From: a virus
Strand: one strand, 5' to 3'
IMG/VR virus record: IMGVR_UViG_3300012920_000056
Span: 1-52,691 of that record
DNA length: 52,691 nt
Shown: positions 1 through 52,691 of the stretch, piece by piece
How positions within the stretch are numbered: the stretch's first letter is position 1
Layout: the number at the start of each line of letters is the position of its first letter
Program-made: the position numbers and the translations under genes
Notes under the pieces: model-generated
Database searches by the model: none
Seen by the model: only the letters and a program-made list of their open reading frames with translations
Told to the model about the DNA's origin: nothing

Positions 1-30
1 AACACACAACAAAGTAACCGCTTATATATC

Positions 31-234
31 ATGAAAGAAGAATTATACTCAATTAAAACCGCCATTGACGGACTCAGCGATGAGATACTAGAACATCGCA
101 GACACGCAAACATGGAGGATCTCATCAAGGTAATGAAGGGCATTAACGACAATCTTGTTGCAATTAGTTTTGACTTAAAAGATTTAGTTGAACAAAAAAA
201 GTTTGAAAATGAGTTGACAACAGCTCTCAGATAG
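31..234 (+). CDS. Small hypothetical protein (67 aa)
   Basis: I do not recognise a family. The protein is charged and predicted mostly helical, with no cysteines and no membrane segment. Only 30 bases lie upstream, so its promoter cannot be judged. Its last codons contain the -35 box of the promoter for the next gene. It is the first visible member of a tightly packed string of small + strand genes, the usual layout of early accessory genes in large phages. Confidence 0.7.
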   Translation: MKEELYSIKTAIDGLSDEILEHRRHANMEDLIKVMKGINDNLVAISFDLKDLVEQKKFENELTTALR

Positions 235-242
235 TTTAGTTT
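214..242 (+). promoter_or_regulatory. Leaderless-type promoter for the gene at 249
   Basis: TTGACA (214-219), a 17 bp spacer and TAGTTT (237-242) are followed by only 6 nt (TATATT) before the ATG at 249. Transcription would start at or next to the ATG. Same architecture as the other promoters in 1-9400. Confidence 0.75.
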
Positions 243-248
243 TATATT

Positions 249-425
249 ATGCAAGAAACAATAGATATCACACCAACATGGTCAGCACTCGTTCCTGTTA
301 TGGTCGAGGTGTTGAAAAGCCCAACGGCAAACAGCACAGCTAAAGCTGAAGTAACTCAAGAATTACTTCGCCTTGCAAAGATTGTAGACGACCAAAACGA
401 AAGGGCAAAAAATGACACAAAGTGA
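249..425 (+). CDS. Small hypothetical protein (58 aa)
   Basis: Short ORF beginning MQETIDITPTWSALVP and ending NERAKNDTK, no family recognised. The start is fixed by the promoter whose -10 box ends 6 nt upstream; there is no Shine-Dalgarno. It overlaps the next gene by 14 bp, implying coupled translation. The composition (many Thr/Ala/Lys, amphipathic helix in the second half) is that of a real small phage protein. Confidence 0.65.
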   Translation: MQETIDITPTWSALVPVMVEVLKSPTANSTAKAEVTQELLRLAKIVDDQNERAKNDTK

Positions 426-636
426 AATTAGGGCAATGATATTGAATCTAGTTAAAGGTAATCTTCGTTGGTGCGATCCAAGCGATCCCATCAATCTCAA
501 GAAAGCTGAAGACTTGGGTATTGATTACTTCACTACTCAATCAGCTGAAGAAGTTTTAGATGATATCATTACAGACTTGACAAGTTTACAAGATGAGCTT
601 AGGATAGAATCATCTTTTCAATCAGCACAACTATAA
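412..636 (+). CDS. Small hypothetical protein (74 aa)
   Basis: Acidic helical protein, no recognised domain. A Shine-Dalgarno-like AAAGGG lies about 6-8 nt upstream of the ATG, as expected for an internal operon gene. It overlaps the previous gene by 14 bp and is followed 20 bp later by the next start. Confidence 0.7.
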   Translation: MTQSEIRAMILNLVKGNLRWCDPSDPINLKKAEDLGIDYFTTQSAEEVLDDIITDLTSLQDELRIESSFQSAQL

Positions 637-656
637 CACACAACACAAGGAAAATT

Positions 657-872
657 ATGTCAGCAGTATTAGACACACCCGAACAAATCGAAATGTTTCG
701 CTACAAAACTCTTCTCAGAGGTTTAAGGCTTGAGACGCAAGGACTACAAATGAGTCGAGGCAGATCTTGCTACTCCATTATCAAACAAGAGTTTGGTCTC
801 AAAGGTAGCAAACAAAAAGTTTTCGATCAATTTAAACTTATGTTAGAACAAGTAGACGAGAGGGCACTATAA
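657..872 (+). CDS. Small hypothetical protein (71 aa)
   Basis: Basic helical protein with the segment MSRGRSCYSIIKQEFGLKG; no family recognised. AAGGA sits at good distance before the ATG. The stop overlaps the start of the following gene by 1 base (TAATGA arrangement), so the two are probably translationally coupled. Confidence 0.75.
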   Translation: MSAVLDTPEQIEMFRYKTLLRGLRLETQGLQMSRGRSCYSIIKQEFGLKGSKQKVFDQFKLMLEQVDERAL

Positions 873-1144
873 TGACAAAAAGAGAAGTACATAACAGAGT
901 CGAGGGTTGGAATTGGAATCTCAGTATCTTTGAGATTTACGACGAACTTCGTGACGGACATACGGCAGAAGAGCAAGAGCAACTTTTAACTTATGCCTAT
1001 AATTATTTCAACGAAGATAAAATGATAAATGAGCTTGCGTCTTTCTTTGGAATCTATAACATAGAAGACAATGAATACGAGAAGTATGAAGAGCCTATTA
1101 CAATGGGAGATAAAAAATTAGAGGAGATGTTAAACAATGAATAA
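872..1144 (+). CDS. Acidic hypothetical protein (90 aa)
   Basis: Acidic protein rich in Glu, Tyr and Asn; no family recognised. A GAGAGGG Shine-Dalgarno lies within the end of the preceding gene. It overlaps its neighbours at both ends (1 bp before, 8 bp after), so it sits inside a single operon. Confidence 0.75.
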   Translation: MTKREVHNRVEGWNWNLSIFEIYDELRDGHTAEEQEQLLTYAYNYFNEDKMINELASFFGIYNIEDNEYEKYEEPITMGDKKLEEMLNNE

Positions 1145-1391
1145 TTACATAGAAGCAACCTGCATCGGCAGTCCACTAGGTTTACCTGAATACAACGAAG
1201 CGATTGAGCAATGGGAATTGTTCTTTGAAGAAAACCACGACGAGTGGAACCCATATTTCGAAAGAGATATTCTTTCTGTAAGTTTCGAGTCAGTCGAAGA
1301 AGTCACTGACGCTTACAATCACTACAATCTAAACCCCGTAATGGAGGAAAAAAAAGATGAAGTTAATCAAGAAGATACTGCGTTGGTTTAA
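1137..1391 (+). CDS. Acidic hypothetical protein (84 aa)
   Basis: Acidic, aromatic-rich small protein with no family recognised. GAGGAG lies about 10 nt upstream of the ATG. Its last 35 bp overlap the next gene in another frame, and the GGAGG for that gene is embedded in its own coding sequence, a compact coupled arrangement. Confidence 0.7.
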   Translation: MNNYIEATCIGSPLGLPEYNEAIEQWELFFEENHDEWNPYFERDILSVSFESVEEVTDAYNHYNLNPVMEEKKDEVNQEDTALV

Positions 1392-1587
1392 TCCTGTCTA
1401 TCAAGTAGTTTACAAAACTGTAGACGGAAGAACCGAAATGTACACCATATCAAAACCAAAACATAAAAACGAATTTGGCAACATGCGAGAAGGTCTCGCA
1501 ATCGCTGGCTTTCGTGCTCACTGTTATAATCGTCAAGGCGTCCGCTCCTTTCGTTACGACAGAATCATTTCACTTATAAAAGCATAA
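1357..1587 (+). CDS. Small basic protein, possible WYL-like fold (76 aa)
   Basis: Basic protein with several short predicted beta strands and a C-terminal segment ending FRYDRIISLIKA. Many small phage proteins and WYL-type ligand-sensing domains end with a similar 'R-x-F-R-x-D-R-I' strand, so a WYL-like role is possible but unproven. A strong GGAGG lies about 9 nt before the ATG, inside the preceding gene, which it overlaps by 35 bp. Confidence 0.7.
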   Translation: MKLIKKILRWFNPVYQVVYKTVDGRTEMYTISKPKHKNEFGNMREGLAIAGFRAHCYNRQGVRSFRYDRIISLIKA

Positions 1588-1591
1588 AATT

Positions 1592-1804
1592 ATGACTGCA
1601 TCATCTCAATTAGTAAAAAAATTAACCGACAAAGAAATGAATGAAGCTAAGTTAAAAAATTGGCTTTCTTCTCAAGTTCGAAGCGAGGGATATGATCTTG
1701 CGGTGCGTGAATTGTACGGGGAGAATTCAAAAGATTATTTTGAGAAAAGGAGAGCTCATAACAAAACGCTTTTCCAATTATACCGTATCGAAAAGAAAAT
1801 TTAG
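1592..1804 (+). CDS. Small basic hypothetical protein (70 aa)
   Basis: Lys-rich helical protein, no family recognised. It starts 4 bp after the previous stop without a clear Shine-Dalgarno. It is the last gene of the first operon; a strong terminator follows 22 bp later. Confidence 0.65.
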   Translation: MTASSQLVKKLTDKEMNEAKLKNWLSSQVRSEGYDLAVRELYGENSKDYFEKRRAHNKTLFQLYRIEKKI

Positions 1805-1825
1805 TTTGTTATTGTTGACTGACGG

Positions 1826-1864
1826 ACCCCGCCCCTTTTGAGCTATGAGGGGTGGGGTTTTTTT
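1826..1864 (+). terminator. Rho-independent terminator
   Basis: ACCCCGCCCC pairs with GGGGTGGGGT around an 11 nt loop and is followed by a run of T. It closes the operon 249-1804 and lies directly before the first ~85 bp repeat element. Confidence 0.9.
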
Positions 1865-1865
1865 G

Positions 1866-1946
1866 TAACTTAATGTATATCAGCAACTTACGCCAAACCG
1901 CGCGGAGCCGCCGTGCCATAAACCTTTGATAGTTAACGACTTACAG
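1866..1946 (+). repeat. Intergenic paired-palindrome element, copy 1 of 7
   Basis: One of seven ~85 bp dispersed copies in 1-8300. The element has two half-units resembling TAAGTnnnTGATnnTCAACGACTTA (a ~26 bp imperfect palindrome) flanking a GC-rich core containing CCGCGCGG. In this copy the first half-unit is degenerate (CAGCAACTTA) and the second is good (TTGATAGTTAACGACTTA). It lies between a terminator and a leaderless-type promoter. Function unknown. Confidence 0.8.
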
Positions 1947-1973
1947 GAAAATGCAATTTAATTCATTTTTTTC

Positions 1974-2002
1974 TTGTATTAAGTTGTTTTTTATGCGATA
2001 GT
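1974..2002 (+). promoter_or_regulatory. Leaderless-type promoter for the 38-aa gene at 2009
   Basis: TTGTAT (1974-1979), 17 bp, GATAGT (1997-2002), then 6 nt to the ATG. A T-rich stretch (TTTTTTTC) sits just upstream of the -35, as in several sister promoters. Confidence 0.6.
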
Positions 2003-2008
2003 ATATAT

Positions 2009-2125
2009 ATGAAAACGAGAGAGATAAAGATCAGAAAAACAATCCTCTTCACCAAGTCAAGACCTCACAAAGTCAAAAACAAGGTGATCCACAGAAAACT
2101 CAAACACAAGGAACAATTAGTATGA
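2009..2125 (+). CDS. Very small basic peptide (38 aa)
   Basis: Short ORF starting MKTREIKIRK and ending KEQLV. It is strongly basic (Lys/Arg/His rich), suggesting nucleic-acid binding or a leader peptide. The ATG is exactly 6 nt after the -10 box of a promoter of the local type, and the stop overlaps the ATG of the next gene (ATGA). Both facts support real translation despite the size. Family unknown. Confidence 0.55.
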   Translation: MKTREIKIRKTILFTKSRPHKVKNKVIHRKLKHKEQLV

Positions 2126-2361
2126 ACATCAATCCTGAATTCGATTCTAACGAAAGACCAAATGTTGAAATGGTAGTCGAGGACGCAATGGGCTATTTAT
2201 TCAATACATTTATCAAACCCCGCGAGGCTGAACTTAACGAAGATGATCTCACATCTGTTGCTATGATTGGCATTATGTTTAAAGACATTGCCGAGAAAGC
2301 CGAGGCATATTATCAAATGCAAGAAAAAGGTTATGAAAAAAACCCTAATTCTTTAAATTAA
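2122..2361 (+). CDS. Acidic hypothetical protein (79 aa)
   Basis: Acidic helical protein; no family recognised. AAGGA lies about 8 nt before the ATG, and the start overlaps the stop of the 38-aa basic peptide, so a basic/acidic pair is co-translated. The next gene has its own promoter just downstream of this stop. Confidence 0.75.
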   Translation: MNINPEFDSNERPNVEMVVEDAMGYLFNTFIKPREAELNEDDLTSVAMIGIMFKDIAEKAEAYYQMQEKGYEKNPNSLN

Positions 2362-2364
2362 GTA

Positions 2365-2393
2365 TTGACAAAAAACATTACATCTATATTATA
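2365..2393 (+). promoter_or_regulatory. Leaderless-type promoter for the DUF932-like gene
   Basis: Consensus TTGACA (2365-2370) with TATTAT (2387-2392, spacer 16) or ATTATA (2388-2393, spacer 17). Only 6-7 nt separate the -10 from the ATG at 2400. Confidence 0.75.
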
Positions 2394-2399
2394 AAAGCT

Positions 2400-3266
2400 A
2401 TGAATAACGAAGAAAACACACAAACCACATCACCTAAAGTCAACCTTCACATTTGCGGAGGTAATCGTTCACTTGTCGATTTCGAGCAAGTTGTTGGAGT
2501 TCCTACTCCACCTGTCGAGTATCGCAAGAAAGAAAACAAAAATGGCGAGCGAGCCGTTTCTTATCAACCAATCGCTCATCATGAGGTAGTTAATCGCACT
2601 AAGAATTTCCTCGATCAAAATGGTTTCACCATTCAAGATGAGGTGCATTCCCTTGCTAGGGCAAACCAACATTACTTTGGTTTATTTGCTGTTGATCATC
2701 CTAATCGTGAAGCGTCAGATCGTGGTTGCGTTGTGGGTATCCGCAATTCTCACGACAAAACATTTCCTGCAGGTCTTTGTGCAGGTGACGCTCCCTTTGT
2801 TTGCGACAACTTGATCTTTACTAATACGATCAAACTCGCTCGCAGACATACTCGCAACATTTTGCAAGATCTCAATTTCACCATCAATCGTGCAATTGGT
2901 AAATTGTTCAACTTTTGGCATGGTCAAGATGCTCGTATCAATGCCTACAAGGAAGTTGAGGTAACCAACGCTCAAGTTAATGATATTGTAATTCGTGCCT
3001 GTAAGGCAGGTGCTTTGCCTAAGTCAAAAATTATTGATGTTGTCGATCAATGGGAATCATCTGATCACACTGAATTTTGGGACAGAAATGTAAACTCTCT
3101 TTACAATGCTTTCACTGAAATTTACAAAGGTAATTTAGTTGCCTTGCCAAATCGTTCTGACGCATTGCATTCAGTTTTAGATTCCGAAGTTAACTTCGAT
3201 ATATCTAATCATGTTGAAAATGTGATCGAAACTGAAGTAATCGAAAACGAATTAGTTACCGCTTAA
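2400..3266 (+). CDS. DUF932-like phage/plasmid protein (288 aa)
   Basis: The central part (about residues 45-190) resembles the DUF932 family of phage and plasmid proteins. Its conserved core reads like 'GIRNSHDKTFPAGLCAG' followed by 'FVCDNLIFTN' and a basic 'LARRHTRNI' stretch. Members are common in phage early regions; the biochemical role is not established. The N-terminus (1-40) is polar and the C-terminus acidic. The start is set by the promoter that ends 6-7 nt before the ATG; no Shine-Dalgarno is present. It forms a single-gene unit closed by a strong terminator. Confidence 0.85.
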   Translation: MNNEENTQTTSPKVNLHICGGNRSLVDFEQVVGVPTPPVEYRKKENKNGERAVSYQPIAHHEVVNRTKNFLDQNGFTIQDEVHSLARANQHYFGLFAVDHPNREASDRGCVVGIRNSHDKTFPAGLCAGDAPFVCDNLIFTNTIKLARRHTRNILQDLNFTINRAIGKLFNFWHGQDARINAYKEVEVTNAQVNDIVIRACKAGALPKSKIIDVVDQWESSDHTEFWDRNVNSLYNAFTEIYKGNLVALPNRSDALHSVLDSEVNFDISNHVENVIETEVIENELVTA

Positions 3267-3290
3267 ATACGGGTTGTTGTTTGTTGTTAG

Positions 3291-3316
3291 CCCCCCTCAT
3301 TTGAGGGGGGTTTTTT
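3291..3316 (+). terminator. Rho-independent terminator
   Basis: CCCCCCTCA pairs with TGAGGGGGG around a 2-4 nt loop, followed by TTTTTT. It ends the DUF932-like gene. Confidence 0.92.
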
Positions 3317-3334
3317 ATTGCCTCAAAAAATTTT

Positions 3335-3417
3335 GTAAGTTACTGATTATCAACGACTTATGGAAAACCGCGCGGGCGCGCTGTGCTGTAAGTGCTTGCT
3401 ATTCAATGACTTGCAAC
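3335..3417 (+). repeat. Intergenic paired-palindrome element, copy 2 of 7
   Basis: A well-preserved copy: TAAGTTACTGATTATCAACG then ACTTATGG, a core ACCGCGCGGGCGCGC, then CTGTAAGTGCTTGCTATTC with AATGACTTGC. It is nearly identical to copy 3 over its first ~60 bp. It lies between a terminator and a leaderless-type promoter. Confidence 0.9.
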
Positions 3418-3443
3418 AAAATGAAATTTAATTCACTTTTTTC

Positions 3444-3472
3444 TTGCGTTCAGTAGTCTTTTTTGCGATAGT
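3444..3472 (+). promoter_or_regulatory. Leaderless-type promoter for the gene at 3479
   Basis: TTGCGT (3444-3449), 17 bp, GATAGT (3467-3472), 6 nt, ATG at 3479. CTTTTTTC precedes the -35. Confidence 0.65.
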
Positions 3473-3478
3473 ATAAGC

Positions 3479-3670
3479 ATGAAACGAATAATTGAAATCT
3501 TAATGACCCGCGACGGACTTTCCCGTGAAGAGGCGGAGGATCAAGTTACTGCATTTAATTCTGAAATGTGGATGGATGTTGGACAAGGCGGAAGCCTTTT
3601 TGAATGGGAAGATGCTTTCTCAAGTGAGTTCGGATTGGAGCCTGATTTTTTCGAAGATTTAGTGCTTTAA
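3479..3670 (+). CDS. Small acidic hypothetical protein (63 aa)
   Basis: Acidic protein whose first half reads like a helix-turn-helix-sized helical unit (RDGLSREEAEDQV) and whose second half is aromatic/acidic. Similar small acidic proteins occur in many phages, but I cannot name the family. Its start is set by the promoter with a 6 nt gap to the ATG; no Shine-Dalgarno. Confidence 0.7.
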   Translation: MKRIIEILMTRDGLSREEAEDQVTAFNSEMWMDVGQGGSLFEWEDAFSSEFGLEPDFFEDLVL

Positions 3671-3673
3671 TGC

Positions 3674-3702
3674 TTGCAATTGCATAAAAATTTGTTTAGT
3701 TT
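3674..3702 (+). promoter_or_regulatory. Leaderless-type promoter for the GP88-like gene
   Basis: TTGCAA (3674-3679), 17 bp, TAGTTT (3697-3702), 6 nt, ATG at 3709. The -35 begins 4 bases after the previous stop codon. Confidence 0.8.
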
Positions 3703-3708
3703 TATATC

Positions 3709-4434
3709 ATGAATCTATTATCAAACCCATCTAAAATGCCTTGCTTAGGCTTCAACATTCCCGCTTTCAAGTATTGCCCAGCCGCTCAACTTATGGCAAA
3801 AGTCAAAGACAAAGCAAAAAAGTTTATTTGTGATGCTTGCTATGCTTGCAAAGGTTTTTATATGTTTGCCAATGTCAAACAAAGCTTACAAGACAAGGCA
3901 AATTTTGTAACAAAGTCTTTACATCAAGACAACGGGCAATCTTTTGTAGATGAGATATCCAAGCAAATTAAGACAAAGTATTTCGACAAGCAAGGTAACA
4001 AAAAAGTTTTAAAGAATGTCAACACAGATCTTTTTCGCGTTCATGATTCAGGAGATCTTTTTTCCCCTAAGTATATTGAAGCGTGGATTAAGATTTGCCA
4101 AAACTTTCCAACTATTCGCTTTTGGTTTCCAACTCGTGAGTGGGCAAGGGATAGTCAATTGCCTTCACTTCGCAAGCTTGCAAGTTTAAAGAATGTTTGC
4201 TTAAAACCAAGTGCTTTATATGTAGATGAAAAAGCTCCCAAGATCGATGGATTAGATGCGGGAACTTCCGTCTATAGCTCAAAAGAGAAAGCCGAGCAAG
4301 ACGGGCATTTTGTTTGCCCCGCAACTTATGTTAAGGATGAAAACGGCAAGATTTTAGCGACTTGTAACGCTCATAATTGCAACTTATGTTTTATCAAAGG
4401 ATGCAAAAAAGGTATTGCATATTTAGCCCACTAA
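3709..4434 (+). CDS. GP88-like cysteine-rich phage protein (241 aa)
   Basis: Resembles the GP88 family first named from mycobacteriophages: an N-terminal 'NPSKMPCLGFNIPA' region, a CDACYACKG cluster near residue 41, and a C-terminal cluster with C-x3-HNCNLCF-x3-C. The paired cysteine clusters suggest a metal or iron-sulfur site, but the reaction is unknown. Middle motifs such as RVHDSGDLFS and FWFPTREW are typical of this family. Normal family length, no frameshift. The start is set by its leaderless-type promoter, and the promoter of the next gene lies inside its 3' end. Confidence 0.85.
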   Translation: MNLLSNPSKMPCLGFNIPAFKYCPAAQLMAKVKDKAKKFICDACYACKGFYMFANVKQSLQDKANFVTKSLHQDNGQSFVDEISKQIKTKYFDKQGNKKVLKNVNTDLFRVHDSGDLFSPKYIEAWIKICQNFPTIRFWFPTREWARDSQLPSLRKLASLKNVCLKPSALYVDEKAPKIDGLDAGTSVYSSKEKAEQDGHFVCPATYVKDENGKILATCNAHNCNLCFIKGCKKGIAYLAH

Positions 4435-4443
4435 TGCTACATT
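4415..4443 (+). promoter_or_regulatory. Leaderless-type promoter for the 56-aa gene at 4450
   Basis: TTGCAT (4415-4420) inside the end of the GP88-like gene, 17 bp, TACATT (4438-4443), 6 nt, ATG. Confidence 0.7.
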
Positions 4444-4449
4444 AAAATT

Positions 4450-4620
4450 ATGGATTATTACGACTCAGCCGAAGAAATTACTATTACTCAAGATCGTGCC
4501 TTGCAAGAATTAGCAAAACACGGAATCACTTCTAATGAAGAGATTTTAGAATTTTTTGCCGATGTAGGCGAGCAAGAAGAGTATGATGCACAAAAAGTTT
4601 TGGTTTGGTTAGGATACTAG
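4450..4620 (+). CDS. Small conserved phage protein ending in VLVWLGY (56 aa)
   Basis: Short ORF starting MDYYDSAEEITITQDRAL and ending EYDAQKVLVWLGY. From memory, a widespread phage family shares this layout: 'EEITIsr.rAl.El..HG', an acidic centre, and a C-terminal 'EYdA..VL.WLGY'. The function is unknown. The ATG is 6 nt after a TACATT -10 box. A putative terminator and a repeat element follow. Confidence 0.75.
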   Translation: MDYYDSAEEITITQDRALQELAKHGITSNEEILEFFADVGEQEEYDAQKVLVWLGY

Positions 4621-4650
4621 CTTTAAACTCAAAATAGCAAATAGAAACTT

Positions 4651-4683
4651 GCCAAATACCCCCGTCCTCCAGGGGGGCTTGGC
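4651..4683 (+). terminator. Probable terminator hairpin
   Basis: GCCAA..ACCCCC pairs with GGGGGG.TTGGC around an 8 nt loop. The T-run after it is weak (GCGTTT), so efficiency is uncertain. It precedes repeat copy 3. Confidence 0.6.
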
Positions 4684-4707
4684 GTTTACAGCAAAAGCTC
4701 AAAAATT

Positions 4708-4792
4708 CCATAAGTTACTGATTATCAACGACTTATGGAAAACCGCGCGGGCGCGCTGTGCTGTAAGTGCCTGATATTCAACAGGTTACAAC
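4708..4792 (+). repeat. Intergenic paired-palindrome element, copy 3 of 7
   Basis: Starts CCATAAGTTACTGATTATC and continues AACGACTTATGG, so CCATAAGT/ACTTATGG form a perfect inverted pair. The core is ACCGCGCGGGCGCGC; the second half-unit is CTGATATTCAACAGGTTAC. Same position and orientation relative to the next promoter as copy 2. Confidence 0.9.
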
Positions 4793-4818
4793 AAAGTGAA
4801 AAAAAGTTCACTTTTTTC

Positions 4819-4847
4819 TTGCGTTAACTGACAAAAAGTTTTAATGT
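4819..4847 (+). promoter_or_regulatory. Leaderless-type promoter for the gene at 4856
   Basis: TTGCGT (4819-4824), 17 bp, TAATGT (4842-4847), 8 nt, ATG at 4856. The alternative in-frame ATG at 4844 lies inside this -10 box. Confidence 0.65.
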
Positions 4848-4855
4848 GTTTATAT

Positions 4856-5251
4856 ATGATTAACTACTACATACCAAACTCAATTTCACAATTCAATCCA
4901 AAACCTTCTATGCTAGATTTTGACGATCTAGATTTTCAACCACATCGTGGTGCTGATGATGCAGTCCAAGCAAGACTTGACTTTGGCAACGGGCTAGAAA
5001 TTTCTGTTGTTGCAGGTAATGACGATAGAAGAGGATTATATGGTAGTGTGAAAGAAGATTTATACGAAGTTGCAATCTTTGATAAAAACGGCATGATTCC
5101 ACTTTCTCCTTCTGACGATGTTGTCGGATGGCAATCTCCTGCTCAAGTATCTATCCTAATGGCAAAAGCTCAATCTGAAGGAAGTGTTTGGGTTGACGAG
5201 CTAATCGAAGACAAAGCAGAATTTAGAAGAGAATTAGGGCTTGACTACTAA
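4856..5251 (+). CDS. Hypothetical phage protein (131 aa)
   Basis: No domain recognised. It is acidic, with a central beta-rich part (about 40-95) and a helical C-terminus ending EFRRELGLDY. The open frame extends to an ATG at 4844, but that codon falls inside the -10 box, so the second ATG at 4856, 8 nt after the box, is preferred. The promoter for the next gene starts inside this gene's last codons. Confidence 0.75.
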   Translation: MINYYIPNSISQFNPKPSMLDFDDLDFQPHRGADDAVQARLDFGNGLEISVVAGNDDRRGLYGSVKEDLYEVAIFDKNGMIPLSPSDDVVGWQSPAQVSILMAKAQSEGSVWVDELIEDKAEFRRELGLDY

Positions 5252-5269
5252 AACAAATTAAACTACATT
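5241..5269 (+). promoter_or_regulatory. Leaderless-type promoter for the gene at 5276
   Basis: TTGACT (5241-5246, within the preceding gene), 17 bp, TACATT (5264-5269), 6 nt, ATG. Confidence 0.75.
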
Positions 5270-5275
5270 ACTATT

Positions 5276-5539
5276 ATGACAGAAGAACAAAGACTCGCAA
5301 TTATCGCTAACGCACATCGTGAATCCAAAGGTTTGCCAACTGATTCCTCAGTATTGGAATTAATTGCAGATTTACAAGCTGAACAATTAGTTGTTGAGCA
5401 TGGATTGCAAGATGTAGATCAAGATGACATCTCGGACGAAAAACAATTCCTTCTTACTGATGTTGCCGAAGACATTGACGAAGAAGATCAAGACATTGGA
5501 GTATCTGATGAAATGAAAGGAGTTTATTATGATAATTGA
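5276..5539 (+). CDS. Acidic hypothetical protein (87 aa)
   Basis: Strongly acidic protein: the second half is almost all Asp/Glu/Gln with hydrophobics. No family recognised. Acidic small early proteins can be DNA mimics, but nothing here proves that. Start set by the promoter with a 6 nt gap. Its 3' end carries the Shine-Dalgarno and first codons of the next tiny membrane peptide. Confidence 0.75.
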   Translation: MTEEQRLAIIANAHRESKGLPTDSSVLELIADLQAEQLVVEHGLQDVDQDDISDEKQFLLTDVAEDIDEEDQDIGVSDEMKGVYYDN

Positions 5540-5594
5540 GTTGTTAATGTTCTCGCCTTGGGTATTTGTATTTTATATGATATGGGCAGGATGA
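5529..5594 (+). CDS. Tiny predicted membrane peptide (21 aa)
   Basis: ORF MIIELLMFSPWVFVFYMIWAG, essentially one hydrophobic segment. A good AAAGGAG lies 7 nt before the ATG, and it overlaps the preceding gene by 11 bp, so coupled translation is likely. A strong terminator follows at once. It could be a small inner-membrane peptide that modulates the host envelope; the length makes this tentative. Confidence 0.5.
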   Translation: MIIELLMFSPWVFVFYMIWAG

Positions 5595-5616
5595 GATAGG
5601 TATTGCCCAAATACTT

Positions 5617-5639
5617 AGCCCCCGAAAGGGGGCTTTTTT
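5617..5639 (+). terminator. Rho-independent terminator
   Basis: AGCCCCC-GAAA-GGGGGCT followed by TTTTT: a 7 bp stem closed by a stable GAAA tetraloop. Confidence 0.95.
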
Positions 5640-5655
5640 GTGCTTGTGCAAGCAG

Positions 5656-5742
5656 TTATGTAAGCCATTGATTATTAACGATTTACAGCACAAACCGCGC
5701 GGGCTGCCTGCTGTAAACCTTTGATAGTTAACGACTTACAAC
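5656..5742 (+). repeat. Intergenic paired-palindrome element, copy 4 of 7
   Basis: Half-unit TTGATTATTAACGATTTAC, core ACCGCGCGGGC, half-unit TTGATAGTTAACGACTTAC. TTTACAGCA and TGCTGTAAA form a perfect inverted repeat across the core, so a long hairpin or cruciform is possible. Confidence 0.9.
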
Positions 5743-5758
5743 AAAAGTAAGAAAAAGT

Positions 5759-5787
5759 TTGACATTGCCTGAAAATTCGTTCATATT
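5759..5787 (+). promoter_or_regulatory. Leaderless-type promoter for the gene at 5794
   Basis: TTGACA (5759-5764), 17 bp, CATATT (5782-5787), 6 nt, ATG. Confidence 0.75.
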
Positions 5788-5793
5788 GTACTT

Positions 5794-6000
5794 ATGAATC
5801 ACTCAGGAAACTCCATAAAAAAAGTATTAAAGCAACTACGGAAATGCGTTGACATTTCCGAGATCAAACAAACTGCAAAAGGTTACATGATTTGTGCCAA
5901 GAATGGCGAGCAAAATCTCATTCATCATGGCTCGAATTGTTACCACCCTTTACGCAGGTGGTTAAAGAAGAATACTTCTTTAAAGAATTTAACTTTTTAG
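5794..6000 (+). CDS. Small basic hypothetical protein (68 aa)
   Basis: Basic protein with an N-terminal helix (SIKKVLKQLRK), a short beta part, and 'HPLRRWLKKN' near the end. The order helix - 'H.G' - 'LRRWLKK' is reminiscent of small phage dsRBD/HicA-like folds, but I cannot confirm it. The start is fixed by the upstream promoter. Confidence 0.7.
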   Translation: MNHSGNSIKKVLKQLRKCVDISEIKQTAKGYMICAKNGEQNLIHHGSNCYHPLRRWLKKNTSLKNLTF

Positions 6001-6001
6001 C

Positions 6002-6030
6002 TTGCAATTATTTTAAATTTAGTTTAGTTT
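6002..6030 (+). promoter_or_regulatory. Leaderless-type promoter for the gene at 6037
   Basis: TTGCAA (6002-6007) starting 1 base after the previous stop, 17 bp, TAGTTT (6025-6030), 6 nt, ATG. Confidence 0.8.
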
Positions 6031-6036
6031 ACTATT

Positions 6037-6222
6037 ATGACAGCAATTAAAAAACTACTCAACAGAATCGACGAATTACAACAAATCATTGATCTTGAAA
6101 GTGACTCAGCTAATGCAGGAGATAATCGCTCAAGAGCATTGGTTATATATGCAGAAAATGAAAAGGATGAGGTGCAAGATCGCATTGATGCTCTCGCTCT
6201 TTGGTATGCAATTTCTAGATAA
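6037..6222 (+). CDS. Small hypothetical helical protein (61 aa)
   Basis: Acidic, fully helical by appearance, possible coiled coil at residues 5-22; no family recognised. Start set by the promoter at 6002-6030. It is followed after 13 bp by a gene with a clear Shine-Dalgarno, so the two form an operon. Confidence 0.7.
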   Translation: MTAIKKLLNRIDELQQIIDLESDSANAGDNRSRALVIYAENEKDEVQDRIDALALWYAISR

Positions 6223-6235
6223 GAAAGGAAAAATT

Positions 6236-6463
6236 ATGACAGATACAACATACAACGGATGGAAGAACTGGGCAACTTGGAATGTCGCCCTTTGGCTAGG
6301 AAATGACGAATATCTTTACAAGCTTTCCCGCAGGTTTGTAAACTACAAGGATTTTGCAAATGAGCTTGAAGAAATGGGAACGCTCACCACCCCTGACGGG
6401 GCGAGTTACAAGGATGACGATCTTGATACTTACGCACTTGACGAGTGGCTTATGGACGAATAG
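6236..6463 (+). CDS. Conserved phage protein with 'NGWKNWATWNVALWL' motif (75 aa)
   Basis: Belongs to a frequent phage family that begins 'YNGWtNyaTWnvaLWl.NDe'. Here the motif is at residues 6-20 and is followed by an acidic C-terminus. The function is unknown. The frame is open further upstream to 6089, but the ATG at 6236 has AAGGAA at the right distance and matches the family start, so it is chosen. Confidence 0.85.
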   Translation: MTDTTYNGWKNWATWNVALWLGNDEYLYKLSRRFVNYKDFANELEEMGTLTTPDGASYKDDDLDTYALDEWLMDE

Positions 6464-6549
6464 TCCATAAGTTACTTATAATCAACAAGTTACAGCACAG
6501 CTCGCGGGGTCGCCGTGCCATAAGTGTCTGATATTCAACGATTTGCCAC
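6464..6549 (+). repeat. Intergenic paired-palindrome element, copy 5 of 7
   Basis: Begins right after the preceding stop codon: CCATAAGTTACTTATAATC-AACAAGTTACAGCA, a degenerate core (CTCGCGGGG), GCCATAAGTGTCTGATATTC-AACGATTTGCC. No separate terminator precedes this copy, so the element itself might end transcription here. Confidence 0.85.
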
Positions 6550-6576
6550 AAAATTAAAAAAACATTAAAAAAAAGC

Positions 6577-6605
6577 TTGCAATTAGTTTTTTTCTTTGCT
6601 AGATT
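6577..6605 (+). promoter_or_regulatory. Leaderless-type promoter for the gene at 6612
   Basis: TTGCAA (6577-6582), 17 bp, TAGATT (6600-6605), 6 nt, ATG. Confidence 0.8.
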
Positions 6606-6611
6606 ACTATC

Positions 6612-6800
6612 ATGACTAAAACAGAAATGCTTAACGAAATCGCCAATCTTCACAAAGCTTTAAAAAGCTCTGCTGACCTCACGCCTGGAGATCGCATTGC
6701 GATCCGCAACGAGATTGGTCGCCTTGAGGACGAGGTCAATCTGCTCGACTTTCAGGAGCAACCCGACATTGACTGGGGCTTTCACTCCCAATGGGAGTGA
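6612..6800 (+). CDS. Small coiled-coil hypothetical protein (62 aa)
   Basis: Helical protein with heptad-like spacing at residues 5-45 and an acidic aromatic tail; no family recognised. Last gene of the + early block. A 7 bp hairpin (CACTCCC-AAT-GGGAGTG, 6783-6799) overlaps the stop codon but lacks a T-run. Confidence 0.7.
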   Translation: MTKTEMLNEIANLHKALKSSADLTPGDRIAIRNEIGRLEDEVNLLDFQEQPDIDWGFHSQWE

Positions 6801-6884
6801 CTTAAAGTCCTGATTATCAGCGACTTACAGCAAAGTCGCCCCGCGCGGTTTGCCATAAACCCTTGATATTCAAGGATTTATAGA
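6800..6884 (+). repeat. Intergenic paired-palindrome element, copy 6 of 7
   Basis: Lies between convergent genes, so this copy has no promoter role for a following + gene. CTGATTATCAGCGACTTACAG, core CCCCGCGCGG, CTTGATATTCAAGGATTTA. The second palindrome is perfect (CTTGATATTCAAG apart from the centre). Confidence 0.88.
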
Positions 6885-6899
6885 AACCATTTTTAAGTG

Positions 6900-7208
6900 T
6901 TAAAAAACGAGAAGATCAGGCAACTTTGTGTTGCTTGCGAACCAATCGGATGAGTCAATTTCTTCCCCGTTTAACACAGGCTCGAATTTGAATTGGCAAA
7001 CCCCTGCGTTGGCTATGCCGTTGACGCGTTCGCGTGTGGTGGGCGTATTCCATCCCGCAAGCGACCATCTGACAAGTCCGTCAGGATCACGCTTGACAAT
7101 TGCGTTGCCATGCAACCAAACGGTTTGCCCGTCTGTCTCGGTATTGCCTACTTTTAAAGATCTGCCTTCCTCAAAGGCTTTTTTGATTTGTGCTGTGACT
7201 TTTCTCAT
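6900..7208 (-). CDS. Small phage protein of the 'TDGQ-LHGN-GW-TTRERVNGI' type (102 aa)
   Basis: Matches a layout seen in many phages: a basic N-terminal helix, 'NTETDGQTVWLHGNAI', 'AGWNTPTTRERVNGI', then a short C-terminal segment with 'LNGEEIDSSDW'. The function is unknown; it is usually an early accessory protein. It overlaps the upstream gene by 4 bp (ATGA) and shares its promoter at 7390-7418. A + strand open frame over the same bases is a shadow. Confidence 0.85.
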   Translation of the reverse strand: MRKVTAQIKKAFEEGRSLKVGNTETDGQTVWLHGNAIVKRDPDGLVRWSLAGWNTPTTRERVNGIANAGVCQFKFEPVLNGEEIDSSDWFASNTKLPDLLVF

Positions 7209-7381
7209 ATTTCTTCGGTGTTGATGATTAAAACCTTGTTGCCTTGTTTACTTTGTTCTTTTTTAAGCTCTTTTGCTATTTGCATGGCTTGGGCTTGTGA
7301 TTTTGCGTTATCTACGAGTTTCCCAAAAAAGCGAATGTCGAACCAATTCGAGAAGTTGATGTTTTTTCCTATTGTGATCAT
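7205..7381 (-). CDS. Small hypothetical protein (58 aa)
   Basis: Starts MITIGKNINFSNWFDIRFFG and ends VLIINTEEI, with a Lys/Gln-rich helix in the middle. No family recognised. The start is fixed by a TTGCAA-N17-TAGTTT promoter ending 8 nt upstream, and the stop overlaps the next start. A + strand ORF covering the same bases is therefore spurious. Confidence 0.65.
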   Translation of the reverse strand: MITIGKNINFSNWFDIRFFGKLVDNAKSQAQAMQIAKELKKEQSKQGNKVLIINTEEI

Positions 7382-7389
7382 ATAACTAT

Positions 7390-7418
7390 AAACTAAAAGA
7401 TTTTTTGTTGAATTGCAA
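7390..7418 (-). promoter_or_regulatory. Leaderless-type promoter for the gene at 7381
   Basis: On the - strand: TTGCAA (7418-7413), 17 bp, TAGTTT (7395-7390), 8 nt, ATG. Confidence 0.8.
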
Positions 7419-7420
7419 AC

Positions 7421-7609
7421 TTATTTTGCAAAAAGTGGATGAATTTTGACATCCTCAAAACGAATGCCAACTTTACGATTTGTGCGGTATGGGCGAACCA
7501 TTGCGATAGTGCCGAGGTCTTCATGCTCGGTAGCTTGGATGAACTGAAAGATTTTGCCATCCCTTGAGAGGAGAACATCACCTTTTTTGAATTTTGTTGT
7601 CTTTGTCAT
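7421..7609 (-). CDS. Small basic beta-rich protein (62 aa)
   Basis: Basic protein starting MTKTTKFKKGDVLLSRDG; the short strands after 'KKGDVLL' resemble an SH3/KOW-like barrel, without a firm assignment. The frame is open upstream to 7780, but the promoter (-10 box 8 nt before 7609) and the neighbouring 7665-7844 gene set this start. Confidence 0.75.
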   Translation of the reverse strand: MTKTTKFKKGDVLLSRDGKIFQFIQATEHEDLGTIAMVRPYRTNRKVGIRFEDVKIHPLFAK

Positions 7610-7617
7610 ATAAGTAT

Positions 7618-7646
7618 ACTCTAAGAAATTTTTTGTCGAATTGCAA
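7618..7646 (-). promoter_or_regulatory. Leaderless-type promoter for the gene at 7609
   Basis: TTGCAA (7646-7641), 17 bp, TAGAGT (7623-7618), 8 nt, ATG. Confidence 0.78.
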
Positions 7647-7664
7647 GCAAAAAGCGATTTATTT

Positions 7665-7844
7665 TCAATTATTTTTGTGCGTGAATTCGGCTTGGGCTTT
7701 CCAATGATCCAACCAAGCTTGATTTTCTGCCAAAAGATTTTTGGCAATCTGAACCATAACAGCGTCGCTGTCGTGGGCAATGGTTTCCCGTAGGATCACC
7801 ATTTCGGCTTTAACTTTTGAGAGGAGTCTTACTGAATTTTCCAT
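7665..7844 (-). CDS. Small hypothetical helical protein (59 aa)
   Basis: Starts MENSVRLLSKVKAEMVILR and ends FTHKNN. Helical throughout, no family recognised. It fills the gap between two clear genes and begins 6 nt after a perfect TTGCAA-N17-TAGTTT promoter. That is the main support for reality. Confidence 0.65.
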   Translation of the reverse strand: MENSVRLLSKVKAEMVILRETIAHDSDAVMVQIAKNLLAENQAWLDHWKAQAEFTHKNN

Positions 7845-7850
7845 AATTAT

Positions 7851-7879
7851 AAACTAGCAGCTTAAAGGTTTTATTGCAA
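7851..7879 (-). promoter_or_regulatory. Leaderless-type promoter for the gene at 7844
   Basis: TTGCAA (7879-7874), 17 bp, TAGTTT (7856-7851), 6 nt, ATG. Confidence 0.8.
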
Positions 7880-7895
7880 GAAAAAAGTTTGCGAA

Positions 7896-8069
7896 TTATA
7901 AACTTTTATTTGCGGCATCTTTTATCATTTGAATATTCCAAAGGTGACCGCCTGGACATTCCCAAAGCATATGATTAGCATGAAGGCAGACTACAAGCTT
8001 AAGTTCATTGTCTTTGATGAACTTGTCGATTCCTAATTTTGTGAGATGTGTTTGAATTTCGTTTGTCAT
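7896..8069 (-). CDS. Small WECPGGH-motif protein A (57 aa)
   Basis: Starts MTNEIQTHLTKLGIDKF. The C-terminal half holds LWECPGGHLWNIQMIKDA, which is almost repeated in the gene at 9193-9339, so the two are paralogues. The Cys and the Gly-Gly-His step could bind metal, but the fold is unknown. The longer frame to 8087 is rejected because the promoter -10 box ends 8 nt before 8069. Confidence 0.75.
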   Translation of the reverse strand: MTNEIQTHLTKLGIDKFIKDNELKLVVCLHANHMLWECPGGHLWNIQMIKDAANKSL

Positions 8070-8077
8070 ATAAGTAT

Positions 8078-8106
8078 AAACTAGCACGGTAACAAGCTAA
8101 TTGCAA
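8078..8106 (-). promoter_or_regulatory. Leaderless-type promoter for the gene at 8069
   Basis: TTGCAA (8106-8101), 17 bp, TAGTTT (8083-8078), 8 nt, ATG. Confidence 0.8.
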
Positions 8107-8206
8107 GAAAAAAACAACAAAGTTATTCACAAAAGTAAAGTTTTTTGCGACAGTATTGTGCAATATTTTAGTTGCCCGAATTGGCACGGAATCTGTATCA
8201 AGTTTT

Positions 8207-8291
8207 ACGTAAGTTGTTAAGCATCAACGACTTACAGCAAAACCCGCGCGGGCGGCCTGCCATAAACCCTTGATACTCAAGGACTTATGGA
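8207..8291 (+). repeat. Intergenic paired-palindrome element, copy 7 of 7
   Basis: GTAAGTTGTTAAGCATC-AACGACTTACAGCA, core ACCCGCGCGGGC, then CTTGATACTCAAGGACTTATGG. Here it separates two - strand units, yet its orientation matches the copies in the + block. No further copy is seen to the right. Confidence 0.9.
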
Positions 8292-8301
8292 AACCGTTGT
8301 G

Positions 8302-8397
8302 TTATCCTGCTATTAGGTGGGCTAATCCTGCAACACCAAACAAGATGACTGATCCACCTAAACCTGTGACTAAAACTAATGTGACTAATTCTCTCAT
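8302..8397 (-). CDS. Tiny predicted membrane peptide (31 aa)
   Basis: Starts MRELVTLVLVTGLGGSVILF and continues with a Gly/Ala/Leu-rich stretch ending AHLIAG: a single transmembrane segment with one N-terminal charge pair. The ATG overlaps the stop of the upstream gene (ATGA), supporting coupled translation; an AAGGAG lies about 14 nt upstream. Too short for a family call. Confidence 0.5.
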   Translation of the reverse strand: MRELVTLVLVTGLGGSVILFGVAGLAHLIAG

Positions 8398-8618
8398 AAA
8401 CTTTCTATAAACTCCTTGAATGCAAAGATGTGGTATCCTTGCGTAAGATTGACCTTTTCTGATATGTCAATGATGTTGCCGTTGTTATAATTTTTCTCGA
8501 AACATTCTTGCCCGATTTGAACATCGTATTGCTCACGCTTATAATCGGGGTGAGCAGATGAGCAGATGATAGGAATGCCTGTTGAACCTAATTTTGTAAG
8601 TATCCAATGAGCTTGCAT
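8394..8618 (-). CDS. Small hypothetical protein (74 aa)
   Basis: Starts MQAHWILTKLGSTGIPIICS; looks alpha/beta, with a polar middle part (CFEKNYNNGN). No family recognised. Its promoter lies inside the end of the upstream gene and its -10 box ends 6 nt before the ATG. It ends overlapping the 31-aa membrane peptide. Confidence 0.72.
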   Translation of the reverse strand: MQAHWILTKLGSTGIPIICSSAHPDYKREQYDVQIGQECFEKNYNNGNIIDISEKVNLTQGYHIFAFKEFIESL

Positions 8619-8624
8619 GATACT

Positions 8625-8653
8625 AGATTAGGCTTTTCCGTTCTCCATGTCAA
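8625..8653 (-). promoter_or_regulatory. Leaderless-type promoter for the gene at 8618
   Basis: TTGACA (8653-8648), 17 bp, TAATCT (8630-8625), 6 nt, ATG. It overlaps the 3' end of the gene 8628-8852. Confidence 0.78.
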
Positions 8654-8852
8654 TCAATTTTTGACGAGATTTTACAGCAAGCTCGACAGCGTGTAGTGCG
8701 TCCAAGATTGCCATGCCTTGCGTGATTGTTCCTTTCCATTCGGGGCTATTGGATTCTTTCGCAAGGTGTCTTAGGTTGCCCAATGCTTTTGAGAGAGAAA
8801 GACCGAGATCCAACTCGGTGTCTAATTTTTTTCTTATTGCGTAGTCTATCAT
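8628..8852 (-). CDS. Small hypothetical helical protein (74 aa)
   Basis: Helical protein (LSLSKALGNLRHLAKE, then ITQGMAILDALHAVELAV); no family recognised. AGAAAGG lies 6-7 nt before the ATG, so this is an internal gene of the operon that starts at 9107. Its coding end contains the next promoter. Confidence 0.75.
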   Translation of the reverse strand: MIDYAIRKKLDTELDLGLSLSKALGNLRHLAKESNSPEWKGTITQGMAILDALHAVELAVKSRQKLIDMENGKA

Positions 8853-8885
8853 ATATTACCTTTCTAATGTATTTTAAAAACTTTG

Positions 8886-9107
8886 TCAAACATTTCTTTC
8901 GACTGATCTCCAACCAAAAGCACGAACTTGATCCTCGTGGCGAGCTTGTGGCAAGAGGCTTTTAAGCGTCTCGATGCGAGCAAGAATCCACTTGCGAGTG
9001 TCGCCTGTGGCAGGTACAAACTCACGCAGATCGTGGTCGAAGTGGTCGCAATCAAGGCGACGCTCTAAGCGTTCAATGTCGAATTTAATGTCTTCTGTTT
9101 TACTCAT
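8886..9107 (-). CDS. Small hypothetical protein (73 aa)
   Basis: Charged, helical protein with an Asp/His-rich patch (LDCDHFDHDL) that could be structural or bind metal; no family recognised. The start is fixed by the promoter 6 nt upstream. First gene of the operon with 8628-8852. Confidence 0.75.
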   Translation of the reverse strand: MSKTEDIKFDIERLERRLDCDHFDHDLREFVPATGDTRKWILARIETLKSLLPQARHEDQVRAFGWRSVERNV

Positions 9108-9113
9108 ATTACT

Positions 9114-9142
9114 AATCTAAGAAATTTTTTGTTGAATTGCAA
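9114..9142 (-). promoter_or_regulatory. Leaderless-type promoter for the gene at 9107
   Basis: TTGCAA (9142-9137), 17 bp, TAGATT (9119-9114), 6 nt, ATG. Phased A-tracts lie just upstream (9151-9195) and may act as an UP element or bend. Confidence 0.8.
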
Positions 9143-9150
9143 GAAAAAAA

Positions 9151-9195
9151 CGACTTTTTTCGATTTTTTTTCGATTTTTTCGATTTTTTCGATTA
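9151..9195. repeat. Phased A/T-tract repeat
   Basis: Five CGA steps at 9151, 9161, 9172, 9181 and 9190 are separated by T-tracts of about 6-8 bases, so the tracts recur every 9-11 bp, close to one helical turn. Such phasing is known to bend DNA. It lies between the stop of the 48-aa gene and the promoter at 9142. Confidence 0.75.
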
Positions 9196-9339
9196 TTTTA
9201 ACGCTCCTTTAATCATTTCGAGCGTCCAAACATGACCGCCAGGACATTCCCAAAGGTCAAAAGCCTCGGACATCGGACTTGCTTGGATGCGAACAAGACC
9301 ATTCTCTTCAATGAATTTTTGTATTTTTTTATCTAACAT
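9193..9339 (-). CDS. Small WECPGGH-motif protein B (48 aa)
   Basis: Starts MLDKKIQKFIEENGLV and contains LWECPGGHVWTLEMIKGA near the C-terminus. It is a shorter paralogue of the 57-aa protein at 7896-8069: the same motif, the same MIK-x-A ending, and a similar 'DKFI.....L' helix before it. The start is set by a TTGCAA-N17-TAAATT promoter 6 nt upstream. Confidence 0.7.
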   Translation of the reverse strand: MLDKKIQKFIEENGLVRIQASPMSEAFDLWECPGGHVWTLEMIKGALK

Positions 9340-9345
9340 ACTTAA

Positions 9346-9374
9346 AATTTAACAAAGCAAACAACTAATTGCAA
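9346..9374 (-). promoter_or_regulatory. Leaderless-type promoter for the gene at 9339
   Basis: TTGCAA (9374-9369), 17 bp, TAAATT (9351-9346), 6 nt, ATG. First promoter of the - block. Confidence 0.75.
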
Positions 9375-9399
9375 GAAAAAAAGAAAAAAGTTATGTGCG

Positions 9400-9459
9400 A
9401 CCCCCTACCCGTTTTATGAATTGCAAAAGTCAACTTTATTTCAGGATAGGGCGGGGGGT
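9400..9459. repeat. Imperfect GC-rich inverted repeat at the boundary of early and late regions
   Basis: ACCCCCTACCC (9400-9410) and GGGCGGGGGGT (9449-9459) can pair imperfectly across a 38 nt AT-rich loop in a region (9375-9506) with no gene. No T-run follows. It could be a protein site or a weak structure between the diverging blocks. Confidence 0.4.
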
Positions 9460-9506
9460 GGTAATTTTCAAAATCAAAATGTAAATCCATAATTTCTATA
9501 TATTGC

Positions 9507-9535
9507 TTGACCCGAAAAAAATCGGCGCCTATTTT
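9507..9535 (+). promoter_or_regulatory. Sigma70-like promoter before the Hsp20 gene
   Basis: TTGACC (9507-9512), 17 bp, TATTTT (9530-9535). Unlike the early promoters it leaves a short leader (20 nt to the ATG at 9556). Confidence 0.5.
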
Positions 9536-9555
9536 TATTTCAGATATAAATCATA

Positions 9556-9927
9556 ATGGCACAGAGAGTGCAATGTATAGTTATTATTAACCCTCTAAAA
9601 CGTAACATTATGACACATTCACAATTATTAGACGAAATCTTCTTTCCAACCATGAGACAAGCTGACTCAGAAGTATCACAAAACGAGGATCATATAGAGA
9701 TAGAATGCGAGCTTCCTGGTTTTTCAAAGAATGAAATAAATATAGAAATAATAAATGATAAATTAATTATCGAAGCGCAGAGCAAGAAGAAAAGCAAATC
9801 AAAGAGCTATATCCTAGATAAAAGCTTGGATAGAGATAAGATATCGGCGGCATTAAAAAATGGTATATTAAATATTAAAATATATAAGCTTGAGGCGCAA
9901 AAGCCAAAAAAAATAAAAATTAATTAG
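9556..9927 (+). CDS. Hsp20/alpha-crystallin small heat-shock protein (123 aa)
   Basis: The alpha-crystallin domain is visible: 'IEIECELPGFSKNEINIEI' (about residues 47-65), 'DKLIIEA', and a late 'LKNGILNIKI' strand, which is the A-x-x-x-n-G-v-L hallmark of Hsp20. The lysine-rich insert and C-terminal KKIKIN are typical of small phage versions. Hsp20 holds unfolding proteins and is known from several large phages. The first 18 residues look unlike the family, so the true start may be the ATG at 9610. Confidence 0.85.
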   Translation: MAQRVQCIVIINPLKRNIMTHSQLLDEIFFPTMRQADSEVSQNEDHIEIECELPGFSKNEINIEIINDKLIIEAQSKKKSKSKSYILDKSLDRDKISAALKNGILNIKIYKLEAQKPKKIKIN

Positions 9928-9958
9928 AAAAGACCGCAAAAGTTATATACTATCAGCC

Positions 9959-10162
9959 ATGGATAAAAATAAAGTTATAACTATTGTTGCGAATGATATT
10001 CTTAATAAAATGAATATCAATCAAATCCTTAACGCCGTAAGAGGTCATTGCATTGGTCAAGCTGAAGAGTATTATAATGGTTTGACTGATGATGAAAGAG
10101 AAAATCTTGTACAGCAAATTGAAACAGCTGAAGCTGCAGCTCAAGAACCTGCCGCAGTTTAG
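9959..10162 (+). CDS. Small hypothetical protein (67 aa)
   Basis: Helical, with an Ala/Glu-rich C-terminus (ETAEAAAQEPAAV); no family recognised. A TATACTAT-like -10 lies about 5 nt before the ATG, so it may also be leaderless. A terminator follows at 10244. Confidence 0.7.
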   Translation: MDKNKVITIVANDILNKMNINQILNAVRGHCIGQAEEYYNGLTDDERENLVQQIETAEAAAQEPAAV

Positions 10163-10389
10163 CTTTTTGCTAAATAGGGCTTTTTCTGAAATCTAGCTAG
10201 TACAGATTCTTGCCCGTGCAACATCATGGATGCGCATCTAAAGCCCGCCTCACTCAGGCGGGTTTTTAGTATCGGAAGAAAGCGGATTGGCAGGTTCATG
10301 ATAAGTTCATGATTTTCATTCCCCTTGGGGTCAGCTATAGCTATTTCGTAACAAAATTCCCAGCAAAAATTATAGATCGAATTTTCCAT
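10159..10389 (-). CDS. Questionable ORF downstream of the antitoxin-like gene (76 aa)
   Basis: Open frame starting MENSIYNFCWEFCYEIA and overlapping the end of the upstream gene by 20 bp. The inverted repeat at 10244-10267 lies inside it, and no Shine-Dalgarno or promoter is seen. The composition is not impossible for a protein (PIRFLPILKTRLSEAGFR). If real, its place after a DUF2384-like gene would make it a possible toxin partner, but it is too short for a RES domain. Confidence 0.3.
   Translation of the reverse strand: MENSIYNFCWEFCYEIAIADPKGNENHELIMNLPIRFLPILKTRLSEAGFRCASMMLHGQESVLARFQKKPYLAKS
10244..10267 (+). terminator. Rho-independent terminator
   Basis: CCCGCCT-CACTC-AGGCGGG followed by TTTTT on the + strand. 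It ends the Hsp20 transcription unit before the opposing gene. Confidence 0.88.
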
Positions 10390-10618
10390 CTGATTTTTGG
10401 ATTAATTCGTAAACCGTTTCAATTTTTCCATCCATCATCAATTCTGCAGGGCTCTTTCCGTCATGTTCTGCAAGAGGAGTATTCAACCAAACCGTTGATC
10501 CATATATCGAATATTTTTTAGCGATCAATTTCATGATATCATATTTCGTTGGCTTCGATTCACCAATCGACAATTCGACACTTTTTGATGTTTTTTTAAC
10601 TTTTGGTTTTTTACTCAC
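10370..10618 (-). CDS. DUF2384/MbcA-ParS-like antitoxin domain protein (82 aa)
   Basis: The C-terminal half (about residues 40-78) matches the toxin-binding domain of Xre/MbcA/ParS-type antitoxins: 'WLNTPLAEHDGKSPAELMMDG' region, then 'VYELIQK'. The basic N-terminus (PKVKKTSKS) replaces the usual helix-turn-helix, so it is a stand-alone toxin-binding half. In known systems this domain neutralises RES-type toxins; a phage copy could block a host toxin (inference). GTG start. It is transcribed away from phoH and is the only - gene confidently placed right of 9400. Confidence 0.72.
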   Translation of the reverse strand: MSKKPKVKKTSKSVELSIGESKPTKYDIMKLIAKKYSIYGSTVWLNTPLAEHDGKSPAELMMDGKIETVYELIQKSDGKFDL

Positions 10619-10658
10619 AATAATATTTACACTAATTAATATATTTTACTAAAAAGAT

Positions 10659-10688
10659 TTGATTAATTCAATATTTGGCGTGTATTAT
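10659..10688 (+). promoter_or_regulatory. Promoter before phoH
   Basis: TTGATT (10659-10664), 18 bp, TATTAT (10683-10688). The -10 region reads GTGTATTATA, a motif that recurs before several late genes. Confidence 0.55.
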
Positions 10689-10711
10689 ATAAAAACAAAT
10701 TTTAATAATAT

Positions 10712-11419
10712 ATGTCAAAAAAAGACAAGGTAGAAATACCTCAACTAAAACTAACGTTCAAGGTCAATAATCTAAGACTTACTGAAAAGCAAAAACTGTT
10801 TCTTTCTTTAGCTTTGCATGATAATACCAATATCATGTTTGTAAGCGGACCTGCAGGATCTACTAAAACGTATATGGCTGTTTATGCAGCCTTGAGACAC
10901 TTAAGCGCCGAAGATGACTTAGACATGTTCTATGTTCGGACGGTGATAGAAAGTGCTGATAAAGGTCTGGGAGCTCTCCCAGGAAGCGTGGAAGAAAAGA
11001 TCAATCCATACATGGCTCCATTAGAGGACAAGCTGATAGAAATGCTACCACAAAACAAAACAGTTCGCAGAGAGCTTATAGACAGTGGAAGAATCCAAGC
11101 TATGCCAATTAATTTTTTGCGAGGAGCAAGCTGGAAAGATAAAGTGGTTGTTGCTGATGAGGCGCAGAACTTTACATTCAAAGAATTGACTACGTTAATA
11201 ACAAGACTTGGGCAAAACAGCAAATTATTTATTTGCGGAGATTTTATGCAAAGCGATATTAATGGCAAAAGCGGTTACGCTGATATGTTTAATTTATTCA
11301 AAGACCAAGAAAGTCAAGATAATGGAATCCACTGCTTTAGTTTTAATAAAAATGATATTTTAAGAAGCGAATTACAAAAGTATATTATTGGAAAATTAGA
11401 AGATAATTATAAAAAGTAG
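10712..11419 (+). CDS. phoH: PhoH-like ATPase (235 aa)
   Basis: PhoH family P-loop ATPase. Walker A is GPAGSTKT (residues 46-53) and Walker B is VVVADEAQN; 'LRGASW' and 'ICGDFMQSD' are further family motifs. PhoH genes are very common in aquatic phages; bacterial PhoH is linked to phosphate starvation and RNA metabolism, and the phage role is unsettled. The Walker A has S-T where many members have T-G before K-T, but Lys-Thr is kept. It heads the long + strand late block. Confidence 0.93.
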   Translation: MSKKDKVEIPQLKLTFKVNNLRLTEKQKLFLSLALHDNTNIMFVSGPAGSTKTYMAVYAALRHLSAEDDLDMFYVRTVIESADKGLGALPGSVEEKINPYMAPLEDKLIEMLPQNKTVRRELIDSGRIQAMPINFLRGASWKDKVVVADEAQNFTFKELTTLITRLGQNSKLFICGDFMQSDINGKSGYADMFNLFKDQESQDNGIHCFSFNKNDILRSELQKYIIGKLEDNYKK

Positions 11420-11433
11420 TGTACTTATGAGTG

Positions 11434-12024
11434 ATGATTGATGTCACCCCCATACTCGCGGCGGTAATTACCGCTATCGCTACAGTAGCCAGTGTTTTAC
11501 TGGGCCAGAGACTGATGAGCAGAAAAGAAAAAGACTGCGTAATTCGGGAAACTTCCCAAAACGCTAATGTATATACTGCTTTAAGGTATATTATGGAGCA
11601 GATGAAAGCAGACCGTGGATATATTATGGAATTTCATAATGGAGAAATATATTTTTCGGGGCGTGGTCAACAAAAATTCAGTTGCACATACGAAATTGTA
11701 GAAGAAGGAATTAGCGCAGAGTCCTCTAATTCACAAAACCATAGAGTTTCAAATTATCATAATTATGTTAATTCGCTTGTAACTGATGGGCGTTTTTTAC
11801 ATCATGATGTAGAAGAAATACAAGATCAAGCATTCTATCAAATGATCAATAGAAAAGGCATAAAAAGCATTTATAACGTACCAATAAAAACAGTAGATGG
11901 TAAAATTATTGGAATTTTGGGTGTTGATTATGTTAAAAATCCTATTCCTGACTTAGGGTATGATGAAAAAAGTTTAACCTTTATGACTCGTCAAGCCCGC
12001 ATGATTGCTGGTTACTTAATATAA
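11434..12024 (+). CDS. Membrane-anchored GAF-like domain protein (196 aa)
   Basis: The N-terminus (about residues 4-25, PILAAVITAIATVASVLLGQ) is a single membrane segment. The remainder resembles a small GAF sensor: 'RGYIMEFHNGE', a polar insert, then 'IYNVPIKTVDGKIIGILGVDYV'. GAF domains bind small ligands or serve in protein contacts; no output domain is attached. It may be an inner-membrane protein of the infected cell, or a virion protein. A GTG at 11431 directly precedes the ATG; the ATG is preferred. Confidence 0.75.
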   Translation: MIDVTPILAAVITAIATVASVLLGQRLMSRKEKDCVIRETSQNANVYTALRYIMEQMKADRGYIMEFHNGEIYFSGRGQQKFSCTYEIVEEGISAESSNSQNHRVSNYHNYVNSLVTDGRFLHHDVEEIQDQAFYQMINRKGIKSIYNVPIKTVDGKIIGILGVDYVKNPIPDLGYDEKSLTFMTRQARMIAGYLI

Positions 12025-12063
12025 TTCAATAGAAAAAAGACTTCAATAATTATATTATAAAGT

Positions 12064-12447
12064 ATGATTACTGAATTCTGCATGAATTGTGGCGCTAAGA
12101 TTGAATACGCATTGCACAAACCTAATTTTTGCTCGTCTTGTGGTAGTCCCCTTGGAGGCGTGGCAAAAGCGGCTCAACCACAAGAAGCAAATATTGTTAC
12201 TGAAGTAGCACAAGAAGAATCTTCCGATTCCATACCTAATATCTCAAAATTAGAGTATTCTATAGAAACCAATCAAAATAAACTAACATTTGGAGATTTA
12301 ATGGCTCAAGCTTCTCAAGATTCAAAAAACGAATACAAAAGAGATGTAGTCAGGCCAAAAGCTAATATTGATCCTAGTGAAGATGTCTTGAAATCCACCA
12401 TGCAACAGTGTCGTTCCTCAAAAGAACCAGAAGACATCGGTGGCTAA
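12064..12447 (+). CDS. Zinc-ribbon protein (127 aa)
   Basis: An N-terminal zinc ribbon, CMNCGAKIEY...CSSCGSPLGG (two CxxC knuckles within residues 6-30), is followed by a disordered acidic and basic tail. It overlaps the sigma-like gene by 8 bp. The pairing of a zinc-ribbon protein with a sigma-like factor suggests a role in late transcription, but this is inferred from context only. Confidence 0.8.
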   Translation: MITEFCMNCGAKIEYALHKPNFCSSCGSPLGGVAKAAQPQEANIVTEVAQEESSDSIPNISKLEYSIETNQNKLTFGDLMAQASQDSKNEYKRDVVRPKANIDPSEDVLKSTMQQCRSSKEPEDIGG

Positions 12448-13159
12448 AAAGAAAAAGTATACATACGAAGATAAGAAGGACATTATAGATCAAGAGCTTA
12501 ACAAAAGACAAAAAAAGTGGTTTCTAAATTCTTTGTCTTGGATTGATTTTGATGATGTTAAGCAAATTATTAGAGTTCACCTTCATAATAAGTGGCACCT
12601 TTGGGATCAGTCTCGACCACTGGCTCCCTGGCTTAATCGGATTATATCTAATCAGCTTAAAAATATTTTAAGGAATTATTATGGTAATTTCGCTAAGCCA
12701 TGCTTAAATTGCCCATTCAATCAGAGCGGGGTCGCTGAAGAAGACTCAATAGGGCTTTGCGGGTTTACAGAAAGCAAAACGCAATGCAATGAGTGTCCAC
12801 TATATGCTAAATGGGAAAAAACAAAGAAATCTGCATATCATGTAAAGATGCCAGTAGCCATAGAAAACCATGGACATGAAATAAAACCTAGTCGTCAAGA
12901 CTTATATTTAGTCGATAATGCAGCTAAACGATTGCACGAAGAAATGAAGAAGAAACTATCCGAGCGTAATTATGAAATATATGAAATGTTATTCATAAAA
13001 AACATGACAGATGAAGAGGTTGCAAAAGAATTAGGATACAAAACAACAGAAAAAAATAGAAAAGCGGGATACAAACAGATAAAAAACTTAAAGACCAAGT
13101 TTCATCAACAAGCTAAAAGAATATTAAAAACAAAGGATATATTTTATGGAGAAGATTGA
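12440..13159 (+). CDS. Sigma-70-family-like factor with cysteine-cluster insert (239 aa)
   Basis: Residues ~35-85 resemble sigma region 2: 'DDVKQIIRVHLHNKW' and 'PLAPWLNRIISNQLKNILR'. Residues ~175-230 resemble region 4: 'LSERNYEIYEMLFIKNMTDEEVAKELG' type helix-turn-helix and a basic recognition helix. Between them lies a cysteine cluster (C88, C91, C107, C116, C119) that probably binds zinc. By analogy with late sigma factors it could direct host RNA polymerase to late promoters (inference). GTG start; overlaps both neighbours, so it is part of the packaging operon. Confidence 0.8.
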   Translation: MAKKKKYTYEDKKDIIDQELNKRQKKWFLNSLSWIDFDDVKQIIRVHLHNKWHLWDQSRPLAPWLNRIISNQLKNILRNYYGNFAKPCLNCPFNQSGVAEEDSIGLCGFTESKTQCNECPLYAKWEKTKKSAYHVKMPVAIENHGHEIKPSRQDLYLVDNAAKRLHEEMKKKLSERNYEIYEMLFIKNMTDEEVAKELGYKTTEKNRKAGYKQIKNLKTKFHQQAKRILKTKDIFYGED

Positions 13160-14204
13160 GCTGACAGACGAACAAAAAGAATTTATTAATAAAAATTATA
13201 AAAAAATTAATAATTTGAATGAATTAACAAATGCGGTCTTCATGGGAGAGGATTTGGATGGCAGAACTAAAGAAGGGCGGGCGGTTCGCCAATATATGGC
13301 GTCAAAAGATTATAAATATACAACAAGAGAAAACAAAAAAGTTCCACCTGTTAAATTAACAGATGAACATAAAGAATTTATTCTTGCTAATGCAGATGGT
13401 AATATGAAAGCCTTTGATATGGCTAAAATATTATTTCCAGAAAAAGAAGTTACTCCATTGAGTAAAGAAACCATAGTAATCACTGATTTTTTAAAACAAC
13501 AAGCTCCTGAGAAGGTTCATCCAAAAGAAAACGCGGTAGGAGATAAGTACAAGCCAGCTAAAACATTCGCGGCTGCTATAGAATTAATTAATAAATCAAC
13601 CAGTCAAGAACTTGATCCTAATAAAATGCAAATGCAAGTAAAAAAAGGCGTAGAAGCATTAATTAGTTTCTTGCAATCACCTAGATTAATACAAACCATA
13701 GGTAATTATACAAATAAAGAAGATAGAATATTATTTGAAGCAGAATTTGTAAGAGCAACATGGGACAAACCAGATCTTACATCAGATGAAGTAAATTTAT
13801 ATATTAATGTATGTATTGATTATATTAATCTTATGAACATACAAAAAGCTATAGATAAATTAAATACTATGTTTGAAGAGTGTGAAGATCAGAGAGATAT
13901 GACTGTACGATTAGCTGAGCTTTTAAAAACAAAAAGCGAAGAGTACAATCAATGTGAAAAAAGAATGGAGAGTTTAATTACTAGATTAAATGGTGATAGA
14001 GCAAAGCGGGTACAACATAAACAAAATCAAAATGCATCAATATTAAATTTAGTACAATTATTTCAGGAAGAAGAAGAAAGAAAAGTCATGGTGAAGATTG
14101 CACAAATGCAAAAGCAACTCGTTGAAGAAGAAGCTAATAACATTGAATCAATGCCTGACTGGAAAGCAAGAGTCCTTGGCTTACGAAAAGGAGACGTAGC
14201 ATGA
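13146..14204 (+). CDS. Candidate terminase small subunit (352 aa)
   Basis: No firm domain match. The first 140 residues contain two similar segments starting 'LTDEQKEFI' and 'LTDEHKEFI', each followed by a helical unit, suggesting duplicated DNA-binding domains. The rest is helical with a coiled coil (about 245-335), typical of oligomeric small terminases. Its place two genes before the large terminase supports the call. Overlaps both neighbours by 4-14 bp. Confidence 0.6.
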   Translation: MEKIELTDEQKEFINKNYKKINNLNELTNAVFMGEDLDGRTKEGRAVRQYMASKDYKYTTRENKKVPPVKLTDEHKEFILANADGNMKAFDMAKILFPEKEVTPLSKETIVITDFLKQQAPEKVHPKENAVGDKYKPAKTFAAAIELINKSTSQELDPNKMQMQVKKGVEALISFLQSPRLIQTIGNYTNKEDRILFEAEFVRATWDKPDLTSDEVNLYINVCIDYINLMNIQKAIDKLNTMFEECEDQRDMTVRLAELLKTKSEEYNQCEKRMESLITRLNGDRAKRVQHKQNQNASILNLVQLFQEEEERKVMVKIAQMQKQLVEEEANNIESMPDWKARVLGLRKGDVA

Positions 14205-15175
14205 ATGAAAAAGTGGTGTGCAAAGAGTGCGGAAAAGAATTCGATTCAGAAAAGGCTTTGCATCGGCACATTAAAGTGCATAATATGGATTTAGCAGCTT
14301 ACTATACTAAATTTTATCCTAGAGTGAATAAACTAACACAAGAACTACTACCTTTCAAGGATAAACTATCTTATTTTAATACAGACTTCTCCACAAGAGC
14401 GCAAATGATCAAATGGTGCAATATAAATAAAGGTAATGAAGAAGTAAAAGAATATATACTTAAACAATTAAAACATAGAATAGATAATAAACAATTAAAG
14501 TATGCACCTAATCATTTAGAATTAAAAATAAATGATTTACCAAGTATAGATATATATAAAGATAATTTTGGCGGTTATGGACAAGCTTGCCAACAGCTTG
14601 GCCTAGAACCATTATATAATAAGGGAATAAAAGATGAAAAGATCTTTCTTTCTTTGAACAAAAAAATGGAAGAAATTCCTATCTTAATTGATACCCGCGA
14701 ACAAAAGCCTCTTTCTTTCGTTAATAGCAAAGAGCATAAATTAGACTTTGGAGACTATACAGTAGGGGGAGAGCGCTATAACTATACTTATGTTGACCGC
14801 AAGAGCGAAAACGATTTTAAGGGTACTCTAGGGACAGGATACAACCGTTTTAGAAACGAATTAAAAAGAGCACGACAGTTTAATTCTTTTTTATATATAG
14901 TTATTGAGCAATCTCTACCCCAATTAATAAAAAATAATAATTATTTAAAAAATAAAAGAATGAAAGGTGCTTCTAATTTAAAATTTATATTTCATAGGAT
15001 GAGATTGTTAACTCATGAATTTAGAAATCATTGCCAATTTATTTTTTCTGGCAGTCGCGAAAATTCTGAATTATTAATTCCTAATTTATTGTTTTGGGGA
15101 CAAAGATTATGGAATGTAGATATACAATATTATTTAGATAAATATGACTTGGACACCAGGAAAACAAAAAGCTAG
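14201..15175 (+). CDS. C2H2 zinc finger fused to ERCC4-type nuclease (324 aa)
   Basis: The N-terminus has a C2H2 finger (C7, C10, H23, H27). The C-terminal half is an ERCC4/XPF-type nuclease: 'ILIDTREQKPL' (about 160), 'LDFGDYTVG' (about 181) and 'VDRKSENDF' (198-206), the last being the catalytic ERKxxxD-like motif. Such enzymes cut branched or structured DNA. The location between packaging genes and the 32 bp overlap with the large terminase suggest debranching of DNA before packaging (inference). Confidence 0.88.
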   Translation: MNEKVVCKECGKEFDSEKALHRHIKVHNMDLAAYYTKFYPRVNKLTQELLPFKDKLSYFNTDFSTRAQMIKWCNINKGNEEVKEYILKQLKHRIDNKQLKYAPNHLELKINDLPSIDIYKDNFGGYGQACQQLGLEPLYNKGIKDEKIFLSLNKKMEEIPILIDTREQKPLSFVNSKEHKLDFGDYTVGGERYNYTYVDRKSENDFKGTLGTGYNRFRNELKRARQFNSFLYIVIEQSLPQLIKNNNYLKNKRMKGASNLKFIFHRMRLLTHEFRNHCQFIFSGSRENSELLIPNLLFWGQRLWNVDIQYYLDKYDLDTRKTKS

Positions 15176-17015
15176 AGACAAATATTCCTCTAATATCAAT
15201 GACTTAGTTCTTGATAAAAAAGGCTTTCTCGAAGAAAAAGAAGCGAAGCTCTTATTATATGAATTTATGCGAGGCAATGTTACTTTTACAGTTGACATGC
15301 TTAGTGGTATAAAATTATTTCCTTTTCAGCATATGGCTATTAAAGCTATGCTTGAATCTGATTATTTTATGGGCGTCTGGAGTCGAGGGATGTCAAAATC
15401 ATTTACTACTGGTATATTTGCTTTTTTAGATGCCATAATGAACCAAGGTGTTGAAATAGGCATTATATCAAAGTCTTTTCGCCAAGCGAAAATGATATTT
15501 AAAAAAATAGAAGATATATTAAATAAACCAGAAGCAGCAATGCTAGCGCAGTGCGTTACCCGAAAATCCAAGGCGAATGATCAGTGGACATTAGAGCTTG
15601 GAGCAAGCAAGATTCACGCATTACCGTTAGGTGATGGTGAAAAGCTTCGTGGTTTTAGATTTCATCGTATTATTATTGATGAGTTTCTTCTTATGCCAGA
15701 AAGGATTTATAACGAAGTTATAGTCCCTTTCCTTTCTGTTGTTGAGAATCCAACTGAAAGAGAAGAATTATATAATATGGAGACTCAAATGATCAAAGAC
15801 GGAAAAATGAAAGAGGAGGACAGACATGTCTGGCCGAACAATAAGTTAATTATGCTTTCTTCCGCTTCTTATAAATTTGAATATATGTATAAATTATATC
15901 AAAAATTTGAATCATTAATAAATGGAGAGATTGTTGAAGATGGCACTGCTCATCGCACAATTATGCATTTCAGTTATGATTGCGCTCCTAAACAATTATA
16001 TGATCAAAATCTCATTAATCAGGCTAAGGCTAGTATGAGTCAAAGTCAGTTTGATCGTGAGTTTGGTGCTATTTTTACAGATGATAGTTCTGGTTATTTT
16101 AAAATTTCAAAGATGGCAGCCTGCACTATCCCAGATGGACAAAGTCCATGCGTGGAAGTCGCTGGTGAACCTTCTGATAAATACCTTCTTTCTTTTGACC
16201 CCAGCTGGGCTGAGAGCGAGAGTTCTGACGACTTCGCGATCCAGGTATTTAAACTGAACGATGAAGGCCGTACAGGCACACTCGTTCACAATTACGCCAT
16301 GTCAGGCTCTCGCCTGAAAGATCATATATTTTATTTTCATTATTTATTAAATAATTTTAATATTGTTGCTATTGTTGGTGACTATAACGGTGGAGTCCAA
16401 TTTTTAAACGCCTGCAACGAGAGTAGTCTCTTTAAACAAAATAATCTAAAAATTGACACTATTGGTTCAGATCTTGATAATTTAGAAAATTATCAACAAG
16501 GTTTGCGAGATGCTAAGTTAGAATATAATTTAGAAAAGAAAAAAATATGTATACTGCGCAAGCCCACTTCCCAATGGATTAGAATTGCCAATGAATTACT
16601 TCAATCAAATTTTGATCATAAAAGAGTATTCTTCGGGTCTCGTGCGGTAAACGATGATTATCAAAAGCAGCGTAACAAGCGTATACCTATTGATAAACTA
16701 AAGTTTCTAAAAAATGCTGAAGATGACAAGCAAAGTTCCGCAGCTCGCATGATTGATCTTGTTGAGCATCAGGTTGACCTTATGTCAATGACAAAAGCGG
16801 AATGCGCATTAATACAAATTAAAACTACACCCCAAGGTACTCAGACATTTGATCTTCCAGATAATCTTAAAAGACAGACTGGGCCAGACAAAGCGAGAAA
16901 GGACTCGTACTCTGCTTTAGTGCTAGGGAATTGGATGATAAAAGTTTATTACGATATGATGAACGTAGAGGCTGAGAATGTCCAGGCGACTTTTACACCT
17001 ATGTTTGTAGCGTAA
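15144..17015 (+). CDS. terL: Terminase large subunit (623 aa)
   Basis: The packaging motor has an ATPase and a nuclease domain. A Walker A-like GVWSRGMSKSF (residues 77-87, R81/K85) and a Walker B IIIDEF (D179, E180) mark the ATPase. 'FDPSWAESESSDD' (D352) and 'IVGDYNGG' (D413) mark the RNase H-like nuclease. Length is normal for the family. The first 31 bp overlap the upstream nuclease gene. No intein or frameshift. Confidence 0.95.
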   Translation: MTWTPGKQKARDKYSSNINDLVLDKKGFLEEKEAKLLLYEFMRGNVTFTVDMLSGIKLFPFQHMAIKAMLESDYFMGVWSRGMSKSFTTGIFAFLDAIMNQGVEIGIISKSFRQAKMIFKKIEDILNKPEAAMLAQCVTRKSKANDQWTLELGASKIHALPLGDGEKLRGFRFHRIIIDEFLLMPERIYNEVIVPFLSVVENPTEREELYNMETQMIKDGKMKEEDRHVWPNNKLIMLSSASYKFEYMYKLYQKFESLINGEIVEDGTAHRTIMHFSYDCAPKQLYDQNLINQAKASMSQSQFDREFGAIFTDDSSGYFKISKMAACTIPDGQSPCVEVAGEPSDKYLLSFDPSWAESESSDDFAIQVFKLNDEGRTGTLVHNYAMSGSRLKDHIFYFHYLLNNFNIVAIVGDYNGGVQFLNACNESSLFKQNNLKIDTIGSDLDNLENYQQGLRDAKLEYNLEKKKICILRKPTSQWIRIANELLQSNFDHKRVFFGSRAVNDDYQKQRNKRIPIDKLKFLKNAEDDKQSSAARMIDLVEHQVDLMSMTKAECALIQIKTTPQGTQTFDLPDNLKRQTGPDKARKDSYSALVLGNWMIKVYYDMMNVEAENVQATFTPMFVA

Positions 17016-17062
17016 AGTTAAAAGTTAACTTTGGACTTTAAATGGACTTTTATTAGACTTTT

Positions 17063-17074
17063 GTGTATTATAAT
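17063..17074 (+). promoter_or_regulatory. Putative late promoter box before portal
   Basis: TGTGTATTATAAT just before the ATG at 17077 (TATAAT 17069-17074). It is preceded by a repetitive AAAGTTAACTTT / GGACTTT segment (17017-17060) that could be an operator. No clear -35. Confidence 0.4.
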
Positions 17075-17076
17075 TT

Positions 17077-19101
17077 ATGTCCAAGCGCAAATATACAAAA
17101 AAATCAGAATACTGGGATCAATTTAAGAATAAAGACGTTAACGAATTAATCCAACAAACTAATAACATCGACTCTCCATGGGAGCCTATTCTCGCAGGGG
17201 ATGCCTACTACGCTCAAAGCGCTAAAGCTAGCTATGAAAGAACAGGACAATCAAATAGTGAAGGCTCAAGTCGAACTGGTAGTAGGCGCAATGCTTCATT
17301 TAACACTAGAAAACTTTGGAAGTACGCTAATATTCGAGAAGGTCAATTACCTTATTTTTACGGTAAAGCGGGTTGCGATATTAAAGATGCAATTATGTTA
17401 TGCCAAAAAGCATATGCTAACATTCCAATCTTTAGAAATGTTATTGATATAATGTCTGAGTTTGCTAATACTGAATTGGTATTAGAGGGGGGGACGGAAA
17501 AATCTAAAAACTTTATTGATAAATGGATGCGGAGAGTAAACCTGTGGGGTGTTAAAGATCAATACTTCAGAGAGTACTATCGTAGTGGTAATGTTTTTAT
17601 GTATCGTTTGGATACTAAATTTACCGTAGATGATTTTAATAGAATGTCTACAATTTATGGATCAGATGATTTAATTAAAAAAGGAGATATACCTATTAAA
17701 TACATTCTTTTAAATCCTTATGATATTACTACTTTAAAATCTTCAAACTTTGATGGTAATGTATACAGAAAAATATTATCAGAATATGAGCTAGAAAGAC
17801 TAAAAGATCCTAAGACTGATTATGATAAAGAAGTATTAAAGAGTTTAGATCCAAAAAGTCAAAAAGCAATTAAAGAAGGTAGATATGGTGCAGATGGTAT
17901 TTATGCAGCACTCGATCCAAATAAATTAATTTATTCTTTTTATAAAAAACAAGATTATGAACCTTTTGCTATTCCTTTTGGTTATCCTGTATTAGATGAT
18001 TTAAATTGGAAACTTGAACTTAAAAAGATCGATCAGGCTGTTACTCGTACTATTGAGAATGTTATTTTGTTAATTACTATGGGTAATACTCCTGATAAAG
18101 GAGGTATTAATCCTCATAATTTGCAGGCTATGCAATCTTTGTTTAAAAATGAAAGTATTGGCAGGGTATTGGTTAGTGATTATACAACAAAAGCAGAATT
18201 TATAATTCCTGATTTGAATAGAGTACTAGGCCCCGCAAAATATGAAATCGTAGATCAAGATATCAAAGAAGCTCTGCAAAATGTTGTAGTGGGAAGTGAA
18301 AGATATAGTAATACTCAAGTCAAGGCTCAAATATTTCTTGAAAGATTAAAAGAGGCTCGTAATGCTTTTATTAATGATTTTCTTCAGCCACAAATAAAAT
18401 TAGTTTGCAAAAATCTTGGATTCAGAAAGTATCCTATTGTTAAATTCCAAGAGGTCGATCTTAAAGATGAAGTACAACTGCAGAGAGTTACTACTCGCCT
18501 CATGGAGCTTGGTATTCTTACTCCAGAACAAGGCATAGAAACAATCAAAACTGGACTATATCCAGAAAACAGCAGAATTGGAGAAGGTCAGGAGCAATAT
18601 GTTGAGGATCGTCAAAAAGGACATTATACTCCTTTAGTCGGTGGTCAACCGCTGCCCATGGAAGAGGACGAAAATGGCCAACCCATACAAACACAAGTCC
18701 CAAATCAAAGGCAACAAGTTAGTACGCCACAACAACCAGGGCGACCATCAGGTACAAATAAAGAAGGTAGACCTGCTTTGGCAGATAGAAAAAGTATACA
18801 AAATACAATTTATGCTACTGAAGGATTGTTTAAATTTGCTCAAGTCGAAATGAAAAAAGCAAATAATATTAAAAGACTTTCAAAAGATAAAAAATCGCTG
18901 TTAGAAGAATTATGTAAAACTGTAGTGATTTCCTGTGAAAAGTCTGACTGGGAGAAGCAAGTTAAATCATGCGTCGCTGATTTTAATCATATAGAAAATC
19001 TGTCTCCTTTGCCAGAAATCCTGAATATATCTAGTGATTATGAGATTGAGCTTTATCCATCTGCTCTTTATTACCACAGTAATGATACTTCTCAAAAATA
19101 A
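17077..19101 (+). CDS. Portal protein (674 aa)
   Basis: Placed directly after the large terminase and before the protease. The middle region carries a typical portal helix bundle: 'NVIDIMSEFANTELV', 'YFREYYRSGNVFMYR', 'DLNWKLELKKIDQAV' and a long helix to 'ERLKEARNAFI'. It forms the dodecameric DNA channel. The C-terminal 150 residues are disordered (Gln/Pro-rich, about 530-580) and then helical, possibly facing the head interior. Confidence 0.88.
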   Translation: MSKRKYTKKSEYWDQFKNKDVNELIQQTNNIDSPWEPILAGDAYYAQSAKASYERTGQSNSEGSSRTGSRRNASFNTRKLWKYANIREGQLPYFYGKAGCDIKDAIMLCQKAYANIPIFRNVIDIMSEFANTELVLEGGTEKSKNFIDKWMRRVNLWGVKDQYFREYYRSGNVFMYRLDTKFTVDDFNRMSTIYGSDDLIKKGDIPIKYILLNPYDITTLKSSNFDGNVYRKILSEYELERLKDPKTDYDKEVLKSLDPKSQKAIKEGRYGADGIYAALDPNKLIYSFYKKQDYEPFAIPFGYPVLDDLNWKLELKKIDQAVTRTIENVILLITMGNTPDKGGINPHNLQAMQSLFKNESIGRVLVSDYTTKAEFIIPDLNRVLGPAKYEIVDQDIKEALQNVVVGSERYSNTQVKAQIFLERLKEARNAFINDFLQPQIKLVCKNLGFRKYPIVKFQEVDLKDEVQLQRVTTRLMELGILTPEQGIETIKTGLYPENSRIGEGQEQYVEDRQKGHYTPLVGGQPLPMEEDENGQPIQTQVPNQRQQVSTPQQPGRPSGTNKEGRPALADRKSIQNTIYATEGLFKFAQVEMKKANNIKRLSKDKKSLLEELCKTVVISCEKSDWEKQVKSCVADFNHIENLSPLPEILNISSDYEIELYPSALYYHSNDTSQK

Positions 19102-19130
19102 GTTTACTGTGTAGATTACTTGTAAATATC

Positions 19131-20735
19131 ATGAAAAATAAAGCATTTCAATACACTAGTAATTTCTTGAGTGACATACAGGCGTCTTGCGTTGACGGTA
19201 CATGTAAAATGTTCAACTTAAGTGAAGCTTCTCTTGACAGTTTAAAAACATTAATTCCTGAAGAAGTTGATTTAACAAAAAATATTGATTTATTGGGAGT
19301 AGCTTTTAATGCTGCAGTTGTCAATAAATTTAATAAAAATGGTGATGGTATCGATACAAATACTGCTTTCGCTATAAAAGATTACTTTATTAATAAACCT
19401 ACTAATATTGAACATGAGAAACAAAAAATTGTAGGACATATTATATCTTCTTCATTTAGTAAATATGGTACTAATGAATTAATGGAAGCTAGTGAATTAA
19501 AAGATGAGACTGGACCATTCAATATAGCATTAGGAGCATTGGTTTATAAAATTGTAAATCCTGCATTTGCAAACATGATTGAACAAAGCCAAGAAGATGG
19601 TGAATATAAAAATATTATTTCAGCAAGCTGGGAAATTGGATTCAATGATTATGTTATTGCAGTAGGTAGCGAAGACTTAAGCGAAGCTGAGATTGTTTCT
19701 GATAAAAAACAAATTGCTGAATTTAATCAATATTTAAAAGCTTATGATGGTGAGGGCAAAATGGATGATGGTACTCCAATTTATCGATTGGTGGTTGGAG
19801 ACATTTATCCTCTTGGTATTGGCTTTACTACTAATCCAGCGGCAGATGTTAAGGGAGTGATTATGCATCAAAAAGATGATGACGAAAACTCCGAAAATAC
19901 ACAGGCTTCCGAGCGAATAGAAATCAATAACACAGATTTTTACAAAAAAAATCAAAAAAATAGTTCCCTTTCCGAAGAAATTTCTGTAAACACAAAAAAC
20001 ACATTAAATATGGATAATCAAGATCTACTTAAACAAATCGAAGGCATGCTTTCAGAAAAAATTGGCGATAGCCAACAATTCGAAGAAGCTGTCGCTAGCG
20101 TTTCTAAGGTAATGATGGAAGCTATCCGAGAAAAAGATTCTCAGTGGCAAGAAGAAAAAGAGCAAAAGGAAAAAGCTCTTGCTGAAGCTACTGAGCGTCA
20201 AGACGCTCTCTCCAAAGAAATGGACGAGCTGAAAGAAAAACTCGAAGCTTCTGAAGAACAATGGAAACAGCTGGCAGAAGAAAAAAGTCTTCGCGAGGCA
20301 AAGGATCTTTTCAATTCAAGAATGGCTTCTGTTACTGAAGCTTTCGATTTGAATGAAGATGATCTTAAGATTGTTGCTTCCGAAGTTTCCGAATTAGAAG
20401 CTACTGAAGAAGCTTTCGCGTCTTACGAAGAAAAACTTAAAGTTATGTGGCAACACAAGACTAAAGAATACATCGAAGCTCAAGAAAAAGCTTTTCAGGA
20501 AAAATTAGAAGCTGAACTTCAAAAACGTATTGAAGGAATATCTGAAACTGAAGCTTCCGAAGAATCCTCAGAAGAGGTTTCCGAAGAAACTACAGAAGAA
20601 GTCCTTGAAGAAGTTGAAGAAGAATCTGCTGCAAGTATTTCAAACAATAATGAAGCCGCTTCCAGCGAAGAGCAATCTCTTCGTGAAAAGTTCCAGGCTG
20701 CATTTTCACAAGAAAACATTCAAATTAAATATTAA
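19131..20735 (+). CDS. Prohead protease fused to scaffold (534 aa)
   Basis: The N-terminal ~250 residues look like a prohead maturation protease: 'TNIEHEKQKIVGHI' carries a candidate catalytic His (H95) and 'IISASWEIGF' a candidate Ser (S164/S166). Residues ~295-534 are a Glu/Lys-rich coiled coil with an acidic run, typical of an internal scaffold that the protease later destroys. Candidate catalytic residues are inferred from position. The fused protease-scaffold layout is known from several phages. Confidence 0.8.
   Translation: MKNKAFQYTSNFLSDIQASCVDGTCKMFNLSEASLDSLKTLIPEEVDLTKNIDLLGVAFNAAVVNKFNKNGDGIDTNTAFAIKDYFINKPTNIEHEKQKIVGHIISSSFSKYGTNELMEASELKDETGPFNIALGALVYKIVNPAFANMIEQSQEDGEYKNIISASWEIGFNDYVIAVGSEDLSEAEIVSDKKQIAEFNQYLKAYDGEGKMDDGTPIYRLVVGDIYPLGIGFTTNPAADVKGVIMHQKDDDENSENTQASERIEINNTDFYKKNQKNSSLSEEISVNTKNTLNMDNQDLLKQIEGMLSEKIGDSQQFEEAVASVSKVMMEAIREKDSQWQEEKEQKEKALAEATERQDALSKEMDELKEKLEASEEQWKQLAEEKSLREAKDLFNSRMASVTEAFDLNEDDLKIVASEVSELEATEEAFASYEEKLKVMWQHKTKEYIEAQEKAFQEKLEAELQKRIEGISETEASEESSEEVSEETTEEVLEEVEEESAASISNNNEAASSEEQSLREKFQAAFSQENIQIKY
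20010..20735 (+). CDS. Possible nested scaffold protein from internal start (241 aa)
   Basis: An in-frame ATG (residue 294 of the protease gene) begins MDNQDLLKQIEGMLSEK, exactly at the boundary between the protease and the coiled-coil scaffold. Nested scaffolds made this way are known from lambda. There is no Shine-Dalgarno, so this is a possibility only. Confidence 0.35.
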   Translation: MDNQDLLKQIEGMLSEKIGDSQQFEEAVASVSKVMMEAIREKDSQWQEEKEQKEKALAEATERQDALSKEMDELKEKLEASEEQWKQLAEEKSLREAKDLFNSRMASVTEAFDLNEDDLKIVASEVSELEATEEAFASYEEKLKVMWQHKTKEYIEAQEKAFQEKLEAELQKRIEGISETEASEESSEEVSEETTEEVLEEVEEESAASISNNNEAASSEEQSLREKFQAAFSQENIQIKY

Positions 20736-20737
20736 TC

Positions 20738-21397
20738 ATGGCTATTAGATTATTACCATTCCGTCAGTACGCTGAAGAAGACGTTGTAAATCTCTTTGCA
20801 AACGATACGGTTAACGATAAAGTTACCGATTCGAGCAATGGAGATGCAGGCGTTTTTGTTAAAGTAAGTGCTGGGGACTTTAGTGCTGATCCCGTAGGAT
20901 ACGAAAATAACTCTTACCTCGGTGAGACTAACTATCCTTTCATCGGACGCAATCAGTATCCAACCGTCCCATTAAAAGTTACAGCTGCAACTGCTGGGGA
21001 TTCCTGTGTTGGAGTTACCTTGTTGCAGACTGCATTGAAGGATGAAAACGAAGAAAAACTTCTTTATTATCCTCAAAAGAAGCTTGAAACTCAGTCTGTA
21101 TTGACTGGAGAAGCCGTACCTGTTCTTGGAAAAGGTATCGTTACTCTTGACAACAGCGCTTATGATGGAGCCCCTGACGTAGGCGAGTGGTTAGCATTGT
21201 CTTCAAACGCTGGTAAAGTTACTGGACATGCAGCTTATAATGGTCCAGGCGCTGGCACCCAAGTTATCGGACAAGTTCTTGCAACTGGCGCTCGCGTAAA
21301 TCGTGGTGTTTCTAAGGACCAATTTGCTGACGCTAGCGTTGGCACAGGTGCAGCTAACACAAATGGTGCATACATTGTAGCTCGTATTAATTGTTAA
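20738..21397 (+). CDS. Candidate capsid decoration protein (219 aa)
   Basis: Small Gly/Ala/Val-rich beta protein between the protease/scaffold and the capsid gene, the usual site of a decoration or stabilisation protein. No sequence motif identifies the family. Begins 3 bp after the previous stop. Confidence 0.65.
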   Translation: MAIRLLPFRQYAEEDVVNLFANDTVNDKVTDSSNGDAGVFVKVSAGDFSADPVGYENNSYLGETNYPFIGRNQYPTVPLKVTAATAGDSCVGVTLLQTALKDENEEKLLYYPQKKLETQSVLTGEAVPVLGKGIVTLDNSAYDGAPDVGEWLALSSNAGKVTGHAAYNGPGAGTQVIGQVLATGARVNRGVSKDQFADASVGTGAANTNGAYIVARINC

Positions 21398-21415
21398 TAG
21401 AAAGATTTAAGAAAA

Positions 21416-22522
21416 ATGAATATCACTCTTAAACGTACCGACGAACAAATCGAGCTTGTTAAAGCTATGGCATCACGCAATCGTGATGTAGCCTATGAAG
21501 CCCAAGCTGCCTTGGCTGAATTTATAGGTCCTGTCCTCGCTGAAGTTATTAATCAAGCTCCGACTTTGAGTAATATGTTCAGTGCTTTTTCCTTTAATGC
21601 TGACAGCAACCCAAGTCTTCCGCTTGATCTCTATTATGACATCAATGCTGATGATTATATCAAGGTTTACAGCACAACGGTTCCTGGTGGTCTTCCTACC
21701 AACCAAGTGCTTCCTACTGCCAGTGAAATGAAGTTCACTACTTATCGCCTTGATAGTGCGATTAGTTTTGATCGTCGTTACGCTGCTCAGTCACGTCTTG
21801 ATGTTGTTGGCAAATCCTTCACCAGAATTGCACAAGAAGTTCTTCTTAAGCAAGAAGCTACTTCCGCTAACTTGATTCTTGGTTCCTTGGCTGAAGCCCA
21901 AACCAATGATAAGGATCATGTTAAAGCTCAAGCCAGCTCTGGTCTTGGTTTTACTTTGGCTGATTTCAATGAGTTAATCACTCTTGCAAAACGCATCAAC
22001 ACCGCTTGGACAGGTGGAACTCCAGAAGGCGCAGTAAAAGGAATTACTGACCTTATCGTTTCTCCTGAAGTCATGCAAGATCTTCGCGCAATGGCTTACA
22101 ATCCAGTAAACACAAAGAGCAACAATGCTTCTGCTAACAATGACATTGCTGCTCCTGAAGCTTATCGTTCTAGCGTATTCACCAATGGTGGAGTACCTGA
22201 ACTTTACGGCATCGGACTCATGGAAATGAATGAACTCGGACCAAACCGTAAGTTCACTCGTATCTTCAAAGAGTTCAGTGCTGGAGGTACTACTACTTCC
22301 CAAAGCTTCGTAGACGGTAACGACCTTGTTATCGGTCTTGATCGCACACGTGAATCTTTGATTCGTGCGGTTGCTACTGATGCAGAAAGCGGTTCTGAGT
22401 TTACTCTTAGCGCAGATGACCAATACAGCGTACGTCAACAAAAGATCGGATACTACGGATCTCTTGAAGAAGGACGCATGGTTATCGATAATCGTGTTTT
22501 GACTGGTATTATCATCGGATAA
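21416..22522 (+). CDS. Major capsid protein (368 aa)
   Basis: The position, length and composition fit an HK97-fold capsid protein: an N-terminal helical arm (EQIELVKAMASRNRDVAYEA), a middle domain with 'RLDSAISFDRRYAAQSRLDV', and a C-terminal 'YGSLEEGRMVIDNRVLTG'. Codon use is the richest in G/C-ending codons of this region, as expected for an abundant protein, and a strong terminator follows the gene. The fold is inferred. Confidence 0.85.
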   Translation: MNITLKRTDEQIELVKAMASRNRDVAYEAQAALAEFIGPVLAEVINQAPTLSNMFSAFSFNADSNPSLPLDLYYDINADDYIKVYSTTVPGGLPTNQVLPTASEMKFTTYRLDSAISFDRRYAAQSRLDVVGKSFTRIAQEVLLKQEATSANLILGSLAEAQTNDKDHVKAQASSGLGFTLADFNELITLAKRINTAWTGGTPEGAVKGITDLIVSPEVMQDLRAMAYNPVNTKSNNASANNDIAAPEAYRSSVFTNGGVPELYGIGLMEMNELGPNRKFTRIFKEFSAGGTTTSQSFVDGNDLVIGLDRTRESLIRAVATDAESGSEFTLSADDQYSVRQQKIGYYGSLEEGRMVIDNRVLTGIIIG

Positions 22523-22549
22523 GACCAAAGGTCAAAAAATCTTATAAAG

Positions 22550-22576
22550 AACCCGCCCTCGTGGCGGGTTTTTTAT
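22550..22576 (+). terminator. Rho-independent terminator after the capsid gene
   Basis: AACCCGCC-CTCGTG-GCGGGTT followed by TTTT. Confidence 0.92.
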
Positions 22577-22587
22577 TTCTATAAGGA

Positions 22588-22616
22588 TTGATTTTTGTGT
22601 ATAACAAAAGTATAAT
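22588..22616 (+). promoter_or_regulatory. Promoter for the connector operon
   Basis: TTGATT (22588-22593), 17 bp, TATAAT (22611-22616), located between the capsid terminator and the ATG at 22642. GTGTATAACA lies in the spacer. Confidence 0.65.
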
Positions 22617-22641
22617 AGATATACTAAACATTTAAAAAATT

Positions 22642-23070
22642 ATGCCTAGACAAAAGAAAAATACTACCGCAAAAGCTACAACCAAAAAATCTGCACCTAA
22701 GAAAAAATCAACAGCAAAAAAGCAAGTTGAAGACTTAAAAGTAGCAGATGGTAAAAGCGATAAAGAAAAAATCAAAAATCTGGAAGAAATACTTGGCGTT
22801 AAGAATGCTAATCCATTTGGCACACATGACTTAGAGGAATTAAAATCAAAAATTGACGGTATGACCATCACTGACCTGCAAACTTTCGGTATTCAGGTTG
22901 GCATTCTTCCTAGCGGAAATAAAATGATTTTAAAAAACAAAATACTAAAAGCTTTTAAAACTCATGAAGGAGCAGGCATGGGATATCATATTGGATATAA
23001 TCGGCCCATGGTAGACCCTCAAAGTGAAGCTGCTAAAAATATATTAAAACTGTCACAGGAAGGATTTTAA
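22642..23070 (+). CDS. Basic protein with possible SAP/Rho-N-like unit (142 aa)
   Basis: Residues 1-35 are a disordered Lys/Thr/Ala tail (PRQKKNTTAKATTKK). Residues ~74-110 ('MTITDLQTFGIQVGI' ... 'NKMILKNKILKAF') resemble a SAP or Rho-N-like helix-loop-helix that binds DNA. It is the first gene of the connector operon, so it may be a DNA-binding head or neck protein. Uncertain. Confidence 0.65.
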   Translation: MPRQKKNTTAKATTKKSAPKKKSTAKKQVEDLKVADGKSDKEKIKNLEEILGVKNANPFGTHDLEELKSKIDGMTITDLQTFGIQVGILPSGNKMILKNKILKAFKTHEGAGMGYHIGYNRPMVDPQSEAAKNILKLSQEGF

Positions 23071-23071
23071 A

Positions 23072-23539
23072 ATGTCAAATATCGGCGAAATCGCAACAAG
23101 AATTTACGAGAATGAATTTGCTGATGCGCCAACTGAGCTGGAGAGAGAATTTAGAATAGAGTACATTTCAGGCTGGCTGGAAGCAAACATCGGGCAATTA
23201 AATAATTTAACCTACCAAAGTTTTGGCACGGGCACGACCTTCTTACAAGAAGAAGAAAATATTTTCACTCAGTTATACCTGAAGGACTACTATACTCGAC
23301 AAGCTCGCTCGGTTTTGATGGGGTCAACAACAGGAGGTCTTGACTGGACAAGGTTAACCGAAGGAGATACGACTATTGTAAAGAATAATAACATTGATTT
23401 TGCAAGAGAGTACAAACAATTAGCAAAACTAGCTGCAGAAGAAATTAAAGATTTAGTTTACTCTTATAATTCTTATCAGGCGATGCCAAAACAAATTGCA
23501 GGAATTGATGGCGGTATAATTACTGGAGACGCAACTTAA
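23072..23539 (+). CDS. Probable head-tail adaptor (155 aa)
   Basis: Helical protein in the place of the head completion adaptor. 'LEREFRIEYISGWLEANIGQL' and a later helix (AREYKQLAKLAAEEIKDLV) resemble the helix-bundle adaptors of siphoviruses. No catalytic motif. It overlaps the next gene by 1 bp. Confidence 0.6.
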   Translation: MSNIGEIATRIYENEFADAPTELEREFRIEYISGWLEANIGQLNNLTYQSFGTGTTFLQEEENIFTQLYLKDYYTRQARSVLMGSTTGGLDWTRLTEGDTTIVKNNNIDFAREYKQLAKLAAEEIKDLVYSYNSYQAMPKQIAGIDGGIITGDAT

Positions 23540-23985
23540 TGACTTCTTTTCTTTCAGATTCTGAAAAAAATGAACTAGGAAATGTATTTGATGATATACA
23601 TGATACATTTGCGCGTGATATTTCAGTATTCCAAAGAGATAACGAAATTTTTGTTGCAACAAATGGGACGTATAATGCATTATACGCAAGAATACAAAAC
23701 GCCCCTACTACTCGAGCAAAAGTAACAAAAACTACCGTAAAAGCTAGGATACTTTACGCCCAGCAACAATCTGAAATGGATTTGCCTGGATCAAGGGCTC
23801 AAGTAAATGTGCAAATGAGTGAGGGTTCAGTTCGCGTAAAAATTGACGAAGCAGGATACAAATTATTTACTCAAGCTTCAAAAATAGAAATAGACGGCGA
23901 AGTATTTCGTATCGTTAGTGATCCTGCGAAAGCTGGAATGTTTACTGTAAAATTTTACATACTATATTTAAAAAGGTCGGACTGA
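23539..23985 (+). CDS. Probable head-tail stopper/completion protein (148 aa)
   Basis: Beta-rich C-terminal two thirds (ARILYAQQQSE, VRVKIDEAGYKLF, IEIDGEVFRIVSDPAK) fits a stopper-type beta barrel. Assigned by order: adaptor, stopper, tail-completion. It overlaps both neighbours by 1 bp. Confidence 0.6.
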   Translation: MTSFLSDSEKNELGNVFDDIHDTFARDISVFQRDNEIFVATNGTYNALYARIQNAPTTRAKVTKTTVKARILYAQQQSEMDLPGSRAQVNVQMSEGSVRVKIDEAGYKLFTQASKIEIDGEVFRIVSDPAKAGMFTVKFYILYLKRSD

Positions 23986-24596
23986 TGGCTAGAATCAATA
24001 TGAGAGGATTAAAGGCCGAAATTGCCGCAAAAGGGTACAAGATAGTTAAGCCTGCCGTTGAAGCTCGCGCAAAGCTAGAGCTAGAAAGAGCAAAAAAAGA
24101 ATTATTAAATGACTTTAACGATCACGAAGTAACAAAAGAAATAGAAGGAGGAGCAGGAGCTAAAAATAGCTCTAACACACTTGGAGGCTATGGTAATCTA
24201 TTTACATTTATAGGTTTTAGTAGTAGTGCAGATCCAATTTCACCAATCAGGAGCTTGCTGGCCCGATCAATAGAGATTAAGAGCCTGCGAAAAAAACCGA
24301 ATCAATTGTCTTTTATATTAAAATTTTCTGTACCTACTAAAGAAGAGATCGCTGCAGTCACCCCAAGTCCATGGTCTACAGAAAGCTGGGTTAATGCAGT
24401 AGAAAGAGGAATGAGTGGATTAGGTAAATATTTATATTCAAATGATCCAAATCGTTTTATCACAAGTAGATCGCGCGGAGGTATTCAAGCGGAATTCGAT
24501 ATTAGGTCAGCACAAAGCTCGAGGCCAGCAGATTATATGACAGGTATATTAAAAAGGATGCTTAAAAATATAGAAAGTAATCTTAAAAGAATATGA
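23985..24596 (+). CDS. Probable tail completion protein, HK97 gp10-like position (203 aa)
   Basis: Basic protein with an N-terminal helix (AARAKLELERAKKELL-like) and a C-terminal basic helix. The position and helix-strand order match gp10-type neck proteins. Overlaps the next start by 4 bp. Confidence 0.55.
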   Translation: MARINMRGLKAEIAAKGYKIVKPAVEARAKLELERAKKELLNDFNDHEVTKEIEGGAGAKNSSNTLGGYGNLFTFIGFSSSADPISPIRSLLARSIEIKSLRKKPNQLSFILKFSVPTKEEIAAVTPSPWSTESWVNAVERGMSGLGKYLYSNDPNRFITSRSRGGIQAEFDIRSAQSSRPADYMTGILKRMLKNIESNLKRI

Positions 24597-25495
24597 AGCC
24601 ACAGTTTGATCATAAAGTATTAAGTAGTTTTTATCTATGGTTTGATGATAGAATAACTAGATTTGCTGAAGCCAAAGAAACAAATATTAGTCAACAATTT
24701 TATTATTCTAGTGACTCAGTAGATGTTCCTTCTAATCAAGTTGCGTATTATAGTCCTGATCGTCAGTTTGTATCAAATGGGCTTGATGTATCCGATGGAG
24801 TATATATAAAAGGAGGTAATTTTGGAACTAGCTATACTTATATACAGCAGCAGCCAAATACAGCTACTGGGTTAATGATTGATCATGATCAGGGTCGCGT
24901 TATATTAAATGCAGAAGTTGGGACCGATCTAGAAATAAGTGGAAATTTTGATCGAAAGACTTTAAATACATATATAACTAACGAAAGCGAAGAAGAACTG
25001 CTATTAAACACCGATTTTTTATTGGCTGATCAAGATGACGCTACATTTTTGCAATCTATTAACGGATTAGGTTCTTTAAATTATACATTACCCGCAGCTT
25101 TTTTGAGTTATAACTCTAGCTTTAATAAGCCTTTTGCAATGGGTGGTATGCAGGATACTCGCAGCAATGTTCGGGCAGTGGTTGTTGGAAATGATAATTT
25201 TACGCTAGATGCTACATTATCATTATTTAGAGATTCTACTGAAACATGCGTTCCAATTTTTGAATTTGATGAGTTTCCATTTGGGGAATATTTTCACATC
25301 AAAAATCCGCCTTATGATTATAAAACGCTTTATGATTCAAAAATAGGGAATGGAGATTATATGTTTTTAGAAAAAGTAAATTGCAGCAAGCTTTTAGATA
25401 CCGCCAGCTCCGCAACCAATATCCCGAAAAATATGAGAATTGGATTTATTGACTTTGAATTAAGCACTCCAAGATTGCCAAAGTCAGACATATAA
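24593..25495 (+). CDS. Uncharacterised neck or tail protein (300 aa)
   Basis: A mixed beta-rich protein with no recognised family. Its location between the completion protein and the tube-like genes suggests a tail terminator or neck component. It contains two cysteines near the C-terminus. Confidence 0.55.
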   Translation: MKPQFDHKVLSSFYLWFDDRITRFAEAKETNISQQFYYSSDSVDVPSNQVAYYSPDRQFVSNGLDVSDGVYIKGGNFGTSYTYIQQQPNTATGLMIDHDQGRVILNAEVGTDLEISGNFDRKTLNTYITNESEEELLLNTDFLLADQDDATFLQSINGLGSLNYTLPAAFLSYNSSFNKPFAMGGMQDTRSNVRAVVVGNDNFTLDATLSLFRDSTETCVPIFEFDEFPFGEYFHIKNPPYDYKTLYDSKIGNGDYMFLEKVNCSKLLDTASSATNIPKNMRIGFIDFELSTPRLPKSDI

Positions 25496-25551
25496 AAAAA
25501 AGTTCTCTTTTAGTTGTTTTTGCTGTATATAGTTAAAAACATTTATTTATT

Positions 25552-26664
25552 ATGGCTAGAAAACGTATTATCTATCAAAGCGAGGCCCTTTATGCAGGGT
25601 CGACTGGAGACGCAACACCGACACAAATCCATCGCGTACAAGACATTTCTCACTCAGTTGAAGTGACACGTACTGATGTTAATGAATTTGGTAAGTTAGC
25701 AGCTCTGAGTCGTGAAGTTATCGAAATCCCAACTGTATCATTGGACTTTTCTTATTATACGGTTGATGCAGTTAATGAAAGCACTATTGGTTTTGCTGTT
25801 CAAGGAATTGATAGCGTAACAACATCAGTGAATGCATTGTCTGGAATTTTAGCAGACAACAGTGCTGAGAAAAACTATTATATCCTTACTGTTGCTGAAG
25901 GCAATGATGCTACTCAAACAGAGCAATACAGCTCACAGCAACATGCAGCCAATGGTGTTATAGGAGTAGGTAATGGTTATCTTACCAGCTACACTTTTGA
26001 CGCATCTGTCGGTGAAATCCCAACTGCTAGTGTATCAGTTGAAGCTTCAAACCTTCGTTTTGATACTACAAGTACTGGGTTTGCAAATCCTGCTATCGAT
26101 TTTAGCGATGGCGAGGAAGTTGGCGGCACTACTATTGGTATTCCTAAATCAACTACAGGCAGCCTTTCTGCTGCAGCAATCCGCCCAGGAGATATCACCG
26201 TAGACTTTGGAGGAGACAAGCTTCAACAAGGTGGCGCTCTTCTTAACGGAATGGATGATATTGAAAGTAGTGGTGTCGCATGCGTACAAAGCGTAAGCCT
26301 TGACCTGCCTCTCTCAAGAACTCCATTACAATGCTTAGGTAGTGTATTTCCAAAATCTCGTGAACTTGATCTTCCAATCAATTCTACTCTTACTGTTAGT
26401 GCAAACCTTGCTGATATCAGCAGCGGTACATTAAACGGTCTACTTTGTGGAGACATCGAATCAAGAGACATCACGATCACCTTGAAGAATCGTTGCGGAT
26501 CTGACACAAGCATGATTTATACATTCAAGGGAGCTACACTTGATTCTCAAAGCATGAGCTCAAGTATCGGAGATAATAAAACTGTTGACTTGACTTTCAG
26601 TACTCAAGTTGGTGGACCACAAGATACAAGTAACGGTATCTTTATCTCTGGTTCAGATTCTTAA
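25552..26664 (+). CDS. Probable major tail tube protein (370 aa)
   Basis: Beta-rich protein, first of four tandem paralogues. The C-terminal part carries two cysteines ('LLCGDIES' and 'NRCGSD') and the signature 'FKGATLDSQSMSSSIGDNKTVDLTF'-like strand pair, shared in form with the next gene. G/C-ending codons are frequent, as in the capsid gene, suggesting high expression. A strong terminator follows, so it is likely the major tube protein and the others are minor versions. Confidence 0.75.
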   Translation: MARKRIIYQSEALYAGSTGDATPTQIHRVQDISHSVEVTRTDVNEFGKLAALSREVIEIPTVSLDFSYYTVDAVNESTIGFAVQGIDSVTTSVNALSGILADNSAEKNYYILTVAEGNDATQTEQYSSQQHAANGVIGVGNGYLTSYTFDASVGEIPTASVSVEASNLRFDTTSTGFANPAIDFSDGEEVGGTTIGIPKSTTGSLSAAAIRPGDITVDFGGDKLQQGGALLNGMDDIESSGVACVQSVSLDLPLSRTPLQCLGSVFPKSRELDLPINSTLTVSANLADISSGTLNGLLCGDIESRDITITLKNRCGSDTSMIYTFKGATLDSQSMSSSIGDNKTVDLTFSTQVGGPQDTSNGIFISGSDS

Positions 26665-26696
26665 AATCGTTCAATCTAGTTTATTCAAACACATTA

Positions 26697-26724
26697 AAGC
26701 TCTTGGGAAACCAAGAGCTTTTTT
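26697..26724 (+). terminator. Rho-independent terminator after the major tube gene
   Basis: AAGCTCTTGG-GAAA-CCAAGAGCTT followed by TTTT: a 10 bp stem closed by a GAAA tetraloop. Confidence 0.95.
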
Positions 26725-26735
26725 GTGTATAATAT
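26725..26735 (+). promoter_or_regulatory. Putative late promoter box
   Basis: GTGTATAATAT with TATAAT at 26728-26733, right after the terminator and 9 nt before the preferred ATG (26743). The GTG at 26725 is inside this box and so is unlikely to be the start codon. Confidence 0.55.
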
Positions 26736-26742
26736 ATTAGGT

Positions 26743-27591
26743 ATGGCATATCAAAGGAATTTTTATGACGATCAATTCGTCATTATAAATAGCAATCAAT
26801 TAAAAGGAGTTCAATCATTTGATGGCAGCTGGTCACTGCCAAAAAATAACATGACCGCTGCTGGTTACGAAAGTGTGGGTAGCGAAATTGAAGGTCAATT
26901 AATTGGTCAAGTATCAGTTGATAGAATAATTATTGATAGCAGCGATCCAATACCCGCGCTATTAGGCAGCTCAATAGATGGAGAATTAATCTATGGCCCA
27001 AATCAGGCGGCAAATAAATCATTTTATTTTGACGTCGGGTATATTGATTCATATAATTCATCATGCTCAATTGGGGAGATTGCAAGATCTAATTTTGGAT
27101 TAACTGCATATGGAAACATTGGAGAAAAAGGATCTGCTTCCTCAGCTTCCTATAGCCCTTATACGCCAAAAGTAGCAACTGCAAATAGCATGACATTAAC
27201 CACGTCATTTGGTGATACAAATGCCATACAAAGCTATAATTTAGATTTATCATTAGACGTTAATCCAATTTATAAAATAGGTAGTATGTTTATACCTTCT
27301 AAATTTGAGATTGCTACTCCTATTGTTATCACTACAAGTTTTGAAATATTCGCTAGTGAATATGAAATAAAAAATATTATGGATGGAGTATGCAGTAGTG
27401 ATTTTGTGGAAAATTTAGCTATTAGTTTAAATGAAAAATGTAATGGCCCTGCAATTCGAACATTTACATTAGATAATGCAGAATTAATAGATACAAACAT
27501 AAGCGCAGGAATTGGTGATAATTTGTCTATAAGTTTAGAATTTCAAAATTTATATAGTGATATTTCAACGTTAGTATCTGAAGTATTTTAA
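26743..27591 (+). CDS. Tail-tube-like paralogue 2 (282 aa)
   Basis: Starts MAYQRNFYDDQFV. The C-terminus repeats the pattern of the major tube gene: 'GVCSSDFVENLAISLNEKC', then 'FTLDNAELIDTNISAGIGDN' and a final strand. The frame is open to a GTG at 26725, but that lies in a promoter box; the ATG at 26743 has AGG close upstream. It may be a minor tube or tail-tip ring. Confidence 0.72.
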   Translation: MAYQRNFYDDQFVIINSNQLKGVQSFDGSWSLPKNNMTAAGYESVGSEIEGQLIGQVSVDRIIIDSSDPIPALLGSSIDGELIYGPNQAANKSFYFDVGYIDSYNSSCSIGEIARSNFGLTAYGNIGEKGSASSASYSPYTPKVATANSMTLTTSFGDTNAIQSYNLDLSLDVNPIYKIGSMFIPSKFEIATPIVITTSFEIFASEYEIKNIMDGVCSSDFVENLAISLNEKCNGPAIRTFTLDNAELIDTNISAGIGDNLSISLEFQNLYSDISTLVSEVF

Positions 27592-27592
27592 T

Positions 27593-28411
27593 ATGAGCGT
27601 TTATTATAAAAATTTAAAAACTATTGTAGACGGTCAAGTTTACTATGCTAATTCTGTTGATATGTCAGAAGGTGTTGAAATGCAAGATTTTGCCCCTATG
27701 GGAACCGCTAAAAGCTATAGCTTTCCAAGTAATAAACCAGAAGGCACAATGAACATGAATTTTTATGTTACTAGTTCTAGTGAAATATCAAAACTTCATG
27801 ATCAACTCGGTCAAACTGGTTTTATTAGTTTAAGTGTCGGGCCATTTTCAGCAAGCCACGCATTAGTAAATTCATTTTCTATACAAGGAGAGCCAAATAG
27901 TATTTTACAAGCTTCAGCATCTTTTACATATTACGGGCAAATGAGCAAGGGGTCAACTCCAACCCAAAGCAATAATACTATTGATCCTGCACATGGAGCA
28001 GCATCTACAGTCTCTTTATCAGATGTCGGAATGTCAGATGTAGTCAGCTTTGATTATTCATTTTCTCAATCATACGAAGTACAGTACAGCTTGGGTAGTA
28101 ATGAACCTTCCAAAGTAATTTTTAATGATGCCACAAAAGAAATGCAGTTGAGCGCTTTGATATCTGACGTCACTTTTTCAAAAACTAGTTTAACTGGGGC
28201 AAGCGAGTTGTGCAATGACGATTTAGACACCGAAGGCGTATATACCAGAGGTTTATCTATATCATTAAAAGATTTGTGTTCCAGTGTAATTGAGACATTA
28301 GAAATTGATGGATACCTAACGTCCAGAGATATAACTGCTGAACCTGGAGGAGAAGTTATTGAAACGGTTACTGTAGCAGAAAAATACGTGCCAAGCGGAG
28401 GTTGCCCATGA
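27593..28411 (+). CDS. Tail-tube-like paralogue 3 (272 aa)
   Basis: Shares with paralogue 4 the segment 'FDYSFSQSYEVQYSLG' and a C-terminal cysteine pair (ELCNDD, LKDLCSS). It begins 1 bp after the previous stop and overlaps the next gene by 10 bp. The final residues contain the Shine-Dalgarno GGAGG for the next gene. Confidence 0.7.
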   Translation: MSVYYKNLKTIVDGQVYYANSVDMSEGVEMQDFAPMGTAKSYSFPSNKPEGTMNMNFYVTSSSEISKLHDQLGQTGFISLSVGPFSASHALVNSFSIQGEPNSILQASASFTYYGQMSKGSTPTQSNNTIDPAHGAASTVSLSDVGMSDVVSFDYSFSQSYEVQYSLGSNEPSKVIFNDATKEMQLSALISDVTFSKTSLTGASELCNDDLDTEGVYTRGLSISLKDLCSSVIETLEIDGYLTSRDITAEPGGEVIETVTVAEKYVPSGGCP

Positions 28412-29187
28412 GTAGTTGTTATAAAAATTTTCCTATAATTGTAAATTACAGTGCTGGTTCTCCAGATAAAATTTTCTCTAACAGCGCTTCGCTATCCGAA
28501 AATTTAGATATTCAAAACGCAGAATCTCTTGGAGCAAAAGGCGCAAATACCGTTTTTACTAAAACTTTAACTCAAGGTGATCTTAGTGCAGAGTCTTATT
28601 TATATAATACAGATCTTTCTATATTTAATAATTTAAAAGGAGAAAATGATCAAGGGATTACTTTACAATTCGGTCCTTATACTTGTCCTGCTCCTTGTGT
28701 ATTATCTTCTTTATCTATTAATATAAGCCTAGGAGAGCCTATCACTGTTGATAGAAGCTTTAATTATTTTGGCGGAATTACGACTGCTGCAGCACCTACC
28801 CCGACTGTTCCTAATCTAGAGCCGATTATACCAGAAAATATATCTTTAAATGGTTTTGATTCATTGGGTAGTTTAAGTAACATACAATCAATATCATGGG
28901 AATTTTCACAATCATATGAAACATATTATTTATTGGGAAATGCAGTTCCCAAAATAGTATTTAATAATGGTCAAATAACAATGAATGTACAAGGAGAAGG
29001 AATATCCAATGCACTTACAGCTAGTAATTGTGCTGTTCCTGCAAGGACTTATTCTATTGATGTCTATGATTGTAACGGATCAAATGCTGGATCTTTGTCA
29101 ATCTTAGGTTATGCTCAAAGCAGAACTTCTTCTGTTTCTTCCGATAATGACGAACAAAACTCCGTATCTATTATACAATATTTATAA
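28402..29187 (+). CDS. Tail-tube-like paralogue 4 (261 aa)
   Basis: Close relative of paralogue 3: 'SWEFSQSYETYYLLG' corresponds to its 'FDYSFSQSYEVQYSLG', and the C-terminus again carries Cys pairs. Strong GGAGG Shine-Dalgarno; the preferred ATG may be the second codon pair (MPMSSCYKNF reads MSSCYKNF from 28408). Confidence 0.7.
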   Translation: MPMSSCYKNFPIIVNYSAGSPDKIFSNSASLSENLDIQNAESLGAKGANTVFTKTLTQGDLSAESYLYNTDLSIFNNLKGENDQGITLQFGPYTCPAPCVLSSLSINISLGEPITVDRSFNYFGGITTAAAPTPTVPNLEPIIPENISLNGFDSLGSLSNIQSISWEFSQSYETYYLLGNAVPKIVFNNGQITMNVQGEGISNALTASNCAVPARTYSIDVYDCNGSNAGSLSILGYAQSRTSSVSSDNDEQNSVSIIQYL

Positions 29188-29216
29188 TTGAAAAAATATA
29201 TTTTTATAATTATTAT
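29188..29216 (+). promoter_or_regulatory. Putative promoter before the chaperone-position genes
   Basis: TTGAAA (29188-29193), 17 bp, TATTAT (29211-29216), 10 nt to the ATG at 29227. The background is very AT-rich, which lowers specificity. Confidence 0.45.
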
Positions 29217-29226
29217 AATATAGGTT

Positions 29227-29514
29227 ATGGATCAAGGTAAATTAAAGGAATTATTAGAATTTCAGATAAATAGGAACATTATTAATTTATATAAATCTTT
29301 TTTGATTATTCTTGAAGATATTCAGGATGAACATCAAAGTAATTTTGATAAATTAAAAAACGCAATCCCAGAAAATAATGAGTTAATAGATCAAGCAAAT
29401 TATTGGGACGAATCAAAAATGGAATACATAAGGAAAAAAGTTCTTGATCAAGGAAACAATACTCAAAGAGAAATATTGAGTCATTTAGAAAAATTTGATC
29501 TAACAATTAATTAA
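29227..29514 (+). CDS. Small helical protein (95 aa)
   Basis: Helical, coiled-coil-like, with no recognised family. It lies between tube-like genes and tape measure, where small assembly factors are common. Confidence 0.65.
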   Translation: MDQGKLKELLEFQINRNIINLYKSFLIILEDIQDEHQSNFDKLKNAIPENNELIDQANYWDESKMEYIRKKVLDQGNNTQREILSHLEKFDLTIN

Positions 29515-29525
29515 GGAATAAGGCT

Positions 29526-30509
29526 ATGGCAAAAGCAAAAAAACGTGAATTATACAGTTTCGATATTCAAATAGAAGAAGAAATCGAAAAAGAAGTAACA
29601 AAAGAAGTAGAACGCAAGAATGACAAAGGTGAAACTGAAACCATCAAGGAAGTTACAAAAGAAATAAGCAAGCAAGAAGTTCCTGTAAAGATTTTTTTAA
29701 AAAAGCCTACCCGAACTCAAGTTGAAGATGGAGACATGTTTTATAGCGTATGGCTTAATAAATATATTAAAATGGGATTATTGACACGAGCGATGCTCGC
29801 GAAAAAACAACTTGATATCGGGGGATCTCTTAACGAAGAAGATAAATTAAATTATGCCAAGCTATATTTAAAATTATTTGAAAAACAGCAGAATGTTATT
29901 CGATATAGCGCCATCGATTCTGCTGCAATGACAAATGACGAGCAGGAAAGGTTAGATAAATCAGTTTCTGATCTTTCTGTTATTCGTAAAGAACTTGCTG
30001 ACTTTGAAGCCGCACAAGCTTCGATTTTTGATCACACAGCTGACGTTAAAGCTCGTAACAAAACAATTACTTGGTTTTTATTGCATCTTGGATATTTTAT
30101 TAAAGGAGATGGTGATGATGATTCAGCATCCCCTTTGTTTCCAGGAACTGATTACGAAGAAAAATACGATAGCTATCAAGAACTAGACGAAGAGCAAGAT
30201 GAAATTTTTGTAAAAAGTATTGATCGGTTAAGTACGATAGCTACTATTTGGTACATGAGTGGCATTCAGGAGCAGCAAGAATTCGAAGATGTTTTAAAGC
30301 AAATGCAAAAACAAACTTCTATTGACACTAATATCGAAGAAGCTTTAAATGAAGCCAAGTCCGAAGCTAAGTCCGAAGCTAAGTCCGAGGCTAAAGACAA
30401 ACCAAAAACAGAAGCTAAAAAACCAGAGCCTAAAAAATCAGAGCCTGCTCCAAAAAAAGACGAAGCGCCTCAGCAAGATTCTGACGACAAAAAAGCTTCA
30501 GAAAGTTAA
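29526..30509 (+). CDS. Candidate tail assembly chaperone 1 (327 aa)
   Basis: Beta-helical N-terminus ('YSFDIQIEEEIEKEV'), helical core, and a low-complexity tail with repeats EAKSEAKSEAK and Pro/Lys runs (about 278-327). The place before the tape measure suggests a tape-measure chaperone. No programmed frameshift site connecting it to the next gene was seen: the next gene is in the same frame after a stop. Confidence 0.65.
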   Translation: MAKAKKRELYSFDIQIEEEIEKEVTKEVERKNDKGETETIKEVTKEISKQEVPVKIFLKKPTRTQVEDGDMFYSVWLNKYIKMGLLTRAMLAKKQLDIGGSLNEEDKLNYAKLYLKLFEKQQNVIRYSAIDSAAMTNDEQERLDKSVSDLSVIRKELADFEAAQASIFDHTADVKARNKTITWFLLHLGYFIKGDGDDDSASPLFPGTDYEEKYDSYQELDEEQDEIFVKSIDRLSTIATIWYMSGIQEQQEFEDVLKQMQKQTSIDTNIEEALNEAKSEAKSEAKSEAKDKPKTEAKKPEPKKSEPAPKKDEAPQQDSDDKKASES

Positions 30510-30527
30510 TTAAATTTAGGGGCTTTT

Positions 30528-31517
30528 ATGGCTAACCAGCCCCCAGAAGATTCGACATTAAGAAAAGTATTAACTGATGTCATACAAGGATATTCCTCTC
30601 TTGAGCATAAGGGAGAGTTAGCTTTTGTTAAACATTTTGGAAGCAAAGAGCAACAAGAGCTCGAAGTGCATTACGAAAATACATATAAAAAAGCTCAAGA
30701 TTATGGATTGCCTACAAAAAAAGAAGCACTGCAGTTTATAAAAGATGAAGGACTGTGGAGTGATGAAGAAGAAAACGAATTAAATTCCAACAAAAGTTAT
30801 TTAAAGAACCTAAAGGATACGAAAAAAAACCTCGTAATTCCTAGTCAAATAGTCGGCATCAAAAAAGATATTGAAGAAGTCGAAGAAAAAATTTTTACAG
30901 CGAAATCAAAAAGAAATTCATTAATAAGCGAGACCTGCGAGCGTTATGCTCAAAATAAAAGCAATGATTACAGTATTTATATATCTTTTTATAAAGATGA
31001 AAAATGTACTGAAAAACTTTTTAACGATAATGAATTTGATGAATTAACTAAGCAAGAAATCTCTGAATGGTTTAGCGCTTATTTAAATGTAACTGATCAT
31101 TTAAGTATTAATAATATTAAATATTTATCTATAAGTAATATATTTTCTATGTACTACAATTTATTAGGCGCAAATAATCTATATAAAATGATTGAAAAGC
31201 CTGTATATGATTTTTCTTTTTATCAGTTAAATTTATTGAATTATGCAAAGGTATTACATTCTATCATCGAAAATCATGAAAAAATACCTGAACATATTAA
31301 AAAAGATCCTGATGAATTATTGAATTACGCCGAAAGCGCAAGCAAAAATAAAAATATGGTTAACAAAAGCCGTGATAGGCAAGGTTATAGCGTAGTGGGA
31401 GCTTCGAATGAAGATATGAAGCAGATGGGGGTACAAGATGAAGCTTCTGTGAGCTTGCATGATTTAGCAAAAAAAGGTGGATCATTAACCATAAAAGATT
31501 TTCAAAAATTTAGTTAA
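30528..31517 (+). CDS. Candidate tail assembly chaperone 2 or tape-measure partner (329 aa)
   Basis: Charged helical protein with a coiled-coil (about 85-130) and an acidic/aromatic core; no family recognised. Directly before the tape measure gene. A weak AGGGG Shine-Dalgarno. Role assigned by position only. Confidence 0.6.
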   Translation: MANQPPEDSTLRKVLTDVIQGYSSLEHKGELAFVKHFGSKEQQELEVHYENTYKKAQDYGLPTKKEALQFIKDEGLWSDEEENELNSNKSYLKNLKDTKKNLVIPSQIVGIKKDIEEVEEKIFTAKSKRNSLISETCERYAQNKSNDYSIYISFYKDEKCTEKLFNDNEFDELTKQEISEWFSAYLNVTDHLSINNIKYLSISNIFSMYYNLLGANNLYKMIEKPVYDFSFYQLNLLNYAKVLHSIIENHEKIPEHIKKDPDELLNYAESASKNKNMVNKSRDRQGYSVVGASNEDMKQMGVQDEASVSLHDLAKKGGSLTIKDFQKFS

Positions 31518-31526
31518 ATTTAGTGT
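31517..31526 (+). promoter_or_regulatory. GTGTATATAC box before the tape measure gene
   Basis: AGTGTATATACC about 28 nt before the ATG at 31545, matching the GTGTAT(A/T)(A/T) motif seen before other late genes. No -35. Overlaps nothing. Confidence 0.35.
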
Positions 31527-31544
31527 ATATACCAACAAGGTAAT

Positions 31545-34500
31545 ATGGCTTTAGGTAGAGGAAATATAGAAATTGATATACGCGGTAACGTAGATACCGC
31601 AGGTATTGCGCGTCAGGTTACCGCAGCTGAAAAGCAGATTCGTCCTCTTAATATAAGTTTAAACGATAAAGGGTTTAGGCAGCCATTGGGTCGAATTAGT
31701 GGCGACATAGCTGAATTTCAAAAATCTTTAGATGCTTCCGTAGCTCGTACTCTGGCATTTGGTGCTGCAGTAGGCGTAATTAACGCAGTATCTGATGGCT
31801 TTAAATCTCTAGTGCAAAGTGCTGTAGAGGTAGAAAAAGCATTAACTGATATTAATGTAATTTTAAATTTAAACAGTGGTGGTCTGCAAAATTTTTCTGA
31901 TCAATTGTTTGATGTAGCAAAAAATACAGGTCAAAGTTTTCAAACTATAGCAGAAGCAGCCGTAGAGTTATCACGTCAAGGCTTAGGGGCGGAAGAAACG
32001 CTGTCAAGAATAAATGACGCCATGATTCTAACAAGGCTTTCTGGTATGGATGCTGCAAAATCAGTAGAAACACTGACTGCTGCCATTAATAGTTTTGGAG
32101 ATACCGCTTTGACTACGACTAGCCTAGTAAATAAGCTGGCTAGTGTTGATGCTGCTTTTGCCGTAAGCACCGAAGATTTAGCCAATGCGCTTGCTAGATC
32201 TGGAGCTAGCGCTCAAGCTGCTAAAGTTGATCTTAATGAATTATTGGCTGCTGTCACTAGTGTTCAGCAAATAACTGCTCGTGGCGGTTCTGTTATTGGT
32301 AATGCTTTTAAAAGTATTTTTACAAGGCTTCAAAGATCAGGAGTTAGAGAAGCTTTAGAAGAAATTGGTGTCGCAACTACAGACGCCGCAGGAAATATTA
32401 GAGGAGCGCTAGATATTTTACAAGATTATGCAACTGTATATGGCACTTTAACAGACTCCCAAAGAGCTTATACAGATGAATTAGTCGCAGGAGTATTTCA
32501 AATCAATAATTTGCGAGCTTTAGTAAAAGATTTAGGTAGTGACTACAGTATTTACCAAAGAGCTTTAGAGGAATCAAATGGCGCAACTGATCAAGCTGTA
32601 CGTAGGAATGAAAAACTACAAAAAACATTATCTTCTTTAATTAATGAATCAGCAGCAAACGCAAAAGAATTAGCTTCTTCGCTCGGCGAACTTATAGCTA
32701 CCCCTGGGCTAGAAAATTTATTAGAAATTTTTAATTCAATAGCTGGTGCATTACGAGAATCTCTAGATCCAGAACAAGGATTTAGTTTAATAAGAACTAT
32801 GTTTGATTCTATAGGAAGGTTTATATCTGGCCCTGGGCTTGTTATCATAGGAGCTGCTTTTATTAAATTATTTAAATTTATTACCCAGCAAAGTTTAAAA
32901 GCAGTACAAGAAGTTTTTAAAATTGGTAGTGCAGCAAATAAAGTTGCTGACGCAGAAGCAAAGATTGGCTTTTTATTAAAAAATAATCGTACATTATACG
33001 AAGCTATTAGTAACGAAGCTTTGACACACGAGCAGCGCGAAGAGTTAGTTTTGCAAACCATTAAACAACAAAATAGAGCTTATGAGCAGCAACAAGCTTT
33101 GATATCCAGGCTAGCAAAAGCTAGGACTGTACAATCAGCAGTAAATGTAACTTCTAAAGCGCAAGGGTTTATCCCTAGAGCGTCAAAAGGTTATATGCCA
33201 CATTTTGCAGAAGGAACTGATTTTTCTCCAAATAAATTGCGTAAAGGAAAAGAAAAAGCAAAAGCTAGCGGTTTCATACCAAATTTTTCTAGCGAAATTG
33301 AAGGCGCTATTCATGCTGAAAAGAGCGCTATATCTGCTGGAGTAGGAGGGGCATCAAAAAGCGCAAAGCCAAAAGTATTAAAGAATTTTCCAATGGGCGG
33401 TGGTAAGCGACAAACTATCGTTGCAAATACTGACGAAGTTATTGTTCCACGTTTTGGTGGTGGAACAGGTTCAGCAATATTTAATCAAGAAATGATTAAA
33501 AAAGCAGGCATGCCAGGTGATGCAATACCAGTGTCCAATGGATATATTCCAAATTATGCTCAGTCTAAGCTACAAACAGATAAAGTTTTTCAAGATTTAT
33601 TAAGTGATTTTCAAGGTGTTGATGTTGATGTGCAGAGAGATATGTCTGGATTCGGCATGTTAACCGCAAAAGGAAAACGAGGAAACTTGGAAACTACCAG
33701 AAAGCCAGGGTTTTCAAGAGAAGACAAACTAAAAATTATCGACAGCATTGGTGGCTCTAAATTAAACAAAGATGATAAAAGTTTTTTACTGACAACAATC
33801 GGCGGAAAAAAGAAAACTAGATTTTCAAATATACCAGCGCAAACTATAGAATCTGCAGATCCAGAAAAAATTAGCGGAAAAGTAGGCGCATTAAACAATT
33901 TAATTAATCCGCATATAGCTGATGCAGTTGCAGAAGTGGCAACAAATATATATACTCGAGTATTAGGCGATGAAGTAAGCGCTCAAAATTTAGTTAAAAA
34001 CGTTCGTGCTTCAGCTAATGCTGATCAAGGAATAGTTTCTAAAGGAGCTCAAGGAGCTATTTTTGAATCTGCTATACGGCTTGGTTCTAAAGAGTCAGCT
34101 AAAAATCTAGCCAAAGATGATAAAGATGCTATTTGGGATTTTGAAGAATCAAGCGCAATGAGTGCAGATTTAAAAGCTCTGTTCTTTCCTACTTCTAATA
34201 TTTATAAAGCAGACGCAAAAAGAACTGGAGATCAAAATAATTTAAGGGAAGTTGTTGATAAAGCATATAAAGCTGATTTCTCAGATCAACTGCGAGAAAT
34301 TTACGCCCGCAATTGGTCCCCTATTGTTAGTGCTGCAGCTAAAGTGGCTCCATCAAAACAAAAAACAGAAAGAAAAAGGACGGGCACAAATTTAGCGGGC
34401 GGTTTTATTCCTAATTTTATTACTAGCATTCCTGATGATGCAATAAGACCTTTTCAGGCTTCAAAAGATTTTTTCATACCCCCAAAAGAAAACGACAGTA

Positions 34501-37500
34501 TTAAAACGGAAAAAGTAAGCGTACTTGAGCCAGGAGAAGCTCGCCTTGGCAAGGGAAAAGCTGGCGGGCAAAGAGCAGATGGGAGGGATGTATTTCAAGC
34601 GCTAATTGATATTGAATATGATAGAAGAAATATCGAAGAATTTGAGAAAATATCAAATCCAATTGCAAATAAATTAATTGATGGAAATGTCGAGTGGTTA
34701 AACAAAATAGAAAAAACTTCCTCTAAATTAATTGATAGAAATTTAGCTGATCCATCAAATATACAAGGTATACAAACTCAAGTTAGTAATTTGCAATTAA
34801 TAAAAAAAGCTAAATCAAAAGGAATCAAAGCTCAAGATATAGTTGCAGGAAAAAGCGCAAAAGGAACCGCAAAGCAAAAAAAATATTGGGAAAAATACCA
34901 AACAACCATAAAAAACGGGAAATTTAAAGACCAAAAATTTATGGAAAAAGGAATCCGAGATAAAGTTAAAGGTGCCATAGGGGAGTATGCAGCAGCAATA
35001 AAAGAAGGCACGACAGTTAATACTAAAAATTCTTATTTTGACTTAGTAAATGGTAAAGAAGTCAAGACAAAGAGAACGACTCCTGCTTCAAATTTACTCA
35101 AGAAAGGTGCTAATGAATACTTAAAAACTCTTTCTGAAAAAAATAATCTTTTTAACCAAAGAACTGACAACAAGAAGCTGAATAAAATTACTGTGATTAT
35201 GCCGAGAGACGGTAGCGTTAATTTTCAAGCGGCAGATGGATTCATACCAAATTTCTTTGGTGATAAAATTGGCTGGAAAATTGATAAAGCCAAAGGTGAC
35301 TATGCTATTACAGGAAGCAATTCTAAGCTAAGCGGTTTCAGTAGTTACCTCAAAGAAGTGTCTGAAAAAGATTCGAAAATAGTTAGCCCAAGGGCTGCAG
35401 AAATGTTTGAAAAACGAGTCAAAGAAGTTAACGCACAACATTTAAAAGATAAAGAAGAAACTTCAAGAAGATCGCCTATCGGTTTTGGTAGGCAAGGAGC
35501 AAAACATTATGCAGCGATGGATGCTGTATCCAGAAGAGAGCGAAGCGTTAGTACAAAAGGATTATTTATCAAAGATCTTGGCAAGCATGTCAAGCAGTAT
35601 AATAAACATGATATTTTCGCAGTAGATAAGTTTGGCTCGTATGATTCTTTTTTTGGTGAAGGTTATATTCCAAATTTAATTAATAGACCATTAACTACTA
35701 AAGAACCAACTCAACCAAGAAAACTAGACCTTCACTGGATTAGCTCAGTTGAAAGTAGTGGAACATCAGAATTAAGAAGAATATACAAAGATATAGAACA
35801 ATCCGCAAAAGTAGGAAAACCCTATACTCAAATTGATGCTGGATTTGTAGTTGGACCTAGAATACCAAAAATCTTAGTAGAAGGCCACAAGCTTTTAAAT
35901 AAAAGTAGAGCTAGCGGAAAAAACATTCCAAAAATGAAGCTGAATGGAGTGATGACTCCAGGTGACATAACCAAGTATATTTATCGGAATAAAGAAAAGT
36001 TAGCCGCTGGTGATAAATTCACTACAAAGGCAGATTACATGCCAGGAGAAGAAAAAGAGGTTGAGAAATACCTCAAAATCATGGGCTTGAATCCATCATC
36101 TTTCAATAGCGTAGATTTAGATGAAATACAAATGTTTAGAAATGGATTTGCTGGAGGTTTTATACCTAATTTTGCAAACCAAGTATATGATAAAGATAAA
36201 ATTCAACCACAAGAAGCTGGAGAAATTTTACAAAATATTTTATCCAACAAAAAAAAGAAAGATTTACTTATTGGACCGTCTGGAGTTGGTAAGTCAACCT
36301 TAGCTGCAAAATATGGTGAGTTTATAAAAAGCATTGAAGATGCTAAGGAGGCTAGCTCTTATACAATATTATCTGGAGCAGGAAAAACAAAAGCTGGTGG
36401 AATGTCTCCAGCATTATTAAAAATTATTGAGGCTGTTAATGGTTCTGGCGGCAAAGTATCTTACCTTTCTGCGGATGATAAAACCATAGAGGAAAGAAGA
36501 GAAAAAAGAATTTCTAAACCGCTTAAAGGTGATCTACGTTCCGAAGGCCAATTAAAAGGCACACGATTCGCGCCTAAGAATCAACCTGATTTTGCAAATG
36601 TAGTTAAAAGAGCTGCTAATAGATTCGAAATTATTAATGCAGCTCAAGGTGTTATTCCAAATTTTGCACTTAGTAATTCTATGATAGAAGGTTTGCGCGC
36701 AAAGCTTCGTCCAGGCAGTGGAGCTACAGAAGCAGAAAAAAAGAACGCAAGAAAGATACTAGACAAAGAAGAGCGCTCAACATCATTTATTAAAGATGCA
36801 GCAATAATTGATGACCTTCAGTTCTCTAAAAAACAAGTACAGGGAGCGATAGCAGATGTTACTGAAAAAAGAAATTCACTTAATCTTGATTCACAGCCAA
36901 TTGCTATTGAACAAAAAGATATAACAAAATTCGCAGAAGAATATATTAAAAAAGTAAACAGAGCAAAACGCGCTTTTACTAACGAAAAGTTATTTGGTAC
37001 TCCTTTAAGCACGAGCGAAATCAGCATGGCCTTAAAAGGTCAAGGTGGATATCAAAGAGGCAAATACATACCAAAACATTTTAAAAACATGGCTGACGGA
37101 TATATTCCAAATTTTGCCAATTTTGTTCCTAATTATGTTATGCCGCAAAGAGATTTTGCAAAATTTAGCGTAGCTATAGCTAGGTTTAATAGAAAAAATT
37201 TAATAACACCGCCATTAAAAGCGTTAGATTCAAGAGAGTTAATAAAAATTCCAAAACGGAATCCAGAAGTAGCTAGAGAAACGGTTGAAAATGTTAGACA
37301 ATTCATTAGTTCTGATGAATACCGAGCTTTAGATCCAGGAATCCAAAAAGAAGTTCAAAAGCACTATAATAAAATTGCCATTAGAACTGGAGTTAGTGAT
37401 GCAAGTCGTCCATTTACTCGACATTCAGATCCAAATTTTGAAGGCAGAATTGCTGCCGCTAAAGGCCTGATTCCTAATTTTGCTAATGAATTACAAGAAG

Positions 37501-40500
37501 CTATAGTCAGAGAAGAACAAGCTTTAAAAGATCAAGGTTCAAGCGCTAAAGTATATGTTGATCAAGATAATAGATTAAAAGATCGTAAAAATCCAATGGG
37601 CCTATTAGTTGCGAATCGTAGAGATGAACCAGGCGGTGGATTTCAAGGAGTTAATCGAGCAATGTCTATGGGAATGAATCCAAAGGTGCATGGAATGGCA
37701 AGTGGGTACATACCTAATTATGTAGCAGGAGGAGCGATTCAGTCAACTAATTTTGATTCAAGTGGTTTTAAAAAACTTACAGAGCAAACACAAAAAGCCG
37801 CCAATCAAGCAAAAATCGGAGCTGACAAGATCAGAGATCTCGGAAAAGCTGCTGGAGATACAGGTGAAGCAAGTGATAATAGTATGGGCAGATTACTCGC
37901 CTTTTCAATAGGGCTTTCTACAATAGAGTCTACCTTAGCGCAAGTTGGAGGACCAGCGTTTGAAAATTTTTCATTACAGGCTACTCAAGCTAGCATTGCT
38001 GTTGCCGAGTTAGGCGGAAATTTAACACAAGCTCTATCAAAACAGCTGGGATCTTTGGGGCAAACACTATCATCTAAAAAAGGACTTGGCGGAGTGGGTG
38101 GTTTACTTGGTGGTCTTGGAAAGACTGTTGGTAGATTAGTCCCAGTAATTGGACCTTTAAGTGTAGCAGGTGGTTTACTTTATGACGCCTACGAAAATGG
38201 TGCATTTAAAACGCTTGGCTTATATAATAAGCAAAAGGAATTGATTAAATCAACCACTCAATATACAAAAACGCTGGAAGAACAACAAAACAAACAAGCT
38301 CAAAGTATAGAAAAAGTAGATAAATTTTCTGTAGTCCTTTCAAAGCTTGGCAAAGCCGCGCAAGAGGGAAATATAGATGCTTATGGAAAATTTTTACAAG
38401 AGCTAACTGAACAAGCTGGAGAGCTAGACAATATTGATCCAACCGCATTCCGCGAATTGCTTAATAGCGCAGGAGATGCTAAAAAACTTAATGAAGCGAC
38501 ACAAGCATTAAAAGACTTAATTAACCAAGGAAGTCAACTAACAAACTTTCAAAAAGATTTTGCAGATTTAACTAAGGAAATTGCTGAAGCTGACGGAGAC
38601 TTAGATAAAGTTAACGCTGGCAAAAAAATACAAGAAATTGGGAAAACATTAGTTAGTGGTTTAAATCTTGATCAAATGAAACAATTAGTGGGGGGGCTTG
38701 CTGATTTTGATGGTAGTTCTCAAGATTCCGCTAATACTCTCCTCAAGTTACAAAGTGTGTTTGGTAATTTAGATAGTGAAACAAAAAGCTATATTAGACA
38801 AAACGAAGGGCTGAGTAAATCATTGCTTTTATCTGTTAAATCACAAGCTGGTTATAAAGTTGCGGCAGATAATTTAACCCAAGCATATATTAAAGCCCGA
38901 AGTCCAGTTCAAAATTTAAATGCAGAATTTTCAAAATTAGCTCTTGCCATTGATAATTCAATTAAGAATATAAGAGCTTCATTTAGTACTTTATCAGAAG
39001 TTGGGAAAATAGAGGCAGAATCTAGAACAAAAACATTAGAAGCAACTTCAGTAGTAACTCCACAGGCTTCAGCTCAAGGGCAAGCTATTGCTGATCTTGC
39101 AAGAGCTCAGCAAGAAGCTTCGCAAGATATTAAAACATCATTGCAGTCCTTTGCTTCGGAAACTATTAAAAGCGCAGAAAAAAATAGTCAAGTACTAAAA
39201 GGTCCAATTAAAACCTTAGTTGACGGGATAAAGTCTGGCGATGTTAATTTAAATGCTGCAATATCATCTTTACGAGAAATTCAACAAACTGGCAATGCCG
39301 AACAAAAAGATTCTGCAACAAAAGCTCTTGATACAATTCGTGGAGCTAATCAAGAATTCATAAGTTCTCAAAAAGTAATCGATGCTACTTTGAGAGCTCA
39401 ATTGCAAGAATCGGCAATTCAGAGCGCTATATTCAGAAGAGAAAATCAATTAAGCGAAGGCCAACTAAAAACACTAATTGAATTTAATAACGCTTCAAAA
39501 ACAAATCTAGAAAGATTATCAGGCTTAAAAGAGTCTATTGATTTAGTTCGCGAACTAGGCGGAAATGAAGATATTTTAGCAGAACTAAAAGCAGGTAATC
39601 GTCAACGGTCAGAATTAGAAAACCTAGAAGCTGCATTTTCTAAATTTACTGGGCAAGCTTTTGACGCAATCAATTTAGATGATCTAGAAAGTCAAGTAGA
39701 TAGTTTCATTGCTTCTGATCGATTTTCTGAATTAGACACTAAGACCCAGAGCTTGGTGGCTGCATTGACTGGCGCTTTTGATAAAATTAATAAATTTGAA
39801 TTACAAGATAAAGGAGTATCTTCTGCCGAAGATGTTGGGGCAGCTAAAACCATTAGCACACCAGATGAAGCTATTAAATCTTTAGCAACTGAATTTGAAA
39901 CATTTTCTCAAACATTAGCAACAGGTTTAAAATTAGATCCTGAATCTATCAAATCATTATCTTCAACAGAAAGCATTCAATCTATCGCAGAAAGTATTAA
40001 GTCAACATCTGAAACAAATCAACAAAATCTAGCTAAAAACGCTGAATTGCAAAAAGCGCAAACTGAAGCCTTAATAACTGCTGCATCTAAAATAGATAGT
40101 AGCGGCAGCAAGTTAGATAGTGCTGCAGGTGCCTTACTTGAGGCTGCAAAAACAATTAGAGCTACCTCAGGCACTTCCGCTTCTGGTTTTGTACCTAGTT
40201 TTTCGGCTAATTCTCAAGCTGTCACGCGAGCAATAACAACAGAAAGAAACCTGGGAGGAAAGCCTGTCGTCGATTATAATTCTGCAGTAGGAACTTATGT
40301 AAGAGATGGAAATACTCAACCTAATTTTGCTGCTGTAAAAAGAGATCATCCAGAAGGCTTAAAAAGAGCTGCTGAAAATTCAAAGACCTTGCAGGGTATG
40401 GCTGCATCTCGAGGTTTTGTTCCAAATTTCTTTGGTAGTGCTGCTGGAGTAGATTTTACTGGAACAGGTGGTAATTTCAATCAATCATTTGAGCCCACAA

Positions 40501-43500
40501 GAGAACAAATAATTGCAGGCAACTCACAAGAAGCGCGAGAAGCTTTAGAAGAAAAAGGTTATCAAGCCGCTATTAGCGCAGCAATCATTGGAAACACTGG
40601 AGCTTTTGATAAATCTTTATTTTTAGGTTCCGCAATGAGATTACCTTTTGATAGAAAGCCGTGGAGGAAAATTTTAAATACCAATGAATACGCCAAAAAG
40701 TTTTACAATTCTGTTTATAATGCTGAACAGCCTAGTTTTAGCGGGGCTGATAAAATTTATACAGAATCCACAAAACAATCTTTCGAAAATTTACAAAAAA
40801 GCTTTTTTGAATCAATGGAGAAAGAATCAAAATTGGGGAATCTATGGGATGTTGTTCTAGAAAATAAAACTACCGCGAGAAAAGAATTTAAAAAATATTT
40901 TAATCAAAACAAAAAACTATTTACCAGCTTTGATTTATCAAAAGATGCTTATGACAAAAATGTATATCAAACAATGTCTCCATTGTATAATCTTCGGGAT
41001 CAAATCAATAATGCATATCTTCATAATGCTATTGGTACAGTCGCAGGGCCACTTGATAAAGTTCCACGGTTAAAATCTGGACTGGAAAATCCATATAGTT
41101 TTAAAATACCAGTAACAAATGGCGCTTCATTAGCTTATGTACCAGCCGTGACAAGTCTTTATAAACAAAATTTTGTTTCAACGGGAGATTATTCAAGAGT
41201 GCCAGGTTTCGCAAAACATGTTTTACTTAAAAATGTAGCAGATAAAATACAAGATATTCATTACCGTGATGATTTAGTTCTTCCATATGATATAAAATAT
41301 AATTTAAAAAATGAGCAAGGAGAAACTATATCTCCTACAGCCTTTTTAGATATAGACGTAACACAAGGGCGAAAAAATACTTCAAGTATCCGCGACCAAC
41401 AAAATAAAATTACTGAATTAGATACTTTAGAAAGGGTCATACAAAATAAAATTTCTGCTAACGATCAATACATAGAAAAGAAAAAGGGTGATCTATACAT
41501 GCTTAAAAATCCATTAATTGATCCTGATTCAGGCTTAATGCCAGTAGTCACGCCACCAGATCAAATTAAAAAATTAGAAAGCCATATAAAAGATGTTCAG
41601 GATCAAAAAACGATTTTCCAATCGCAAATTAGTAAACATAAATTAGCAAAAGAATATATACAAAAAAATCTAGAGTACGCGCATAAATACAAAAACATAC
41701 CTAACGAACAATTTGCAACCAATCCTATATATTTAAATGATAGCGGTAAGGAGCAAAAACTCAAAAGCTGGTCTTCGAGTAAAAAAAATAGTTCGATCAA
41801 TAATTTATCTACATGGTTTCATGGCCTGAAACTTACTACTTTAAAAGAAAATAATTTTAAATCTTTAATTAGCGGATTTAAAGAAAATGTCTTTAACACA
41901 GAATTTAATAAAAATAATTCTGAAGCGAAAAAATTTATAGAGACTGCATATAATACAGTATTACCTACCGCACTTAAAAATCTTTCACTAACCCCAAAAG
42001 AAGATTACAGCCAAGCTGTACAAAACACTATCGATGAGATTAAGAATTATAAATTAAAATCTCCTGTAATGGTAGAAGAATTAAAATCTGCAAAAACTGA
42101 AAGACAGAAAAAAACTATCGAAAAAGATGCAGCAAGCAGCGCAAAAAGTCAATTAGAGTCTGACACTGCTATTGCAGAATCATATTCAGAAGATTTATTT
42201 CCTCAAACTTTCGCAGAATCTTTAAAAGAAACTGAGACAATAATACAAGGTCAAGAAAAATCAAGTGATCTTTTAGATCTATTTCATAATGCAATATTAG
42301 GGAGATCCGCAGAATCTGAATATGCAGCTGCTAATGCAAACATTGGCGAAATTGCTGAAAGATTTGCAAGGCAAAAGTCGATGGCAGAACAGGCGACATC
42401 AAACAAGAAAGCTTTTATAGAAAATCAAATCAAAGGTAGAAAAAACGTACTGCCAAGATATGAAAAATTCGCAGGCAATAGAACAACACCTCAGCAAAAA
42501 AAATCTGCAGAACGAGCTGAAATTTTGAAAAGAGAAATTAGAGCTATCGAAAAACATGCGGAAATTTATGACAATAGTGATGCAATAAAGTATATAATGT
42601 TTGAGGATATGCGTAGTCCATTATTAATGGATGGTAAGCCTATATATCCTATGATTCCTACTGCCCCAGATGATTATGCTGAAAGATTCGAGAAGTATGA
42701 AAAAATATTTGAACGCTATCAAAAATATAAAGATAGCGGTAGCTTCTTAAAATTAAATCCAAACAATCAATTTGCAAATCAGCCATGGTCGGAAGATTAC
42801 GCTAGGATTCATACGGGAACGTTTTTAGATCAATTCTCTCAACAGAATTATGATCAAAGAGTTGAAACCTTAAAAAGATTAGGTGCTGATATAAAACTAA
42901 GAAATTCAGACACAAATCCGTTTTTTCAACTAACCCAAGAACAAGGTCGTAACGACTTTTTAGCAAACCTTAAAAATTCAGCCACAACTCTCCCTGAAAA
43001 ATATCTGTATGACAGAATAGGATTTTTAGTAGCCAATGAGTGGGTGGGTGATGTGGCTAAATTTGGAGTAACTGAAAAATTAAGCCCTACATTTAAAAAA
43101 CTTCAAACAATCGGCATGCCACTTTTACCTAATGCGGAAACAAATTATATACCACAAATAAAATTAATATCCGCAGAAAGAATAGATGGAGGTCCTGGAA
43201 CTCAAGAATATTCTGGGCCAGTGGTATCAGAACTTCTAACGCGGGAAGTAATGACTGAAGCAGCAAAATTACAACAAGCAGCATTTTACGAAAAAAATAA
43301 GAAATTTTATGAAGACGCAGGTATTAAATTACTTCCTGAAATGCTGGCTGGTAAAAAAATTGAATTTAATAAATATCCTCAATATTTAGACTGGCTAGCT
43401 GAAAAGTCTGGTTCTGGATTTAAAGTTAGTTCATTTGTTAATCAAATGCTAAACGATACAGAAAGCGTCGCAAATTTTGATTCCTGGAGAAACAAATATG

Positions 43501-44882
43501 TTAGTGATGATTTTACTTCTGATAAGTCAACTGTAAAAAGACTTTCATTATATGATGAGTATGGAGCAATTCGTACAAGCGATCCCGTGTTGCAAAAAAA
43601 TGAAGTAGTGAAAAGATTTTTTCAAGCCGAGGAGATTAATCCATTTGCATTTATTGATGGCGATAACACTACTCCATTTGGTGCATTAAAATTTGCAATG
43701 GGAGATCAGTTAAAGCATGGCAAGAATGTAAATTTTGAAGAGAATTTAAGAGATACAAGTGATCCATTAGCAGCCCTTAATATACCAAAAATAGAAAGTG
43801 TATCTGTATCTGCTGGCAGATTCATTAATAATGCATATGACGAAGCTGGAAATATTAAAAATATTTATGCTCCATTTGGATACACAAAAGAACACGCCGT
43901 TGATTCTCCTGTAGGTGCCGCAGCTAGTGATCCTGATATTGTCACAAGATTAGAAGAAGCTTTAAAGGCATATAAAACACAAACAACAAATGAAGGAAAC
44001 GTTAACGCTCGTGGATTTGTTCCAAATTTCTCTGCTGTAGCTGGAGAGATTATCGCTTCCAAAGCTGCAGGATACAATACCCCAGTCACATCTTCTCAAG
44101 TAAAAACTATGAGTATTCCTGGAGTTGGCAAGACGGCTTATAATACTCAGGAATCAGTTTTTAAATTACCAGGCATGACTCAACCTTTTATTGCGCCACC
44201 GAGCGACTCCGATGCAGCTAAACCATATAAACAGGAAGTACAAAAGAAATTTAATTTCAACCCTTATCAAAAAACTGCTGCTGATGGATTTATTCCTAAT
44301 TTTGCCAGGGGTATGGATTTTACTGATTTTGAATCTGCAGTCTCAGCATTCAGAACTGTTACGAATGGATTTGGCAAGCATATATCTTCTTTTGGAAAAG
44401 TTATTAGCAGTTTAGATTTTAAACAGTTTGCCACTGCATCAAGTGAAATTCAACAAGCAGCAAAAACATTTTCAGCACAATCAGATAACTTTAAACAAGC
44501 GGCAGAAAAAATTAGAAGTAGCGCAGATAAATTCAGCAGTCAATCAGCTCAAGCTCCTGAAATAAATCTTGGCGGATTAAATAGCGCAGTTGCTAAATTT
44601 AGTGGGGGTATCACGCGCTTATCAAATAAACTGGATAAAAAATTACAAGTTGATGCGGGATCAATTAATACTGCATTAGACAAATTAACAACTGCATTAG
44701 GAAAAATACAGGGTAGCATTCAAGTAAAAGTACCTGATGTCAATGTTAATGTACAAGGAAATGTATCTAGCGCTGTTAGCTCGGCAATAAAATCAGAAAT
44801 ACCTACCGCTGTCAAAAACGCTTTGGATAGTGCAAATATAGAAGGCTTAGTGCAAGATAAAATAAGAGAATTCATGCAATAA
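31545..44882 (+). CDS. Giant tape measure protein with cargo-like modules (4445 aa)
   Basis: Residues ~60-530 are a TP901-type tape measure domain (AEAAVELSRQGLGAEETL, GGSVIGNAFKSIFTRLQ). Residues ~2055-2880 are the core, with a Gly-rich hydrophobic stretch (about 2170-2225) and long helices. Residues ~4250-4445 are C-terminal helices. Between these parts lie blocks separated by G(F/Y)(I/V)PNF motifs: a degenerate 'EAIxREE...' module, a nuclease-like block with E841/D865/K892, a second with E1147/D1166/E1172-x-K1174, a P-loop domain (G1577-T1585), several unknown blocks, and a ~1200-residue unknown block (2957-4157). A normal tape measure sets tail length and enters the host during infection; cargo delivery is inferred. 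AAGG lies before the ATG. No frameshift or stop interrupts it. Confidence 0.93.
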   Translation: MALGRGNIEIDIRGNVDTAGIARQVTAAEKQIRPLNISLNDKGFRQPLGRISGDIAEFQKSLDASVARTLAFGAAVGVINAVSDGFKSLVQSAVEVEKALTDINVILNLNSGGLQNFSDQLFDVAKNTGQSFQTIAEAAVELSRQGLGAEETLSRINDAMILTRLSGMDAAKSVETLTAAINSFGDTALTTTSLVNKLASVDAAFAVSTEDLANALARSGASAQAAKVDLNELLAAVTSVQQITARGGSVIGNAFKSIFTRLQRSGVREALEEIGVATTDAAGNIRGALDILQDYATVYGTLTDSQRAYTDELVAGVFQINNLRALVKDLGSDYSIYQRALEESNGATDQAVRRNEKLQKTLSSLINESAANAKELASSLGELIATPGLENLLEIFNSIAGALRESLDPEQGFSLIRTMFDSIGRFISGPGLVIIGAAFIKLFKFITQQSLKAVQEVFKIGSAANKVADAEAKIGFLLKNNRTLYEAISNEALTHEQREELVLQTIKQQNRAYEQQQALISRLAKARTVQSAVNVTSKAQGFIPRASKGYMPHFAEGTDFSPNKLRKGKEKAKASGFIPNFSSEIEGAIHAEKSAISAGVGGASKSAKPKVLKNFPMGGGKRQTIVANTDEVIVPRFGGGTGSAIFNQEMIKKAGMPGDAIPVSNGYIPNYAQSKLQTDKVFQDLLSDFQGVDVDVQRDMSGFGMLTAKGKRGNLETTRKPGFSREDKLKIIDSIGGSKLNKDDKSFLLTTIGGKKKTRFSNIPAQTIESADPEKISGKVGALNNLINPHIADAVAEVATNIYTRVLGDEVSAQNLVKNVRASANADQGIVSKGAQGAIFESAIRLGSKESAKNLAKDDKDAIWDFEESSAMSADLKALFFPTSNIYKADAKRTGDQNNLREVVDKAYKADFSDQLREIYARNWSPIVSAAAKVAPSKQKTERKRTGTNLAGGFIPNFITSIPDDAIRPFQASKDFFIPPKENDSIKTEKVSVLEPGEARLGKGKAGGQRADGRDVFQALIDIEYDRRNIEEFEKISNPIANKLIDGNVEWLNKIEKTSSKLIDRNLADPSNIQGIQTQVSNLQLIKKAKSKGIKAQDIVAGKSAKGTAKQKKYWEKYQTTIKNGKFKDQKFMEKGIRDKVKGAIGEYAAAIKEGTTVNTKNSYFDLVNGKEVKTKRTTPASNLLKKGANEYLKTLSEKNNLFNQRTDNKKLNKITVIMPRDGSVNFQAADGFIPNFFGDKIGWKIDKAKGDYAITGSNSKLSGFSSYLKEVSEKDSKIVSPRAAEMFEKRVKEVNAQHLKDKEETSRRSPIGFGRQGAKHYAAMDAVSRRERSVSTKGLFIKDLGKHVKQYNKHDIFAVDKFGSYDSFFGEGYIPNLINRPLTTKEPTQPRKLDLHWISSVESSGTSELRRIYKDIEQSAKVGKPYTQIDAGFVVGPRIPKILVEGHKLLNKSRASGKNIPKMKLNGVMTPGDITKYIYRNKEKLAAGDKFTTKADYMPGEEKEVEKYLKIMGLNPSSFNSVDLDEIQMFRNGFAGGFIPNFANQVYDKDKIQPQEAGEILQNILSNKKKKDLLIGPSGVGKSTLAAKYGEFIKSIEDAKEASSYTILSGAGKTKAGGMSPALLKIIEAVNGSGGKVSYLSADDKTIEERREKRISKPLKGDLRSEGQLKGTRFAPKNQPDFANVVKRAANRFEIINAAQGVIPNFALSNSMIEGLRAKLRPGSGATEAEKKNARKILDKEERSTSFIKDAAIIDDLQFSKKQVQGAIADVTEKRNSLNLDSQPIAIEQKDITKFAEEYIKKVNRAKRAFTNEKLFGTPLSTSEISMALKGQGGYQRGKYIPKHFKNMADGYIPNFANFVPNYVMPQRDFAKFSVAIARFNRKNLITPPLKALDSRELIKIPKRNPEVARETVENVRQFISSDEYRALDPGIQKEVQKHYNKIAIRTGVSDASRPFTRHSDPNFEGRIAAAKGLIPNFANELQEAIVREEQALKDQGSSAKVYVDQDNRLKDRKNPMGLLVANRRDEPGGGFQGVNRAMSMGMNPKVHGMASGYIPNYVAGGAIQSTNFDSSGFKKLTEQTQKAANQAKIGADKIRDLGKAAGDTGEASDNSMGRLLAFSIGLSTIESTLAQVGGPAFENFSLQATQASIAVAELGGNLTQALSKQLGSLGQTLSSKKGLGGVGGLLGGLGKTVGRLVPVIGPLSVAGGLLYDAYENGAFKTLGLYNKQKELIKSTTQYTKTLEEQQNKQAQSIEKVDKFSVVLSKLGKAAQEGNIDAYGKFLQELTEQAGELDNIDPTAFRELLNSAGDAKKLNEATQALKDLINQGSQLTNFQKDFADLTKEIAEADGDLDKVNAGKKIQEIGKTLVSGLNLDQMKQLVGGLADFDGSSQDSANTLLKLQSVFGNLDSETKSYIRQNEGLSKSLLLSVKSQAGYKVAADNLTQAYIKARSPVQNLNAEFSKLALAIDNSIKNIRASFSTLSEVGKIEAESRTKTLEATSVVTPQASAQGQAIADLARAQQEASQDIKTSLQSFASETIKSAEKNSQVLKGPIKTLVDGIKSGDVNLNAAISSLREIQQTGNAEQKDSATKALDTIRGANQEFISSQKVIDATLRAQLQESAIQSAIFRRENQLSEGQLKTLIEFNNASKTNLERLSGLKESIDLVRELGGNEDILAELKAGNRQRSELENLEAAFSKFTGQAFDAINLDDLESQVDSFIASDRFSELDTKTQSLVAALTGAFDKINKFELQDKGVSSAEDVGAAKTISTPDEAIKSLATEFETFSQTLATGLKLDPESIKSLSSTESIQSIAESIKSTSETNQQNLAKNAELQKAQTEALITAASKIDSSGSKLDSAAGALLEAAKTIRATSGTSASGFVPSFSANSQAVTRAITTERNLGGKPVVDYNSAVGTYVRDGNTQPNFAAVKRDHPEGLKRAAENSKTLQGMAASRGFVPNFFGSAAGVDFTGTGGNFNQSFEPTREQIIAGNSQEAREALEEKGYQAAISAAIIGNTGAFDKSLFLGSAMRLPFDRKPWRKILNTNEYAKKFYNSVYNAEQPSFSGADKIYTESTKQSFENLQKSFFESMEKESKLGNLWDVVLENKTTARKEFKKYFNQNKKLFTSFDLSKDAYDKNVYQTMSPLYNLRDQINNAYLHNAIGTVAGPLDKVPRLKSGLENPYSFKIPVTNGASLAYVPAVTSLYKQNFVSTGDYSRVPGFAKHVLLKNVADKIQDIHYRDDLVLPYDIKYNLKNEQGETISPTAFLDIDVTQGRKNTSSIRDQQNKITELDTLERVIQNKISANDQYIEKKKGDLYMLKNPLIDPDSGLMPVVTPPDQIKKLESHIKDVQDQKTIFQSQISKHKLAKEYIQKNLEYAHKYKNIPNEQFATNPIYLNDSGKEQKLKSWSSSKKNSSINNLSTWFHGLKLTTLKENNFKSLISGFKENVFNTEFNKNNSEAKKFIETAYNTVLPTALKNLSLTPKEDYSQAVQNTIDEIKNYKLKSPVMVEELKSAKTERQKKTIEKDAASSAKSQLESDTAIAESYSEDLFPQTFAESLKETETIIQGQEKSSDLLDLFHNAILGRSAESEYAAANANIGEIAERFARQKSMAEQATSNKKAFIENQIKGRKNVLPRYEKFAGNRTTPQQKKSAERAEILKREIRAIEKHAEIYDNSDAIKYIMFEDMRSPLLMDGKPIYPMIPTAPDDYAERFEKYEKIFERYQKYKDSGSFLKLNPNNQFANQPWSEDYARIHTGTFLDQFSQQNYDQRVETLKRLGADIKLRNSDTNPFFQLTQEQGRNDFLANLKNSATTLPEKYLYDRIGFLVANEWVGDVAKFGVTEKLSPTFKKLQTIGMPLLPNAETNYIPQIKLISAERIDGGPGTQEYSGPVVSELLTREVMTEAAKLQQAAFYEKNKKFYEDAGIKLLPEMLAGKKIEFNKYPQYLDWLAEKSGSGFKVSSFVNQMLNDTESVANFDSWRNKYVSDDFTSDKSTVKRLSLYDEYGAIRTSDPVLQKNEVVKRFFQAEEINPFAFIDGDNTTPFGALKFAMGDQLKHGKNVNFEENLRDTSDPLAALNIPKIESVSVSAGRFINNAYDEAGNIKNIYAPFGYTKEHAVDSPVGAAASDPDIVTRLEEALKAYKTQTTNEGNVNARGFVPNFSAVAGEIIASKAAGYNTPVTSSQVKTMSIPGVGKTAYNTQESVFKLPGMTQPFIAPPSDSDAAKPYKQEVQKKFNFNPYQKTAADGFIPNFARGMDFTDFESAVSAFRTVTNGFGKHISSFGKVISSLDFKQFATASSEIQQAAKTFSAQSDNFKQAAEKIRSSADKFSSQSAQAPEINLGGLNSAVAKFSGGITRLSNKLDKKLQVDAGSINTALDKLTTALGKIQGSIQVKVPDVNVNVQGNVSSAVSSAIKSEIPTAVKNALDSANIEGLVQDKIREFMQ
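34020..34310 (+). other. Nuclease-like module 1 in the tape measure (residues ~826-920)
   Basis: Contains 'GAIFESAI' (E841), 'AIWDFEE' (D865) and 'IYKADAKRT' (D890, K892). The order E - D - (D/E)xK spaced by ~24 residues is what PD-(D/E)XK nucleases show. The last motif is D-A-K rather than E-x-K. The rest of the block (666-953) has no further match. Confidence 0.5.
34950..35115 (+). other. Nuclease-like module 2 in the tape measure (residues ~1136-1190)
   Basis: Contains 'AIGEYAAA' (E1147), 'SYFDLVNGKEVKTKR' (D1166, E1172, K1174). This is a canonical D...ExK arrangement in a short hairpin after a GEYAA helix, close to PD-(D/E)XK endonucleases. It sits in a block bounded by motifs at residues 953 and 1232. 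Confidence 0.6.
36225..36640 (+). other. P-loop NTPase/kinase-like module in the tape measure (residues ~1560-1698)
   Basis: 'DLLIGPSGVGKSTLAAKYG' gives a full Walker A (G1577-T1585) after a beta strand. A later strand 'VSYLSADDKTIEERREKR' looks like the second acidic strand and a basic lid. The block is bounded by motifs at 1538 and 1702. Small kinases and zeta-type toxins share this plan; the substrate is unknown. Confidence 0.7.
37464..37725 (+). other. Canonical 'EAIVREE ... ANRRDEP' repeat module (residues 1974-2056)
   Basis: GLIPNFANELQEAIVREEQ, a 'VYVDQDNRL' strand, 'NPMGLLVANRRDEPGGGF' and a closing GYIPNY. A degenerate version lies at 576-671 (AIHAEKSA ... IVANTDEVIV ... GSAIFNQEM) and another at 4157-4254. 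I recall similar repeats in tail proteins from aquatic phage sequences; function unknown. Confidence 0.6.
40413..44012 (+). other. ~1200-residue unknown block in the tape measure (residues 2957-4156)
   Basis: The longest stretch without a G-F-I/V-P-N-F motif outside the N-terminal 540 residues. It is polar, Lys/Asn/Tyr-rich, with a coiled-coil part (about 3275-3390). It has none of the Gly/Ala-rich hydrophobic repeats of the core, so it reads as a soluble protein inserted into the tape. No domain recognised. Confidence 0.55.
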
Positions 44883-44925
44883 TTTAATTAATTTTTTAAT
44901 GATATAATTATATAATATATATACC

Positions 44926-46806
44926 ATGGCTACCTCTGAAAAACCGCAAAAATTAGAATTCAATAATGTGATTTCTATGGGGGTATCATATTCATGGGAG
45001 AATATAGCAGGAGAGGGTAATGTAAAACCATGCGCGGATTTAAATAGAGGAGCGAATCTAGTAAAAAGAACAAAAAATGTTTCACTAGATGTATTAAATT
45101 TAGATTTATCAAATGCTGGTGATTCAGTCATTAATTTCATGGCTAATAACCAGTCGAAATATGTTGCTGGAAATTTAGTTGATATACACGCCAATGGCGT
45201 ATACGCAGGAAATGGCAAGCTGACAAATTATTCGATTAAAGAAGGCGGGCAAAGTAACGCTGTTGTTACTAATTTAAATTATGAAATGGTAAATGGCGGG
45301 CCTGACGATACAGAAGATTTAGACGAACAAGAAGATCCAATCGAAAGGTCAGAAACTATCACAGTATCGAGAGATATACTAGCACATTCTTATACTGTTG
45401 AGCATACATATTCAGTAAATTTTGGTAATGAATTTGATTTAGTGACTGATCATCCTTCATATGCTAATGATCCAAATTATGCAAGCGTTGAAGCAAGGTT
45501 GACTTTAGCTAATGATGAGGCAAATAAAGCTCTGAATTTAGAGCTAATAGATTACACTGATTATATTGACCTTGGCGGATTCGTAACTGAAAACGGTTGG
45601 GACGAAAAAATGCTTGAGTTAAATTGCATGGGAGCATTTTCAACGCATTCCGAGACCAGAGATTATATTAATGGCAATTACTCGCAAACACATACGAGAA
45701 TTCTTAGATATACTGGGCAAGATATCAATCCAAGCGATACAGAACCATATGAAATCGAATACACGATGTCTTTTGAGAGCAGAGAATTTGAGGAAGATAA
45801 AATTTGTGCAGTTGCTATAATGGAGGGTACTATTAGAAGTACCGCAAGTGAAGCATTTGGGAAATGTGGTAATAGTTTAGGGACTGCTGATGCTGCTCAA
45901 TCTGGATATGATAATTTCGTAACAAATGGAACAGCAAAAGGAGTCTTAAAAAATTGGTTTGATACAATAGCTCCTAGCGCAGGAGTAAATGAATCACTAA
46001 ATAATGTTATGGTAAATGCTTCTACCAAAGCTTGCGTACCTAATGTACAAAAAGGCAATGCAAAAAATAATGGTACAATTAATTTTAGCTTTGAAATGAA
46101 TAATTGCCCTGGAGAAAAAATGACCGAACCAGATGCAGAAGGCAATTCATATCCATACAGCGAAAGCATCACAGAAGGATATTCCTATTCAAAGCAAAAA
46201 GATTGCGACGGAAATTTAGTTGACGTCACTAATTCCACAATATCAATGTCAGTATCAGCTAATTCTTCATGCGCTCCAAATATTGACGAGAATGGCGACT
46301 ATAAATTAAATGAAACTATCGATTCAATAGAGCCCCCAGATAAACCAGAATATCAAGGCGAAAGACCAAAAGATAATAAAATACAATCAACATCTACCTC
46401 AAATAGCCCATATCAAGGAAGTAGCAGCTGGAGTATTACATATAGCGACGCAATCAAAACAGACGATTGCCAGGATAGGCAAAACACAAGTGCTGGAGAT
46501 TGTTACTCTTTTAAAGTTTCAGTGGGAAGTTCGGCATCTACAGCGCGCACAGTTTCTCAAGTCACATCAAATGGAATCAAGAATCAAACACAAGGAACAA
46601 ATGCAAAAACCAAATCAGTCTCCTTAACCCTGGACGCAAAAGAAAATTGTACCCCCGCCTTTACATTAGATGAATTAAAAGATGAAGCTATTGATATTTT
46701 AAACAGTAATAAACCAGCCTGCATTATCACAAGTTTAAATTGGAATTACTCAGTAAGTCAGGGTAGCCCACCATCTATGCAGGTAAACATGCAAGGAAGA
46801 GATTAA
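44926..46806 (+). CDS. Tail or baseplate structural protein A (626 aa)
   Basis: First gene after the tape measure, where distal tail proteins occur. Asn/Ser/Thr-rich beta protein with repeating units around 'SFEMNNCPG', 'ISMSVSANSSCAPN' and 'VSLTLDAKENCTP', i.e. regularly spaced cysteines in beta strands. No family recognised. The pattern is shared in style with the next gene, suggesting duplicated beta-sandwich domains in a tail-tip complex. Confidence 0.7.
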   Translation: MATSEKPQKLEFNNVISMGVSYSWENIAGEGNVKPCADLNRGANLVKRTKNVSLDVLNLDLSNAGDSVINFMANNQSKYVAGNLVDIHANGVYAGNGKLTNYSIKEGGQSNAVVTNLNYEMVNGGPDDTEDLDEQEDPIERSETITVSRDILAHSYTVEHTYSVNFGNEFDLVTDHPSYANDPNYASVEARLTLANDEANKALNLELIDYTDYIDLGGFVTENGWDEKMLELNCMGAFSTHSETRDYINGNYSQTHTRILRYTGQDINPSDTEPYEIEYTMSFESREFEEDKICAVAIMEGTIRSTASEAFGKCGNSLGTADAAQSGYDNFVTNGTAKGVLKNWFDTIAPSAGVNESLNNVMVNASTKACVPNVQKGNAKNNGTINFSFEMNNCPGEKMTEPDAEGNSYPYSESITEGYSYSKQKDCDGNLVDVTNSTISMSVSANSSCAPNIDENGDYKLNETIDSIEPPDKPEYQGERPKDNKIQSTSTSNSPYQGSSSWSITYSDAIKTDDCQDRQNTSAGDCYSFKVSVGSSASTARTVSQVTSNGIKNQTQGTNAKTKSVSLTLDAKENCTPAFTLDELKDEAIDILNSNKPACIITSLNWNYSVSQGSPPSMQVNMQGRD

Positions 46807-46813
46807 TTGTATC

Positions 46814-48382
46814 ATGGGCTTAATTTCTATAGGTGGCGTTAATCCTTTTAATGGGCAAAAGGATCCATATTTAACAATGGATTCAAGCATTGACTACAGT
46901 GAAAACCCTAACGGTCAAATTCAAAATACATATACATTACAAGGGTTATTGACTGGTTGCGACAAAAATACCTTAAACACATTGCGAGATAATTTAGTTC
47001 GCTCATTTGATTGGAAAGAAGATTCTACTATAACTGAAAATATCACAATAAATGGTATTGTATCAGCAAGTTCATCACAACAAATCATACCTACGTCTTT
47101 AGATTTTGAAGCTAGTAATTATGTTGGCGCACTATCTTATACATTAAAACTTCAAGTTTTTACAGGCTTTAATGAAGAGGCTATTGATGAAGAATCATTA
47201 ATCGACAAGACGCATACGGTAACTACTACAATTAATGAAAAAGGTTGCGTAAATTTTAATACTAATATATCATGCTCACCCAATCAAAATTTGACTGAAT
47301 GTGGAGCAATAGACGAAGCTAATAAATGGATTCAGAAGCAGCTAGGTCTAACAAAAATAGGTGAAGTGAATGCGCAGTCAACCTATCCTCTGCAAAATGA
47401 AAGCTTAACTATCAATCCAATAACCTCAGAAGTAAGTTATACAAGCGTCCATGGGCATATTTGTGACGACGCAGGGGAAAGAAATAAAGATGAAGTTCCA
47501 GGAGAAAGTGGACTGCAGATGGCGCAATGTATTGAAACAAATACTGAATATCCAGAATGTAAATCTGCAATTACCACATCAACTTATCAGGGGGAAATTT
47601 ATAAATTAGGAGCTTCTTCTGACGAGTTATTTCAAATTTTAAATGAACAGGTTTTGTCAAGTCACAAAGTAACAAAAAACATGAATGCTCAATATTCTGC
47701 TCCAGAAGGAAGTCTCACATATTCTTTTGAAACAAAAGAGGTAGATGGAGAACCTGCATACGAACCAGTTGACGAGATAATTAACGATTATACTGTTACT
47801 ACAAACACAAACGAAGATACAGGAGGAACTACAATATCTATTAATGGTACATATAGACTTATCAATCCTAAAGAGAAAACTAAAGATGATGTATTAGATA
47901 AGTCTGATGATGAAATAAAAAGCGAAGCTGAATCAAATGCAGGAGCAGGATCATTAACTTTACAAAGTAAAAGCATAACTACAAATCCTCAAGAAGGAAC
48001 TAAGAGTTATAGTTATAGCTGGGGCACTGACAATCCAGACGAAGATGGCCTTGACGGAGAAAAAGGGGTCGGCAGTTATTCTATTTCTGTAGCCCCGCCT
48101 ATAAATCAATACGAAATCGTACCAGTTTTAAATTGTGAAGATTATATCATTGACAAAGGTTATTCAAGTCAGGGAACAATATCAATTTCAATCACCGCTC
48201 AAGGCGCTGACGTCTCAGATAGCATTCAAAATACAATAGATAACTTACAGGGAGATTATGTGGCCAATATGACTATTACCGAAGATACAACAAGTACAGA
48301 TGGAAAAGTTACTACTAGAAATATTTCTGCAATTTATAATGGTAGTTCGTCGATTGATAAAAACGTAGTCAAGATTCTTTAA
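46814..48382 (+). CDS. Tail or baseplate structural protein B (522 aa)
   Basis: Starts MGLISIGGVNPFNGQKDP. The N-terminal ~135 residues look like a separate beta domain; the remainder resembles protein A, with Cys-containing strands (INEKGCVNFNTNISCSPN). Acidic linkers (about 355-380) separate domains. Ends 1 base before the next gene. Role in the tail tip is inferred from order. Confidence 0.7.
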   Translation: MGLISIGGVNPFNGQKDPYLTMDSSIDYSENPNGQIQNTYTLQGLLTGCDKNTLNTLRDNLVRSFDWKEDSTITENITINGIVSASSSQQIIPTSLDFEASNYVGALSYTLKLQVFTGFNEEAIDEESLIDKTHTVTTTINEKGCVNFNTNISCSPNQNLTECGAIDEANKWIQKQLGLTKIGEVNAQSTYPLQNESLTINPITSEVSYTSVHGHICDDAGERNKDEVPGESGLQMAQCIETNTEYPECKSAITTSTYQGEIYKLGASSDELFQILNEQVLSSHKVTKNMNAQYSAPEGSLTYSFETKEVDGEPAYEPVDEIINDYTVTTNTNEDTGGTTISINGTYRLINPKEKTKDDVLDKSDDEIKSEAESNAGAGSLTLQSKSITTNPQEGTKSYSYSWGTDNPDEDGLDGEKGVGSYSISVAPPINQYEIVPVLNCEDYIIDKGYSSQGTISISITAQGADVSDSIQNTIDNLQGDYVANMTITEDTTSTDGKVTTRNISAIYNGSSSIDKNVVKIL

Positions 48383-50488
48383 ATGTCAAAGCGATTAATA
48401 GATCAAACGGTACAAGATTTAAATCTTAGTGGGAATCTTAAAATTTTTTATGATTTTAATGACTATAGCGGATCTTACATTAATAATGTTGGAAATTCTG
48501 ATACTCAACATTCTGGGGAAATAATGAATTACAACTCTGATTTTAGTGGTCAAGCTAGTGGTTCAGGGTTTTTTAATAATCAATATATATCTATACAAAA
48601 TTCATCGGATATAACTTCAGAAGCGGCTACAATCATTTTCTCACAAAGAAAAACTGGCGTTTCAAATGGAGTAATTTTTAGTCATCTTGACCCCAACGGA
48701 CCATCTGGCTGGGAGATAGGAATCAATCAGGCAAATAAATTATATTATAAAAATTACGTTAATGGATCCCCTAATTATGAAACATTAGATTCATATATGT
48801 CAGACCAAAACATTTGCGCTATATCTGTCTCTCAATTTGGTGTGGGTGGTATATTCAGATTAAACTACGAAAATAAATTAAAGCAAGGAAGAGAGTATGA
48901 TTTCATACAAAGTAGTGACCCAAAAAGTAAAATAAAATATTATGATTTTGATTATAAAAATTTTAATTTACCCGCTCACTCAATATCAAATGGAAGTAAT
49001 TGGAATATCGGATCTGGAGAATTTTTATATAAAGGATATATAGATAACTTGTTATATTTTGATAGAAAATTAAATAACGATCAATTAAGGCGCTTGTCTT
49101 ATGCAATATATTCTGACTTTAGTATTACCCCTGAAACATCAGGAATACGGTCTGGCACAATTACTGGATACCAGGTCACAGCAAGCGGAGTTAGTGGAGA
49201 AGTCGGGAAACCTTTTATTGTAACTGGTACAGGTTATAATTCTGGTTACTATACCTATACTTCGGGAGTGCCCCTAACAGGAACAGTAGGAATTTCAGGA
49301 TACGTATATGTTCCTAAGACAGGAATAGATACAGTGAGTGGTACAAATCAAGTCGCTCAAAATATATATAAAAAAGTTCATAATTTATCAAATATATTTG
49401 AAATAGATGGAAGTGTTACGTCAACTGGATTATCGAATTATTATTCATCTGGCGATTACTGGGAATTCAGCGGTAGCAGCGGAACTTTCAAAGGTGAAAG
49501 CGCAGCAGGCTCTAGTGACACAATTTTTGGGATCACTGGTTTTGAAACTGTCACGCTTACAGGATATAAAAGTGGCTATGGAAACACTTTAGTAACAACA
49601 GGAAGCAATACTGGATTATTATATAATGTATTTACAAAGAGCGGAATAAGATCTCCAAATAAATATTATAAAATTTCAGAAGAAACAATCACTTATAGTA
49701 ATGATTTAAACCCAGAATATTACGCTAATTCAATTTCATTAATAGGAGAAAATAATGAAAATTATTTATATGATTTAGTATATGACGCTTTTGAGTATGA
49801 GGATTTAAATGAGACCCCAGAGCTCAGAAAACATCCTGCATATAAAAAACTATTTCCAAAAATTACTGGCTCAGTTGATCCGCATTATTTAAATTTTACA
49901 ATTAATGGAGTAAGTCAGTTCACAGGCGCAATCACTTTTAGCAAAAATCAATTTAACTTTCCAATTTATAATGTTAATACTGGATTTAATATTATAAAAA
50001 ATGAAATGTTCACTAATACAATTTTGGAGGCTAATGATATATTAATTTATGATACAATACATAGTGGAAATAGAAATAGCTTTCATGTTACTGGATTGAG
50101 CCAGTATGCCTCAAGACCTTTTACATCTTTTAATTTTGAAAATTCAGATGTATTTTTGAATGGGGTAAAACTATATTCAGGATTAGATTATATTGATAAT
50201 GGCGGATTTTATCCAATTAATAATTCAACTGGAACCTTAGGTTTATATTTTACTTACCCAAAATACAGTGGATCTTATTCTTTTACGGGGTATGGGAATA
50301 CAGGAATTAATATTGATCATGACGCAATTAATCCAGATTCATATACAATTTTTTATAACGGAGTCAGACAACCGAAAGATAGGATTATTCCACATGCAAG
50401 ATATTCAGATCTAATTGAAGGAGTAGTAATAAAAGAATCTAATAATTTAATATATTTTACGTCTGACGGAAAGAAACAAAAAATATGA
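48383..50488 (+). CDS. LamG/concanavalin-like probable fibre or receptor-binding protein (701 aa)
   Basis: Residues ~15-240 have the layout of a LamG/ConA-like jelly roll: 'LKIFYDFNDYSGSYINN', 'GFFNNQYISIQNSSD', 'GWEIGINQANKLYY' and 'YKGYIDNLLYFDRKLNNDQLRRL', the last being a typical C-terminal strand of such domains. Residues ~250-430 are Gly/Ser/Thr-rich repeats (TGYKSGYGNTL style), like fibre shafts. The role is adsorption to host sugars by inference. It overlaps the next gene by 4 bp. Confidence 0.75.
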   Translation: MSKRLIDQTVQDLNLSGNLKIFYDFNDYSGSYINNVGNSDTQHSGEIMNYNSDFSGQASGSGFFNNQYISIQNSSDITSEAATIIFSQRKTGVSNGVIFSHLDPNGPSGWEIGINQANKLYYKNYVNGSPNYETLDSYMSDQNICAISVSQFGVGGIFRLNYENKLKQGREYDFIQSSDPKSKIKYYDFDYKNFNLPAHSISNGSNWNIGSGEFLYKGYIDNLLYFDRKLNNDQLRRLSYAIYSDFSITPETSGIRSGTITGYQVTASGVSGEVGKPFIVTGTGYNSGYYTYTSGVPLTGTVGISGYVYVPKTGIDTVSGTNQVAQNIYKKVHNLSNIFEIDGSVTSTGLSNYYSSGDYWEFSGSSGTFKGESAAGSSDTIFGITGFETVTLTGYKSGYGNTLVTTGSNTGLLYNVFTKSGIRSPNKYYKISEETITYSNDLNPEYYANSISLIGENNENYLYDLVYDAFEYEDLNETPELRKHPAYKKLFPKITGSVDPHYLNFTINGVSQFTGAITFSKNQFNFPIYNVNTGFNIIKNEMFTNTILEANDILIYDTIHSGNRNSFHVTGLSQYASRPFTSFNFENSDVFLNGVKLYSGLDYIDNGGFYPINNSTGTLGLYFTYPKYSGSYSFTGYGNTGINIDHDAINPDSYTIFYNGVRQPKDRIIPHARYSDLIEGVVIKESNNLIYFTSDGKKQKI

Positions 50489-52691
50489 GCACTTGTAATA
50501 TTATAGACGGTCAATTTGCATCCATCAATGGATCAACAACTTACTGCGGAGGCAATATTATTTCAGCGAGTTATAGCCCAAGCTTAATTAATGGATTCAA
50601 TCGCGCAACCGTCACTGTTGCTGGAGCAACATCAACTCCTGGCGGTGGAGAAGGAGCTTCTTTAAGTATAGGCGATTTAGAACTTGATATGCAAGTCGGC
50701 GGAAGTTCCAGTCAAACAAGAGTAGGCTCATATAGTACAATGACTGTAAATTTATATGATAGATCAAATGATTATCTAGATCATAGCTTTATCTTTTTAA
50801 AGGAAGAGGTTCCGAATGAAGGTGCCCCAAATATACTTGGAAGAAAAAGAGGTCCATCCCCTGATTTAAATATTTTAAAAAATGTAGAAATTATCACGCC
50901 CGCATCTGACACAGTATTTGTTGATATTAGAAAATTCTATGAAGATTATAACACTTTTAGGCTTGGCAATGGGAAAACAGAAATTGAATTAGACGCCTTA
51001 ATACAAGACGCTCCAGGAAAAACTTTATATTTTTGGGATGGAAATCCCGATGAAGTAGGAGATACTTTAAAAGAAGCTCTTGGGGATGTTTTAGATGAAG
51101 ACACTGAGTTACCAGAAGGACCATATGATTTTCAAGGAACTTTTCGAGAAGTCATATCGCAAATATGTAATGTGGGGGGATTGATAGCTTGGTGGGATCC
51201 TGAAAAAAATGTTGTCAAAATTGAAGCCCCTTCAAAAACAGCTACACTAGATACTGATGACTGTCGGGTGATCGCAACATCATCATCTAGTGATTATACA
51301 ACAACAAGGGCTCAAGGTGCAGTAGGGACATTTACTAGTAGCTTTCCAGGTGAAACGCAAAGCTCAGCAGGAGGAGAAATGTCAAGATTTTTTAAAGCTA
51401 GTTTATTATCGCCGACTTTTAAAGTAAGAAAGTTTTGTGGAAGTGATGAGTTGACTCCATTAAATGCAGTACAAGTAGATGAAAACGGCAACGCTCAAGC
51501 AAATGGCGACATTGCATTGGCCATGGGAGCAGCCGAAGATTCAAAAATTTTTGCAATGTACGCCTTGCAGTCAGCTCTTAGTATGCAACAAGATGATATT
51601 CCAAAAGTTGATTCAAGTGCTCCGCTGCCTGGGCAGAATAACGCAAAAGACGCTGAAACTTTAAAATTAAATGATTTCGAAAAAAGAGACAAATTATTTA
51701 CGGCAAATAAATTCTTAGCAAATTTTTATTTAGAAGCTGAAAACGATGACTGCAAAAGCAAGGTGTTCGCCGTTGAGCCACGAACAAAAACTGATTTATA
51801 TGATCATATCCAGCATATTGCAGAAGAATCTTGGACTAAATGGACTGCCCCTCCATTAAATTTAATTGGACCATGGAATGGAGAACAATTTCAAAATGGT
51901 ACATTATTCTTACATCACTTCAGAACATTTGGTAGTATACTTGGTGATAATTCTGAACTAACAGGAGATGGAGATATTCTAAGGCAATACTTACTTGCAA
52001 TTAAAAATTTTTACGGAAAATACTATGTAGTTAGAGAAAGCGGAGGGTTAAGATCTGTACGTACTCCAAGCAGAAACTATGGATATTATGTTACTTCTAA
52101 TGCAGCAGCAGGCGGGCAGTCTCCTCAGGCACCTGCAGGGTTTTCTTTGGTACAAATTAATCCATTCGTTAAATTAGGAGACTGCGGGAATACCATTATT
52201 ACAGATTTAGCAAAAGCATTATTAACAATGTATACAGACAAGGCAAATTGTGATTCATCAGATTTATTTGGAGATAAAACTGTAGTTGATTTTATCTACG
52301 CTCTCGACAAAAATAATTTAGAACAATTCTTTCAAGGAGGAGGGGCAAATGAAGCAGAAAAAGAAAATGCTAATGACGTTGCTGAGAAGCAATCTCAAGA
52401 ATATATTATGTATTTAATAACTCCAGAAGGATCATCAGGAGTTCAACAGGAAGCCTTCAAATCAACAACAGAACAATGTTGGGATTATAATACTATTTTT
52501 GAAAAAACCGTACCATCAAAAGCTGTAAGCTTAACAAAAAAAATAGGTCAGATAACCATACAAAAAAATACCAGTGATTCTCCTTCGCCTTTAGATGTAT
52601 TGTTAACTGAAAGAAGTTGGATTTTAAATTATATAACTACTGAAAGCATCGGCGATTTAATTCCAGCAGCATCTATTGCTGTTAGGTCTCC
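50485..52691 (+). CDS. Large tail tip or hub-like protein, cut by window edge (735+ aa)
   Basis: Open from the ATG at 50485 to the window end without a stop. Beta-rich N-terminus (to ~100), then 'VFVDIRKFYEDYNTFRLG' and 'FREVISQICNVGGLIAWWDPEKNVV', a plan like tail-hub proteins that build a platform. 'RSVRTPSRNYGYYVTSNAA' lies in the later part. Starts with an ATGA overlap. Family not certain. Confidence 0.75.
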   Translation, partial: MSTCNIIDGQFASINGSTTYCGGNIISASYSPSLINGFNRATVTVAGATSTPGGGEGASLSIGDLELDMQVGGSSSQTRVGSYSTMTVNLYDRSNDYLDHSFIFLKEEVPNEGAPNILGRKRGPSPDLNILKNVEIITPASDTVFVDIRKFYEDYNTFRLGNGKTEIELDALIQDAPGKTLYFWDGNPDEVGDTLKEALGDVLDEDTELPEGPYDFQGTFREVISQICNVGGLIAWWDPEKNVVKIEAPSKTATLDTDDCRVIATSSSSDYTTTRAQGAVGTFTSSFPGETQSSAGGEMSRFFKASLLSPTFKVRKFCGSDELTPLNAVQVDENGNAQANGDIALAMGAAEDSKIFAMYALQSALSMQQDDIPKVDSSAPLPGQNNAKDAETLKLNDFEKRDKLFTANKFLANFYLEAENDDCKSKVFAVEPRTKTDLYDHIQHIAEESWTKWTAPPLNLIGPWNGEQFQNGTLFLHHFRTFGSILGDNSELTGDGDILRQYLLAIKNFYGKYYVVRESGGLRSVRTPSRNYGYYVTSNAAAGGQSPQAPAGFSLVQINPFVKLGDCGNTIITDLAKALLTMYTDKANCDSSDLFGDKTVVDFIYALDKNNLEQFFQGGGANEAEKENANDVAEKQSQEYIMYLITPEGSSGVQQEAFKSTTEQCWDYNTIFEKTVPSKAVSLTKKIGQITIQKNTSDSPSPLDVLLTERSWILNYITTESIGDLIPAASIAVRS

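Follow-up and report, generated by a model that had tools for sequence, protein, structure and literature searches.

The window, a stretch of DNA of 52,691 nt from an uncultured bacterial virus (positions 1 to 52,691 of IMG/VR record IMGVR_UViG_3300012920_000056), encodes four consecutive tail tube-like proteins, T1 to T4, that are all homologous as judged by profile comparison. Indirect evidence supports T1 as the major tube protein with T2, T3 and T4 as accessory paralogues, and these three probably form rings where the tube approaches the tail tip, like p140 of phage T5. The first-pass annotation had proposed four tandem paralogues at 25552-29187; the genes are indeed adjacent, correctly placed and mutually homologous (Table 1).

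Table 1. The tube gene region, in window positions
Feature	Coordinates	Strand	Description
T1	25552..26664	+	two-domain tail tube protein of 370 aa, putatively the major one
T2	26743..27591	+	putative minor tube paralogue, 282 aa, nearest T1; ATG start
T3	27593..28411	+	putative minor tube paralogue of 272 aa with two tube domains
T4	28408..29187	+	putative minor tube paralogue, 259 aa, pairs with T3
Small genes 29227, 29526, 30528	29227..31517	+	three small conserved genes in the interval from the tubes to the tape measure
Tape measure gene	31545..44882	+	presumed tape measure protein, 4445 aa
Terminator	26696..26721	+	intrinsic terminator stem of 11 pairs, then a T run, directly 3′ of T1
Candidate T2 promoter	26719..26733	+	TTTTTTGTGTATAAT, containing TATAAT (26728-26733)
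Candidate T1 promoter	25517..25532	+	TTTTTGCTGTATATAG ahead of T1, candidate promoter of the putative major tube gene

In the relatives as in the window, the tube genes sit between neck genes (23072-24596 in the window, so named from position only) and a long gene which we take, from its size and position, to encode the tape measure; its N-terminal part is 43.9-80.8% identical to the long post-tube gene of G001, G006, G007, G008 and G010. The start of T2 is taken as the ATG at 26743, where the mechanical ORF list has a GTG at 26725, and the ATG of T4 at 28408 overlaps the T3 stop. The three small genes keep their order in relatives, have no curated-level family match and, going by position, may encode assembly chaperones. 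The first two genes past the tape measure (44926 and 46814), considered as extra tube paralogues, give no convincing profile match: T1 against the 44926 group reaches 20.9%, and the remaining comparisons are below 1%.

Sequence relationships and predicted folds

Profile comparison arranges the proteins in the two pairs that their motifs had suggested, with hhalign probabilities of 99.1% for T1-T2 (99.5% with wider alignments) and 98.9% for T3-T4. With wider alignments, T2 matches the combined T3+T4 profile at 97.2% (score 80.8, versus 22.9 for the best of 20 column-shuffled controls), and T1 matches it at 77.5% (44.8 versus 18.7, again the best of 20); with narrow alignments, neither T3 nor T4 has a direct match to T1. 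The motif SQSYE..Y.LG is exact in both T3 and T4, and the ending described as SxSIGDN is common to T1 and T2, although its exact form is S-x-[SG]-I-G-D-N. The C-terminal two-cysteine pattern is likewise real and conserved by column counts over homologues: C299 is present in 15 of 16 rows and C315 in 16 of 16 for T1, C217 and C233 both in 7 of 7 for T2, and C208 and C222 both in 5 of 5 for T4. In the T3+T4 alignment, C207 is found in 13 of 13 rows and the C229 column in 8 of 13, because the second cysteine of T4 aligns one or two columns off. Homologues are 65-77% identical to the window copy for T1, 49-62% for T2, 42-49% for T3 and 52-69% for T4, with T2 and T3 conserved less than T1.

AlphaFold models were made of T1 and T3, one per pair, and T2 and T4 are tied in by sequence homology. 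The T1 model (pLDDT 74.9, pTM 0.79) aligns to the T5 tube 9iny_A with a VIA-align Z of 19.3 (298 residues at 4.4 Å, spanning residues 6-370) and to the P74-26 tube 8ed0_A with a Z of 19.1, and its Foldseek match to 7qg9_G has an E of 7.6e-12. The T3 model (pLDDT 79.5, pTM 0.76) aligns to 8xan_A with a Z of 16.2 (245 residues at 4.2 Å, spanning residues 5-268). Rather than having different folds, the two modelled proteins match the same set of tail tube structures (T5 pb6 and p140, and the P74-26 and SH-Ab15497 tubes) over nearly their full length. According to these models, T1 and T3 belong to the two-domain siphophage tail tube proteins of the T5 pb6/P74-26 type, and T2 and T4 would be of the same type by homology. 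The internal duplication that makes up the two domains is visible by fold only; at the sequence level, it does not appear when the N- and C-terminal halves are compared (12.9% for T1, 0.8% for T3+T4).

Family searches give sparser results. In particular, Phage_tube_2 (PF18906, cut-off 27 bits) is matched by T3 at 31.6 bits and, under the cut-off, by T4 at 22.3 bits and by the T2 homologue of relative L025 at 20.5 bits (E 3.9e-4), with no match to T1 or T2 in the Pfam search; Baseplate_Tube_p140 (PF23779) matches none of T1-T4 at E <= 1. Neither T1 nor T3 has a match among 50,697 phage records, and T2 has no relative in bacterial and archaeal genome contigs (72 pattern matches, 0 confirmed). 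The T1, T2 and T3+T4 profiles find no sequence match among solved structures, the few hits at E 0.33-1.7 being unrelated proteins. Against the viral structure library, T3 has 77 matches at E <= 0.001, many of them unnamed or called 'major tail protein'.

Number and order of tube genes in relatives

T1 is found in all relatives, with one to five tube genes per virus. It is the sole tube gene in eight loci (L021-L024, L026, L027, L032 and L033), and a search of the whole record for five of these (G006, G007, G009, G010 and G014) found no T2 or T3/T4 gene at another place; a 235-240 aa gene of the single-tube relatives was tested as a hidden tube gene and rejected. Four tube genes are present in L008, L010/L012, L013, L020, L061 and the window, and these viruses keep open frames, gene order and cysteines (the last counted in all but L061). 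L025 and the distant relative G011 have two accessory tube proteins each. A 277-aa protein of G011 matches the T2, T1 and T3+T4 profiles at 3.1e-28, 8.8e-12 and 2.1e-4, respectively, which adds to the case for homology of all four, and by eye neither the T2-like nor the T3-like protein of G011 has the full cysteine pair. Further, L005/L006 and L009 have, after T2, a second long T1 copy with a C-terminal extension (identity across the tube portion 46.9% and 56.0%, respectively), and these copies group together in a single clade (100/99) close to the T1 group of the window, which itself has no C-terminally extended, SPP1-type variant of the major tube.

In records with several tube genes (the window, G001, G008 and G011), the tape measure is 4445 to about 8166 aa long, compared with 2798 to 3827 aa in one-tube records (G006, G007 and G010); the G008 and G011 lengths are computed from coordinates, and few records have a readable tape measure gene. 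It is suggestive that several tube genes go with a longer tape measure, though the relation is confounded by kinship.

Transcription signals and the major tube protein

The terminator noticed after T1 is the top-ranked plus-strand terminator prediction and recurs in 15 of 15 loci examined, single-tube relatives included, and also in L061. The 'fresh promoter box' reported before T2 is less secure. Downstream of the terminator, every one of those 15 loci has a TTTTTTGTGTA string, and therefore something is conserved there; however, the TATAAT at 26728-26733, only 9 bases ahead of the T2 ATG, is absent from the list of 43 sigma-70-like sites, a number without excess over the 44.2 expected by chance. 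The element is a candidate promoter. Ahead of T1, most relatives have strings resembling TTTTTGCTGTATATAG in the corresponding position, and the window contains 7 sites of the pattern TTTTNNTGTA(A/T) on the plus strand and 11 on the minus strand.

The proposal of one major and three minor tube proteins is supported indirectly, because the terminator is conserved, T1 is universal and the number of tube genes varies. Codon use of T1 is also nearer to that of the capsid gene (index 0.627, versus 0.488 for T2, 0.543 for T3 and 0.549 for T4), which is a weak indicator, as the reference is the capsid gene alone (368 codons); genes 19131 and 2400 exceed T1, and in L008 and L020 the T1 index is barely apart from those of T3 and T4.

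Proposed role of the accessory tube proteins

All four proteins would be two-domain tube chains, presumably assembling into trimeric rings that are six-fold in look, as in T5 and P74-26. T1 would be produced abundantly, aided by a transcription unit of its own that ends at the terminator, and would stack into the tail body; T2, T3 and T4, as diverged copies probably present in small amounts, would each add a special ring, or a few of them, between the end of the T1 stack and the distal tail protein, as T5 p140 does, and so fit the tube to the tip with its fibres. Gene order probably mirrors the order along the tail (T1, T2, T3, T4, tip). The T2- and T3-like genes of G011 come after the tape measure gene and not before it (tape measure, T2, T3, lambda gpM-like PF05939, gpL PF05100, JAB, gpI-like, gpJ), an order that places T2 and T3 at the joint of tube and tip. 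By analogy, T5 p140 and the G011 gene order point to distal rings rather than to mixing along the tube. Counting against this reading are the location of the G011 genes past the tape measure, the incomplete cysteine pair in both G011 proteins, the missing PF23779 match of T1-T4, and the existence of relatives without T2-T4, by which such rings would be dispensable in general. Quite unlikely, as an elaboration, is a graded end in which T2, T3 and T4 each supply a ring type of their own, stacked in gene order below the T1 tube, with the number of such types (none to four across the relatives) tuned to tail tip and length, or an end in which they share one asymmetric ring.

The same observations bear on other placements of T2-T4. 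It is unlikely that they are distributed among T1 subunits all along the tail, altering its stiffness or surface. SPP1 does mix gp17.1 with its extended form at 3:1 (PMC8718954), and the extended second T1 copies of L005/L006 and L009, being close to the T1 group, suggest that mixed tubes may exist in those viruses; however, T2-T4 have diverged, with T3 and T4 lacking a direct T1 match in narrow alignments, they have no decoration domain, and in G011 their homologues are flanked by the tape measure gene and the tip genes. Rings on the head side, where the tube meets the tail terminator, would suit the closeness of T2-T4 to the neck genes in the window, but are improbable given that T2-T4 are all on the tip side of T1 and that the G011 homologues lie past the tape measure gene. 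A T2+T3+T4 heterotrimer that builds one asymmetric ring of six domains has arithmetic in its favour (three proteins with two domains each, by homology for T2 and T4), yet the accessory proteins number just two in L025 and in G011, so that a 1:1:1 ring could not be general, and this composition is decidedly improbable. Finally, the absence of T2-T4 from single-tube relatives and the lower conservation of T2 and T3 could mean that they are remnants, or alternative tube genes, of little importance to the virion; this is hardly credible in view of the frames, order and cysteines kept throughout the four-tube viruses. Distal p140-like rings thus remain the preferred reading.

Comparison with known tail tubes

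Viruses with one, three, four and five tube-type genes form a natural series here, along which the change from a uniform tube to one bearing specialised rings can be traced, and which gives a handle on whether the genes are arranged in the order of the rings in the tail. Phage T4 has a contractile tail with one tube domain per chain. Its gp19, gp54 and gp48, named in PMC10038345, offer a comparable case of tube-like rings at a tube's distal end; according to that paper, p140 of T5 is the ring between pb6 and pb9. SPP1 resembles L005/L006 and L009 in having a plain and a C-terminally extended tube protein (gp17.1 and gp17.1*), but produces them from one gene by translational frameshift, according to PMC8718954, whereas these relatives use a second gene, which the window lacks. 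The P74-26 and SH-Ab15497 tubes share the two-domain chain (VIA Z 19.1 and 19.3 with T1, 15.8 and 16.2 with T3).

The closest parallel is T5, which has the two-domain tube fold and a minor tube gene adjoining the major one, ahead of the tape measure gene: in AY543070, pb6 (T5.145) is directly followed by p140 (T5.144), as T1 is by T2 in the window. The minor protein p140 also has no decoration domain, and it is the best Foldseek PDB match of both the T1 and T3 models. T5 differs in having one minor paralogue, compared with three in the window and none to four extra tube proteins in the relatives, in the Ig-like domain of pb6, which T1 lacks, and in the terminator that follows T1 in the window virus. 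Moreover, p140 matches PF23779 at 463.6 bits, unlike T1-T4, and the likeness is therefore one of fold and place, not of sequence; it is in these two respects that a T5-like arrangement recurs here. The statement that phages mostly have a single tube gene is fair, but T5 was already known to have another tube-fold protein beside the major one. Since T5 achieves a comparable result with a single additional gene, the arrangement in the window is, by this analogy, an enlarged version of a known one.

Fold and kinship of the four tube-like genes

The window is a single virus record of 52,691 bases, in which four tandem genes (T1 to T4) follow a conserved gene at 24593 and precede the tape measure gene (4445 aa), from which three small conserved genes separate T4. 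The coordinates and motifs that the first-pass annotation gave for them are correct, minor details excepted. The tape measure protein (31545-44882) has many G-[FY]-[IV]-P-N-[FY] motifs among apparently inserted domains, where a GPSGVGKST stretch also occurs that we take to resemble a nucleotide-binding loop.

Tube-like genes of the window and its relatives, and tail tip genes of relative G011
Feature	Record or locus	Position	Strand	Details
T1	window	25552-26664	+	
T2	window	26743-27591	+	
T3	window	27593-28411	+	
T4	window	28408-29187	+	
Second, extended T1 gene	L005	12042-13982		also in L006
Second, extended T1 gene	L009	12158-13525		
Extra T1-like protein	G011 (L042)	3821-4945	minus	374 aa; 4.9e-19; far downstream of tail tip genes
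Tip gene 1	G011			gpM-like; PF05939, 1.3e-13
Tip gene 2	G011			gpL; PF05100, 5.1e-49
Tip gene 3	G011			JAB protein; PF14464, 3.6e-8
Tip gene 4	G011			gpI-like; PF06805, 22.0 bits (cut-off 23.8); phrog_32, 2.2e-33
Tip gene 5	G011			gpJ; phrog_31, 3.2e-125

The proposal of four tail-tube proteins agrees with the predicted folds of T1 and T3, while T2 and T4 are placed in the tube fold by homology only; on this evidence, all four are tube proteins. In particular, the T1 model (16 rows; pLDDT 74.9, pTM 0.79) and the T3 model (13 rows of T3 and T4 sequences; pLDDT 79.5, pTM 0.76) both have T5 p140 (7qg9_G) as their top Foldseek PDB match (E = 7.6e-12 and 1.1e-10, respectively). By VIA-align, the T1 model matches the T5 tube (Z 19.3, 298 residues, 4.4 Å), SH-Ab15497 (Z 19.3) and P74-26 (Z 19.1), and the T3 model matches SH-Ab15497 (Z 16.2, 245 residues, 4.2 Å), P74-26 (Z 15.8) and T5 (Z 15.7); a Haloferax virus tail protein forms the next tier (Z 10.5 for T1, 11.9 for T3), and one-domain tubes and Hcp proteins rank lowest (Z 8 to 9). 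One-domain proteins cover either half of both models, and each chain is therefore predicted to hold two tube domains. Trimer rings build the two-domain tubes of T5 and P74-26, according to PMC10038345 and PMC10034513. In Pfam searches, T3 passes Phage_tube_2 (PF18906; 31.6 bits, cut-off 27), T4 reaches 22.3 bits, under that cut-off, and T1 and T2 have no match to the family.

Profile comparisons (hhalign probabilities) uphold the four genes as paralogues. With narrow alignments of 5 to 7 window-clade sequences, T1 pairs with T2 (99.1%) and T3 with T4 (98.9%), and the between-pair signal is low (T2-T3, 16.1%; T2-T4, 2.5%; T1-T3 and T1-T4, both 0.2%). With distant relatives added, T3+T4 are tied above shuffled controls both to T2 (97.2%, score 80.8; top of 20 controls, 22.9) and to T1 (77.5%, score 44.8; top of 20 controls, 18.7); T2 against T4 alone remains at 1.2%. 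Moreover, one 277-aa protein of the relative G011 matches the T2 (3.1e-28), T1 (8.8e-12) and T3+T4 (2.1e-4) profiles and thereby bridges the set.

Expression signals and codon use

The terminator noted after the first tube gene, followed by TTTTTTGTGTA, lies directly 3' of T1 and has a counterpart in all 15 loci read, plus L061. Because it is also found in viruses with T1 alone, it marks the end of the major-tube unit and is no paralogue-specific device. Between 22522 and 22642, a terminator-like hairpin stands behind a capsid-like gene and is followed by TTTTTGTGTATAA, a combination like the one after T1. The motif TTTTNNTGTA(A/T) occurs 34 bases upstream of T1 and 50 bases upstream of gene 22642; with 18 sites on both strands of the window, its role as a candidate promoter is only a guess. 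Among 26 genes scored against the capsid gene, the codon index is 0.627 for T1, 0.488 for T2, 0.543 for T3 and 0.549 for T4 (comparison genes: 20738, 0.623; 29526, 0.600; 19131, 0.660; 2400, 0.646). T1 has a larger share of C-ending codons than its paralogues in L005, L007, L009, L010 and L025; in L008 and L020 such a difference is not clear.

Tube-gene number among relatives

We counted tube genes upstream of the tape measure gene in the window plus 23 loci, L005-L013 and L020-L033, several of which represent identical or near-identical viruses; L061 was added later. Four are present in the window, L008, L010/L012, L013, L020 (whose contig stops shortly past T4) and L061; at least four in L007, cut within T4; five in L005/L006; three in L025; one in L021-L024, L026, L027, L032 and L033; and likewise one in L028/L029. 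L009 has T1, T2 and an extended T1 copy before its sequence ends, and L011, L030 and L031, which stop inside T1, are uninformative. The gene before T1 in L011 (8691-9941) encodes 416 aa with a C-terminal addition, against about 300 aa elsewhere. In G008, the record of L025, the tape measure gene spans L048:1-16707 (minus strand) and L050, by coordinates 5569 + 2597 = about 8166 aa, against 4445 aa in the window.

Of 14 records searched whole, all of which may be fragments, 5 have T3/T4. The single-tube records G006, G007, G009, G010 and G014 yielded no T2 or T3/T4 gene at any other position, and their T2-profile matches fall within the T1 gene. The absence of T3/T4 holds at the sensitivity of the T3/T4-profile search only, since it overlooked a T3-like protein of G011 that a separate profile scan recovered at 2.5e-7. 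Some single-tube relatives carry a gene of 235-240 aa in the tail operon (L043:433-1155, L024:4699-5421 and others), after the small gene following T1 and before the next conserved gene; from its motifs, it is presumably sulfotransferase-like.

The second T1 copy of L005/L006 and L009 is extended at its C-terminus by short GDTDYDxNYFYxC-type repeats; the L005 copy also has a long Thr- and Ser-rich end of about 150 residues. These copies form one clade (100/99) near the window's T1 group, so one duplication fits, the lineage of the window having lost the extra copy or never had it.

In G011, the record of L028, the tape measure gene lies directly 3' of T1 and is followed by T2-like and T3-like genes and then lambda-like tip genes. 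Lambda gpM forms the ring beneath the tube.

Comparison with phage T5

On sequence evidence, T1 is the major tube protein and T2-T4 are most likely minor rings at the distal end. What is of interest in the system is how tube-gene number varies between relatives. In T5 (AY543070), T5.144, which encodes the baseplate tube protein known in the PDB as p140, lies directly 3' of the major tube gene T5.145; likewise, T2 occupies the place directly behind the major tube gene. PMC10038345 describes p140 as a ring without decoration domain that joins the last ring of the major tube protein pb6 to the hexamer of the distal tail protein pb9, surrounded by the fibre-holding collar p132, and as indicating a tube-gene duplication (9% identity to pb6). 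As T1-T4 have no match to the p140 Pfam family, we call them p140-like in working, not as members of that sequence family. Overall, the arrangement is an enlarged form of the one known from T5, which limits the surprise.
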